A stretch of DNA of 64,000 bases from Fragilaria crotonensis (Eukaryota; Bacillariophyta; Fragilariophyceae; Fragilariales; Fragilariaceae), in NCBI GenBank assembly GCA_022925895.1, contig JAKSYS010000001.1, positions 496,001-560,000 of the forward strand, in the 5' to 3' direction. Numbering within the stretch: the first letter of the stretch is position 1; every line of letters begins with the position of its first letter. Shown piece after piece: positions 1 through 64,000 of this stretch. Below the pieces are notes generated by a model. That model was not told the origin of the DNA and made no database searches. It saw only the letters and a list, made by a program, of their open reading frames with translations. Position numbers and translations under genes: made by a program.

Positions 1-146
1 AGGATGACAGCAACAATTATCAACGTTCGTCGACTTGATGCTTGTTTTTGTTGTTCAAGGTGAGCAATGAACTGCGCTGGACTGCTTTCATCATCATAAA
101 CGTCATCGTCTGAGCCAGGAGGGAGTTCCACAGGAGCTTTCTCCAT
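1..146 (-). CDS. LRR membrane protein, N-terminal fragment running off the left edge
   Basis: Reading leftward from an ATG at 146, the frame is open to the window edge and encodes MEKAPVELPPGS, an acidic stretch, an RRT-type basic flank and the start of a hydrophobic segment. It matches the first ~48 residues of the LRR gene at 2489-4193 almost residue for residue, so it is the 5' end of a tandem paralogue. The ATG at 146 is chosen because it is the conserved Met. Inferred to be the cytoplasmic tail and start of the membrane anchor of a type II LRR protein. The rest lies outside the window. Confidence 0.7.
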   Translation of the reverse strand, partial: MEKAPVELPPGSDDDVYDDESSPAQFIAHLEQQKQASSRRTLIIVAVI

Positions 147-600
147 GGTTGTCCTTGTATTTATTGTGATCTTCGGTCGTGCCACTTTCGAGTGCGGCGT
201 CGTCCATACGATCTATGTAGGCGACATGATATTTCGTGTTGTGGTGAAAAAAGACAGTCGGGTTTAGGCAAATTTCGTGAGAGGTGATTCTTTCAAGTAC
301 GGGGTGTGTATTTGGCACGATGGATGTCATACCATCATGCACATACGCATATAGTTAACAAGAGTTCGGAGCGCCTGTCCTGGTTTTTCATTAAATATAT
401 TCAAAATTGTAAATGTTTATATTGGGATTCACAATGATTTGATCGTATGAAACATGTAACAAGGCAATTCACTCCTCTGCATCCGACGAATTTCAATATA
501 ACCGCATTACCCCCACCAACGGATCGATCGCGACATTCTTGGAGCGTACTCGTGTATAGCAAAAATAATAATATATACATACCTGAAAAGATATTACTTC
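147..600. repeat. Upstream region duplicated with 4194-4640
   Basis: The DNA upstream of the left-edge LRR fragment resembles the DNA upstream of the second LRR gene. Shared blocks include ATTTGATCGTAT, ATCGCGACAT(T/C)CTTGGAG and CTCCGACGAAT-like stretches in the same order. The duplication therefore covered promoter and 5' UTR as well as coding sequence, and has since diverged. Specific promoter elements could not be identified. Confidence 0.6.
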
Positions 601-679
601 ATTTACTTATTCAATCGTCAAATCCGTCAGCAGGTATGCGGACGATTGACTATGCCCGTCTATGTCCCCTTTTCGAGCC

Positions 680-835
680 GGTCAAACGATCTAAATAAAT
701 CGACTTGGTGAAATTAAATGCGTTATCAGCCAACCATATCCTTTTATTGGATTAAAAAAATACCTCCGGAATCTTATCTCCGGATGGTATTCGTACAGAC
801 AGTGATGTAGAAGCTACGCAAATAAAAGATTGACC
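680..835. mobile_element. 156-bp palindromic insert nested in the left arm of the 654-1457 element
   Basis: The block starts GGTCAA and ends TTGACC, with ATCTaaATAAA echoed in inverse near the right end (AATAAAAGAT). Removing it joins GAGCC to AGGAAGGTCCGGC, which restores continuity with the right arm of the surrounding element (GAGCT-GGAAGGTCCGGC). It is therefore probably a miniature inverted-repeat element that landed in the older element. Confidence 0.45.
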
Positions 836-973
836 AGGAAGGTCCGGCCCATGCACGTTCCAGCCGTACCGTTAGGGGCAGTTGAGTTTGCGCGCCAGCC
901 TTGCTCCGATTTGCATGTTGCGAGAATTTTAGCAATGCTAATGATCCATCCGAGCCGGCAAGGTTGCTGCATC

Positions 974-1290
974 GTAAGCAAATTCTTCTTGACAGTAAGC
1001 AAAATCAGTAAGCAAATTATGCCGGTAAGCAAATTTTGTAAGCAAATTTTTTCTGTAAGCAAATTTGATTTTCGTAAGCAAATTCTTCTTTGCTGTAAGT
1101 AAATTTTATTTAGGTGTTTGAAAATTGGTATGTTTTTACGTAGAAAAGACAGTCCCCGTAAGCAAATTTAATCTCCCAGTAAGCAAATTTTGTAAGCAAA
1201 TTTCTGCTTACAATAGATTTGCTTATGGTAAGCAAATTCCGTCAGCAATTTCATTCCGTAAGCAATTTTTTTTTCGCTGTAAGCAAATTT
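974..1290 (+). repeat. Array of about 14 GTAAGCAAATT motifs
   Basis: Direct copies (some degenerate) start at 974, 995, 1008, 1025, 1038, 1055, 1074, 1095, 1158, 1179, 1192, 1228, 1258 and 1279. A GTCAGCAATTT variant lies at 1241 and inverted copies near 1200 and 1217. Steps are mostly 13, 17 or 21 bp. The spacer sequences differ, so this is not a simple microsatellite. It could be a set of protein-binding sites (for instance transposase sites) or a decayed minisatellite. Confidence 0.7.
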
Positions 1291-1457
1291 TCTTACGGAC
1301 GTCAGCCGTGTCACCACCACGCCGGCACATCCACTTTCGCGCCAGCCAGACATCGATCGGAACTTGTTTCCCTTCCGGCGGGCGCGCATACTTCCTTTAT
1401 TCAGGACTTCGCCCGTACTGCCGGACCTTCCAGCTCGAAAAGGGGACACAGACGGGC

Positions 1458-2488
1458 TCCCCGAGCATGTTATTGCTGTATGCATGGGATATGGGGATAT
1501 GCGGGATATGGGCTTATATGGGATATCAAATATCGAAATGTTTATTCGCACTGGACGAACGCGAACACGATGACAGAGGCGACAAGGACTCGCGTCTTTG
1601 GACTACCGGTAGCAATGGTGACGACGTGCTAGCTGCGGTAGGGATGTGATTATCGAATACTAACGACTGCAGTAGTCAAGAAGAAGGTGAATCGCAAACG
1701 ATCAATGTCACAACTCAGTGCCCCGAGATGACGTGCCAAGACCATCCAAGTGGCAGTGAAATGCCATCTGGAAGTCGAAAACCTTTTGTTGGAACATGCC
1801 ATTATGCTTTTTCTAAGTTTGGGATTACATGGTATGCGAATCATCACTGATAGTGGGATGACTCCCAACGAAAAAAGAAAATGAAGAAATGAATTCTTCC
1901 ACATCCATCTGTTTGCAAGAGTATTGTGTGGTTGGGTATTGGACATTCGTCAAGCAACGGGAGCAATCGAATTCCACCGACGAATGCCAAGGGTGTTCTT
2001 GCCATGGGAAAAGCGTACATGGGACATGTTATTGCAGTGCTATCAAAGTGATGTTTGGTTCATGGATATCACGGAGTCGTGCGAGCAACGAAACTGAGCA
2101 TTCGGATAAAAGTCCAAACAAGCAAGGGGACAAAGTATATCAAGACCATGCATGAGCGCTGGAAGGCGGCGCCCTCGTTCCTGCATTTGATTTTCGTCCT
2201 TCGGGCGAGATAATCTCAGTTCTTTCGTCATCGAAACCACCAACCAAGTGTTTCAAGGGTTCTATGGTTGTACGTCGCATCCGCACAATTACTTCTTTAT
2301 AACATCGATTAACAACTATTTGTATTTGAACCACACATGATCAAACAACCTTGCATTGTGACGATAGCTTACAGAGAGCGACGCACGAGCACCGTAGAGA
2401 CTCGACACACAACTGTTTTTTTTTTGTCACGTACTGGAGAAGAAACAAACGGTTGAGGTACTTTCAGTCCCCCTCGACTGTAGTCAGT
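1458..2488. other. Intergenic; no gene seen
   Basis: Only short overlapping open frames on both strands with no recognisable motif. It presumably holds the 3' flank of the LRR gene on the minus strand. Confidence 0.5.
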
Positions 2489-4193
2489 TTATGCAGTGCA
2501 GGTTGACGACGTGCAGCAACTGCAACAGCAGCATTTCACTTCAGAACAGTCAACGCAGACACTGGTGACGTTGCACAGAGCTGGAGGCAAGACTCCCGTA
2601 AGATTGTTGTTTGAAACATCGAAATTGATGAAATCTGGCAACCGAGCCAGTGTGAAGGGGATGGTACCATTCAATGCGTTACCGCTCAGCCATAATTGTT
2701 GCAGATTCACAAGATTCCCCATCCCAAAAGGAATCGGCCCTGATAGGGAGCATTCGGACAGACTAATGCTCGTCAAGGTAGTGGTCGTATTGCCAATGGC
2801 ACTTGGGATAGTCCCTGTCAGTCCAGGATTTCGGTCTAACCAGATTTCCTGGATGGCGGGCATGTCCAGTAGGAAATTTAGAGATCCCGTGATACCCGAA
2901 TTGTCACAATAAAAGTGAGTTAAATTCGGAAGATTAGAAATCTCGGAAGGAATCGGTAGGTTAAACTTAAGCCCACCCATTTGAAGGTGCTGCAGACTCC
3001 GCAAGGTCGGAAACACTGCCTGGGCCCTCATCGGTCCGAACATTCGTGTGTAAGAAACATCGAGATATGTCAGCTTTGTCAGCCTTCCAAGGAACGGGGG
3101 AAGGCCATTGAAGGTAAAGAAGGTGCTACCAATGTCCAAAAGAACTACAGTTGGAAAGTCGTGTCGCGTGCGTTAGACAATACCGTTTGCGAGAACCCAC
3201 GCACACAACGTGCACACACAGATACCCAAGACACAATGTAACGTCACACGATGACTTACCCAAGTTTGTAAGTTGCCTCAGGAATACCATTCCATCTTCC
3301 TTGTTGAAAATGTTGTTACTGCCAATATCAAATACGGTCAATGTCTCATTGAGCAGGATAACTTCTCTTGGAAATGTACCAGTCAAATTGTTGGCCGCGA
3401 GATTGATCTCCATAACACGCTGATTGCTATTGCAGGTAATTCCATACCAGGTACACTCTTCAGCTGAGGACATCCAGCCGGTGGTATTCTTCCATTGTGT
3501 CTCAGTCGAGGAGGAGAATCCATTCATGATACCATTCGTGGCAAAGTAAATGCACCCCAAGACATAGCGCTGAATCACCTGCCAATCCTCGTCATCCCTA
3601 GAACTCAACTCAATCGCGGACAAAGACTTGCTCTGATACGACGTTGCATTTAGGAATTCGACACCCCCATTCAATGCGACACTCTTGAGCAATGCAAAGA
3701 CTGCCGTTGTTGGTTCCGCAGTTGGCGCTATGGTTGTTGGAGCGACAGGATTAGGAGGAGCACTTGGCGTGGTTGCCGGAGGAAGACTGCTAGTGGGACT
3801 GACAGGAGAATTGGTGGGGGCACTGGTAGAAGATGCGGCAGGGCTGGATGTGGGATCCTCATCGAGCGTAGGCGATGCTGCCGGGGTGTATGCCGGGGAT
3901 ACTGGGGATGCCACCGGGGGTTCACCTGCAGTGGTTGCATCTACGGAAGGAGCGAGGCTTGGCGACAACGTCGTTGGTTGCATCGTAGCTAAGGAAGTTG
4001 AGCTATTCTTAGTCAACGTGACTCCCAATACCGCACCAATGACGGCGGCACCAACCAAAAGAATGGCAGCAATAATCAATATCATTCGTCGACGGGATGC
4101 TTTTTCTTGTTGTTCGAGGCGCGCAATGAATTGAACGCTTTCATCAACCTCATCGGCTGAGCCAGGAGGGAGTTCCACAGGCGCCTTCTCCAT
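2489..4193 (-). CDS. Type II membrane LRR protein (first complete copy), two exons
   Basis: Exons 4193-3260 and 3144-2489 flank a 115-bp GT-AG intron (3259-3145, GTAAGT donor, phase 1). The protein is about 529 aa. A short acidic cytoplasmic tail is followed by one membrane segment at residues ~37-60, a Ser/Thr/Pro linker to ~165, an N-terminal LRR cap (W..ECTWYGITC), then plant-type LRRs (LxxLxLxxNxLxGxIP), and a C-terminal Cys cluster containing CCCC. The start is the Met conserved with the left-edge paralogue; there is no ATG further upstream in frame. Such proteins are inferred to display LRRs outside the cell or in the secretory lumen; ligand unknown, and no kinase domain is present. Confidence 0.85.
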
Positions 4194-4618
4194 GGTTGTC
4201 CTTGTATTTATTGTGGTCTTCGGTCGTGCCAGTTTCAAGGGCGTCGTCGTCAATGCTATTTACAATCTACATACACTCGACCAATCGACAGGACCGACTT
4301 CGTGGGATTAAAAAATGGACTGTTGGGAGTTGGGAGTTAGCGCAAATTTCGGTAAGGTGACTCCTGACTGCATGATATACTCGTCTAGAGTACTCCTCCT
4401 GCCGGATTTTCATAAGATGTATACAAAATCGTAGATGTGTATAATGTGATTTACGGTAACATTTGATCGTATTGGATGCAATGATACACCCCTCCGCGCA
4501 CCTCCGACGAATCTTCAGTATCACAGCCGGATCTATCGCGACATCCTTGGAGTCAGTACTTGTGCGAAGTAATCACGCTGTATCCATACCGTAGAGAATA
4601 TTGTATCTTCGTCATATA

Positions 4619-4708
4619 ATGCTCTACACACTGCGAGCACTCTAAGTATGGAAGAAGTGGCACATGTGGCACATACTCGGATTATAAGATTTCTAGAGTG
4701 TAGAGCAT
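4619..4708. repeat. 11-bp inverted repeat, possible hairpin
   Basis: ATGCTCTACAC at 4619-4629 is inverted at 4698-4708 across a 68-nt loop. It lies upstream of the LRR gene. Function unknown; it may be a small palindromic element. Confidence 0.4.
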
Positions 4709-6667
4709 AAAGAATCGTAGTACGCAGCACACCCTTCGAAGCCGGACAGGCGGCAGGCAGGATCGATCTCGATGCTGTGTTGCAAGTTGCGAGGATGTGA
4801 GGAACGTGTACGGTACTATACCAATACAGTACAAGGCATTTAATTGCATGTTGGATCTGTCAGCTTGCCTTGTGATTAGAATTTATGGTACCAGGTAGTA
4901 TCATTTTAGTACCAGCATAGTACTTACCACTCTGACATTTATTGCTGAGGAGAAGGACAAGTCATCATGATATTCATCTGCAGTGCCAGTAGTAGTAACT
5001 GCTGATGGCTGATTCATAATGAACAAGAGTAGCTACTAGCAGGGTTGGCTGGCTGGTACATTGTTTTCAAGAACCTCATTCCTGCACATATCCAAGAATT
5101 GCCATCTCTCCTCTAGCTGCACTAATCCCATTAAGCTTTGAGTGTCTCCCTGCCTGTTTCTTTCCCATCATTTTTAGTTCTGGTGTTGATGGCTGTTTGG
5201 CCCGGTGATGCTGATTCCATGTAGTAGCTATCATCACCACACTGAGAAAGTGAATCCATCACCTCATGTAAATGTAAGAGAAGAATGCATGAGGTGGTCA
5301 AGGACCAGCAGGATTTGCTCCACTTGCCATGTCAGAAGTTTGATTGATAGCAGCCTCAGCACCACTTATCCCCCTTCATCAAGAAGTTCCCCAACCAAGG
5401 CATCTTCCTCTTGGTTGTCGTCAATAGTATACTCCTAGCTAGTACTTGAATACCACCATGGCTCAGGCATTCAAACTTGTAGTGTCATCAACATGTACAG
5501 TAGCATCTCACCTTGAGGTGGCATCTTCATTCCCGTGCAAACCATGCTGTTCCTAGCCACCGGTAGTCATTTCTAGCTACTATTGATGACAATTTGAAGA
5601 TTGTGCTGGATAGAAGAATGCTCTACATCCAACGTGTTGGCTGATTCAACATGGCTGTATTGATTTATCACAAAGAATTACTTCTTGAGTACATGTTAAC
5701 ACTATATGGGAATTTCGGTAGCAATGGCAGCAGGTGTGGATATTGCATCCTGATCCAAGGTTCATTCACTAATTGCAGTTCTTGAAAGTTGACTGCTGGA
5801 ATGTGAAGTCCACAAACGTTTCCATTCTTGAGCTTCTATCAATTCCATGCCATGGCATCAATAGCTCAGACGGTGGAAGAGCCACGTTGAGGTTAGATCG
5901 TGATCAAATCTTGATTACGCGCACCCATAGAAAGGCTCTACTCTAGAGAGCGTGTCTTGGAACACGCACATTCACTGTATGCATAGCTCATATCATAGGC
6001 TCATAACTCACACTCAAGACTCGAGTCATGGAGAGGATACTGTCGTGTTTTATAGTATATGACATACTACAGTACTTGTACAACATACTACAGTACTGAT
6101 AACTGATACTATGCCGGCATAGTACCTGGTATCGGACTACGGCTGGTTGCATTCATGGGAAAATTATAGTAGCCCACGTAGACCTTGGTATAAAACATTA
6201 GCATTAACCCTGTAGACTTAAAATTATCGTGCCAAATTACATGCTGTGATCGGCTCACGATGGCGAGCAATGGTTTGTCAAGATCTCCGCCGTTTCTAGG
6301 TTTTTAGTATTTCCTCAAAAGGTTTTAGATGTGTTATTATGACCATGAGTGGAAAGCTTGCAAGGAAATATAGAAGACCTGAAAATTGTAAAACTATGAC
6401 CATATCGGTAGTTGCCACTTGCCACCATAGTGACAAGCCATTCTTGTGTGAGTGAAACAACGAACTCAAGGGCTTCGAGTGTCTGGGAATTTCTTGGATA
6501 ATTAAATCTATACGAGGGCCTACGTATCCTACTAAAATGATCTTCTCCGTGCAACCAGCTATACGGACTAAAATGCACGATGATACGATGATCATTATGT
6601 TATGTTTCATCTGCATTCCGGCAGTAACGTCTTCAACAGCTGAGCTATAATCAAGCGAAACGGAGCG
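4709..6667. other. Long intergenic stretch, no gene recognised
   Basis: The only open frames are short and unconvincing. Base composition (CATC/ATTCC-rich) differs from the neighbouring genes and resembles decayed mobile DNA. A perfect 16-bp palindrome, ACTATGCCGGCATAGT, lies near 6109. Several GTAC-containing palindromes occur at 6060-6130. Confidence 0.4.
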
Positions 6668-6697
6668 ATGATATTGGATGTCTGCATAAGGGGTCAG

Positions 6698-8701
6698 ATG
6701 ACGATGACGAACATCACCAGGAGATTAGCAAGAAGAAGTACAGCTTTCTACTCCTCTTCGATCCAATCCTTTGCTTGTCAGCGTTGGTGCAGCTCTTACG
6801 GACGTGGGCTGGTGAACATGTCTCCATACATATCTTTGGAGACATCAGTATCTGCCCGGGAAAGACTGAGCTTCCCTCAGTCTCGCCTCATTTCATGTTC
6901 CTCGATTCTTTCGGTCCAAAAGTTGCAATCAAAACAGCCTGACGTACGTGGGACGAAACGAGACCAGACGCCAAGAGCAGTATCAGTGTCAATCAACAAC
7001 AAAATCATGGAGCTGGGGAGGGATGGAAAGTGGATAGAAATCTTGAGTTTGTATCATGCGAAGAAAGAGTGTTTCAATCATGTCAACGATGCAACTGTCA
7101 TGTCCCAGCTCGGGCGCATCCGACATGTGCGAAATGATGATCCATCATTAGAATCGTTTCTATACCACTTGCACATAAAGCTTCAGGGGCGTGGAATCAC
7201 TTGGATGGGAGAGACTCGCCAGGTAGCAAACATAGTCCATGCGCTCGGAAAGATTGGAATGCCACAAACGCTCGACTCGAGTGCAATGAAGATAATGAGA
7301 CTGGTAGGCGATAGTGAAACTGCTGAATGGATGTTCGAATACGGAAATCCGCAGGAAATCGCCAATTGCATATGGGCGTATGGAACGCTTGAAATCGAGT
7401 CTCCGACTCTGTTTCGATTGCTTGACCAACGCGCGGACTGGTTAGCTGGAAATTTGACGTCGCAAGGTTTGGCGAACTGTATTTGGGCTTGTGGTAAGCT
7501 TGGAATCATATCTCCCAGTTTATTTATGCTTCTCGACCAACGTGCGGAGTGGTTGTTCGAAAATGGGACTGCGCAGGAAATTATTAACTGTGTATGGGCC
7601 TGTGGTAAGCTTGGAATCGAGAGTCCTAATCTGTTGAGATTACTCGATGAAAATGCAGAACGGCTCGTTGACGGTGGGACTCCACAAGATTTGTCAAACT
7701 CTGTGTGGGCGTGTGCGAAGCTTGGAATCAAGTCTTTTAATATGCTTAGATTGCTCGACCACCGCGCTGAATGGTTATTCGAAAAGGGGTCCCCACAAAA
7801 CTTTGTGAACTGTGTATGGGCATGTGGTTCACTTGGAGTAGAATCTCCATCTCTGTTTCGATTGCTGGATCAGCGCGCCGAACGCATAGTCCGACATTTA
7901 ACTCCACAAGGTTTGGCAAACTGTTTATGGTCTTGTGGTAAGCTTGGAATAAAGTCGCCCAATCTGCTTCATTTGTTCGACGAACGTGCAGAATGGTTGG
8001 TCAAGACTGGCACTCCGCAGGAAATCGCTAACTGCGCTTGGGCTCTTTCCGTGTTGGGATCTCAGTCACTCAGATTTTTCGCCTCGTTGGATCGGTGCCT
8101 GAACAAATTCTTGGATGATTCGAATTCACAAAATTTGTGCAATGTATGCTACGCCATCGGAATACTCGACCTTCAGCAGACGAGCATGCTACCCAAAGTA
8201 TGGAATGCCCTAGTAGAACGAACGACTGGTGACTTGCCTGTCGATGAATTGATTCAAATCCTGTATGTAGAGGCATGTGCATCAGCATACGGCATTGAAC
8301 TTGCTAGTCCGTCGCCAGGACTTCGGAGGCAGCTCGATCAACTTTCATTGCCAAACACGTCTTCTGACTTTGAGCAAGAAATATCGAACGCGCTGGATGA
8401 CATTGGCTTTTCCCACCAACAGGGACTTTCTCCATTCCAATTCTCCCCAGGGCTGCTTGCGATCGACATGGCATGCCCGGATCGCATGATTGCCATTGAG
8501 TATGATGGTCCAAACCACTACGTTTCAATTCCTGGTGATTCCGAGAAACGAGTTGAGAATGGTCCGACCAAGGCTAAGCGTCGTCTCTTACAGCAGCTTG
8601 GCTGGGTTGTCATAAATTTGAATTGGATGGAGGCTTATCGAAACCAAATGAGCAGCGAATGGGTGAGGGCCAAACTGACAGAAGCTGGGATTGCTTTGTG
8701 A
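6698..8701 (+). CDS. RAP-domain protein with ~36-residue helical repeats, probably organellar
   Basis: The ATG at 6698 opens a 667-aa protein; an in-frame ATG at 6668 adds 10 residues but hides the leader. The first ~40 residues are rich in Arg/Ser/Thr with almost no acid (TNITRRLARRSTAFYSSS), like a mitochondrial or plastid transit peptide. Seven tandem ~36-residue repeats occupy about 207-464, built around PQEIANC(V/I)WACGKLGI and LLDQRAEWL. A RAP domain follows at about 586-666 (AIEYDGPNHY, then LGWVVINLNWMEA). RAP proteins with helical repeats bind organellar RNA and act in its processing or translation (known for FASTK/OPR-like families). Target unknown. No intron. Confidence 0.85.
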   Translation: MTMTNITRRLARRSTAFYSSSIQSFACQRWCSSYGRGLVNMSPYISLETSVSARERLSFPQSRLISCSSILSVQKLQSKQPDVRGTKRDQTPRAVSVSINNKIMELGRDGKWIEILSLYHAKKECFNHVNDATVMSQLGRIRHVRNDDPSLESFLYHLHIKLQGRGITWMGETRQVANIVHALGKIGMPQTLDSSAMKIMRLVGDSETAEWMFEYGNPQEIANCIWAYGTLEIESPTLFRLLDQRADWLAGNLTSQGLANCIWACGKLGIISPSLFMLLDQRAEWLFENGTAQEIINCVWACGKLGIESPNLLRLLDENAERLVDGGTPQDLSNSVWACAKLGIKSFNMLRLLDHRAEWLFEKGSPQNFVNCVWACGSLGVESPSLFRLLDQRAERIVRHLTPQGLANCLWSCGKLGIKSPNLLHLFDERAEWLVKTGTPQEIANCAWALSVLGSQSLRFFASLDRCLNKFLDDSNSQNLCNVCYAIGILDLQQTSMLPKVWNALVERTTGDLPVDELIQILYVEACASAYGIELASPSPGLRRQLDQLSLPNTSSDFEQEISNALDDIGFSHQQGLSPFQFSPGLLAIDMACPDRMIAIEYDGPNHYVSIPGDSEKRVENGPTKAKRRLLQQLGWVVINLNWMEAYRNQMSSEWVRAKLTEAGIAL

Positions 8702-9539
8702 CAAGGATTGAAAGGGTTTGCGACATCAAAGATCTACAGGTGAATGAGCGGCGGGCGGCACTGGATTTTGTGGACTTCGAATTGCCCCACCTCTTAGTCC
8801 TGATGACGAGACTGCTGAATGACACCTTTTGGCGAATTGCTTAGTCGTGCCGCATCATCTTCTGAATCAACATGTATCCCAGCCGCATGATGAATTCTTG
8901 GCAGCTGAGTAAAAGGTACCTGATAATATCGGAATCACATTTCGAATTTCTTATTTGTCAAGATGATAAGGCTGCGTCGTACAGTAGTACGATAGTATTG
9001 ATGAGGCGAATACACGCTTTGGAGGACAAAGGCCCGAAATGCTGTACGATGAAGAGGAGGAGAAGGTGTGAGGGAGATCCAAATTCTTGACAAGACGGTA
9101 GATGAAAATTCGCTCGTGCGGCAGAATAAGACGTCTCACGACCCAAATGGCCTTCAACACTCTGCAAGAGTGATAATGAACTCTAGTAATACAGTAGAGA
9201 ACCCGAGAAAGAGAACTGATTAAGCAGTATGAAATTCACACCCACTAGTCAATCATCTCCAATTGACCTGTGCAGTTGCAATTACTACAGACCCACATGT
9301 TGACGTTACCGAGGCGACCTCGCAAGACTTTCATAATAGGATGTGCAGTGTCCTTTCATGTTCAAAAACTTGTCCTGCGGTACAGAAAAAAGGAAATGGC
9401 GAATGACACGTTCAATGCCTATAATCTATAATACATGCATATGCAGACTTCACTATATACACATCAGATACACTTCCCCCATCCAAGTCAGACAGATCTG
9501 ACCAGGTCGGTGGTATCGCTAAGCGAAACCAACCACGGA
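8702..9539. other. Intergenic; no gene seen
   Basis: Convergent 3' flanks of the RAP gene and the next LRR gene. Only short overlapping frames without motifs. Confidence 0.45.
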
Positions 9540-11199
9540 CTACCAACAGCTGGTACAGCAACTGCATACGATTTCTTGTTCGCAATCCGTCACGAGGGTA
9601 TCTAACGAACCCGAACTCTTTAAGTTGCATACTTGACTGGGCACTTCCCCAGTTAGTCGACTTCCATCCAAATACAAGATCTTCATTGACTCGAGGTATC
9701 CAAGCTCCGATGGGACATTGCCGGTCAGGGTGTTGTTGTAAAGCCACATTTGTTCTTTGAAACGGAAATGGAGAAACAACGTTAATAAAACGTCGGCAAG
9801 GGTTCTCATGTCCCAAAACTATACAGAAACTTACCCATTCGTTTCACATTTGCCATTTCGGTTGGTATGGTACCGTGAATGAAAAAGTTGTTGGACAAAC
9901 TTAGGGATCCGAGGGTGGTCACAGCGCCGATTGTGGTCGGGATGGTGCCATGAAAGTCATTGGAATCCAACCACAGCTCCAACATGGAATCCATACTTGC
10001 CACAAAATCCAAACTTCCTGTGAGCGACGATTCTTCCATGTAGAGTCGTTTCAAATTGGGCAGACTGGCAATTTCAAGTGGAACTGACGAATCGTACGCA
10101 TTTCCACCCAATGACAAGTATTCAAGAGAATCAAGACCGACAAAAGGCTCTCCAAGAAGCGGTCCGCGATAGAGTGTATAAGAACAATCATACTCCTCTG
10201 CAATAAGCAAGGACATAAGTGAGCCTACACAAGCACCAAGAACATGGGCGATTATCTCTGGCACGTTCAAATGTTGGCAGTTTACTTACTCAAATTGACG
10301 AGTTGAGAGATCTGCGTGGGAATACCATCATATTCAAAGTAGGTACTGCCATAATACAAGTACTCGAGCGACACCATATCCCCGAGCCAAGCATTCCCCT
10401 CATCGCCTTTATTCCACAACCAATTGTCGTATAGATCCATGAGCTTAAGATGAGTAAGTAGAGTCACTTCTCTTGGGAAGTATCCAGTCAAATGATTCTC
10501 ATTCAACCGTAACTCTACCACATACATTTCATTCGACGACTCTGACGATGCCGCCCCACATGTGATACCGTACCATTCGCATGCAGATGCTGGAGAGAGC
10601 CATCCTGTTGAATTGTCCCACGGGTCGACCCAACCGAAACCGAATTCCAAATCGGTATAGGCATGGGAGACTGCATTTGTGGCAAAATAGATGCATGCCA
10701 GTGCATATCGTTGAATTAATCGACGATCGGACATGCGAAGCAGACCATTGTCATCAGTCGCATCGGCCTGGAGCCACTTGAGTGCCCTCGATTGGTAGGA
10801 TCGGGAATCGTCGAATTCGGAGCCACCAAAGATGGATACTGATAGAATCACGTTTTCGACGTAGTCAGGGACGGAAATCGAGATTGAAGCATAAGACGGT
10901 CGGCTAGGAGCGGAAGTTGCAGAGCTTGGAACGGTCCCGATACTAGACGCAGAAGGTGCAGAGCTTGGAACGGTCCCGATACTAGACGCAGAAGGGTAGC
11001 CTCCGACAACACTCGACGACGAATCTTGACTGGATTGATGACTTCTCATCACCAGAAAGATGACGAGTGCAATGAAGGCTATAATAACACCTGTTGCGAC
11101 AAGATACACTCTTTTGCAGTTGCGAGGACGTCCTTGGCCTTTCACCTCGACAGGTGTCAGCTGCACCTTTACATCATCATTGCCCTCAGAGATGCACAT
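9540..11199 (-). CDS. Type II membrane LRR protein (second complete copy), three exons
   Basis: Exons 11199-10290, 10197-9835 and 9754-9540 are joined across introns of 92 and 80 bp, both GTAAGT...AG and both phase 1. The protein is about 495 aa. The tail has a basic KRVY border, the membrane segment is at ~31-51, and a Ser/Pro linker includes a duplicated 13-residue unit. The LRR cap (CEWYGITCG) and LRRs follow, and the end is CSCCTSCW. The first intron falls at the same LTNL/LVNL position as in the two other LRR genes here. The ATG at 11199 is the first in frame. Role inferred only from architecture: surface or lumenal recognition or adhesion. Confidence 0.85.
10921..10996. repeat. 39-bp tandem duplication in the LRR gene linker
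   Basis: Two near-perfect copies of a 39-bp unit start at 10921 and 10960, encoding two SASSIGTVPSSAP-like blocks. The length is a multiple of three, so the frame is kept. A recent slippage-type expansion of the extracellular linker. Confidence 0.85.
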
Positions 11200-12375
11200 G
11201 CTCGACAAAAATTGTGAGTCGTCTTGTAGAGGTGCAAATATACTGAAATTATGTGTAGAAATTCATTGATGAATCTTGGTCCGATTTAAGAATTTATGTA
11301 TGTCATACCCATGGTCCATGGTAGACTATGGTACAGTAGTACGTTGTAGCCGTACTATACTTGGGAGCAGGGCCACTCTCGAGTGAGAGTACTATATACT
11401 TGGTACATATACTTGTACCTTGCCATTGTATTCGGCTAATTAATAGGACGGATCTTGACTATATGTAAATTCAAATGCTTTGTTAACTTATAAATGTCCA
11501 TGAAAACTTGTTTTATGCAACGGAGTGAAATCAAACGTTATTTCCGTGAATCTTTCGAAACGTACGCAGATCTGATTGATATAATGTATGATGTATAGCA
11601 GAATGTATATTACGTAAAGGTGAGCGTGACGGTCACGCTCGACAGGTCAGATAGAAAATCGAATATGGTTCACGGGATTGCGTGGGCTACAACCATTCGT
11701 GAAATTTGATTTCGAATGTATCATATGTATAATTGATAGCTCCACTGTGGAAAACTTGAATACTCGTACTCCTCATTTCCCGCTATTTCATCGAAATTAG
11801 AAACCGTAATTTACCAGACATTCGTTCCTTCGGTGTGTTTCAAAAACGTCAGTTGTCATTGCGCGTGTATGGATGTATCAGAAATTATGGAGCTGTCAAA
11901 TAAACTGTGTGATTAATATATTTCTACTGTATGTCATATGTCATATGTGATTCAGTTGTATTCGTTCACAAAGCACAAGAATTTACCAGGTTCCTGTACC
12001 GGTACCTCGTCCTACTACTCCACATATAGGAGATTTATACGAGCATTTGTACTTGTACATGTACTCGTACCAGGTAGACGGTACAACCATGAACTGTAAT
12101 TCGTACTTGAAACATACGGAGTACCAGGTACTTGGTGGGTACTGGTACTGAGTACTGAGTACTGAGTATGTTCTGTTACGACAGGAGTGTCCCACAAGGT
12201 ACTGGCTACTGTATTACTGAAGTCGTATGGTCGTTTCATAGTGAAGCGATGGTGGGGCGCGCCAAAGTTTCGATTTCCTTGAAATGAAGGAGTGATCCTT
12301 GCACGGGCGTTCCAAGAAATGTGGCCTGCGGATCATTTCTTCAAAACATACCCGATTCTGCTGTTGACTGCTCCC
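11200..12375. other. Intergenic, rich in GTAC words
   Basis: The stretch between the divergent LRR and RNase H2C-like genes holds many GTAC and AGTAC words, for example the run ending at 12170 with GTACTGAGTACTGAGTACT. No gene was recognised. It should contain the promoters of both neighbours, but no element could be assigned. Confidence 0.45.
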
Positions 12376-12831
12376 ATGTCTACGACTGACACTGCCACTT
12401 CGGTGGACAACAAGGTCTGCCACTCTCTTCCGTGTTCCATTGATTACCAAGGGATGGCTCCCGTTCATGCTTTCTTTCATCCAATGCCGATAAACAGGAT
12501 CGACGGCAACAGCGAGAAGCAGCAGCAGGAAGCTCGATTCCGCGGTCGCAAATTACTCGCTGCCTCACCACCTGTTCCAGTCCAGGGTATGGTACTAGAG
12601 CTCGAACCAGGTAGTGACGAGAGCAGTACAGCAACTACTAGTTCTTCCTTTGCTACTCCAAAATCGACATTGATGCATCGAAACCGACAAACCATGGCAT
12701 TTCATTCGATTCAAGAATGGCATCATGAAGAATCGCTGGTGGAGATTGCTACCTCACGCGTCAACACTGCCATGGGATGGTTTCCAATTGCCAAGGCAAT
12801 GCACGAGGAACTTGCAGTACTACAGGACTAA
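12376..12831 (+). CDS. RNASEH2C: Probable RNase H2 subunit C (non-catalytic)
   Basis: The ATG at 12376 gives 151 aa; an upstream in-frame ATG at 12292 would add 28 residues of unlike composition. The pattern fits the small non-catalytic subunit: HSLPCSIDYQGMAPVHAFFHP near the start, FRGRKL after a Gln-rich spacer, PVQGMVLEL, a Ser/Thr linker, then a C-terminal W..IAKAMHEELA helix. The human protein has the corresponding LPC...APV..FF, FRGR and PPGLVGYV blocks (from memory). RNase H2 removes ribonucleotides from DNA in the nucleus. Divergent and short, so assignment rests on motif order. Confidence 0.65.
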   Translation: MSTTDTATSVDNKVCHSLPCSIDYQGMAPVHAFFHPMPINRIDGNSEKQQQEARFRGRKLLAASPPVPVQGMVLELEPGSDESSTATTSSSFATPKSTLMHRNRQTMAFHSIQEWHHEESLVEIATSRVNTAMGWFPIAKAMHEELAVLQD

Positions 12832-13099
12832 TACTGCTGGACCAAAATGTGAAAACGGACGTTGTCGGAATGGACAAGAGTCCAAAACCACGAGACACGT
12901 TGTTCTTTGGAGCGAAAGGAAGGTATTCGCCCCGACAACAGTAACAACTAATATGAACAAACATCAGTTTCTGTACCGCGTCATAGAGAGCCCAACAGCC
13001 AATGAGTTTAGCATTATACATTTAAGTACCTTGGCGTAAAGCGCAGATACCAATCGAACACAAGTATGTTTGCTAATCCATTAGTACGTTCAATCATTC

Positions 13100-15402
13100 C
13101 TATAAACATGGGGAACAACACGTGCATACCAATTCCACGCTAGACGAACCACAATCGGCAGTCATGTCGGGTGGTGGCGAGCGACTGCACAGAGCGTCCG
13201 GCATGGTCCCCACCAGCGCGTTGGATGACACATCCATCCCCAACAATGTCACCCACATACCCAATTCCGTGGGGAGGGTACCCGTAAGAGAATTTTCAGA
13301 CAAGTCAACGTATTGCAACGATGTCATGAAACCAAAGTCAGTGGGGATTGTACCAATCAAATTGTTCCGAGCGACATTGAAGTATTCAATGTATCTCCAA
13401 TTCGAGAGTGTCGAAGGGAGGGTACCCGTCAGGCCGGTGTTGCTAAAATCCATTCGCTGGACGCGTCGCAAATCTCCAAAACTGGATGGGATGGAACCTC
13501 CCAACGCATTTTCCTCAAAAAGAAGCCAACGCAAATCGGGCATGTCGCCCAGGAATTCTGGTACTGTGCCCGTCAATTTATTGTTCGAGATCCAAATGTA
13601 CTGCAGCGCTGTCAAGACTTCTAGATTCATGGTTTCCAAATTACCCGTAAAGGCATTGTCATGCAACGACAGCGTTGTAAGGTTCGTCAGACCCCCAAGA
13701 GACGATGGCATGGAACCCCAGAAACTATTACCACCCAATCCCAACCGTTCCAGGGACAGTAAATTTGACAAGAGCAAGTCATCGGAGAGTGTCCCGGCCA
13801 ACGAATTGTAATCCAAATCCAAAACGGTCAGGTTCGGTGGCAGGCTGAGTGGCAATTCACCTGTCAACAAATTGTTATTCAAAGTAAGCTCTTGAAGAGC
13901 AGTCAGTAAAGAAAGGGACGAGGGTAATGTTCCGTTCAGCGCATTTTCGTGGAGTTCCAAAGAAACTGCATTCAAGAAAAGGATGCGTGAGGAACAAGTC
14001 GATTAAGGCACAGTTACGAGACTGAATGCCGCGACTCCGCTGTGTACGCAGACAGAAACGAGAGCATTCTAACAGCATGAAACTTACCTAAATTCGTCAA
14101 GAATCCAATTTCAAGCGGGATGGGACCCTGGAGTCCATTGCTATACAGCTCCAAGGCGGTGACAATTCGTCCTGAATCATCACAAACGACACCCCACCAT
14201 TTACAAATTCCAACTTCGAATGACAACCAGGAATCCTGGAAGGTCCAATTCGTACCAACTGTCGACCCATAAATAGAAACCAAGGCAGCCAATTGCAACA
14301 ATTCCTCTGGCTGCCATTGTTCTACAACGGACGTTTCGGTCCCTGCTGGTGAATTAGAATTGAGCGCATGCTGTACCAACCAGTCAAGTGTCGAGGAAGG
14401 CAGTTGGTACGATGGCATGACGCTACTCGATCCCTGAATCAACACATCTTGTAGGGAATCACGGACGGCACCTTCCAGAGAAGTAGGGGCGGGAGAAGGT
14501 TGAGGAGTGGACGCCGGCGAGGACATTGTCGTGGGAATCACTACTCCGATTACAATCACAATCACCGCCAACAAGGACATACCCAGAATGATGCATCGGT
14601 TTCGATGTAAGAAACTTCCTTTTGGAGAAACTTCAGTGTCTCCCTTGTCGTTACGAAGAATGTCTGGGACCTCCAAAGTCTCGGGATCAATCCAGTCATC
14701 GTCTGGACCAATGGTCGCTGAAAACTTTGGATGAAAGGTAATGGATGGCTCCCCCTTTATCTGTCTGTCAACTTCTTCAATATCCACGTCCTCGATCTCC
14801 ACAACATTATCGACATCGAGTGACATCTTGACAGATTCTGGACGCCCCTCTGCGTCAAGCTGCTGATGAAGACAATGTCCCAGACCATCCTGAACGTGTT
14901 CTTCCGCTTTTTCATGCTCCAGGTCAAAACACTCAATTGGCGTTTTGGAGGGTCTTAGACTTTTGGCAATTTTTTGTTGCACATCCATATAAAATGGATC
15001 ATCTTGATGTAGAATGGGATCAAAGGTACTGATGGAAACATCCGATACACGCGACGTTTGTGTATACGTCGTACTGAACGTTCCGACCGATCGATCATCA
15101 CCAGACGATGCTGATGACGACGACGCAGCGTTTTTCCCGCGCAATTGTCGTCGTCGTCGTTGCAGTTGTTGTCTCTGTTGTTGCTGCTGTATCTGCTCGA
15201 GAGGATCTCGTTTCCGAGTCACAACTGGGCGATAGCTACGTGGCAAGGCATATCCACCAGATTGTTGATTCGTCAAGCCCTGATTTGTGTCGGCGGGTGT
15301 GACTGGTGGGATCTTGGGACGTTTCTTGCGGAAGGAGCTCTTCAATAATGCTCCTGGATCTCCTGCTGGTTCGAGCGGTGATGATTGAGACGACGAAGAC
15401 AT
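13100..15402 (-). CDS. Type II membrane LRR protein (third complete copy), long cytoplasmic region
   Basis: Exons 15402-14088 and 13965-13100 join across a 122-bp GTAAGT...AG intron in phase 1, giving about 726 aa. The first ~265 residues are hydrophilic, with a Gln-rich coil-like run (QQQQQRQQLQRRRRQL) and acidic segments. The membrane segment is at ~271-293. The outer part has an LRR cap (CKWWGVVCDD) and about ten LRRs, ending in CTCCSPCL. The longer cytoplasmic part distinguishes it from the other two copies and could bind intracellular partners (inference). Some LRR repeats may belong to a larger paralogous set elsewhere. Confidence 0.87.
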
Positions 15403-16098
15403 TGTTGATCAAAATCAATGTCGAGCGATGCTCGAATAAAATGATTGGATGATAATTGTGATAGTGTATACAAGGTCTACTACAGTAGTAGAGTAACACG
15501 TAGCAAGCATGACGTAGTAATTCTACAGTACCCTAACAATTATATCCGACTGGTTTGTCATACTCCGTACTCCCCGAGTCCCGAGTCCCGAGTATGTCAC
15601 AGTTGTGTTCTAGGACACTATCAGAGTGCGAGTGCTATGCCGGCAGTGGCTCTAGTAGAGGATGATAATGGACACAAAACGCAACAGTACATACATTTAT
15701 CCTACTCCCTTTTAAATTTGGTTTGTGCGTGTGTGTGTGTGTGTGTCTGTTACGGAGTATGACCACTCTGGGGTACTGTTGTACTGTTACGTGGATTACA
15801 TGTACTACAGGTCTACAGTAGAAAAAACACAAGAAGCTTCGCCGGTCATTGTTTTAGCCCTAAACAGCCGTGAAAAAGTTATTCTGACTTGCTGACATCC
15901 CATCGAAAAATAGCATTACCGGAGGTAGGTTGCGCATTTTTTTCGTTTTTTGAATAGAAGCCCCGCCGGGCTGGTCAATTCGTCTCCCATGATGGAGACT
16001 TAGGTTATGTACATCACTTAGTATAAGACGCTTCGCCGGTCATTGCTTTAGCCCTAAACAGCCGTGAAAAAGTTATTCTGACTTGCTGGCATCCTGAA
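15403..16098. other. Intergenic with (TG)n microsatellite and GTAC-rich DNA
   Basis: A (GT)n run lies near 15727-15748. Two small hairpins follow: AGCCC...GGGCT near 15960 and GTCTCC...GGAGAC near 15984. No gene is recognised. Confidence 0.5.
15836..16094 (+). repeat. 65-bp direct repeat, 194 bp apart, in front of the Helitron
   Basis: Blocks at 15836-15900 and 16030-16094 differ at two positions and both start GCTTCGCCGGTCATTG. They bracket ~129 bp containing two small hairpins. They may be part of the Helitron 5' region or of an older insertion; the second copy ends just before the first Helitron-like codons. Confidence 0.75.
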
Positions 16099-19000
16099 AT
16101 GATGCAGACTGGTCCAAATGCCATGACTCCACCGTCTACAAAATTAACTTGCCTCATGCATGCTGCATTTCGTCTTTTTGTACGCCCTGCTCCTATGTTC
16201 TCCAATCACCTTCACCTTGCAGGAAAGCTGTTCCACCAATACATTGTAGACTGCTATGCCCAAGTGGAACAAGGTCGCCTTAACTTCATCCGTCATAATC
16301 AACCAAAATTGCGTGCTGAACTATATCAAGGCATTGCAGAGCAACCTTAACTTCATCCGTCATAATCAACCAAAATTGCGTGCTGAACTATATCAAGGCA
16401 TTGCAGATGCTGTTGCTGGAGAGGATGTGACTAACACACGACAGCTTGGGCGTCGAATTATTCTGCCTTCATCTTTCATTGGAAGTCCAAGGAACATGCA
16501 CCAACTTTGTCAAGATGCATTGGCAATTGTGCGCCGAATGGGCAAGCCAGATCTTTTTATTACAATGACAACCAATCCACAGTGGCCAGAAGTCATGGAA
16601 AATCTTCTTCCTGGACAAACTGCAAATGACAGACCAGATTTGGTAGCACGAGTGTTTCATCTCAAGTTCACAGAGATGATGAGTGATCTCCAGAAACGAC
16701 AAGTGCTTGGAAGGGTTGTGGCTGCTATCTACACCATTGAATTTCAAAAGCGAGGATTGCCACATGCGCACATTCTGGTTATTCTGGCAGAAAATGACAA
16801 ACCCCGTACAGAATCTGACATTGATTGTATCATTTCAGCTGAGATCCCTGATGCATTGATAGATCCTGAGCTGCATGCAACTGTGAAGCGATGTATGTTG
16901 CATGGGCCCTGTGGCACCAAAGTTTCCCCAAATCGATGGCAAAGTCTGAAATGTTGTAATAGTCCTACACACCCAGGTGAATGCACTGATAAGTATCCCA
17001 GGCCATTTCAAGATGAGACAACCCTCAATGATGATGGATTCCCTCAATATCATCGACGTGATGATGGAAGGACTGTGACTGTTCGAGGAGCCGAGTTGGA
17101 CAACCGCTGGGTAGTGCCATACAATTGCTATCTTACCAAGAAGTATGACTGCCACATCAATGTTGAGGTTTGCAACTCAGTGCAGGCTGTCAAATACCTC
17201 TACAAATATGTATACAAAGGCCATGACCGTGCTGCAGTCCAGGTTGGTGATAATACTGATGAGGATGAGATCAACCTCTATCTTCAGGGACGTTATGTCT
17301 CTGCATCTGAGGCATGCTGGCGCCTCTTCAGTTTTCGTCTTCACACTGAAAAGCCAAATGTGATGCGCCTAATGTACCATCTTCCCAACCAGCAATCAGT
17401 TGTGTTTCAGGAAGATGAAACAGTTGATCAAGTACTTGCAAGGGGAGCACCCCATATACAGTTGCTTGCATGGTTTGAACTCAATCAAAATGATCAATAT
17501 GCTTGCCAGTTCCTGTATCATGACATCCCTCAGCACTATAGATGGGATAATGCTGGGAAATGCTGGGTGCGGCGATCACCTAATCACCAGCAAAAATTCC
17601 CCACTGTATCTCGCCTCTACAGTGCTTCTCCTTCTTCTGGTGAGCGATACTTTCTGCGGCGCATGTTGACTGTTGTGAAGGGTGCAACAAGTTTTCAAGC
17701 TCTACGAACAGTGGATGGAGAACTTTGTCCAACATTTCAAGATGCCTGCCGTACACTAGGTCTTCTGGATGATGATACTGAGTGGCATAGAGCCATGCAG
17801 GAAGCCACACAGATAGTGTCAGCATGCCGGCTCAGAAGACTCTTTGCAATCATCCTTTTCAACTGTGATGTCTCTGATCCAAGGTCACTCTATCAGTCTT
17901 ACTGGGCTGCAATGTCAGAAGACTTTGCACACCATCACCCTGGCTTCACTGAACAACTGCTGCAGGACTTCCTTGTGCGTGAACTTGATGCCCTCCTGGG
18001 GATGATGTACAGTCATTCTGTATTTGAATGGGTACCATCCCTTCGCACACTTCTGCTTGAGCATGCAACTCCTGTGGATAATTCTATCAACCATTGGTTG
18101 CAATTACAGCTTTCGTCATCCAGCAGTGATATTCAACAACAGCTGGATCGCTTCCCTCTTCTGAATGCCCAACAACATGCTATTTTTGATGCTGTCCTGG
18201 CATCTGTCAATAGTGGTACTCAAATTCAGCAAAATGTGTTCTTTGTTGATGGGCCTGCAGGCTCAGGTAAGACAGAGTTGTTCAGAATGATCCTTGCAAA
18301 GGTGCGCAGTGAAGGACATGTTGCTCTTGCAACAGCTATATCAGGTATTGCTGCCACCAACTTTGCTCCTTTGGGCCGTACACTGCACTATATATCTGGA
18401 CTTCCAATTCAATTGTACGAAACATCCATGTGCAACCTATCAAAAGACAAGGCAGAAGTTCTGAAGGTAGCAAAGCTTTTGATCATTGATGAGATCACAA
18501 TGCTCAAGGGTGTTGGTCTTGATGTTCTTTCACAGTCTCTTTGTGACTTGCTTGAATGTGCTGATGCTCCTTTTGGTGGTTTGGTTGTTATCATGGGTGG
18601 TGACTTTCGTCAAGTGCTTCCTGTACTAAGCCATGCTGGACGAGCTACCATTGTGCATTCAACTGTCCTACAATCTAAAGTCTGGCAGACTTCATCTGTG
18701 AACATAATGCAACTCTCTGAGAATATGCGATTGCGTATGGACTTAGAAAACACAAGTGACCCACAGCTGCAAGAAGTACTTTCCCATTTTGCATCATTCC
18801 TCTTGAGGATTGGTGAGGACATGGAGCCTTCCCCAATAAATCTACCATTGTATATTTCCCAGCCTCAAGAAGTGAAAGAACTGGTTGAGCATGTGTTTGA
18901 TGATTTTTCTTCTAATGATCCACTCTATTGGTCTGAACGTGCTATCCTATGTCCCAAAAACAAAGATGTTCAACAAATAAATGATATGGTATCATCAAGA

Positions 19001-19579
19001 TTACCACATGATGAGCATATATTTCTCAGTATTGACAACATCATGTCTGAAGAAATTGATGATCCTGCATATACCCTCTATCCTCCTGAATTCCTGAACT
19101 CTTTGGAGCCATCAGGCCTCCCACCACATCGCCTCAGTCTAAAAAAAGGCATGCTGGTCATGTTGCTCCGAAACCTATCAAGTACACTCAGCAATGGCAC
19201 CCGACTCATGGTTCGCCGTATCTCACGGTCCATCCTTGAATGTTCTGTTCCTACCTCTGGTGAAATTGTGGACATACCACGAATTGCACTCCTTTCACCA
19301 GAAGATGAACTGCCTTTCATCTTTAAACGACGACAGTTTCCAGTCCGACCAGCATATGCAATGACCATCAACAAGAGTCAAGGTCAAACATTGCAAAAAG
19401 TTGGAATCTTTGTGCCACAAGGCATATTTGCACATGGTCAACTTTATGTTGCTCTTTCACGAGTTCGTAACCCACATGATCTTTTTGTATTTACTGGTGG
19501 TCATCCACTGCACAACATTGTTTACAAGGAGGTCCTCATTTCAACATTGTGCCCTCGGCATCATCAGCAACAAAATTAA
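16099..19579 (+). pseudogene. Helitron Rep/helicase, 5'-truncated and frameshifted
   Basis: From about 16185 the frame encodes the end of a Helitron-like N domain (GKLFHQYIVDCYAQVEQ). A 67-bp tandem duplication at 16278-16411 shifts the frame, after which it is open to 19579 (over 1050 codons). The HUH motif is GLPHAHIL, and KYLYKYVYKG supplies the Rep tyrosine region. A PIF1-type helicase follows, with Walker A GPAGSGKT, Walker B LLIIDE and a C-terminal LYVALSRVR motif. The usual N-terminal several hundred residues are missing, so rolling-circle transposition by this copy alone is unlikely. The Met at 16256 lies in the wrong frame and is not a real start. TC and CTRR ends were not found. Confidence 0.88.
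16278..16407 (+). repeat. Tandem duplication (63 bp plus 4 bp) breaking the Helitron frame
   Basis: The block at 16278-16340 is repeated exactly at 16345-16407; the step of 67 bp is one more than a multiple of three. It turns the frame encoding NFIRHNQPKLRAELYQGIA into two partial copies in different frames. Confidence 0.92.
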
Positions 19580-20671
19580 ACAAGTTCACTGGCTATTTAT
19601 AACTAACATTTGGGCAAACGAAATTAGCAAATTTCTATGAAATCATCACATCTTCCCTTATCTACAGTTACCACTACATACATAGGTTATTTACGTATTT
19701 ACAATGCCTCTTAGTATTGCACTGGACACCAATACTATGCTGCAAACTGGGTACTGTACATCCTTAACCCACAACCCACAACCTATAGACCACTCCGATC
19801 AATTGTGAGGCACCCACTAGTACGTATAAAGTTGAATTTGTAAAAAACATTTTTCGAATGTTACATGTATAAAATGGATATATGCAAGCATAGCAAATAG
19901 AAACAAAGAGACCCAGCCTGCAAAACTCATGGAATCGTCTATGCATACCGGTTGTACGTTGTACACTAGTAGAGTAGAGTGCAATTGTGCTACTTGTATT
20001 TGTAGTACATGTACCTGGGACCTGGGACTCGGAGCTCGGCGTATTCAGGAGTTCAGGAGTCAGTACAGGTAGTCGTGGTAATTGTACTCGGAATACCTGT
20101 TAGTCTTTCCCTGTTTGAGAGCAAAGATGACAAGACAATCAGTGCCATCCAAGTATTGTGGGCGGCAAAGGCAATGAATGACTGTGGACCTTCTTGGGGT
20201 CAAGGTCAAAGGCAGCAGCAGTCATCACATGATGGTGGTTTGATGCTCCGACTCACAATAGTGACTGGTGTTGTTTATAGAAATGGTTGTTTTGGTATCT
20301 CTTGTACTACCGGTAGCTTTGGTATCCATGACCAAAAGGAATGGCCTTGTGCTCCTGCTGTAAAGGAAATAAGAAACCCTTGTAAGGAATGGCATACCTT
20401 TTACCCATGCGGAAATCACCCTCGTCCTAAAGAAATTTCATTACCTTCACCCTTTGGGCAATTGTAAGTCATCACCCATATCCGCTTTGGAAGTTACCCT
20501 TTAATGAACATTGTTACGTTACCTTGCCGAGGCCCAAGTATCCTACTCTAAATTTGATTCATATTGTGCAAACAATGAATTATACGCAGCACCCTCTCTA
20601 GTGAAATGTCTCCCTCGGTACATTATCACCAATACTACTAAAAGGACTACCGAAGTAGCATGCACCATTGC
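19580..20671. other. Intergenic; no convincing gene
   Basis: A 152-codon frame at 20009-20467 has no recognisable motif, and its first part is GTAC-rich intergenic-type DNA. The first part probably includes the Helitron 3' flank. A CTRR-type hairpin end could not be located. Confidence 0.4.
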
Positions 20672-21928
20672 TCATTTACCCTCCTCGTTTTCCTGACTCA
20701 ACAATTCGACTTGTTCTTCTTCATCTCCCTCGTCACGGTGATCCATAGTATTGTTGGCAATCGAAGTCGATGTCACAATTGTGGACTCACCAGGAGCAGT
20801 GGACTTTGTCTTCTCCATGACACAAACGTAGGAATAACGTGCCGATCCAGCCAGGACGACAATGATGCCAGCTCCATTGAGGGGAGTGATTTCCACATTA
20901 AACATGACTGTGGCGATTATGATCATCAAGACTTGCTTAACATTTGCGGTGATGCAGAGAGTCAGCGGGGACGTCAGTTTGTTTGCCATGAGGGACGAAA
21001 TGTTCAAGGCAAAGCTGCAGATTCCTGACATCATAACGACAGTCGTTGGGAGGTAGGATACCATGGGACTCAGGTCCCGGTCCCACCGAGCGGCAATCTC
21101 TGCGACTTCTCCCGTGACAAAGGCCAGAAACAAGCACTGCACCATGGCAAGCGGCGCCATATGCCCCAACAAGTCTACGGGGTGCAGCTTCAAACTGCCA
21201 GTCAACATTTCACCAGATGCGACGACCTTGAGGGCGGCCAAGATGATGCAAGCAACTGTATAAAAGAAGCCGATCGCCGTGTAACTCATGTCTCCAAAGC
21301 ATGCCATGGCAACGCCAATAACAATTGGGATAACGGATACCTGTCTCTTGATGGAGAATGTTTTTCCGACAGCCATGGCCATGACGATCGTCATGGCAGG
21401 AACAAGTGAACGCATGACTTGATTGAAGTTGACCGATACGTGTCGCAGAGACACGTTACCAATGGCAATATTGAGAGAGAAAAGGATGGAGAAAAAGAAA
21501 ATCATTTTTCGCCCCCGTGCATCGAGTTCCTTGCGGGCTATCTTTCCCAACCATCTCTGGAATATTCCCGGAGAGGCCGTGACATCCTGTTTCAAGCGTC
21601 GATTGTCGGCAGCGATAGATCGAAAGACCATCTGACTTCCGACGGCATTGCAGGCCATGTGAATGAACGACAGGAAGTACGGGTACTTAAAATCGACGTT
21701 GCGAAATGATGCCTTGTTCAGCAATGTAACTCCAACGTTGTTTGCGGTCCATATTATCAACCACAAACTGAAGTTTGTCGAGGTTGTGAGAGTTGAGTAT
21801 CGAATGTTGAATGTAGAGAGATAGGAAGAAAGGTCAGCGTAAGAGACGATCGACAATTGCAGACCCCAGGGTATCATGGTTCTGAAGTACAAGTAACAGC
21901 GACAATGCGCGAGGCTACCAGCTACCAT
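20672..21928 (-). CDS. Triose-phosphate/nucleotide-sugar translocator family protein
   Basis: A 418-aa multi-span membrane protein. After a ~50-residue N-terminus comes [10 protein letters not shown], then [21 protein letters not shown] and [10 protein letters not shown], the signature of the TPT branch of the drug/metabolite transporter superfamily. About eight to ten hydrophobic helices run to residue ~360, and the tail is acidic and polar ([20 protein letters not shown]). The substrate (sugar phosphate, phosphoenolpyruvate or nucleotide sugar) cannot be told. The N-terminus is not a clear plastid leader, so Golgi/ER membrane is as likely as plastid. No intron seen. Confidence 0.85.
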
Positions 21929-23443
21929 GTGTACGACTTAGATGGAACAGATCACACCTTCTACCGGTAGAAGATTCGTAATTCGTACAGCACTGGACAT
22001 TGCGCAAACAGCCCTCCCTGCGATCACTTACACTGCGCTGTCTTTGATGGCGCCTGACATTGTCTCAGTATTTCTTTTGGACCAAGGAGAGGAGATCGTT
22101 GAACGAAGGAGATGTGTGATGCGAGATGCGACGAACCGTAAGCAGTATGAGTTTGTCGCCTTTGTTTTCAAGTGCTGGTGTGCATGCATGTGGTCCTCGG
22201 AGTACATATCGCATTAGATGTTGCGAATATGCGAATTAAATGTGTGATACTTGGAATCTTGGAGTCCACGTCGTACGAGTACTGGTACAGAAATTCTTAT
22301 CACTCCAGTAAAACATGCTCCATGCTACCATACTACATGATCCGATCTTGGGAATCGGGACAACGATATCTCTTCAAAAACTCAAACGGTACAAAATTCA
22401 AATGATGGCAGTAACGTTCATACCAACTGTACATCAAGTGTCCACTACGCTAGTACTTCTTGTACTGAGTACCATAGGAAGGCCAACCTGTGCTCATCCC
22501 AGCACATGGAAAATTACGGTACTGTACTAGTACCAGTACTGTTGTACTATACCCTAATACTGCTCATGGATGTTGTCGTGTTGACGTATGCGTATGCGTC
22601 ATGCACATAGACTACTAGTACCTGGTACATACAATACCACATCTACTGGAGTACACGATGTACGGGCTGCGCTGTGCGCTGCATCGCAATCGACGTGCGC
22701 AGATTCAATAGGGAATTTAAGCAAATTTTGGAAAAGTTGTGCGCGCGCACCACTTAGCATTCGTCGAGTACCGGATCGCGAGCTCCGGCACTCAGAAGTT
22801 TGAGTTACTAAAATTCAGCATCCTTGCAAACTTCGGTTAAGCAAAAACGTCTCGGTGCGCGCACCAAGATATGAAAGTACTGTTGCAAAAGTGCAAGTAC
22901 CTGGTAGTATGGGAGTTGTAGATGCCGATACAAAGTGGTAAGTATGATACCTGTGATGCTTGGATACGCCTATGATATAGTACTTGTACCTGGTAGGTAC
23001 TCAAAAAAAAATCGGGAGTCTGTATGCGCATCATTGAAGAAGGGTACCAGCAGTACTGGTGGGCGTTTCGAAGAGTTGTTATTCAAGATGAAAGTCAAAA
23101 CGTTGCCACAATGTACATTCAGAACAGATACAGACAACAGATTAGTGATTACTTTGTGCTTCTGTAATCGATATTTGGATTACATGTTAAACCTTACATA
23201 CTCAACGCTCTCCTTCGGAATCACGTCAACAGTCCTACCTCCAAGCTCTCTAGAAGTTGTTGGCAATACTCGCGTACAAGCACTTTCTGTCTTCAGATGA
23301 AGCGACCATCTTCATCAAAACTGATGAGGCATCGCGTGCTTTTTGAAACTAGTGATCACGCATCTCATTCAAACAGTAGGCAAACCATTCCACAAACTAT
23401 TGATCTTCGTAGGTACAGTTCTCCGTTTGCACAATACTGCATA
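21929..23443. other. Intergenic; GTAC-rich, holds two AAGCAAA/GCGCGC blocks
   Basis: No gene was recognised. The stretch 22440-22640 is dense in GTAC words. Motif blocks TTTAAGCAAA...TGCGCGCGCAC (22709-22750) and GTTAAGCAAA...TGCGCGCAC (22835-22864) lie here. Confidence 0.5.
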
Positions 23444-24028
23444 CTAGTTGCAGGTTTCGCATTTACTCTGCTCCTTCAAAAGTTCCTTCTTCTGACGATA
23501 CGCTTCAACAAGTGCGGGCACTGATTGACCGCGCGTCACCCTTGTTCGATAGGCCGCAAAGATATCGTAGCCAAGATCAAAGATGCCTTTAAGAATGGGA
23601 ACCTTGGTCACCGCCAGAAGCCATCCCAGGCCGACGTGTTCGTAGGCTAGTTGAAAAACTGCAACCCCGACAACAACCTTTCCTTCCGGCGTAACGCCAT
23701 GCATTGCTTTCATGCCGGTTTCATAGTCGATAAGGCCGTTCGCGGGGTCTTCCCCGTCGTAATCTTCCGATTCCAAATCGCTTAACTTTAGCCGAGTAGA
23801 ACTTCCATGCAGCCTTTCGTCGCGTCGTCGCAAGAAGTCAATCTCTAGCTTGCACACGTTGCATTTGGAATCGTAAAGAAGATTGAGTTCCTCGGAGAAC
23901 AGTCGCTGACTTGGGGACGCGTTAGTTGACAACTTGGCTCGTAGGACATGCGAAGGTAGTCTCGCGTTCGATAAATTGAAAGCTGATGTGCGTGACGTGA
24001 TGAGTGTCAAAGGCAAGAGGATCCGCAT
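23444..24028 (-). CDS. DCC-family thiol-disulfide protein (DUF393), probably plastid
   Basis: 194 aa, intronless. The leader MRILLPLTLITSRTSAF looks like a signal peptide followed by an ASAF-type plastid cleavage motif, then a basic/Ser-rich transit stretch. The core starts with LLYDSKCNVCKLEIDFLRRRD, the D-x-x-C-x-x-C pattern of the DCC (YuxK-like) family. Later parts include YETGMKAMHGVTPEGKVVVGVAVF and a helical YRQKKELLKE tail. These proteins are thioredoxin-fold and presumed oxidoreductases; the substrate is not known. Confidence 0.85.
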   Translation of the reverse strand: MRILLPLTLITSRTSAFNLSNARLPSHVLRAKLSTNASPSQRLFSEELNLLYDSKCNVCKLEIDFLRRRDERLHGSSTRLKLSDLESEDYDGEDPANGLIDYETGMKAMHGVTPEGKVVVGVAVFQLAYEHVGLGWLLAVTKVPILKGIFDLGYDIFAAYRTRVTRGQSVPALVEAYRQKKELLKEQSKCETCN

Positions 24029-24188
24029 GTTGAGAGCGTTATTGATACAGTTGAGCGCATTTTGTTTCTTGAGGTGATCTGACCTGTCGAATTGACAACT
24101 TTCTCAGTCGTGAAAGAGTGAGGGCGCCCAGGCGCCACTACTATACTTGTTGAGAGGGTGAGATCGAAGAGGGATCGCGGCGAGCGGA

Positions 24189-24491
24189 TTACTCCAGTAA
24201 TTCGTACACTCTCCGTAGACTCTCCTTACTACAGTATTCTTTCAGCAGTTCACTGCTGACCTCGGTCGTGGCAAGCTCCTTCCGGTATATCGTTGCTGTA
24301 AAATCAACGAGGAAATTCCTGGCGCGGTCATAGGAGATCTGGTGCGCGCGGAGGTCGAGGTTGCCTGACAACGCAACTTTAAAATGGCATTTTAAGGTTG
24401 AGTTGGCCATGTTTTTTGGTTCTGCGCACAACTTGAGCCTTTGCTCAGCTTCAAGTTGGAATCTGAATACCGGAGACATGAGGTGTGACAT
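24189..24491 (-). CDS. Small hypothetical protein (doubtful)
   Basis: A 100-codon frame from an ATG at 24491, rich in charged residues with a helix-like C-terminus (SSELLKEYCSKESLRRVYELLE). No family recognised. The reading frame extends upstream through the inverted repeat at 24529-24568, so the coding status is uncertain. An 18-bp palindrome CTTAAAATGCCATTTTAAAG lies within it near 24380. Confidence 0.3.
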   Translation of the reverse strand: MSHLMSPVFRFQLEAEQRLKLCAEPKNMANSTLKCHFKVALSGNLDLRAHQISYDRARNFLVDFTATIYRKELATTEVSSELLKEYCSKESLRRVYELLE

Positions 24492-24568
24492 TGGGTTTTC
24501 CCCGGGAGGCTGAAGGAGGGCAAAAAACGTGCGCGCGCAGAGATTTTTGAGTTTGCTTAAATCCCCTA

Positions 24569-25086
24569 ATACGTTACAAAGTAGGCATACAAAGTAGATA
24601 CTTGTTCGACTACCTCGAACGCTCGAAACTCGAACAAACAAGTGTACAGTACTACGAGTACGGTAGACATACTTCAAGGTCGTACTGTATGTGGCTACGG
24701 TACTTTTAGCTCTTGTCAAGAGGAGTTCATTCGTAGCACATGTACTCTAGAGTATTACTTCGGAAATACAACGGGTGTTGTACTATCCAATAGGAATCCA
24801 CGGATCTTGCGGATTAATTAGAACTGGTACTGTAATGTTGCATAATAGGATAATAGGGGTACTTGATGACGTTTTCGTGCGTTTGCGTGGGGCATATCAA
24901 CTGAAAACGATAGTACCAGCATTTTGGGATCTGCAACATAAGTTGCACCTACAGTATTTTTACATGCTTCGTATATGGAACGAATGCAACTTTTTTCCCG
25001 AGGTACTCTAGTACGTTTTGCAATACTAGCCTACTAGTAGTGGAGTACCCCGAGACCACGAGTACTCCATAGTCCAGAGTCCAGAA
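24569..25086. other. Intergenic; GTAC-rich, no gene
   Basis: Contains several AGTAC and CTCGAAC words (24600-24670) and short frames only. Confidence 0.45.
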
Positions 25087-26002
25087 TCACACCACAAAAC
25101 AAGAGCAGCAACGAACCATCAACGATGCCATTGGCGGCTTCGCTGCCGGAGTCGCCTTGGGCGGTCTCATTACCACACAGATTACGGATGATGTCATGCC
25201 CGCCAATCTCCCTTCGATCTTGGGAACGCTCTTTGGAGGAGCCTCCAACGTGGGAGCAGCTTCTTTTGCAGCCTTGCGTTCCTCAGCCATTCTTTTTGTC
25301 GCTCCTTCTCCTGCTGCCATTGCCTCTCAGCAGCTTCTTGGGCCTAAGCCTCGCGCTCTGCCTCCTTTTACGATGACACTTGTCAGCTGCATCACCTATA
25401 GCAGCAACCTTCTTAATCTTCGCCCGGTGCTTGTTCATGATGACGACACGCTTCTGCTTCAGCAGCCGAAGCCGCACGTTTTTGTTCTTGCTGACAACGT
25501 TGAGCCAACGCAGCAACTTCCGCCGCTTTCTTTGTCTCAGCTTGGTCGCAACGACGTGCTTCCGCTTCAGCATCTTGTTTGGCGGCACGTTCGTTCTCTT
25601 GTCGACATCGCTGAGCCAACGCAGCCATTCGGTTGCATTTTTCTAATCGCTTTCTTGCTGTCGCTTTCTTGCTGCCGCTTTCTTGCTGCGCCTGTCGGGA
25701 GCAGAGCTCTGCTGCCTGCGTTCTTGTTTGCGACGTTGTTCCTTAGCAGCAGCCTCCGCCAGGCGCTGTTTCTCCGCTGCAGCAACGGCAGCTGCCTTCT
25801 TGGCCTCAGCCGCGACGTGCTTCAGCCTTGTTGGCAGCACGTACTTCTTCTTGCTTGCGACGCTGTGCCTGTTCTGCAGCTGCTCGGATCGACTCTTCTC
25901 TGCGCTGCTTTTCACGCATAATGGCGGATGCCTCCTTTTGGGCTTAAGGGCCTCTTCTATCAAAGTTGTCTTGGGCAGAATGGGACTGCCTCCCAATCCC
26001 AA
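25087..26002 (-). pseudogene. Decayed coiled-coil (Ala/Lys/Glu/Gln-rich) gene
   Basis: On the minus strand, coiled-coil text jumps between frames: REKQRREESIRAAAEQAQRRK, then AEAKKAAAVAAAEKQRLAEAA, then QENERAAKQDAEAEARR, then AAERQWQQEKERQKEW, then MAEERKAAKEAA. The register survives but at least four frameshifts and stops interrupt it. The low-complexity code suggests decay or an assembly problem in repetitive DNA. At 25106-25270 the plus strand also reads smoothly (TINDAIGGFAAGVALGG), so a different gene fragment may abut here. Confidence 0.5.
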
Positions 26003-27631
26003 TCCTAAACTTAGTTCATCTACCGGTACTTGTAGTTCATCTGTTGTTCATTCTACTTGTGCTTTTTTACTGTAAACTTTGTTTAGTGTGTTACTTGATA
26101 CTCTGCTTTCAGAATACTCGCAAGTACTCCGTTTTAACATGGCAAAAGCACGGGGGTTTTCCTGCTTTGCGAATATACCATGCCCTACATGGTTGCTTTA
26201 TTTGTTTCATGAAGTTGAGGTACATCCGTAGTACCTTTGCGGGAGGTCTGGCAAATGACGGTTTCAACTTTCAGCTAAGATGGCTATCATGCATTTTTCA
26301 CTTCCACAACAAAAATGTCCACAATGCTGGCATTCCCATTGATGAAGTTTGAATTCTTGAGAAACAATCAAATGCCCGGCCATACCCATGCATCATATAC
26401 ATGTGGAAGAACATGGGGATTTAGGGCATACATTTTGGACCCAGTATGGAGGGGTTTCTGAGATGACAAACCACCTAGTAGAGATCCTCTTGATTTGCAT
26501 CATTTGAGCAATGATGTTGTGGATGAACATTACAGATAATGAGGTCCTGTTTTCTGGAACAGAGATGCACACTATAACACTATAACAACTGCCCCAGGTG
26601 ATGCATCATGTTGAGAAGAAGAGAACTCGCTTCTGTGGTGGTGGTCTCACCCCATGATCCTGAACACTGTTAGAGGGCAGTTCACCCAAATGATCACGGC
26701 CGTGCTGGCGCATAAAGGTTGATGAGCGTGTAGTACATTCTTGGTACTATAATGTGCTGCAACACCAGATTGCTGTAGTGGGCAGACTTCGAGCGAACAA
26801 CAATAGCCTGTAACTGGCAGATGGGATGTTGTGGATAGGAGCGACTTCATGCAAAATCATCATTCCAGGAATGTCAGACTGGAGAAACTTGGGCTTGGTG
26901 CGTGTCAAAAAGAGAGTGTTTGGAACTCAATTTGGAGGATTGAATTGCAAATGTACTGTGGTATCAATAAAAAACCACGCATTTGGTCAAGAAGACTATT
27001 CCATAGGATGGGTAACACGGCTCATTACAGTAGTTTCCTGATTAACACTGTGGTCAAAATACGCATTGCATGGTGGTGCGCTATGAGCAAATCTTGTGAA
27101 TCTGCATCAATCGTGAAGCACTCAAGGAGCATTTCGTTTCCAATGCCAAAATAAAGAAGGCTGGCAAGTGAGATCCCAACAAAGCAAGCAATCATGTATA
27201 TTACACAAATACTACTTGTAGCTAGCACCTGGCACTTCAAATGGAGTACGCAACATCGTCAATGAAGGATTCTTCCTTATTCTTCTTGATTGAACATTAA
27301 GACTAGCAACACTGCTTGCATACATGTGTGACTCTCTCCCTCTACTCCCTACGACGACAGACAGTGATGAGAGGCGAGGAGTGGGAGCCAGTGTGGCAGA
27401 TACCTGCTCGATTGTAATGATTAATGATACTTGTACCTTGTACTTTTAGCTGTTAGAATGTTAGGATGTGTCCCTTGATAAGTTTGTACTGTAGTACGAT
27501 ACTCCTGTACAAGGACGAGGTACCAAAATTCAGTAGTACAGTAGTCCGGAGTGCCAGTAAAACAGGAAGTAGGAGGAAGTTCTGAAAGGGTGACTTGTCT
27601 CTATGCATGGCTTCTCCATTCACCAATTCAC
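26003..27631. other. Intergenic; probably decayed mobile DNA
   Basis: No intact frame longer than about 130 codons and no family recognised on either strand. Composition (ATG/CAT-rich, lower in GTAC until 27430) resembles old transposon DNA more than gene spacers. GTAC words return at 27430-27545 next to the RimP-like gene. Confidence 0.4.
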
Positions 27632-28630
27632 CTATCCACCCTTCTCCTTTTTAGCTTTTGGAAGCTTGACCGAAAGAACATCTATATTCTTGAGTTTCTT
27701 CATTCGTCCCTTGATGTTAATCACAGTGAACTCGTCAGTTCGCTCGTGCAGTCGACCTTCAATTGTCTTTTGCTGCTTGGTTTTCGGATCTTGGTGCCGA
27801 CAAATGACTGGAAATCCTTTGTACACCTTCCACATGATGCCGGTCAACTCATCGGGGGCACCGGGAGTTGTAACTTCAATCTCGTGTGTCTCGGCAATCC
27901 AAAGTCCGGTACTGTCCTCGGCGAATGCCGCATTGATGGCTCTTGCCAATTGGACAACATCCACGCCCTTGGACGGCATGTCTTGGATAACATCGTCGAT
28001 GTCATCATCATCGTCGGCCACGTCCACGTCATTGTCATCGCTGGCAATGTCATTTGGAACTGTGAGATAATTTAGTGTCTCATCATCTTCATTGGCATCG
28101 TCATTATCCAATTCTTCGGCCTCGTCGTCGATATCGTCCTCCACTTCCGTAAGTACAGAATCATCGACAGTATCGTCATCATCCACATCCCCCATTGGAT
28201 TGGACACGAACGCATCTCCCAGAACAACAACCTTGATGAGTCCAGTGCTCCATTCAATCTTCAAATCATTCGCTCCACATGTTGTACCAGCTTGTCGGAT
28301 GAGTCCTTCTCCAATTGTTTGATAATTGCTTTCATCTGGTTGCAGTTCCGACAGTGATGACACGGCTGCTGCAGAGCGGCAAGTTGTGCTGCTGCTGCTG
28401 CTGCTACTTCGGTAAGAGTAGGAGCCGCGAGGCCTGTTTTGGTTCAAATCATGTTTGGTTTGGATAATGACACGTTGTAGCAGAATCGAAGAATATTGTT
28501 GTTGTCGTGTATTGTGAGATGTTGTTGATGTTGTGATCCAAGATGTGCATGGCAATGTGAACAAGGACAAGACCAGGAGGATTGCTGTTGGCACAACGAC
28601 GACGGTGCGAGTGAAGACTACGACTCTCAT
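27632..28630 (-). CDS. RimP-like ribosome maturation factor with acidic insert, probably plastid
   Basis: The ATG at 28630 is preferred because it starts a signal peptide (MRVVVFTRTVVVVPTAILLVLSL) ending near CTSW, then a Ser/Arg-rich transit stretch; 332 aa in all. The core matches bacterial RimP order: GEGLIRQAG, LKIEWSTGLIKVVVL, then GVDVVQLARAINAAF, HEIEVTTPGAPDEL, WKVYKGFPVICRH, TIEGRLHE, FTVINIKGRMKKL. Bacterial RimP assists 30S subunit maturation; here the target would be the plastid ribosome. An ~80-residue Asp/Glu-rich insert interrupts the N-terminal domain. Confidence 0.72.
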   Translation of the reverse strand: MRVVVFTRTVVVVPTAILLVLSLFTLPCTSWITTSTTSHNTRQQQYSSILLQRVIIQTKHDLNQNRPRGSYSYRSSSSSSSTTCRSAAAVSSLSELQPDESNYQTIGEGLIRQAGTTCGANDLKIEWSTGLIKVVVLGDAFVSNPMGDVDDDDTVDDSVLTEVEDDIDDEAEELDNDDANEDDETLNYLTVPNDIASDDNDVDVADDDDDIDDVIQDMPSKGVDVVQLARAINAAFAEDSTGLWIAETHEIEVTTPGAPDELTGIMWKVYKGFPVICRHQDPKTKQQKTIEGRLHERTDEFTVINIKGRMKKLKNIDVLSVKLPKAKKEKGG

Positions 28631-28702
28631 GGTCCGATGTTTTTGTCGAGTGTGTAGTAGTACCACGGTACTTGTACTACCTCTATTACAACACCACCAC
28701 AA

Positions 28703-29011
28703 TGTGATGATGAAATGATTGGTCGATGGTCAATGAGACTGAAGTTGGCTGATGTCTGATATACACACTCGCAGCATTATGTATGGCATCTCCGTTGGCA
28801 TGTTGATGAATCAGTGTTTCCTCCCCCCAACCCGTGTGCGTACGGTGATTACATACACTTGTACTTAGGTACAGTACTGATAGTATGCTACAGATTCTTT
28901 GTGTACAGTACTTGTACCCGGTGCTTGTGCCTCGGGTTCAAAAGTCAGATGGCTATGATACTATATGATATATATGATGTATGATACATGTTACATGTTG
29001 TACACTCCTAG
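28703..29011. other. Intergenic, GTAC-rich
   Basis: Upstream region of the RimP-like gene. Nothing beyond GTAC words and ATATGATATAT-type AT runs at 28960-28985. Confidence 0.4.
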
Positions 29012-29272
29012 TTTGGGAAAGTTGCCGTCGCTTCCAAGGGTTGTGAAGGCGACGCCATCCCCTTCACGGACGTTTCCAGTGTGGACGATATAGCATCTCG
29101 TCTTCTTCCCATGGGGTATGCCAAAAGCACGGTACTGAGGCGAAATTATCAAGGCCATATCACGGGCCGACCTCCTGACGGCCAGTTTCGTTTTTGTCAG
29201 TCCGACGTTCTATCCACGCACCAAGCTTTTGGGCGGCCAGTTGGAATGGTGCCAACTCGTCAACCCGTTTGA
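29012..29272 (+). pseudogene. Orphan coding fragment
   Basis: An 86-codon stretch with good codon composition (FGKVAVASKG... to ...VPTRQPV, stop). It is preceded directly by TAG in frame and has no ATG near its start; the first Met is at 29081. It looks like the last exon or a broken end of a gene whose upstream part is missing. Not recognised. Confidence 0.35.
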
Positions 29273-29686
29273 AGGTCGTTCTTGTACAATGGTGGACTAG
29301 CACTCGCGCATGGAGTGAAAAATAGAGCGTGAATGCCTCATTACAACACTACGCATGGATCCCGGCCTCGTTTGCATATGCGTGATCTGGTTTTACTGCA
29401 ATTCGAAGATCAGTCTCGGATTCCAACATCTGCAAACGCTGCGGCGGTTTGTATCGCTCCCTCATAAACAAAGAAAATGACTTCGCTCCAATCGTGACTT
29501 CAGTTGCAAGTTAACGTTATACGATCTACTCCAGTATGGTACCTTCTAATTCTGTGGCTTCGTACAAATTAGGAGACCAAACTCAACTTTTCCCATGATG
29601 AATCCCTTGAGCATTACTTGGAACATCAAATACGCTCTACGCTGAGTAGAAACGATGTTACTAGCGCAAAGTACGATTCGTCGTCC
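29273..29686. other. Intergenic; nothing recognised
   Basis: No gene or repeat stands out. It is the 3' flank of the 153-aa gene. Confidence 0.4.
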
Positions 29687-30148
29687 TCATGTTTGCGAAT
29701 CATCCCCCAATTCTTCTTCCTGCCTCATCTTTTCCATCAAGATCTTTCTCCGTTCTTCATTCCTCTTGGCAATGCGTCGCCAACTAACTGCTTGCTCCTG
29801 CTTGGTCATTTCATTCCAATTATCAATTCGTCGAGTCGTCCCATCCAAGTTGATGATAATGGGGCCCATTTCTTCAAATTGTATCGTCTCACCGAGTCGG
29901 ATGGAAGGAATATCGGAATTTGGATCGGATGCAGGGAGAAGTGGTATATCTGTTGTTCCAATTGTTTCGTCACCGTCGTCACCAAATTGTTCTCCAGCAC
30001 GGTCGTTCACAACGTCCGATTCACCACCGTTGTTGCTCGCCGCAGCAGCAAAGGCACATTCACTACTACTTCTGGCAGGAACACCATCACATGAACTCAT
30101 TGTTCCCACTAGCAAAATCAACAATGCAAGAAGACAAGGTCTTTTCAT
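29687..30148 (-). CDS. Small secreted or organellar protein with conserved GPI..NLDGTTRRI..W motif
   Basis: The ATG at 30148 gives 153 aa starting with a signal peptide (MKRPCLLALLILLVGTMSSC). A longer in-frame reading to 30427 crosses the microsatellite and is not credible. The C-terminal half, MGPIIINLDGTTRRIDNW then NEMTKQEQAVSWRRIAKRNEERR, recalls a short block in uncharacterised fungal and algal proteins (LGPvvvn.DGT.sRI.NW...ER...kRN, from memory). Function unknown. Divergent from the methyltransferase gene, sharing a 343-bp promoter region. Confidence 0.7.
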   Translation of the reverse strand: MKRPCLLALLILLVGTMSSCDGVPARSSSECAFAAAASNNGGESDVVNDRAGEQFGDDGDETIGTTDIPLLPASDPNSDIPSIRLGETIQFEEMGPIIINLDGTTRRIDNWNEMTKQEQAVSWRRIAKRNEERRKILMEKMRQEEELGDDSQT

Positions 30149-30346
30149 ATGATCAGTCACAAAGCAATCTCTTCGAAAAAAGTGAACGAGAGATGTTTGA
30201 CGATGACACTGCGAATTGTGTTGATGGTGGGATGTCGAGGAGCGCTCAGAACATCTTCGAAACACTTTTACACGTTGACACTCTACCGTATGTACGCCAG
30301 TACTTGTACTCCAGTACAATCTTAGGTACCGTATACGAACATTGTA

Positions 30347-30396
30347 CGGTATACGGTATACGGTATACGGTATACGGTATACGGTATACGGTATAC
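30347..30396. repeat. (CGGTATA) microsatellite, about seven copies
   Basis: Seven perfect heptamers plus one base, each creating the palindrome GTATAC. It lies in the shared promoter region of the divergent gene pair 29687-30148 and 30492-31574. Confidence 0.95.
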
Positions 30397-30491
30397 TGGT
30401 CTCTATCCCGTATTCACGATCCTTCAAAAGATATCAGTCAGCAACCACTGACTGCAGATCTTGTATCTCACGGCCATCCACACACAAGTCG

Positions 30492-31574
30492 ATGATGCCA
30501 ACAGCCGGTTGTTCCCTTCTCCTGTTTCTGTTGCTTCACATGAATACTAGTCTCACTGCCATGTCTCTCACCCACAACAAGAACAAGACTCCCCGCTTTG
30601 TCATGAAACTTGCTGACGCAACGACACTCCTCGCAACGGGAACAGCATCGCTGCCACCCATGATTTCAGTTCCCTGTGAGGGACCCATCACAGCACTGAT
30701 CCAACCACCCAATGTGGATGCACTCTACGATTGGTACGTGACAGTGCGTCAAACACCAGATGCTGATCCCAGTTGGGCAGTTGTGTGGCCGACAGCCGTC
30801 AGTTTGGCACTGTATATCATGACGGCAGATACAACCGAGACTGAAACAACAACACCCACCGGTGCACCTAATAGTGACAACACTGACAACATGGAGAACA
30901 TTATATCCAACACTGGACCATTACCTTCAGTACCACCAGCCTCTCACCAACTATTACTTGCCAACAAACGAGTAGTGGAACTGGGATGTGGATTGGGACT
31001 GTGTGGATTGGTGGCTGCCAAGTTCTGTGGTGCCAAATCCGTTCTCCTTTCTGATCGAGAACCCTTTGCCCTGCATTGCGCACTTTCTACTGCAGCCGTC
31101 AACCACCTTTCCAATGACATGGTCCAAGCCGCCATTTTGGATTGGACTGTTCTGGGAAATGAGGACAAGACTGACGCGTCAACAACGACGACGACGACGA
31201 CGCCGTTTAGTAATTTACAAGCCGATGTGGTGCTCGCCAGTGATGTCTTGTACGATGGCGCCACAATTGTGGCATTCGCTCGTGCATGTCGCAAGATTTG
31301 TCGCCATGGTGGTATCATTTTGGTGACGGATCCACGTGAGGAACGTATTGAGGGCGCTCGTGACATGTTCCGTGATGCCCTACAGCAGCAGGGACAAGAC
31401 TCAAACGAGAAGGACAACAACAGCAACAATCGCACTTTCCTGAAAAGCTTTGATATTATAGACCTACCAGCCATCGAGTGTGACCCTGTTGACAGCCGCA
31501 GAAGTAGTATGGATTGCATCGACCACGTTCGGCGGATGAGAGAACCGACCGTTCTGATCAAGTGCGTGTTTTGA
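30492..31574 (+). CDS. Family 16 (METTL21-type) methyltransferase
   Basis: The ATG at 30492 (with a second Met at 30495) opens 360 aa beginning with a signal-like PTAGCSLLLFLLLHM leader. DWYVTVRQT and DPSWAVVWPTAVSLALYI precede the SAM-binding motif VVELGCGLGLCGLVAA (~160-175), SVLLSDREP, and DVVLASDVLYD after an ACG-repeat-encoded Thr run. This order matches the lysine methyltransferase family 16. The substrate is unknown; the leader suggests an organelle or the secretory route. Upstream in-frame codons read through the microsatellite and are rejected as start. Confidence 0.85.
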   Translation: MMPTAGCSLLLFLLLHMNTSLTAMSLTHNKNKTPRFVMKLADATTLLATGTASLPPMISVPCEGPITALIQPPNVDALYDWYVTVRQTPDADPSWAVVWPTAVSLALYIMTADTTETETTTPTGAPNSDNTDNMENIISNTGPLPSVPPASHQLLLANKRVVELGCGLGLCGLVAAKFCGAKSVLLSDREPFALHCALSTAAVNHLSNDMVQAAILDWTVLGNEDKTDASTTTTTTTPFSNLQADVVLASDVLYDGATIVAFARACRKICRHGGIILVTDPREERIEGARDMFRDALQQQGQDSNEKDNNSNNRTFLKSFDIIDLPAIECDPVDSRRSSMDCIDHVRRMREPTVLIKCVF

Positions 31575-33034
31575 ACTCACTTGAGCACGAAGCGAGAGGA
31601 CAGAGCAGGTGTTTTTGAAGCATATGTCAGCTTTACATTTCCCGAACTCTCGCATACATGAAGCGTTTCCTGGCAGACGCATAATAAGAACTTGCGTCCG
31701 GCAATCTTGCCTTCGGATCTGACTGATGTGCCAGCTGTTGGATAGTCTGTGAGTTGCCGATATCTCGCTTTGGCTAAATGCTGGGTTAATCGCTCTGATT
31801 GGACTATTCTACTTAGACGCCAATGGTGCTCATACGTGGATCGTTCAGGGGACGTCGCGGTGCACTGCAATGTACTCCAAATATTGGAGTAAAGGTGATG
31901 TACCCTCGCGTTGCTCGAGACCAAGCTCTGGATGTCAGGGTACTATTCCTGATACCAGGAAAAGTAGGATTACCAATAAAGCACAAGTGTTGAGTGCACG
32001 ACAACGATTAAGGCTCGAAATTGATGGCCCGAGCGTCTCTAGAGTCTCTGCTTCCGACCCGTTAACTATTTTCGCAAATGCTTGGCGTAGATGTAAGTTA
32101 GGTTGTGCTGCTCGGAGTGCTCCGTATATTGGAACTTTAAACTTTTATCAGTGGATACGTAATACGTAGGGCTGAGTGTTGAGTGACGAGTACTACAGTA
32201 CCATCTACGGTAGTACGTAGTACTACCGTTTACAGGGGTACTTTAGCTACGGTAGTCGCCAGTCGCCAACTATGAATATTTTCCTGCGGCTTTATACATG
32301 TATAGTCGTTCATACTCTTCCGACTTCCGACCACATACTTGTATGCATACCTGACGATACTTCAGTACTGGTACAATTGTACCTTTGTGGTGTATCATTC
32401 TACCGTATAAACTGTTCATACTGGTACATAGTATTGCCGTGCGAATGAATTTACTGGAAAATGAGTTTACTGCAAAATGTACCCAAACATAGAAAATGCT
32501 GCATGATTCATAGTGGATATTTACTTCAATTTGAAGGACACGTGTTCGTACGCCAACGTGGCTTCGGTGTGAAAAGCTTTTAGCGGGAATTATGTGTATG
32601 TACTGCGCCACCTCCCAAAACCCGAGAGAATTTAATGAAGTGTATGCCCCAATTCTTCACAAATGCCTTATTGGGCTTCGGAGGAACGGCCCTATTATGT
32701 GTGTCCAACGGGTCACCGTGGACAACGCGCTGTTTGTAACCTTTTCTATTTTCTGTTTATCACTCATCTCATGCAATTTTGCAGGGACAACCAGAATGAG
32801 GTCGGAAGGACATGAGATAGGATACATGACAGGATTGAAACCGTTCGACACTTGAAAAATATAATTAAATACTCCGAGTATAATATAATAACTGTGGTGA
32901 GCCTTCGGAAATGAGATCAGGAAGGATATGTGCCCTCCCAACTCACAACATACTGGGTTGGTGTGCCACCGCCACTCAAAGAAGATGCGATGATGGTCGA
33001 TTTCTGGGTAGTATAGCTGTATCGTTAACTGGGT
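31575..33034. other. Intergenic; no convincing gene
   Basis: Overlapping frames of up to 115 codons on both strands (31577-31924, 31870-32169, 32270-32611) show no motifs. GTAC words cluster at 32190-32260. Confidence 0.4.
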
Positions 33035-34312
33035 TCAAAAGACGTTAAGCGTTTCCCCTTCAACAGCATCCTCGGTTTGTATCTCCACTACGATCGGCCG
33101 TTCGTGCGTGAGACCAATAACCTCCGACGCCATCATGCGACCGAACTCCTCTTTGCTAAACTTGGAGCCCTTAACTTGCACCAAAACAAACACCACCTCC
33201 TTCTCCCCATCTCTAATTTGCTGTATCAGGCCCCGGTTAAATTTTAGGACACCGCTGGCTCGACCCTTCTGTTGCAGCCGCTTCACTAGGTCTTCCATTG
33301 ATTCTTCGTCTGGCCCACTCGTTCTGGCATTTAACGTCGTCTCGAATATAGTGCAAGTTCCTTCTCCAACTTCGCCACCATCATATCGTACATCCCGGCG
33401 TCGAAACGTAAACAGAGCATTTAATTCTGGCTGTCGCTTCGGCTCTTCCTCCATTGAAAACGTCAACCAACCACCGCTACCATCGTCGGCAATATCGAAC
33501 AAGTCCGATTCACCAAATGGATTACTTCGACTCGGCTGATGCATAGCTGTCGATCGATGAAAGTCGTCGGTCATGACCGACAAATCACAGCTGTTGCTAT
33601 TGTTGATCGTATTGATATTTGTGTTTGAGAGCGTGGGTGGGGAAGCAGTTGTAGTGGTAATAACCATATTTTGCAATTCTGGTAACATCGTATGGGCAGC
33701 ACCATGTGAAAATGAGTCAGCATCATCATCATTATCTTGTTCTTCGACTCGAAGATAAATCTCCTGCAATATTGCTTCATTGGATCTTCTTGATCTCTGG
33801 CCTGGTGAAATATATGATGATGACTCTGTGACGGGAGTTTGTGGATCCACTCTCCGTATCGAAGTGTAGTTGACGGTGTATTGGAGAGCACTGCCACGGT
33901 TTGCGCTGCTGGACGTTGAAGAATGCGTACTCCGTCGAAAGTAACCATTACTCTTTTGTTTTTCAGCAGTTTCAGTTGAAGTGGCTGAAGTTGTGGCTGC
34001 GGATGATGATCGAGTTAGCATTGTTTTCTATCTCAAGACAATTGCATGCACAACAAGTACTCCGGTACAAGATAGTTTTTGAACGTTGAACAATGACTTA
34101 CCTTTGCCAATATTTTTGTCTGCAGAACCACCGCCCAAAATGGAACGCGAAAGAGTAAAGGACCTTCTTCTCCTCATTATTGGTGGTTTTCCTGAGGACT
34201 GCGAGGGAGAATTGTCGAGAGCAGCATCTGCATCGATATTGTCCGCGTCATCATCTCCTCTCGCAGCTTGCCCTTTTCCAAGTACTCGTTGAAATCCCTT
34301 TTTCCCAGATCC
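33035..34312 (-). pseudogene. Host gene of unknown function, 3' part, split by the Copia insertion
   Basis: Exon 2 (33996-33035) and the rest of exon 1 (34312-34102) are separated by a GTAAGT...AG intron in phase 1; an alternative acceptor 12 bp downstream also keeps frame. The retrotransposon sits in exon 1, seven codons after the start codon at 39862. Removing it and one GATCC copy gives an uninterrupted frame of about 396 aa. The protein is Ser/Asn-rich with an RRRRSFTLS motif and a more conserved-looking C-terminal part (LVKRLQQKG, FNRGLIQQIRDGEKEVVFVLVQVKG). No family recognised. Transcription could still begin in the 250-bp LTR, whose inside offers an in-frame ATG at 34363. Confidence 0.75.
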
Positions 34313-34562
34313 TGTTGGAATATATTTAGGAAATTCAAGAGGGATTTTCACGATTAGAGTCATTCAGACTATGACTACTCGGGATCAAGCAAGATCGAAA
34401 ATTTACATGAATTACATGCAGAGAATGGATCTCATACTTTACTAAAACTCTTAGGAACGATTACATCGAACACTGTACATCTACAACCTATTTGACCCCT
34501 GACATATCCTCAAGGGATATAAGAAGGCTATCGTAAGTAGACCTCGGGGTGCAATTTCAACA
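34313..34562 (+). repeat. 5' LTR of the Copia element
   Basis: 250 bp, starting TGTTGGAATATA and ending TTTCAACA; by reading it is identical to the 3' LTR. It would carry the promoter and polyadenylation signals. Confidence 0.95.
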
Positions 34563-34647
34563 GTTTTAGTAAAGTATCCGGGCAAGGATAGCACCGTGAA
34601 GAGTACCGGACCGCAGAGTGTCTGAAGAAGACCCACAGGGCGATAAC

Positions 34648-36056
34648 ATGAGTAGTAAAGGGCGTTTTGCGAAGAAAGGCAAGGGCAGCAAGTCCCAGAC
34701 GAAAGGAAGTAATTCCAACGCACCAGCTGCTAGTAAGAAGCAGTATGTGACCGATTATAATTATTATCTCGGATCATCGAAGCAAGCGTCTGACTACGAA
34801 ACGACGACAGAATTTCTGATCAATCATATCAAGAAACTGTACGACTACGGAAATGACATTGGATCCGCGCTTGAGAAGCTAGAGGCCATTGATACAACGG
34901 TTTGGAAACCATCTATGCAAGTGAGCGGAAAGACCGACGAAGAGATTCGCGCGATTGAGAACAAGCAGTATGAAATAGAGTTCAAGTCGGATTACGATAC
35001 TTATCGAAAGCGCATGCAGGTTTATGAAAATAACCTTACCAAAGCGTATGCACTGCTTTGGGAGCGTTGCGCGAAAGCCATGAAGAACAAAATTGAGGCT
35101 CGCTCCGATTACGACAAGATTAAGAACAATCCGATCCTGTTGTTGAAGGCGATTAAGGAACACGCGTTGAACTACCAAGAGAACAGGTATTCAATGTCGA
35201 TTGTGTTGGATGCGTTGAGAACGCTACTGAGCACAAAGCAAAGGAGGGCGAGGGCTTGCAGGACTTCACGAAAAGATTCCGCGTGGCGCGAGACGTGCTC
35301 AAGTCACATGTCGGAGGACCGATTATATTGACTAAAATTGTAGAGGCCATGGAAGGTTATGCAGAAGCCGATGACGACAAGCGAGAGAAAATACACGAGC
35401 AAGCATTCAATCAGTTTCTTGCATTCTTGTATCTGGACAACGCCGATAAGGCTAAGTACGGATCCATCCTAACTGGTTTGAACACCCAGCAGTCGCTCGG
35501 AAACGACCAGTATCCGAAGAGTATCACGGAGTCGAACAACGTACTAAGCAATCACAAGTTTGACACCATGCCGAACAAATCCAGTGGAAAGAAGAACAAC
35601 TCCACAGACGGCAACAAGGGTAAGGACAAGAAGGATGACGACAAGGACGAAGACGAAGTCAATCTGTCGTTCGCACAACTCGAAGGGAAGTGCTACTGCT
35701 GCGGAAAAGCAGGTCACAAGTCGCCATCGTGTCGCGATAAAGGAAAACCCAAAGAGGAATGGGCGATTAATAAGGCCCAGAGCCATGCGCAGACGACAGC
35801 GTCGTCAGACGCAAGCTCGGTGACTCCGCCATCAATCAACAACACGCCGCCGCCAAGTTCGAGCTCGAGCGTAACAGGATGGGCCGGAGCACACATTGAG
35901 TTGCAGTTCCAGCAATTCGATGCGCACGAAATGCGAGACTGGATATTATTGGACAACCAATCAAGTGTCAGCGTCTTTTGTAACAAAGAGCTGGTACAAA
36001 ATATTCGGAGGTCGAACGACGGCGACATGCATTTGTCGACAAATGGAGGGTCTTAG
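34648..36056 (+). pseudogene. Copia gag and protease region, frameshifted
   Basis: The frame starts at ATG 34648 with a Lys/Ser-rich head and a helical capsid-like part (SDYETTTEFLINHIKKLYDYG). Near 35215 it must step back one base to continue as ENATEHKAKEGEGLQDF. A zinc knuckle CYCCGKAGHKSPSC (C-x2-C-x4-H-x4-C) follows, then a protease-like LLDNQSSVSVF. The stop at 36056 arises from a further missing base near 36050. Both breaks are explained by a single G lost from a G run. Confidence 0.8.
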
Positions 36057-36108
36057 TAACAACTCACAAGGCTGATCTCCTCAATGGGGAGAAGTCTGGT
36101 TCAATGAA

Positions 36109-39100
36109 ATGGCGATTACAAACATCATAAGTTATGCCGAAATGGCAGATCGCTATCGCATTACATATGACTCCGGAAAGGAGGATGCGTTTGTCGTTCA
36201 TCTCAGCGACGACAAGACTGTTCGATTCACCAGACACGGCAATAATCTCTACGTGTTTAAACCTCCGATCAAGAAGCAGGTACAACTTTTGAATACAGTT
36301 GAGGAAAACAAGACCTTTTTCACGCAGCGTCAGTTCGAAAGAGCGAAGAGAGCTCGTGATCTATATCACGCTCTGGGCACGCCTTCGATTAGTGATTTCA
36401 AGGCAATGCTGCGTATGAATACTATTATAGGCAACCCGGTCACGACCGAAGACATTGTAATGGCCGAACAAATTTTCGGAACCGACATTGGTCGGATCAA
36501 GGGCAAGACGACTCGTCGTAAGCCAGCACCTGTCGTCGATGATTACATTGAGATTCCGAAGGAATTAATTGCTACGCAACGTAATGTAACGATATGCATG
36601 GACGGTATGAAGGTCAACGGACTTTCCTTTTTAACGACTGTGTCGAGGAACATCCAATACAGGACCGCGCAATACGTCAAGCATCAAACGGCAGACATAT
36701 ATCGTGAGGTACTCGGACAAATTTTTCGTGTGTACAACGCTGGTGGATTTCAGGTCACAATCATTCGATGCGATAACGAGTTTCGTCCACTTATTGAACC
36801 GCTTGCCGATGAATTTCATGTTGCCATGAATTTTGCCAACGCTCAAGAGCATGTGCCAGAAGCAGAGCGAAACAATCGCGTTATTAAAGAACGCGTACGG
36901 GCTACTTATCATCGGTTGCCGTATCGACAGCTGACCAGGACGATGGTCAAAATGTTGGTATCAGAATCAGCTAAGAAGCTGAATTTCTTTCCGTCCAAGA
37001 ACGGAGTTTCTAAGTTCTACAGTCCGAGGATGATGTTACATCAGAGGAACCTCGACTATTCGCGACATTGCCGATACGCACTAGGGACGTACGTCCAAGC
37101 TCACGACGAGCCCAAACATTCGAGCACGAATGCGCCACGCAGTTTAGACTGCATCTATCTTCGGTACAAAGATAATCTCCAAGGTGGTCACGAATTACTT
37201 CATCTCCCCACCAATTCAATTATTACAAGGCGAAATATTACGCCCGTTCCGATCACTCCGGCCATTGTCAGTCAAGTTCACACGCTCGCACAGGCCGAGG
37301 ATATGCCCGCCGGTCTAAAGATCGAAAACCGTACAGGTCAGATCTTTTATGACAGTGCGTGGATTCCAGGAGTGGATTATGATGACGAACAGTTCGACGA
37401 CGACCTCGACGAAAACTTTGAGCATGAAGACGATCAAGACGACGACCCAAACGATCAACTACCTGAAGGTCAGTATGATTATGAAGACGGTGACGACGAT
37501 GATTTGCTCGATTATGAGGATGATGCAATGTCAGATGACAACAATGATGACGATGACGGTCAAGACCCACATGCCAACAATGCAGGAGTGGCGGCAGAAG
37601 TTATTCAAGGTAACCAAGTTGAAGCTCGTGAAGCCCCTACCGTTGTCGATGAAGAAGAAGATTTGGACAATGAAAGCGGAGACGAATCAGAAACAGAAGC
37701 CGAAGAAGCGAATCCACGCGCTGATCAAGAGGAAACAGAAAACGTGAGAGTGACGAGGTCGGGAAGGACATCGAGACCGCCAACAAAGTTGACGTTAGCA
37801 CAACATCACCTACACGCCCAAGCACACAACGTGTGTGAACAGTACAGTATCGAGACTGCACGGGTAATCGCAATAACGATGTGTCACATGGCGGATATGC
37901 GATTTAATCCGAAGTGCAAAACTGCCCACCAGTTCATTCAATCCTACAGTCTCATGAAAGGACTTAAGAAATTTGGTCACAAAGGCAGAGAGGCTGCGTA
38001 CAAGGAGATGAAGCAGTTGCATGAGCGAGTGGTATTCAAGCCCATCAAGATTGCCGAATTGACGGAACAAGAGAGGCAACGAGCAATGGAGAGTTTGATT
38101 TTTCTCGTGGAAAAGAGGGACGGTACGATCAAAGGACGAACCTGTGCCAACGGTAGTACTCAGAGAGAGTACATGGATCGAGAAGAGGCAGCCAGTCCGA
38201 CGGCGATGACGGAATCCATTATAATCACAGGAGTGATCGATGCGAAGCAATGTCGGGACATTATGACCGCTGATATTCCGAATGCGTTTGTGCAGACGGA
38301 CATCGATAAGAAAGAGATTGGCGAGCGCATCATCATGAAGATTCGAGGACCCTTAGTTGATATGTTGCTTGAGCTAAGTTATGAAACTTATGCTCCGTAC
38401 GTCGTGTACGAAGGAAGCAACAAGGTATTATACGTCGCGATGGAGAAAGCGTTATACGGCATGCTCCAATCATCCCTACTCTACTACAAGAAGTTCCGCA
38501 AGGATATTGAGTCTATTGGATTCGTTGTGAATCCATATGATCCGTGTGTCGCGAACCGAACTGTGAACGGTAAGCAACATACTGTCACCTGGCACGTCGA
38601 TGACCTAAAGTCTAGTCACGTTGACCCGAAGGTGAATGATGAGTTTTTGAATTGGCTCAAAAAGAAGTATGCCTCCGATGAAATCGGAGAGGTAAAGGCC
38701 GTGCGTGGTCATCAGCACGATTATCTGGCTATGGTGCTCGACTACTCCAGTCCGGGAGTATTGAAGTTGGACATGACGAAGTACGTAAAAACGATGGTGG
38801 AGGATTTTCCGTTAACGCTGAGTGGTACTGGAGCTTTCCCGTGGACGAACAAGTTGTTTATCGTGGATCCCAAGTCGAAGAGGTTGGACGAAGAGCGAGC
38901 GAGTATTTTTCATACTTTTGTTATGAAAGGAATGTTTTTGTGCAAACGTGCACGCCAGGACGTGCAACCTGGAATTGCTTTTCTATCGACTCGCACGTCA
39001 GAACCCACCGAGCAAGATTGGGCGAAGCTTGTCAAGCTGATGTTGTTTTTGAAAGCAACTCAGAACGACGTCACTACTATGGAGGCGGATGACTCGCAAA

Positions 39101-39567
39101 CAATTAAATGGTATGTGGACGCTTCGTTTGCAGTCCACAGGGACTATAAAAGCCATACGGGAGCGACCATGACGCTTGGGAAAGGTGTACTCAGTTCGGT
39201 GTCCACTAAGCAAAAGGTTATGTCTCGGAGTTCCACAGAGGCGGAACTCGTCGGTTTGGATGATGTAATATCCAAGATTCTTTGGTCGAAGTTGTTTATC
39301 GTAGCGCAAGGCTACAATGTGAAAACGACCATAATCTATCGAGACAATACGAGTGCGATGAAACTCGAGGAGAATGGAAAATCAAGCTCGGGGAAGCGAA
39401 CAAGGCACTTTCATATCAAGTACTTCTATATTACTGACTTGATTCGGCGCAACGAAGTTACAATCGAATACTGTCCTACTGATGCCATGATTGCCGACTA
39501 CATGACGAAGCCATTGGTCGGAGCGAAATTTATACACTTTCGCGCCAGCATAATGCGTGCAACATGA
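36109..39567 (+). CDS. Copia pol: integrase, reverse transcriptase, RNase H
   Basis: A 1,152-codon open frame. Integrase core has D in CMDGMKV, D in RCDNEF and E in PEAERNNRVIKE. A highly acidic linker (DDDD-rich, about residues 420-530) precedes the RT region with NAFVQTDID and the catalytic WHVDD box. The RNase H part shows WYVDASFAVH, SRSSTEAELVG and YRDNTSAMKL, and ends 22 bp before the 3' LTR. The true N-terminus is upstream of 36109: WFNE precedes the Met once a missing base near 36094 is allowed. Copies cDNA and integrates it; probably functional apart from the gag-side breaks. Confidence 0.92.
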   Translation: MAITNIISYAEMADRYRITYDSGKEDAFVVHLSDDKTVRFTRHGNNLYVFKPPIKKQVQLLNTVEENKTFFTQRQFERAKRARDLYHALGTPSISDFKAMLRMNTIIGNPVTTEDIVMAEQIFGTDIGRIKGKTTRRKPAPVVDDYIEIPKELIATQRNVTICMDGMKVNGLSFLTTVSRNIQYRTAQYVKHQTADIYREVLGQIFRVYNAGGFQVTIIRCDNEFRPLIEPLADEFHVAMNFANAQEHVPEAERNNRVIKERVRATYHRLPYRQLTRTMVKMLVSESAKKLNFFPSKNGVSKFYSPRMMLHQRNLDYSRHCRYALGTYVQAHDEPKHSSTNAPRSLDCIYLRYKDNLQGGHELLHLPTNSIITRRNITPVPITPAIVSQVHTLAQAEDMPAGLKIENRTGQIFYDSAWIPGVDYDDEQFDDDLDENFEHEDDQDDDPNDQLPEGQYDYEDGDDDDLLDYEDDAMSDDNNDDDDGQDPHANNAGVAAEVIQGNQVEAREAPTVVDEEEDLDNESGDESETEAEEANPRADQEETENVRVTRSGRTSRPPTKLTLAQHHLHAQAHNVCEQYSIETARVIAITMCHMADMRFNPKCKTAHQFIQSYSLMKGLKKFGHKGREAAYKEMKQLHERVVFKPIKIAELTEQERQRAMESLIFLVEKRDGTIKGRTCANGSTQREYMDREEAASPTAMTESIIITGVIDAKQCRDIMTADIPNAFVQTDIDKKEIGERIIMKIRGPLVDMLLELSYETYAPYVVYEGSNKVLYVAMEKALYGMLQSSLLYYKKFRKDIESIGFVVNPYDPCVANRTVNGKQHTVTWHVDDLKSSHVDPKVNDEFLNWLKKKYASDEIGEVKAVRGHQHDYLAMVLDYSSPGVLKLDMTKYVKTMVEDFPLTLSGTGAFPWTNKLFIVDPKSKRLDEERASIFHTFVMKGMFLCKRARQDVQPGIAFLSTRTSEPTEQDWAKLVKLMLFLKATQNDVTTMEADDSQTIKWYVDASFAVHRDYKSHTGATMTLGKGVLSSVSTKQKVMSRSSTEAELVGLDDVISKILWSKLFIVAQGYNVKTTIIYRDNTSAMKLEENGKSSSGKRTRHFHIKYFYITDLIRRNEVTIEYCPTDAMIADYMTKPLVGAKFIHFRASIMRAT

Positions 39568-39589
39568 GCATCATCGTCCAGCAGGAGTG

Positions 39590-39839
39590 TGTTGGAATAT
39601 ATTTAGGAAATTCAAGAGGGATTTTCACGATTAGAGTCATTCAGACTATGACTACTCGGGATCAAGCAAGATCGAAAATTTACATGAATTACATGCAGAG
39701 AATGGATCTCATACTTTACTAAAACTCTTAGGAACGATTACATCGAACACTGTACATCTACAACCTATTTGACCCCTGACATATCCTCAAGGGATATAAG
39801 AAGGCTATCGTAAGTAGACCTCGGGGTGCAATTTCAACA
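39590..39839 (+). repeat. 3' LTR of the Copia element
   Basis: 250 bp, reads identically to 34313-34562, and is followed directly by the GATCC target duplication. Confidence 0.95.
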
Positions 39840-39862
39840 GATCCTTGATGACCCCCCATCAT
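39840..39862 (-). pseudogene. Start codon and first codons of the split host gene
   Basis: On the minus strand ATGATGGGGGGTCATCAA then GATCC. It encodes MMGGHQ and joins in frame to GSGKKGFQRV at 34312 when the element is removed. This is the natural start of the gene at 33035-34312. Confidence 0.75.
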
Positions 39863-40770
39863 GGTCAATTCGATGCAAGTGTTCTTGTGCTCGTCAGATC
39901 GTCAGTGTCCACGCTTCTCATTCAACAAACAGCACGATGTGGCATAGCTTTTGCAATGTGCGATGAAGGTACCAAGATGTAGTACAGAGTACAAAGGAGA
40001 TCCGATGTGCGACGTGCGACCCAGTAAATTGCTGAGTTAAGCCGAAGAGCGACGCCGGGAGATGACGGAAATGCGGAATGCCTGCCAATCGGACACGAGG
40101 GCCTGACGACATTCGTTTCTATTCAGTATTTAACACTTTCAGAATGTACTCCTAGTACCGGCCTCTACCTACGACGCAGACCGAACGACCTGTACTGTAT
40201 GTATATTAACGTAGGACCAGAAACTCAGAAAAAGTCGGAATGGTACTCCCGACTCACGAGTTAGTTATCAGTACCAAAGCGCTCGTTAATTTACGGAGTT
40301 AGCGGCCCAGTCTGCCACTTCCCTTGGATACCGGGTGACTGATCGTTTCTAAATGAGACAACGTCCGATGCCCAAACATTCCCAACGGTATCGTATGGGG
40401 CATAGGTATGAAATTGGTCTGGTAGTCATACAATGCTTTCATAGGTCATAGCAGCTTCCAATATCACAACATCAATGTGATCGGTGGGATTGCAAAACTT
40501 TGCGACCTCGTCACAAATACAGAACTCCCGTACCACACCTAGTACAGTACTGCTACTGATACCGGTACAGTATACACCCGTAGTACAGTACTCTAGCTGC
40601 TGGTAGAGAGTCCATGCCACTTGAAAAGGCCCTGTAGCCCTGTACTAGTACCCTGTATGAAAAGGTAAGGTATGCAGGGAGCCTTCATCTTGGTACCTGG
40701 TACCTGGTACCTGGTACCGACTTCTTGAGTATGATACTGGTACAATACTTCACTCTTCGTTCCATGGTCT
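39863..40770. other. Promoter side of the split host gene; GTAC-rich intergenic
   Basis: No gene. Tandem GGTACCT at 40692-40719 and many AGTAC words. It should include the 5' UTR and promoter of the interrupted gene. Confidence 0.5.
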
Positions 40771-40773
40771 TAA

Positions 40774-42202
40774 GGGCCACCCTTATGAGATTTTTTAAAA
40801 CAGAAACAGAAACATTTTTGTTTTTATTGGAGATTTTTTTGCGCCTGCACCCTTGTGAGAAAAGCACATAACAGGAACAGAAACAAGGGAATCGTATGAG
40901 TCGAAACTTAGTCGAACGAGTCGAGTTCATTCGCATGCCCTCGAGCAAACGAACGACATCGTTTCTCGACGACGAAGGTGTAATGCACTCCAGTAGCTAC
41001 TGGTAACTACTAGTAAATGGCCAGCATGAATCAAGCAAGTATAGTATCATCTACTTTTTGATTGCAGACCTCCTTTTGTTTTTGACAAGGATCACAAATG
41101 TACAAATCGGTTGCTTCGTCTAGTTTGTGTCTCTTGTCCACCTTCTTCACAATACGCATGAATTCTGCATGAGAGCGAAGGGACTCTGCGCCATACTTGA
41201 CAATTTGGCTGGGTAATAAGGGCACATAGGTTGCTGAATGAGAGAATTATTTCCTGATCGTCATAATCGATTTCAACCTCGTTCGGCGATGAATCGTTCA
41301 GGAACCAGACGAAGCCGAACCAAGACCAACAATTGTACAGCTTGGTATGTCGCCCTCAAAATCTCTGCCTTGACATTCTTCGATAGGCATGGAATGCTGA
41401 AGAATAAGTTGAGTTTCGTCTTCTGTACCACTGATATGACAGCATCTATCGACCCCGGCTTCAAAGCCTCGCTCATCAACAGACTCAGACCAGAAGGTTT
41501 CAATTCGCATGATGCAGCACGTTTGCCAGAAGCCTTGCGACGAAGGTCATGGAGATAATTGTCTCTTGATTTGTTGCAAAAAAAGCACCCCAAACTCATA
41601 AACTGCAAGTTGAGCAAGGAGATCAATCGCCTTTGCTTGCATTTGTAGGGATGACTCTCACAAACGCTGCGTAATCATCTCCTCGATGCAATTATGGACA
41701 GTAGTTCCTCGTCATTCGTGTCGTCGGCTCGTGCTCGTTTTGCCAACAACTTGACACCATAAGTTCCAGCTCCAGCTGTGAAAAGGACTTGACATTGCAC
41801 TTGAAACAAAGTGATGATGGCAAGTGTACAAAAACGAAAGATACGGTGGTCCCTCATTGCATGAACTGTACTCCGAGTCTCCGAGTAGTATGACATGTGA
41901 CATGTGCAACGACGTAAAACAAGTACATGGTACTCCGATACTCCGATTACTTCGTACCAGTATCGCATCCGAGGGAACCTCGAATCCCATTGATGCAATT
42001 CGGTTTCTGTTTTTCCAAAATGGTTTCTGTTGCACGATCAGAAACCGAAGTGGTATCTGATTGGATTTGGGATATGGGGCGCATCCTAACAGAAAAGAAC
42101 TTTTTCCCGTAACTCGTTTTCTGCTCACAAGGGTGGTAATTTTGAGGAACAGAAACAGAAACGTTTCTGTTTCTGTCAAAAAAAATCTCATAAGGGTGGC
42201 CC
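40774..42202. mobile_element. 1.43-kb terminal-inverted-repeat element with TAA duplication
   Basis: Both ends start GGGCCACCCTTATGAGAT followed by a T run, ACAGAAACAGAAAC, and an inner CACCCTTGTGAG, so the arms extend about 95 bp with changes. TAA flanks both sides (40771-40773 and 42203-42205), the 3-bp target size of PIF/Harbinger-type elements. No intact transposase was found: short minus-strand frames at 41031-41225 and 41273-41626 are unrecognised. Probably non-autonomous. Confidence 0.78.
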
Positions 42203-42503
42203 TAATTACATGTCTGTTGTGCGTATACGTCATCTCATTTTTTCTCGCTCAACGAGATGCTAGCTCAATGATAACCAACACCCCACCGCACCATTGCTAC
42301 TGGTATAATACAATAAGAGTACCTTCTGAAATGCTACGGTGTTCGCGAAGAGTGAAGACGAATCATCGTGGGTGAGAGTTGAGCGTGATCAATTGAGAGT
42401 GATGTCCGAAGTTTTTGCATTTCAACATGTACCTTGACTTGTTATGCTTTAAATGCTATGCTACTCCTTCTTCCTAAATGCACGTCGGCACCAAGAATGT
42501 TCT

Positions 42504-44576
42504 CTACAATTCGTCATCGCCAAAGTCATCGTTATCGCCACCATTCGCAGCCTGCTCCGCCGTCGCCGCATAAAAATTGCGCATGATAGGGTTGGCCACT
42601 CCCTCAACTTCCTTCTGCTTCGCATCATATTGTTCTTTGTCAGCTTCTGGATGATCTTCCATCCAATCCAACGCCTCATCAATCATATCTTTCAATTCCT
42701 TTGCATCCTCCGAGGAGACTCGACCGTTTGAGCCTTCTGTGCTATCTTCAATTGTGTTCTTCAAGTTGAACAAATATGATTCCAAACCATTGCGAGAGTC
42801 AATGCGATCCTTGATCTTCTTGTCCTCCTCAGCAAACTCCTTAGCTTCCTGTACCATGCGCTCAATATCATCCTCGGTTAGTCTACCCTTCTCGGAAGTG
42901 ATTACAATCTTTTCGGCCTTTCCCGTACCCTTGTCTTCCGCAGACACTTGAAGTATACCACTGGCGTCAACTTCAAAAGTGACTTCAATTTGTGGCACAC
43001 CGCGAGGGGCCGGAGGAATGCCCTTGAGTTCAAACTTTCCAAGCATGTGGTTGTCCTTGGTCATGGAACGTTCTCCTTCAAACACCTGAATCGTAACGGT
43101 CGATTGGTTTTCCTGATGCGTGGAGAACGATTGTGACTTTTTAGTCGGTATGGTCGTTCCGCGCTTCACAATCGGTGTCATGATGCCACCCACAGTCTCA
43201 ATGCCGAGTGTAAGTGGCGTGACGTCGAACAAGATCACCTCTTTAAGCTCTTCCGCTCCGCTCAATACACCACCCTGGATGGCAGCACCGTACGCGACGG
43301 CTTCGTCCGGATTGATTGCCTTTGAGAGTTCTTTTCCGTCAAAAAAGTCAGACAGCATCTGTTGGATCTTGGGAATTCGAGTGGAACCCCCGACAAGAAC
43401 AATTCGATCAATGTCTGATTTGGAGACCTTGGCGAGTTTTAATACATCGTTGACAGGACCGAGAGTCTTTTGAAATAGATCAACATTGAGCTCCTCGAAT
43501 CGAGCTCGACTCAAGGTCTCAGAGAGATCATATCCCGGGGCAAGGGAATCAATTTCCAAACGGGCATGGGGTTGAGTTGACAATGCACGCTTCACTCGCT
43601 CTGTCTCCTTTCGGAGCTTCTGAATAGCGCGCGCATCCTTGGAGATGTCGACATTCGCAGCCTTTTGAATCTTCTTCATGAAGTAGCTCATGACACGCTG
43701 ATCAAAGTCTTCGCCACCCAAATGAGTGTCACCGCTGGTTGCCAATACTTCAAACACCCCATCATCAATATTGAGGAGAGTGACGTCAAACGTTCCGCCA
43801 CCCAGGTCAAAGACAAGAACTGTTTTGTCTTTCATATCGTGATCGAAACCGTAGGCCATGGCCGCGGCGGTAGGCTCATTGATGATTCGCTCCACGGTGA
43901 GACCCGCAATCTTGGCAGCATCCTTGGTGGCTTGGCGCTGAGCATCATTGAAGTAGGCTGGAACTGTAACCACAGCCCGCGTGACCTCGTGACCAAGGTA
44001 TGCCTCAGCTGTGTCCTTCATCTTGCTCAATATCACGGCAGAAATCTCCTCCGGCGAATAGATTGTGTCTTTTCCGTCGATCTTGACGTTGATCATTGGC
44101 TTATTGGCCTTGGAAGAAACGATTGAATACGGAACCAGCTTCTTATCAGCTTGCACGGACGCGTCGGAAAAGTCTCGTCCAATCAAGCGCTTCACGTCAA
44201 AGATGGTGTTCTCGGGGTTCAGTGTAGCCTGGTTCTTGGCCCCATCCCCCACCAGCCGCTCGGAGTTGTTGCCGAAGGAAACATACGACGGTGTGATTCG
44301 ATTTCCTTGCTCATTTGGGATGATCTCGACCCCTTTACCCGATTTAAAGACTGCAACACAGGAGTATGTCGTACCCAGATCAATTCCAATGATTGTGTCT
44401 GACTTCTCCTTGGAAGCTTGGGCTGCTGCAGTTGGTGCTAGGATAAGGAAGGTTACGGCAATTGTCAATAGCACGGTGAGGAAGGAGAAGGCAGAGAAAG
44501 TTCCTTTGGATGTAGAGGGACGCCTTTTGTCGTGCTGGTGAGCGCGTGTTTTATTTTCAATTTCAGTTGTGTTCAT
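42504..44576 (-). CDS. BiP: ER lumenal Hsp70 (BiP)
   Basis: 690 aa, intronless. A basic head and hydrophobic signal ([23 protein letters not shown]) precede the nucleotide-binding domain: [39 protein letters not shown]. The substrate-binding domain follows from ~450 ([17 protein letters not shown]-type sequence), then a helical lid, ending [13 protein letters not shown] is a known ER-retention signal in diatoms. It folds proteins entering the secretory pathway and is a usual target of the unfolded-protein response. Length is normal for the family. Confidence 0.97.
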
Positions 44577-45100
44577 TTTGCAATGGTGGTTTTTGTTCAG
44601 GATTTTGAGAAAGTGTTTTATGTCGTCCTCGGTTGAATTGTGAGATGAATTAAGTTGATAAGGCTCGTAGAAAAAATTGAATCCTGGTCACACTTTCTGA
44701 TTGCCCGTCTGGCACCTGTTCCCAGTTCCCATACTTCCCGCGTGCTGTTGCACGTCGTCGAAAATCAAATTGTCTCGTGGCACCGAGCATAACGCCCGAG
44801 TCGGCTAATCCGACAAGTAGAGAATAGCCATCGTTTAGCAATCTTTATCTGGACGTGCCGCGTCGCATTTTTCTGTCCTTTGTCGGAACGGATTTGTGGC
44901 ACGTGGCATGCCCCCCCACTATCACTACACTGTACTGGTACCTTATATCATACATCCGTAGCTGTAATGGGTAGTGACTATGTACTGTACTATGGCTGGT
45001 TTCATCCTGCGACTGCATATCGTAGGTGCACGTAGACTCAGTAATCTAAAAATTTAGTTGACGCACCATCATCCCATCAAACTCGATCCACACCCACCTC
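44577..45100. other. BiP promoter region
   Basis: Upstream DNA of BiP. Apart from the CACGTG palindrome listed separately, nothing can be assigned; a C8 run occurs near 44911. Confidence 0.45.
44895..44908. promoter_or_regulatory. CACGTG palindrome upstream of BiP
   Basis: The block GGCACGTGGC centres on CACGTG at 44900-44905, about 325 bp upstream of the BiP start. CACGTG and CCACG cores are bound by bZIP/bHLH factors, including those of the unfolded-protein response in other organisms. Function here is inference. Confidence 0.3.
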
Positions 45101-48100
45101 TCATTCTTCTGACACCACCTCTTTCGAGTTCATTTGGAAGATACAGTTCTCCAGTTGAGGTACAAATCCATTCACAAAGCCGGCGTCGAAGTCAATTGCA
45201 GCCCTGTGGGTTTTAAATGCCTTGACGAGACGCTCTATGAGGGGTAACGTAAGTGCTGGTGGTGTACCATCGGTGTTCTTCTTGTTCTTGCTCTCGTAAA
45301 GGGAATAGTATGCACAAATGTAAGCCCTTGCTCGTCTCGAAAGCTTTCGCACGGTCTCAGTTCGAAGAATATCCCTGCTTGTACATTCAACTACTAATCC
45401 TCTGAAAGCTTCTTTGCTCCTTTTAGAATGCAACGGCTTACGTCTGTAAAGCCCCTTTGTCACTCCCCAGCTGTACTCGATGCCTTCACCAGCTAACTCC
45501 GCATGAAATTTAGGCGAAATGATGACGGATACACCAAGCTCATTCCCAACATGTTGGAGCGCAGTCATCTCCTCCGCAAAATCGAGACAGCTCGCCATCA
45601 GGACCCTTAAACTCCACTCCTCCGCACCCTCAAGTACTTCACCATCGTCGTCGGTTGCTGGATCCATGGTGTATTTTTCAAGATTTGCTTCATCGATCCA
45701 TCCCTTTCCCAAAGGACCTGCAAAAGGCCCTTCGGTTGCCCTTGCCAGCCTTTCTTTTCTCGTGTTCGTATGACTTTGACGTCAACATTGTTTGTTTTTG
45801 CAAGTTCTTGCAATTCCGCAAGTCGATATTGGCGTCGCTCATTCAAGACGTTGAGAGGACGAAGCTCTGCTTTAAGTTCAGAAATTGTCCTGTTCCTGGT
45901 CCGAGGAGTACCAGACAGAGGTGGGAGTATTCGGTCTTGGCGGTTGAGTTCTCTTTCTTGGACGGTCATCCAGAACGGCCCAGCATCGCCAGGTCTGAAG
46001 ACAAACGATTGTGTGTCACCGACATTAACGGTACGTTCGTTCATGCCAAGGTATCCATCCTCTGCTTTTATGATTGACTCACGCATTCTTGGTTGCACTC
46101 CTCCAAACCCTCGGTTCATACTATAGGCATCAACCCATTTGCCAATTTCTTCGCATGACCTTGGGAGTGGTCGAACAAGAAGGCAAAGTCAAACTGAGGG
46201 AAGATAACTTTTAGGCAATCAACGCAGTCTTCGAATTGAATGGCCATATGATTATACGTCCAATATCCCTCGTTGTTCGCTCCCAATTCAAAATAGACAA
46301 CAAATGGAGATCGCTTTAAGTCCTTCTTTGAAGCTTGTCCGTGGATTGCTACTGCTGCATCGACATCAACGTAAGTTTTTCCGCGACGTGCTTCATTGAT
46401 CTCCTCCAATTGAACTCTGCTAATCTGAACCCCGAAACCAGTCTCCCGCGATTGAAAGGCGGATATCATAAGACTTAAACCATCGGTCTTCGGAAGAAGG
46501 GGGCGTTGACCTTCTGGTCCAACCCATTGGCGATTTCCGAGTAAGAATTGACTATAGACACTCTCGTCTTGGCCAAAGATCATGAGCGGCTTGACACCTT
46601 GCGGTTTCCTCACACTCAAATTCCCTCCAAACGAACCGAAGCCCATTGTTACTGCATACTCGTGAAGTAAGTCTAAATCGTCGACATGGAACTCAATCAT
46701 GTTCTTGTTGTCGACCGAAACATAATTGTATCCACGGTTGTCATGTTCTGAAACTTTGTTGTCTCTTTTCCAATTCTCTACAGTCTCAGCAGTGACTTGA
46801 ATCCACCGATGCGTACGTGGCTCAAGTTTTGTGAGATAGAGAGTGCAGAATTCATTTCGTCTGAAGACGACGTTTGGTCGCTCGTGTCCATCTACAAAAA
46901 AGGATTTCTTCCTTGTATCATATGAGAAGCCAATTCTCCGGAGCCATCGCCATGTCGTTGATAATGAAATAGGACACTCGATATAAACCTGAAGTAGACA
47001 GTCTCTAATCGTTTGTTTTTGTTTCCTTCTTGTTCCTGTTCTTCGTATTCTACTAGTGGTGATGACTGTAGTTCTTTGTCACTTTCCTCGTCTGCGGCAA
47101 TAGTCGTGTTACTAGTTCTAGTCGCTGCACTTGGAATCAACGACAAGATCAATTCATTCCTTGCTAACTCAACAGTCAGATCAGCAAGGTTTTCAATACA
47201 GTACCCGAGCCATGGCAACGTTATCTCCTCCCGAAAGTATTCCAGCAAATCGGGAAGCGGTTGTTTTGCTTGTGTAGTATCTTGGGATTTGGCAACAGGA
47301 AGTGCTCGCGATTTGCCCTCAATAGAATGTTCCAGCCAGCAACCGTTCGCTCGGTTGTTGCGGCAGCTTCAATCCCCATCCTGCTACAAGCACCAATCGC
47401 CTGAGCACAGCAATCTTCGATCCACCGTACAGAATTCATCTCCTCTAACGCGTACGTATAGGCTAAGCAGAGTATTGAACACCGCTGCCTAATTATGAAT
47501 ACATCATAAGAAGAGCAGAGGTTATCTTTGTCGTGCTTATCTATAACGTCCTTCCAACCATCCATCGTCCTATTGGCCTGCTGGAGTCGCTCAATTCGTT
47601 GCTCAAGAACGTTTTGGACGTCGCGTTCATCGTTTGCGTTTCCAAGAAAGAGTTTCTTAGCTTCGGGACTATCCCAATACGTCTCCTCGACAATCTTTGC
47701 TGAAAAGGACCATGTTTGGGCTTCTTTGCTTCATCCGTTGCCGCTGCATATGCTTCAGATTTTCGTTTAGCAGAAGATTGCTCTGCAATTTCCGTCGTCA
47801 AATCAACAACTTCTGGCAATCCCCGAGCAACACTGTAGCGATCATTTATGCTTACATCTTGCAATAACGACAAAAAACTCTTCTTTCCATCTGGTGGGCG
47901 TTCAACCAATCCTCCTGGTTTTGTTATAAAGTATCCCCAAATCTTTCTCTTAGGATTTCCGAATGGATCGTGGCCTTTGGCTGCTCGTCTGAATCGGCCA
48001 GTTTGGTTTGATTCGGTGAAATCATCAAGGGTGACACCTCCACAAGATGAAATGGCTTTGTTCATCATACCCCTATCAAAGCCAAGGGCCTCAAGAGTCG

Positions 48101-48215
48101 GAAATTGGGCCTTGATTGCTCGATAATAGGTCTCATCCGACAGCCATTTGTCCTGATATCGTTTCTGCTTAACGACTTCGAGCCAACATTGGTAGTATGT
48201 TTGTAGTGTCTTCAT
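45101..48215 (-). pseudogene. DDE-like transposase gene with five apparent one-base deletions
   Basis: From ATG 48215 (MKTLQTYYQCWLEVVKQKRYQ) to a stop at 45101, about 1,000 codons of one protein are spread over three frames. Key parts in order: GFDRGMMNKAIS, DERDVQNVLEQRIERLQ, SERT/NREHFL, PDLLEYFREEITLPWLGYCIENLADLTVELAR, WRWLRRIGFSYDTRKKSFFVDGHERP, FGQDESVYSQFLLG, FLFDHSQGH, RGFGGVQPRMRESI, LAGEGIEYSWG, RKLSRRARAYICAY. The QDES and FDHS aspartates fit a DDE-type catalytic core. I recall similar proteins as repeats in diatoms and other protists; family unnamed here. Each break fits loss of one base. Confidence 0.65.
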
Positions 48216-48223
48216 TTTTGCTT

Positions 48224-48299
48224 AACTGCCGACCCTCGCCAGCTAAACACTGCCCTCACGTTGATGACGAAGCTGGCTGCAGCAAAAGGGTCGGCAGTT
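48224..48299. repeat. 13-bp inverted repeat next to the transposase start
   Basis: AACTGCCGACCCT at 48224-48236 is inverted at 48287-48299; inside it GCCAGCT is also mirrored by AGCTGGC. The arrangement can form a cruciform. It could be part of the element's end, but no partner was found near 45100. Confidence 0.5.
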
Positions 48300-49133
48300 T
48301 CGAAGTGGAAGGTGGTGAACGCGTCGTTACACAATCATGGTCCGTAGCTCTTTTTTTTGTGTGGCACTATTCGTGTTATTTCGATGCGCGAGCGTGCAAG
48401 GTCGGAGGGAGTAACATGAGGTCGAGAATTTTTATACTCAGCCTACACGAGTTGTACGATATGCAAGAAAACCATGAAACCAGCCATACGGCTTTCCCGG
48501 AGTTCATGTACTGCTGTACCAGGCGTACGTCGTAGTTCACTACTAGCTAGTGGAATACTCCAGTACTCCAGTATCAATTACGGCACGGCACTCATAGTAC
48601 TATGCATACTGGTATCCCCTTACGTACGAATACTATACAGTACTCCAGTGCTTCGTTGAAAAGTCAGTCAGTACTCAGTACTCAGTAGGACCGTGCTGCC
48701 AGTACTAAGAAGTAGCGCCAGCCCAAAACAACCCCTGCTGAGTTGAGAAGGAAGCTGTCGAGGTGCAAGCAGAGTACGACAGCCAAGTATGGTGAATAGT
48801 GAATACGTGTTCATGGTATTTATGACTCAGACCTTAGACTATCAGTGTATCCTGTTGTAGCACAACAAGAACCATCGCATCATCGTCACAAAGTACTCGG
48901 AATAGGTACCTGGTACAGACCTGAATCCATTGGTGGTGCCTTCCTTCCAATAAAGGCACAAATCCAACGACACCGCCTAGGACTGTTCACATGCACGTTG
49001 TGGAATCTCAGATACAAAATTTCATTACACCGGAACTCGGAGTATTTCAAGCGATTGAAACCAGCCCATCGTTGACTGGCTCTAAACTTGAATGACTTCG
49101 CGCGTCAAATTGTAGCAAGCAGCTTCCCATCTT
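48300..49133. other. Intergenic; GTAC-rich, no gene
   Basis: AGTACTCCAGTAC-type words at 48540-48690. Nothing coding was recognised. Confidence 0.45.
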
Positions 49134-49844
49134 TCAAACAAACAACAGAACTTGTTGCTCTTCCTTACAACTCTCATGTGAAGGACTTTTGGATCGACCA
49201 TGACGGGGTCTTTTCGATCGACCATCGTGAGGCAGAACGGACTGCAACGGTCGGCGTCTACTAACGTTGTTGAGTGTCGGTGCTGCTGCATCTTCTTGTA
49301 TCATTGAGTGTGACAGGGAATTGTCAATTGACGAAAACGTTCGACACATTGATTGCTGAGGCCGTTGAAACACCATCTCAGCTGGCTCTTTGTACGTCAT
49401 CTTGTTCTCGAATTCATCGTCGATTTTTGCTGTTACTGCCGCCGCGTCGAGCGCCGCGACCTCCATGGCTCGATCCCGTGACACTTTCGAAAGCATCATA
49501 TAGAGTACCCGGATATTGTCATCATTTTGGATTCCCATTTGACGTTGTTCGTGTTGAGCCTCGAGTACCATGCGAATGATGGATGTTTGTTGCGATCGTC
49601 GTTCTCGTCCGTAGGACAAGAGACGGTGATCATCCTGACCACTGAGACTCCCCTCAAGTCCTCGTAGGCAGTAGCGTGACTTATCGAGACACGACGCATC
49701 GCCATGAACCTCGCGGAGTGCCTTGGCAGTCCGTCGACGATCTCGAAGGAAATTGCGATAGTCTTCGTTTTGATACCAAGAATCGTATGACATGGTTGTC
49801 ATCGAGGCGATGGATCCATCTAGGAAGCGGACTCGTTTCGACAT
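49134..49844 (-). CDS. Diatom-type hypothetical protein (CLRGLE motif family)
   Basis: 236 aa, intronless, no signal peptide. It begins KRVRFLDGS, then DSWYQNEDYRNFLRD, CLRGLEGSL, and a helical region with IIRMVLEAQHEQRQMGI and a DRAMEVAALDAAAV helix; the tail is basic (GRSKRPRHGRSKSPSH). A W-Y...DY..F..D plus RGLE pattern occurs in many uncharacterised diatom proteins (from memory). Nuclear or cytosolic location is inferred from the basic tail. Function unknown. Confidence 0.75.
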   Translation of the reverse strand: MSKRVRFLDGSIASMTTMSYDSWYQNEDYRNFLRDRRRTAKALREVHGDASCLDKSRYCLRGLEGSLSGQDDHRLLSYGRERRSQQTSIIRMVLEAQHEQRQMGIQNDDNIRVLYMMLSKVSRDRAMEVAALDAAAVTAKIDDEFENKMTYKEPAEMVFQRPQQSMCRTFSSIDNSLSHSMIQEDAAAPTLNNVSRRRPLQSVLPHDGRSKRPRHGRSKSPSHESCKEEQQVLLFV

Positions 49845-50767
49845 GGCGGTGATGTGTGTGCAGATGTGTGTTCGGATGTGTGTGCAGATGTTTGGATTTG
49901 TAAGAATGTAATCTGTCGTTAGTCCTCCAGAGTATTGCGTTTATGACCTGAAGATCACGGGAATACTATTATGTGGCACGCGAGTGCGAATCTGGTCATA
50001 CCCAGGACACAAGACAGGTCTTGGTCCCACATGGGCGTAAGATTTGCCATACATTGTATGTACACATGAATTACTACCTGGTAGTATGTACCTGGGTCAC
50101 CACTACAACATTTATCTTATGTCCACCACTTGCTTCCATTGCCCCTCGGTCTTGGTTCGGCGACCAACCCAAGACAACCCAAGACAAATGTCAGATGTCC
50201 AATTGTCCTATACTATCATCTGGAGTGGAGGAAATTGCGGTGTGTCAGCAATGATGCAGCAACACGCGTCCGTCCTTCGCACCACCTAGAGTTATTCGTG
50301 ATTTTTGGGCAGGAGTAAAATGTGCAACAGGATTGCCGATCACTAATGCGGCGGGACTAACCAACTAACCGCGATGTAGTCTGTCGGAGTGTAACTATGA
50401 ATTCCGCCATGGACTCCAACAAAGACGATCGTTTGATAAACTACTAGAGTACTCGAGAAAGGTATGAATGCTTTCATGGAAAACTTCACAAGCAAAAACC
50501 TACTATTGTTGACGACAAACTAATGAATGGATTCGCATGGGTGTTTAAGTGTGTTGAGTGCACTGCAACCGCTCACGAGTAGGTGTTTGGACTACGAAGT
50601 AGATCACCATAAGTCCATAAGATTCGTCCTTTAACGTTGTGGAACTTTCCTGTAACTTTAATCTAGCTTTTTGATCGTTTTGGGGTATCGCCAGGAGACA
50701 TGGCGCAAAAGCAAGTCTGCTCATGCGCACGCGCGAGAAACTAGGGATTGAGCACGTGTCCTTTGAT
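49845..50767. other. Intergenic; GTGTGCAGATGT repeat near the gene start
   Basis: At 49848-49892 GATGTGTGTGCAGAT-type units repeat two to three times just upstream of the hypothetical gene. The rest is without gene. Confidence 0.5.
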
Positions 50768-52372
50768 TTACATGCTGGAACGACGACTCATGCGTCCAGA
50801 ACGACGCAGTGGCGTCCGTGGTTCCACACCCGACGGCGATGATGGCATTTCATCATGGGTCGGGGATCCTCGGCGTCTTGAACGAGATGATGCAACCATA
50901 GTAACATCATCATCATCATTGGATTGAAAATCATGATGCTCGTTGGATTTGCGACGAATTTGTCGTGTCCCTTCGGGTCGATCACGACCTCCCGGTGTCA
51001 CTGGAACTTCGTCGTACGACATGCCAGAGGATCCGCGGCGTTTCATGCGGCTGCTGGAATGCCCTCCTCCTCCTCCTGCCAAGCGACGTTCCGAATCGGA
51101 ATATCTGTCGTCCACCGGCACATTTAATGCCGAATTGGGAGACATATGACTTGCATCCAATGGACGAGACTTGGGGAGATTGTCCGTGTAGGACATGGAA
51201 GTAGGCATGGATGAGCGGCGGAGCATGCGACCAGAACGAGACGGCGTCTCTGGAGTTTTGGGAGCCAGTCCTTCCAGAAACGGTAGTGCCTGGGGAAACA
51301 GACGCATGTCCACCGGACGAGGCTTGGGAAGTTCGTTGGTGCGGGACATGGTCGACGACATGGATTCTCGGCGCTTCGAACGAACTGAACGACGGGCTGG
51401 AGTCTCTGGATCGAGGAGAGAACGGCGTGACTTCGCCTGAGGTTCCGGCTCGTCATTGGCAGTATCCGGATTCGTCATCAGTGGCATAGATGCGCGACGT
51501 TGAGCACGACGGTGGGCTCTAGGTGGCTCCTCCATTTCGACGTCAACTTCAGGGGCAGCGTAGGGTGTGGAGTAAGAGGACTTTTGACTCGCCTGACGTT
51601 CTGGCTCGTCATAGGTAGTATCTGGATTCATCAACAAGGGCATGGATGCCCGACGTTGAACGCGACGGTGGGTTCGAGCAGGCTCGTCTACGTCTACACC
51701 ACCATCGGGGGCCGAGTAGGACGTGGAGTGAGACGATTTTCGTGTCGAACGAGATTTACGAAGCATGCGAGCTTCGTCATCCCCACTTTCAGGATCCCTC
51801 GAGGAGTGCTTGCGGCGTGAACGAGATTTGCGACGCTTGCGAGGTTCTTCGTTTCCCGAAAGTGAGTCACTCGAACGGTTGGTATCCTTGGAACGTGAGC
51901 GGTGGAAACGTTCACGGCGTGTGATATCTCCAGGGGACTTCGAATATGGTCTTGATCCTCCCATGGATGCCCGACGTCGGGATCTACGATGACCGCCACT
52001 TCCGTCGGCGGTTTCTGCGGTTGTACTTGCTGATCTATCGACAATGTCCACAGAATAAGTGAGCGGTTCTTCTTCAATCGATGATTCCTTTGCACGGTCG
52101 TAATCTTTGGAGAACTGGTCCTTCGCGACGACGGACGACCAGGAAAAGATCGAAAACATGTCCTCAACGTCGTGCTCGTCATCACTACCCTCATTGCATA
52201 GAGGCGCAACATGGCCCAAGGTTTTCAAACCCGGAAAGTTTCCCCAAGACGTAGTGGATTGGTTCCAGGCATAAACACGTGACCCCGGTTGATAGCCATC
52301 CTCCTCGTCATCGTGGTCGTTCATACTGTGTTGCGAGCGCGAAGTGTTCACCATGTTTAGAGTCTTGGCCAT
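50768..52372 (-). CDS. Ser/Arg-rich repeat protein with many RRxS motifs
   Basis: 534 aa, intronless. The first ~110 residues are acidic with MFSIFSWSSVV; the rest is basic and repetitive. RRRASMG, RRASMPLL, RRASMPLM, KRRESMS, RRSSMPT, KRRGSSG, RRKSN, RRRGSP and a terminal RRSSM give nine or so R-R-x-S sites, the consensus of PKA-like kinases. Two ~55-residue units ending RAHRR(A/V)QRRASMPL(L/M) are clear tandem repeats. No known domain. Shares the F-S-I/V-F-x-W-S motif and SR-rich style with the next gene, so they are probably paralogues. Role unknown; a heavily phosphorylated scaffold is possible. Confidence 0.75.
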   Translation of the reverse strand: MAKTLNMVNTSRSQHSMNDHDDEEDGYQPGSRVYAWNQSTTSWGNFPGLKTLGHVAPLCNEGSDDEHDVEDMFSIFSWSSVVAKDQFSKDYDRAKESSIEEEPLTYSVDIVDRSASTTAETADGSGGHRRSRRRASMGGSRPYSKSPGDITRRERFHRSRSKDTNRSSDSLSGNEEPRKRRKSRSRRKHSSRDPESGDDEARMLRKSRSTRKSSHSTSYSAPDGGVDVDEPARTHRRVQRRASMPLLMNPDTTYDEPERQASQKSSYSTPYAAPEVDVEMEEPPRAHRRAQRRASMPLMTNPDTANDEPEPQAKSRRSLLDPETPARRSVRSKRRESMSSTMSRTNELPKPRPVDMRLFPQALPFLEGLAPKTPETPSRSGRMLRRSSMPTSMSYTDNLPKSRPLDASHMSPNSALNVPVDDRYSDSERRLAGGGGGHSSSRMKRRGSSGMSYDEVPVTPGGRDRPEGTRQIRRKSNEHHDFQSNDDDDVTMVASSRSRRRGSPTHDEMPSSPSGVEPRTPLRRSGRMSRRSSM

Positions 52373-53242
52373 TTTGACAAAATTCCAAACTCGTCGTAGA
52401 TTTCGGAGTTACTTTTATCAAGTCAATGAGCTGCCGATTGAGTAAATCTTCGAGACAGGGTCGTAAAAGTCGCAACAAAACCTTAATTAATCCATTTCGA
52501 ACGCCTGACATTGAATTGCTTCGAGAAATCCAGACACACGACATGCGACGGACAGTACTTGTCGGTGCCACGATCAGAGATAGTGAGATAGACAACAAAA
52601 AGTCTTAAGTAGACTGTCTGCCAAAAGTCATTGTGACAGACTTTTGAGAAAGAGTTCTGTCAGCTTTCATAATGGACGGAAGAAGCTAATATCATTCGAA
52701 GAGCTACCGCGGTGCTTCGACTATGTTTTTAATTTCTTTCCATACACTACATGAACAGGTGCTACCTACGACCACGTATACATCGTAGAACATCGTTCTT
52801 CAATCTTGTACTCGTAGACTACAATGCAACTCCGAGTACGGTAGAATGCATCTTGTACGGCGTTGCACTTCAAATTTGTCAAGACCGAAGTCACGTTGTA
52901 CCGCGGTATTGTAGAAGACAGTCCCGCCAAATTAAATCTAAGTAGATCTATCGCTTCTAAAATAAAGGGAACACCGAGTTTATTATGCGCGCGTTCTTGA
53001 CTTTATCGCACGAAGTCCACACACAAACTCCGACGAAGTCTTCGACGAAATCTATGAACGATCCAGATCGACAGACTCCAGACAGACAGAAAAACACAGT
53101 AAAAAACCTATTACAGTGTACCGGTACGTGCAGCAACACTGCTACACCCTTCAAATACTATTTCGTCCGTCGTCGTATGCATACTGCTGGTCGTGATCAA
53201 CGAGCTGTTAGAGGCGATGCGTGGTATGACAAAATGTCACCT
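52373..53242. other. Intergenic between the two related genes
   Basis: No gene recognised. A frame at 52985-53485 on the plus strand overlaps the end of the neighbouring minus-strand gene and is rejected. Confidence 0.4.
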
Positions 53243-54268
53243 TCAGTTTTGTTCTCCGCCAGGAACAGGAGATTTACTTTGATGACGACGATGGTCGCGT
53301 TTCGAGGCTCTCTCAAGAAGTTTTCGTTGCCGCTCAGCGGTAACGGCAGCCAAAGAATCCTTAGGCGCCTTCCCAAGCATGACGGCAGACGACAACTTAA
53401 TCAGTTCCTCTTCTTCCTTCTCACGAGAGGAAGTGCGATGGTGACGGTTATGTCGGGAGTGGCTGCTTCGATGAGGCGATCGTGATAAGGATGTTGACGT
53501 CGTTGCAGAATGGAAAACCTTGCCATCATCGGAGTCCTGGCTTCTCTCACGACGATGGCGACGGCGTCGCTCACGCGAAGTAGTAGGTGACGCGGATGTT
53601 GCCGCCAGGTCTCCTACGTCTGCCGAATGCTCATCGCGAGAGGTACTGCGATGTCGTCGTCGATGGAAAGAGCGATCCTTGGTCCGCGAATCACGGCAAT
53701 GCGCTTCCAGGGGCACAAACTTGTCCGGGACAAGTGCAACGTCAGAAATGCTTTTTGAACGGCGGCGCACAACGACTGGCTGATCAATCTCTTGATCGAC
53801 TGGAAGGTCATCACCTTTCGAGCGATTATGACGAGCCTTTCTTCTCACTGACGTAGTGGGAGACAGTGGCGTTGAATCGAACGGCAAATCATGGTCGAAC
53901 GAGAGAGCTCGAACGCGTTCTTTGTAGAAACTTTCATCGTTCGCGGTCTTCTTGTCAGGAGCCACGCGGATTTTCTCTGCTTTCTTGACGGTCGGACTAC
54001 GGCATTCTGGCACACCTCTCGAAGACGTGGGTGACCATTTGAAAACTGAGAAAAAGCGATTCGCATCATCCTCGTCGATGAAATAGCGCTCCGCTTCGTC
54101 GACAATGCTGTCGAAATCGCCCCATCCGCTTCCTCCTTTTGCGCCGGGACGAGGACTTAGAAATGATGGTTCTACTTTGCTCTTGCGAACAGAGACGCCA
54201 ATTTTAGTTTCGTCGTTCATCGCTTCATTGAGAAATTTGTTTAAGTTGCTTTGCGCGTTTTCCAACAT
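53243..54268 (-). CDS. Ser/Arg-rich protein related to the 50768-52372 gene
   Basis: 341 aa, intronless. It starts MLENAQSNLNKFLNEAM, then DFDSIVDEAERYFIDEDDANRFFSVFKWSPTS, which resembles MFSIFSWSS of the neighbour and sits in a similar acidic-to-basic boundary. VVVRRRSKSISD, HRRRHRSTSRDEH and RRRRHRRERSQDSDD make it SR-like. The C-terminus (LIKLSSAVMLGKAPKDSLAAVTAERQRKLLERASKRDHR) is helical. Nuclear location is likely from the basic runs. Function unknown. Confidence 0.72.
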   Translation of the reverse strand: MLENAQSNLNKFLNEAMNDETKIGVSVRKSKVEPSFLSPRPGAKGGSGWGDFDSIVDEAERYFIDEDDANRFFSVFKWSPTSSRGVPECRSPTVKKAEKIRVAPDKKTANDESFYKERVRALSFDHDLPFDSTPLSPTTSVRRKARHNRSKGDDLPVDQEIDQPVVVRRRSKSISDVALVPDKFVPLEAHCRDSRTKDRSFHRRRHRSTSRDEHSADVGDLAATSASPTTSRERRRRHRRERSQDSDDGKVFHSATTSTSLSRSPHRSSHSRHNRHHRTSSREKEEEELIKLSSAVMLGKAPKDSLAAVTAERQRKLLERASKRDHRRHQSKSPVPGGEQN

Positions 54269-55620
54269 GTTCTTCGTTTTCCGTCGTTGGCTTTTATGTC
54301 CAATCCAAAGCAGTCATCCCTGATCCCAAATTGACTTATGTAAGATCATAGATGAATACCGGGGGCATTCGGAAACGCACCTAGGATGGTAATATAAACA
54401 ACGTAGAAGCTACGAGTACATAAGTAAACACGGATTCTGCAACTGCCCCTGGTCGGATTACCCTGCGACCTCATCGTATGACTCACTCCCACACGTGGTG
54501 TTTTCCACCCCAAAGGAGCAAAAAGATCTACGCACTATCTACTAAAACATACAGCATGCTGGTTTCTCCATGTCCCATCGCGTTTCAGCGATGACGAATG
54601 ACACTTTGCTCCTTCGTAGTGCGCTAATGTCCGAGTCGGTGGTGATAGCTATATTTCACGACCTCGCGGTGTCAGGTTTTCGAGGTGGCGAGTGCGCAAA
54701 CATAGAGGAATGTGAGATACACTGATATCAGAGGATTCCAAGAAGCCTATGTCTGCATTGCAACAATCCACGCAGAATTTTCATTACTTGTAAGGAAAAC
54801 GTCTACCGGTCTGTCCAACGGCGACATATTCTCTATGTAACAATGCGAAAGTCGTTTTGCTCACGGTTGGTACTACTACTTTTATTGTACGTTTAACGGA
54901 ATGAACCAGAATTTCAGTACCACATAAACGAATGACTAACAAAGACTGCTACAAGACGCGCATTTCTAATGAACGGGAGTCCCCTAATCGAGCCATGGGA
55001 GGATTCACTCACGGATATTATTCGAGAGACATCATTTTCTGATTGAACCTCGTACGATTCCATCTTGTTCGAAAGATTAGCCATTCTCCCTAAGTAAACC
55101 AAATGTGCGTTTTGCATTGAATGATTCGTTAAGTAGGATCTTCAAGATGAAATTGCTCCTTTGTCTCGAAATTTTGGTGACATTTCTGACACGCTAATTA
55201 AAACGGTTCACCCTTTAAAGACAGATTGTCCTTTCAGAACAAGTGCTGTTTCGCTTTCGGATTTCGATTCCACCGGTCAACAATTTTTTCGTGTTTAGAA
55301 GGTGAATCATTAAAACGTAACTTGCAGATCGCAGATTTTCACATCCCTTCCTCCCTCGAAATAACATTTGCATTTTTGTTCGCCCCACTCTGTATCGTCA
55401 GATTGGTTTCGAAGAGAATCGTAAGTGATGCCGCTTGCGTGCCTGAATTCTATTGTCGAAAAGCTGAGCCATCTTTAACTTACCTTGCTGTGATTGCTTT
55501 TGTAAGTCCCTGAGCAACAGTGTGTGAGCTAGAAAAAACGGAGTTTATTGGGTTTGTACTTTGAACTTCAGCTGACGCCATCGCGCTTTCCCCTGTCTCT
55601 CCCTGCACAAGCCCTCATCG
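54269..55620. other. Intergenic; divergent promoters, no gene
   Basis: Lies between the divergent SR-rich gene and the giant secreted-protein gene. Unlike other spacers it has few GTAC words. Short frames only (for example 55226-55513) without motifs. Confidence 0.45.
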
Positions 55621-58600
55621 ATGCAGCTCGTCGTTGCCTCCTTCCTTTTGGCAGCTGGGCTGTTGGCGTCACTCGTGACCGCCCAGTTGCCATCCCCTGT
55701 TCAGACCTACTTCGTTCCCTTGCCCGAGAATGATCTCATTGCCCTTTTTAAAGAGATGTCTGCGGGAGTAAATCCACCTGCAAGTGGAAATGTAAACACT
55801 GTCATCTCGATCGCCATCGCCTCAGATAACACCATCGTTTACTATGATCATTGGGAAGATGGCTTCGAAACAGATGCCAGACTCAAGACCCAGTCCACAA
55901 CTCTCATTTGGGGTGATGGAAACTTACTTAACGGTATTGCGCCCGGAACTGTTGATGACAAGCTGAAGGGGGGAACTGCAATTGTACTTTCGAACAATGT
56001 GCCTGTTCCTCGTGTGAGCTCCAAGATCTTCTTTGACGGAAGTGATCGAATTCAATCTTCCCTCCCTATTGCTGTCACCCGCTTCGCATACCCTGACCAA
56101 CCAGGATCGCTCATGGCAGGCGCCGTTGAGGTCTTCAATTTTAATTCCTGGGGACGAAAGTTCATTGCTCCAGTTGGCGCGACGACTTCTAGCTCCACGA
56201 ACGCTTGGGAAATCGCTAGGTTTTACGTCATGGCGGGGGAAGACAACAGCGAAGTGTTCAAGAATGGTATCAAGGTCGGTGGCACATTCAACAAGGGACA
56301 GTCCATTAATTTCTCTGTCAAGCAAGGTGACGTGATAACTTCTGATCGCCCAATCCAAGTGGACCTCATTGGTGCCGACAAGGACGATACTTACGAGCTT
56401 CGTTGGTATGCCCAGGTTGACGCAGGTGACTGGACCGATGAATACATTTCACCAGTTGCAGAAACCTTGGGAAACACAGCGTTCTGGTTTTATAACCCGA
56501 ACACCAGTCCTATCACCATCGGGTACAATGGTGGTAATTTGCTAAGTGGATCATTCGTCGTTCCTGCTCTATCCAGCAAGATGATTCCATGCACCACTAG
56601 ATCAGGAACTGATAGAATTCAAATCCTCACCGGTGACACCACAACTACCGGTTCGAGCACATCCAGGTTTTCTGGTGTGCGTTTCAAGGGGACTGGCGGT
56701 TCCTTTTATGCTTTGGTGCAGGTTGATGCGGACGACGAAGGGCAGATCTACGATTGGGGCTTTCCAATGATTCCTACCTCTCGGCTTACTTCTCAGGCTC
56801 TCGTTGGCCTTGGATTAGGCTGCACGACTGGGTGTCTTACAGACAATAACCAGGGGGTCAAGAAGGAGAGGAGTGTCGTCTGGGTCACCCCGATCGCGGA
56901 TACTTACATCTACGTGGATTTCGACGGTGACGGTGTTTTTGACTTTAACCAGCGAGTGACTGCCCTCAACTCACTTCGAATCACCGACACCAAGAAAAAT
57001 GACAACGATATGACAGGAGCTATCATTGCAAGTGTGGACGCCGCACCAGTTAACGGCCAACCACCAGTTGGTTTGCCGGTGAGCATCGGACTTGCCTGGG
57101 GACAAGATCCTATCCGCTCCTATGGGGGTGATGGTGAGGCGTTGGATCTGGGTACTGCCGTTCTTCCTCTGGCGAACCCCGACCTCAACAAGGAAGTCGT
57201 CGCAGTGATCAATCCCGATGGCTCCGTGGACCCTTTCAAGTCTGTTGACCAAGTGGGTGATATCATCAGCTACATCATCATCGTCAGTAATGTTGGATTT
57301 GCTGATCTGACGGGTGTTGTGGTGAATGATCCCCTCCTGACTGGCAAACTCGTTGGTCCGACCGAGTCTAAAAACACAGATGGAATACTGGCGCGCGGAG
57401 AGACCTTCACCTACCGTGGGAACTACACTGTGACGGCAGCTGATATTTCTACCAAGGGCGGTGGCGACAATAACATCGAAAACCTCGCGTCGGTGACAAC
57501 AAAGGAATACCCCAAGCCAGTGATTGTGCAGGTCGAAACCCCGATTTTCCTCGCCACAATCAGCGGAAACGTGAAGGAGGATGTTGACGCCAACGACACT
57601 GGCGACGTCAATATCCCGGGCGTTCTCATCACCTTGCTTGACGGGACTAACAAAGTGTTGGCCACAACTCTGACCGACGCGAACGGTAAGTACGCCTTTA
57701 TCAACCTCACCGCTGGCAACTACGCCGTCAAAGAGACCAACTTGAGTGGTTACATTGACGTGAAGGATGTCGACGGGGGCGATCCCAACCTCATTGTTGT
57801 TGCCAATGTAATCGGCGGCACCGACAGACTTGGAAACGACTTTGTTGATGAAAGGAAGGGTTCTATTTCCGGTTTCGTCTTTGAGAACGTTCTCAACGGT
57901 CCACCCATAGCCTCCGTCACGATCACTCTCCGCGACAGTTCGAATGCCATCGTTGCGACCACTTCCACCGATACGGCTGGTTTCTACAAGTTTTCTGGAT
58001 TGATTCCTGGCCTCTACACTGTCGTTCAGACGAATCTTTCAAACAACGTTGAGGATGTCAGTGACTTTGACTCGGCGCCTGACGGCGACCCCCAGGATGG
58101 CGATGTGGTCGTGGACAACAAGGTATTCGTGAAGCTCAATTCCAACGAAGACGACGTCAGGAACGATTTCGTCGACAAGCTCAAGAATGGCTCTATTTCA
58201 GGTGTTGTGACCGATGACAAAGGAAACAAGTTGGCGGGAGCGGTCATCAAGTTGATCTTCGGAGGTGTCGTTGTTGACACCCAAACCACTGGCCCCGCTG
58301 GAACTTACTCGTTCACTAATCGTGTTCCTGGTGACTACATTGTGCAGGAAACCAATCCTTCTGGATACCCTCTTGACGTCAGTGACTACGACAACAGTGC
58401 CGACGGCGATGCTGCGGATAGCGATACGACTGTCAACAACTCTATCGGAGTGAAGCTTCTTCCCGGTGAGAACGACACTGACAACAACTTCCAGGACAGC
58501 AACAATGGAAAGATCAGTGGAACTGTCAAGGATGACGGCGGAAACCCTCTTGTATCTGTCCTGATCACACTGAAGCGTCTTGACGGCACCACAGTCGCAA

Positions 58601-61600
58601 CCACCTTGACTGGTACCGACGGCAGCTATCTGTTCAGTGAATTGGAACCAGACAGCTACAACGTGTTCGAGGAGAACCCACCACTCTTCCCAATCAATGT
58701 CAGCGACCGCGATACGGACCCTGACAGCGTGCCAGACCCAACCGACTCTGACATTGCCGTGGATAACAAGATTGGCGTTGTGTTGCAGCCTGGTGAAACC
58801 GACAAAGGAAACGACTTTGTGGACAGCAACAAGGGAAAGATCACTGGTTCTGTGACGGACAACCTCTCGAACCCATTGGTTGGGGTACTTTTAGAGTTAA
58901 AGTCTGGCACCACCGTGATCAAGACGACGTTGAGCGGCGGCAATGGTGGTTATGTTTTCGACGGCATTCCACCAGGTAGCTACACCGTGGTTGAGACCAA
59001 TCCTAGCAGCCATCCGGCCAACATCAGTGACTATGACAACTCTCCGGATGGCGACGCGAGTGACAGCAACAGGACGTGGACAACATTATTGGTGTCACTC
59101 TGACCCCCGGTGAGACCGACTCTGACAATAACTTTGTTGATGCGAAGACCGGCTCGATCTCAGGTACTGTGAAGGACGACAACGGTGGTCCACTTTCTGG
59201 TGTGACAGTTCAATTGAAGGATTCGACCGGTGCTGTCGTGAGGACAACGGCCACCAATGGCAGTGGGGCATACCTGTTTTCCAATGTCTTCCCAGGAACT
59301 TATACTTTGTTTGAGATCAACCCGCCTGGATACAACACTGATGTCAGCGACTATGATACCAGCAACGATGGCGATGCGCCTGATTCTGTCACTACCGTGG
59401 ACAGCACCATTGGAGTAGTGCTCCTCCCGGGTGAAAATGACGACAACAACGACTTTGTGGACAGCGACAATGGTTCCATTTCTGGTACAGTCACGGAAGA
59501 CCAAGGAATGCTCGTGGGTGTGAAGCTGACACTGACCACATCGAACGGTGTACCAGTCGCAACAACTGCAACCAATTCCAACGGAGCGTACATCTTTAGC
59601 AATGTTGAGCCTGGCGCCTACTTCGTCGTCGAAACCAACCCCGATGCGTATCCCAGTAATGTTAAGGATGAGGACTCGACTCTTGATGGTGATTCTGGCG
59701 ACACCAACAAGGATGTGGACAATTCCATCCCTGTAACACTTCAAAAGAGTGAAAGTGACACCGGCAACGACTTTGTTGACAGCAACAATGGTGCAATTTC
59801 AGGTACAGTGAAGGATGACGACGGCCAGGCTTTGAAGAATGTCATAATTCAGCTCAAGGATACCATCAGTGGAAGCATCATCCAAACTGCGGCAACGAAT
59901 GTCCTTGGTGCATACTCATTCAATGAACTCGAACCAGGCGATTACACCGTAATTGAGATCCAGCCAGGTAGCCACCCCATTAGTATAAGTGATCGAGATG
60001 AGGTAGGCGATGGCGATGCCGGCGACAGTGACACAACGGTGGACAATTTGATCCAGGTCACCCTGAAGCCAAGCGAGTCCGATGCGTCGAATAACTTTGT
60101 TGACAGCAACAAGGGATCCATCTCTGGTAAAGTGACAAGTGCGGACGGTGATCTACTGTCTAACGTTCTCATAACGCTTCTTAACGGAAGTTCAAATATC
60201 GTTGCCACAACAGTAACGGATTCCAACGGCAAGTATCTGTTTGCAAAGATCCCTCCAGGCGATTACAAAGTGATTGAGACAAACCCTGCGGACTTTCCCA
60301 GTAATGTCAGTGACAAGGATGAGAGCAACGATGGAGATGCTGGTGACAATAATGATGCCATCGACAACGCTATCGCGGTTACAATTCAACCAGGCGAAGC
60401 CGACAAGGACAACAATTTCGTGGACGACGACAATGGCGCCATTTCTGGAAGTGTGACGGATGATCAGGGCAAACCCCTTGCGAATGTCAAGATTGAATTG
60501 CTCAAGGGTGGTCCGGATGGTTCCGTTATTGATACTGTCTTTACGAATGCTGTCGGAAGCTACACGTTCAATAGCGTCGAGCCTGGTGACTACGTTGTGA
60601 AGGAGACGAACCCCGTGGACTACCCAAAGAACTTGAGCGATGGGGACAGAAGTAGCGATGGAGATGCTGATGACCTGTCCACCACGCCTGATAACTTGAT
60701 CAAGGTAACCCTGAAGCCTGGTGAGCTTGATTCTGACAATAACTTTGTTGACAGCAACAACGGATCAATTTCTGGTACCGTGAAGGATGACGAAGGTAAG
60801 CCTCTCGCTGGTGTCACGATCCAGTTGCAGAACCCGAATGGAACCATTGTGGCAACCACCACTTCGGGTAGCAGTGGAGCGTACACATTCCCCGATGTGG
60901 AGCCTGGACCGTATGTGTTGGTGGAGAAGAATCCAGACGGATATCCTGGTGATGTGAGCGACTACGACACCACGCCGGATGGTGATGCTGGAGATGGTGT
61001 TGTGAATGCCGACAACAAGATTCCTGTCACCCTGCAGCCAGCTGAAGATGATACTGGTAATGATTTCGTGGACAGCAACAACGGCTTGATTTCTGGTACA
61101 GTGAAGGATGACCAGGGCAACGTGTTGCCAGGAGTGAAGGTGGAACTTCTGAAGCCCGACGGGAGTGCTGTCAAGGCCACCGTGACCGACTCGAATGGGT
61201 TCTACGTGTTTTCCGAGGTCGAGCCAGGCACATACAATATCAAGGAGACGAATCCTTCGGCTTACCCACTCAATGTTAGCGACTTCGACGCTAGTGACGA
61301 CGGCGACGCCTCCGATCCTGACAGAAAAGTGGACAATCTCATCGGGGTGACATTGAAGCCCGGCGAGAAGGATACGGGCAACAACTTTGTCGACAGTAAC
61401 AACGGTGCCATTACCGGGACAGTGAAGGATGACAACGGCAAACCGATTGCCGGCGTTCCCATTCAGTTGCAGTCTGGTGGCCCAATGCCTACTGTAATTG
61501 CAACCACGACGACGGACTTCAACGGAGTGTACGAATTCACTGAAGTCGAGCCGGGCTCTTATAAGGTTGTGGAGACCAATCTTGCGGCGTATCCTATCAA

Positions 61601-64000
61601 CGTCTATGACTATGACACGACGAATGACGGTGACAGTGAAGATGGAAACAAGGTGACAGATAATGTTGTTGGTGTGACGTTGACTCCAGGCGAGACTGAT
61701 ACTGGCAACGACTTTGTGGACAGTAACAACGGCAAGATTACCGGAACCGTGAAGAATGACAATGGAAGCCCTCTCAGCAGTGTTTTACTGACTCTAAAGG
61801 ACTCGACTGGTGTTGTGGCGACAACGGTGACGAACGGCAACGGTATCTATGTCTTCGATAACCTAGAGCCTGGCATCTACACAGTGGTGGAGACCAACCC
61901 TGTGGAATACCCTGCCAACTTGCTCGACCAAGATTTCACCAACGACTCCGATCCGACGGATAGCGACACTACTGTTGACAACATCATCGGTGTGACCCTG
62001 CAACCCGGAGAAACTGACGATGGCAACAACTTCGTCGATAGTGACAACGCCTCCATCTCTGGGTCCGTCAAGGACGACAGCCAAACACCTCTTGTTGGTG
62101 TCAAGATTTCGTTGAGTAATTCGACTGGCGTTGTTGCCACCACGCTGACGGATGCTGGGGGCTTGTACGAGTTCACGGGCTTGGAGCCTGGCCCATACAC
62201 GGTGACTGAAACGAACCCTGATGGATACAAGACTGACATCAGCGATGGCGATACCAGCTTCGACGGTGACGCAACTGATGGTGTTCTTACGCCCCCTGAT
62301 AATGCCATCTCTGTGACTCTTATGCCAAGCGAGGCGGACGCGAATAACGACTTCGTGGACAGCAACAAGGGCAGCATTTCGGGCCGCGTTGTCGATGACA
62401 AGTTGAATCCGCTTGCGGCTGTGATCCTCAGTCTGAATCAGGGAACGACTACTGTTGCGACAACTGTGACCGCCGCTGATGGTTCATACAAGTTCACCGG
62501 GGTTGCACCTGGTGATTACTCCGTGATCGAGATCAACCCTGATGGCTATCCAAGTAATGTTCGCGATGGTGACACGGATCCCGACGGCGATATTGGTGAC
62601 GCAGACACAACTCCCGACAACTCAATTCTTGTGACAGTTGAGCCTAGTGAGGATGACGTTGGCAACGACTTTGTCGACAGCAACAACGGTTCGATTTCGG
62701 GTAGTGTGAAGGACGACAACGGCAATCCAATCCCCGGAGTGACGGTGGCGTTGGTTGACAACAATGGCATCACTGTGGATACCGCAACGACGAATGCCGG
62801 TGGCGGATATGTGTTCAACGAGGTTGAGCCAGGCCAGTACACTGTGGTTGAGACGCAACCAGCGGGTTACCCTAACAGTGTCAGTGATTACGATGAAGAT
62901 CCTGACGGTGATGCTGAAGATGTTGATAAAACAGTGGACAACAAGATCAATGTCACGCTCAAGGCAGGCGAAGCCGACAAGGAGAACAATTTCGTTGACA
63001 GTGACAACGGCAGTATCTCTGGTAGCGTGTTCGATGACAATGGTAACAGCCTTCCAGGTGTCGTTATTACCTTGCTCGATGGTAATCTTGATGTTGTTCA
63101 GACCACGACAACTGATGGAATTGGAGCGTACAAGTTTTCAGAGGTCGAACCCGGCAGCTACACCGTCGTTGAGGTTAACCCTCCTGGATTCCCAAGTGAC
63201 TTGAGCGACTATGATAACACTCCGGATGGCGATGTTGGCGACAGCAATACTGATGTCGACAACACGATTCCTGTGACTTTGAAGCCCGGCGAAAACGACG
63301 ACGGCAACAACTTCGTTGACGGAAACAATGCTGCTATTTCTGGAACCGTGAAGGATGACGAGGGCAAGCCCTTGTCAATGTGAAGATTGAATTGCTCCAA
63401 GGTAGCACCGTCATCAGCAGCACGTTGACGAATGATATCGGTAACTACACTTTCAGCGACGTCGAGCCTGGTGACTATGTTGTGAAGGAGACCAATCCCG
63501 TGGACTATCCGAAGAACTTGAGTGATGGGGACGTCAGCGACGACGGAGATGCAGATGACTTGTCCACCACGCCTGATAACTTGATCAAGGTAACCCTGAA
63601 GCCTGGTGAGCTTGATTCTGACAATGACTTTGTTGACAGCAACAACGGATCTATTTCTGGGACCGTGAAGGATGATGAGGGTAAGCCACTTGCTGGTGTC
63701 GAGATCGAGTTGCAGAAGCCGGATGGAACTGTTGTTGCAACCACCACTACCGGAACCAATGGAGCTTACATTCCCTGACGTGGAGCCTGGTTCGTACGTG
63801 TTGGTGGAGAAGAATCCAGCCGGATATCCTGGTGATGTGAGCGACTACGACACGACGCCGGATGGTGATGCCGGAGAGGGCGTTGTGAATGCTGACAACA
63901 AGATTCCTGTCACCCTTGAGCCTGCTGAAGATGACAATGGCAACAACTTTGTGGACAGCAACAACGGCTTGATTTCTGGAACCGTGAAGGATGACCAGGG
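55621..64000 (+). CDS. Giant secreted SdrD-B-like repeat protein (partial, runs off right edge)
   Basis: From ATG 55621 a signal peptide (MQLVVASFLLAAGLLASLVTA) leads a ~520-residue beta-rich head (YYDHWEDGFETDA, FDGSDRIQSSLPIAVTRFA, GRKFIAPVG), a DUF11-like part at ~540-640 (VGDIISYIIIVSNVGFADLTGVVVNDPLL), then at least 20 tandem ~107-residue SdrD-B-like domains. Each has SISGTVKDD.G.PL.GV, GAY.F.EVEPG.Y.VVETNP, and an Asp-rich DYD..PDGDAGDSDT..DN part ending NNFVDSN, the likely calcium-binding loops. Three small deletions (~59071, ~63370, ~63770) split the frame; without them it is one frame of over 2,780 codons. Inferred secreted adhesive or wall-associated protein. No intron seen. Confidence 0.85.
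57562..64000 (+). repeat. Tandem ~320-bp coding repeats (about 20 units)
   Basis: Units begin near 57562, 57860, 58190, 58508, 58835, 59152, 59470, 59790, 60114, 60434, 60762, 61083, 61404, 61731, 62049, 62370, 62690, 63010, 63331, 63651 and 63967. Units 19-21 most resemble units 10-12, so a block of nine units has been duplicated. Confidence 0.88.

Follow-up and report, generated by a model that had tools for sequence, protein, structure and literature searches.

A Copia insertion at or near the start of a diatom gene, and its probable self-priming in the manner of Tf1

The 64,000-nt stretch of Fragilaria crotonensis DNA analysed here (the window) carries a Copia element for which the best explanation, held with high confidence, is ordinary integration at or near the start of a gene together with Tf1-like self-priming of the element. 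Beyond this one copy, we consider it likely that tRNA priming was abandoned in a deep clade of diatom Copia elements, which are primed instead by the initial 14-15 nt of their own RNA, the site being rewritten at each round; this clade would lie apart from Tf1/sushi and from the plant TAR lineage, and beside half-tRNA-primed Copia elements of the same genome. The insertion event itself is ordinary, the usual kind of case in which a transposon may have disrupted or rewired a gene, and the priming result outweighs it in importance. Self-priming yields exact and cheap predictions (the RNA should start near 34434 and be cut after 34448, and the cDNA should begin at the LTR edge), the presence of two priming modes side by side in one genome offers a natural comparison, and the result bears on whether self-priming preceded tRNA priming in LTR elements, a question discussed in PMC3601003.

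Structure of the element

The features of the element and its borders are the following:
34308-34312, no strand: left target site duplication, GATCC
34313-34562, plus strand: 5' LTR, 250 bp, TG...CA, identical to the 3' LTR
34434-34448, plus strand: putative self-primer and probable RNA 5' end (start of R), 15 nt, exact complement of the primer-binding site
34563-34577, plus strand: primer-binding site, adjoining the end of the 5' LTR and complementary to 34434-34448
34618-35331, plus strand: gag-region open frame, 237 aa, no Pfam match, gag by position only
35256-36056, plus strand: second open frame, 266 aa, no Pfam match
36109-39567, plus strand: pol open frame of 1152 aa, of which residues 670-911 match the RVT_2 reverse transcriptase (PF07727, 6.1e-11)
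39590-39839, plus strand: 3' LTR, 250 bp
39840-39844, no strand: right target site duplication, GATCC

The element proper is 5,527 bp long (34313-39839), and the span 34308-39862 given in the first-pass annotation was too wide for it. The identity of the LTRs and the duplication of GATCC at both borders, claimed there as well, were confirmed: the two LTRs show no difference over 250 bp, and both end in TG...CA. Two such LTRs and a target site duplication make the element an LTR retrotransposon, and the RVT_2-type reverse transcriptase, whose score is above the cut-off, places it in the Ty1/Copia superfamily. RVT_2 was the only Pfam match, with no integrase or RNase H match in this element and three others; a simple scan of the four elements found no HHCC motif. 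The position of the reverse transcriptase in the pol frame would leave room mainly upstream of it. The reading frame of this copy is broken: between 35.2 and 36.1 kb its long frame is interrupted. One scan each of viral contigs and of genome contigs revealed no relatives outside this genome, and a PDB search with one Copia polyprotein gave no match.

Complementarity between the 5' LTR and the primer-binding site

The 15-nt complement of the window's element lies at offset 0 from the LTR end, and the longest obtained in 2,000 shuffles was 12 nt. The RNA fold closes on the LTR/site helix (z = -2.99), and the part of the LTR shared with diverged copies begins at ~34431. The longest tRNA match of the site is 6 nt in 28 tRNA genes and 4 nt in the C37 tRNA-Met; over 13 sites it is 7 nt in the 28 nuclear tRNA genes and 7 nt in the C37 tRNA-Met, for a tRNA set that is incomplete. 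Among the tRNA genes compared, the site is complementary to none, unlike that of a tRNA-primed Copia.

These positions suggest the following course of events. The RNA of the element would start at ~34434, and its first 14-15 nt would pair back with the site that adjoins the 5' LTR; RNase H would then cut after 34448 and leave a 3' end from which minus-strand DNA is primed right at the LTR edge, with no need of a tRNA. Since each round would copy the site anew from the primer, the LTR stretch and the site should stay complements while both change. Joint change of the two is the pattern seen across families.

Among the 22 loci having a 5' LTR and the site following it (window included), 19 displayed an exact complement of at least 12 nt in their own 5' LTR, five of these being near copies with the same site. 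As for the three misses, C603 and C220 have the complement in their 3' LTR, and C239, with a strict complement of 6 nt only, has 13 nt paired if one G-U is allowed. The helix starts at the LTR edge in these 19 loci and is 13-15 nt long in the 16 that were measured, which is longer than the 11 nt of Tf1. When the 12 distinct types were compared, 167 of 168 cells were Watson-Crick, 13 of the 14 pair positions had changed on both sides, and LTR and site of the same element matched at 13.9 of 14 positions versus 6.6 in cross pairs. A 5' LTR and site that could be tested were absent from L020, L023 and L026 (3 of 17 in one locus set) and from L008-L011 (4 of 11 in another); the first three yielded no LTR pair, and in these three the 12-nt complement scan was empty. 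Run over 10,400 ACA sites in the fetched sequence, that scan returned 23 candidate hits. The relatives all come from one genome, and the loci were picked by rank and open frame, not randomly.

Five loci of canonical Copia type in this genome behaved differently: their own-LTR complement was never above 8 nt (judged, for L060, on the final 180 bases of the 5' LTR), and in four of them (L058-L061) the 14-nt site matches an internal stretch of a tRNA-Met gene. The site of the fifth, L062, is palindromic (CGTTTATAAACG) and fits neither the self nor the tRNA mode. In the reverse transcriptase tree, from which C361, C112 and C239 were left out, the 19 self-type rows fall together on one side of a 100/100 branch; the tree program warned of long branches that meet.

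The LTR/site complement could also be an RNA fold serving packaging or translation, with priming by a tRNA or other RNA that the comparison did not find. The strength of the fold and the further conserved stretches in R-U5 are in keeping with this, and so is the make-up of the tRNA comparison: 29 nuclear genes and no organelle ones (63 scored among 2,258 candidates), from a list that had missed the C37 tRNA-Met. Against it stand the helix of near-constant length set at the LTR edge and the change in step between families, to be compared with the tRNA-matched site that is unchanged in L058, L059 and L061. We therefore regard it as unlikely and favour self-priming.

Relation to known elements

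Self-priming is described for the Tf1/sushi group of Ty3/gypsy (PMC6317226, PMC5445492). The present elements resemble that group in the perfect complement between an LTR stretch and the site after the 5' LTR (for C239, only with the G-U), the partner stretch in Tf1 being the RNA 5' end (PMC6317226, PMC5445492); unlike Tf1/sushi, the window's element has a reverse transcriptase of the Copia type. For a Copia lineage of plants, TAR (Houba, Osr-1), PMC6317226 gives self-priming as predicted. Because of that prediction, the diatom case is a variant and not a new kind; TAR belongs to land plants in that source, whereas here the host is a diatom, the families are several and deeply diverged, and tRNA-matched Copia elements occur alongside. 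Half-tRNA-primed Copia elements (Osser, Bryco and others; PMC6317226) are paralleled by L058-L061, with their match inside tRNA-Met, but not by the window's element, whose site has no such match. Among diatom Ty1/copia elements (the CoDi groups, and Blackbeard of Phaeodactylum tricornutum), PMC2806351 describes mostly TG/CA LTR ends, as found here, and a Blackbeard insertion present on one haplotype and absent from the other; in its main text 'primer binding' and 'tRNA' have 0 occurrences each.

Age of the insertion

The LTR ends of the element recur in four further copies (C55, C361, C14 and C120), and each of these has a 5-bp duplication of its own. With five sites so marked, the structure of the element is not due to chance. 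The C55 copy differs from that of the window by 1 substitution in 5,523 sites. LTR identity by itself dates little; this near-identical sister copy is better evidence of recent movement, and the movement looks recent on its account.

It is very improbable that the copy is an assembly artefact, in which repeat copies were merged or polished to identity. The probable source is a Nanopore assembly polished with short reads and the near copies differ mostly by single-base gaps, as such an artefact would have it; the five separate duplications, a left flank that is unique, a right flank that is unique over its first 830 nt, and the presence of the complement in diverged families as well all go against it. 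A search of the assembly for the empty allele found none: the left flank (32900-34312) matches itself alone, and the 16 other matches of the right flank (39840-41300) all lie beyond ~40670, in or beside a neighbouring repeat, with no second copy of the site. Little can be read from this absence, as the probable source assembly had been freed of haplotigs.

The host gene

The element integrated in the ordinary way of Ty1/Copia, with its 5-bp duplication, either barely within or a short way ahead of an uncharacterised gene on the minus strand, which has the following features:
39845-39862, minus strand: putative native start of the host gene, MMGGHQ, with a predicted start codon and an in-frame stop upstream
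34313-34363, minus strand: antisense LTR, 17 codons from an in-frame ATG (34363), open into host exon 1
34102-34312, minus strand: rest of putative host exon 1, 211 nt
34019-34021, minus strand: rival ATG of the host gene, in frame and downstream of the insertion, giving 328 aa
33997-34101, minus strand: putative intron, GTAAGT...CGCAG, 105 nt
33035-33996, minus strand: host exon 2, coding, no known family, 962 nt, stop at 33035

Exon 2 is clearly coding: it runs for 319 codons without a stop, for which the stop rate in the five remaining frames gives an expectation of ~4e-7. Its frame gave no Pfam or NCBIfam match and has no paralog in the assembly; two PDB matches (E 0.18 and 0.24) were not meaningful, and the single-sequence fold of the last 153 residues of the protein was poor (pLDDT 44).

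According to the first-pass annotation, the insertion splits the coding sequence and probably leaves a disrupted (null) or LTR-driven allele. The Copia insertion with intact duplication stands, as does its recent look; the split is less secure, in view of the rival start at 34021, and we give it an even chance. The minus-strand flanks, once joined, do read MMGGHQ-GSGKKGFQRV in frame, and 18 + 211 nt give the phase 1 that matches the intron (the join follows six full codons ahead of the duplicated 5 bp, not seven). Exon 1 is backed by 70 open codons, one GTAAGT donor and the phase. The coding score of its first 135 nt is above that of 173 out of 173 stop-free shuffles of the same 135 nt, but 242 of 1,272 open segments drawn at random from the window reach it, and in the frame proposed here the final 75 nt fall below background. 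The ATG of MMGGHQ is the first after the in-frame stop; taken alone, it is weak proof of a start because an in-frame ATG preceded a stop in a fraction 0.38175 of 20,000 random upstream readings in the window, and the N-terminus has no homolog to fix its position. If the native start was indeed cut off, it may have been replaced by the antisense LTR ATG, which is in frame and would add 17 new codons ahead of GSGKKG; LTR-driven expression of the gene by this route is possible.

Alternatively, and to us a little short of even odds, the gene starts at 34021, where an ATG with A at -3 opens a 328-aa frame that does without exon 1. The element would then sit 291 nt upstream, in the promoter or 5' leader, the protein would be unchanged and any effect would be limited to the upstream region. 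Such a start leaves out a good GTAAGT/CGCAG intron and the open, in-phase codons that precede it. These two readings of the gene are alternatives to each other, not to self-priming.

Insertion sites of the relatives

Gene targeting is not claimed: 9 of 17 joined insertion sites fell within an open frame of at least 240 aa, against 52.7% at 3,000 random points of the window with 1.3-kb flanks. Four of the 17 sites (C108, C433, C173 and C231) failed the duplication check and all four were retained. On inspection, the flanks of C173 and C231 disagree; those of C108 and C433 agree, their edges having been misplaced.

Structure of the element and its insertion

34313-39839: Ty1/Copia-type LTR retrotransposon, 5,527 bp

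The element is bounded by two identical 250-bp LTRs, which start with TGTTGG and end with TCAACA, and GATCC is found at both of its borders. Joining the minus-strand flanks without the element gives MMGGHQ-GSGKKGFQRV; the resulting putative host exon 1 (18 + 211 nt) ends in phase 1 and is followed by a putative 105-nt intron (GTAAGT...CGCAG) and a 962-nt exon. The identical LTRs, the target site duplication, the in-frame join and the intron phase described in the first-pass annotation were all borne out by the sequence; the number of full codons ahead of the duplication is six, and not seven as given there.

A probable priming site complementary to the element's own LTR

The site directly following the 5′ LTR (34563-34577, 15 nt) is the exact complement of an LTR-internal stretch (34434-34448); when the LTR was dinucleotide-shuffled 2,000 times, the longest complement obtained was 12 nt. 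The LTR portion common to diverged copies starts at about 34431. Related loci were picked by rank and open frame, 11 from the 20 matches of one search and 17 from the 71 of another (L008-L011 from the former set and L020, L023 and L026 from the latter fall outside the count). Of the 22 loci (window included) with both the 5′ LTR and the site after it, 19 had an exact complement of at least 12 nt in their own 5′ LTR; among these 19, the window and the copies on contigs C55, C361, C14 and C120 have one common site. In the 16 loci measured, the helix begins at the LTR edge and is 13-15 nt long, and the distance from the LTR stretch to the LTR end is 96-131 nt. As to the three misses, in C603 and C220 the 5′ and 3′ LTRs match over 109 and 32 nt only and the stretch is present in the 3′ LTR, while C239, a decayed copy, has a strict complement of 6 nt, or 13 nt with one G-U.

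Covariation was assessed on 17 loci, which represent 12 distinct types; near copies and C239 were excluded, and C603 and C220 entered via their 3′ LTR. Pairs were Watson-Crick in 167 of 168 cells, with both-side changes at 13 of 14 positions; sites agreed with the stretch of their own type at 13.9 of 14 places and with those of others at 6.6, the types being kin by descent and hence not independent events. The predicted RNA fold of 34434-34585 is closed by the site/stretch helix, and none of 200 shuffles folded as well.

Comparison with tRNAs and with other Copia loci

When 13 sites were compared with 28 nuclear tRNA genes, from an incomplete list (63 scored of 2,258 candidates), the longest complement was 7 nt, no better than for shuffled sites. 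Contigs C880 and C881, which look like organelle contigs, hold 35 of the 63 scored hits. As a contrast we used five Copia loci that score high for RVT_2 (out of 150 listed matches), 'canonical' only in that sense: none had an own-LTR complement above 8 nt (L060 judged by a partial LTR). Three share a 14-nt site matching the interior of one tRNA-Met gene on C37, which we take to be the initiator tRNA; L060 has a different site, also matching the interior of that gene. The fifth, L062 (C733:117900-125800), fits neither type: the site after its 5′ LTR is a palindrome, CGTTTATAAACG, without match to its own LTR or the compared tRNAs. In a 24-row RT tree, for which the tool warned of long branches, the 19 self-type rows form one side of a 100/100 branch (C603 and C220 labelled via the 3′ LTR; C361, C112 and C239 left out).

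The LTR stretch and the site pair; the RNA start, the cut and priming from the element's own RNA are what we infer. The 5′ end of the element RNA would fold onto the site, be cut and prime at the LTR edge, and the site would be recopied from the primer. The observed pairing and covariation are what self-priming of the Tf1 type predicts. PMC6317226 describes Tf1/sushi elements as known self-primers and predicts this mode for TAR, a Copia lineage of plants. Fungal GalEa Copia elements, according to PMC5445492, are without a normal site, and no inverted repeat of such sort was found there; they have a palindromic hairpin site, to which that of L062 is similar in kind. Self-priming in a diatom Copia was not reported among the literature matches listed, nor in the available portions of PMC2806351, PMC3601003, PMC5445492, PMC6317226 and PMC6875170, a scope with most subscription papers outside it. 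Given the Tf1/sushi and TAR precedents and no diatom report found, the pattern appears to be a variant on known self-priming, new as regards diatom Copia but not as such.

Age and sister copies

That the insertion is recent, as previously proposed, does not follow from LTR identity alone: by the rule of three, 0 differences over 250 sites are compatible with a divergence of as much as about 1.2%, i.e. up to about 12.6 million generations at the rate given for P. tricornutum in PMC6604790 (4.77e-10 per site per generation). Compared with the window's element, the C55 copy has 1 substitution in 5,523 aligned sites and 4 gap columns, and the C361 copy 4 substitutions in 5,519 sites and 11 gap columns. 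At the same rate, and if both had one common source, the split between the window's element and the C55 copy would date back about 190,000 generations, though differences may be masked by short-read polishing of repeats. The long frame of the window's element is broken within 35.2-36.1 kb and the C55 copy shares the same interruptions, which suggests that both were mobilised in trans, by proteins made elsewhere. The C120 copy has an uninterrupted frame of 1,652 aa.

The host gene

33035-33996, minus strand: exon 2
33997-34101, minus strand: putative intron
34102-34312, minus strand: remainder of putative exon 1

Exon 2 is open over 319 codons, for which about 4e-7 is expected from the stop rate of the other five frames. 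That exon 1 is coding is less certain. Over its first 135 nt (34312-34178) the supposed frame has the best coding score. None of 173 stop-free shuffles equals it, but 242 of the 1,272 open random segments drawn from the window do; the final 75 nt of the exon have a poor score in the supposed frame. There are three candidate starts. MMGGHQ is favoured by an in-frame stop upstream and an A at -3, and weakened by the fact that 38% of 20,000 random draws give an ATG ahead of a stop. An ATG at 34021 would yield 328 aa with no need for exon 1, and one in the antisense LTR, in frame at 34363, would add 17 residues ahead of GSGKKG. The proposal that the element splits the host coding sequence is partly supported: the join, the phase and the upstream stop speak for it, the 34021 start and the mixed exon 1 scores against it.

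Comparison of both insertion flanks with the assembly revealed no empty allele. This would be uninformative if, as is probable, the present assembly is the published one of F. crotonensis SAG 28.96 (61.85 Mb, 879 nuclear contigs, organelles left out), since redundant diploid contigs were removed there, as stated in PMC9476933.

Other features

40773-42203: DNA element beside the Copia insertion; its terminal inverted repeats are 56 nt long and 88% complementary
16250-19579, plus strand: 1109-aa frame with Helitron-like N-terminal and PIF1 helicase domains
55576-59103, plus strand: frame with repeated SdrD B-like, carboxypeptidase-regulatory and prealbumin-like domains

Stretches resembling the DNA element occur on C785, C17 and others. 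The domains repeated in the last frame are known from bacterial surface proteins. Elsewhere in the assembly, the silicon transporter domain (PF03842) gave 19 matches, 18 of them above the cut-off, which marks the genome as that of a diatom; a single 1456-aa frame (G000, C97:29749-33762) carries three such domains and a 1008-aa frame on C771 carries two.
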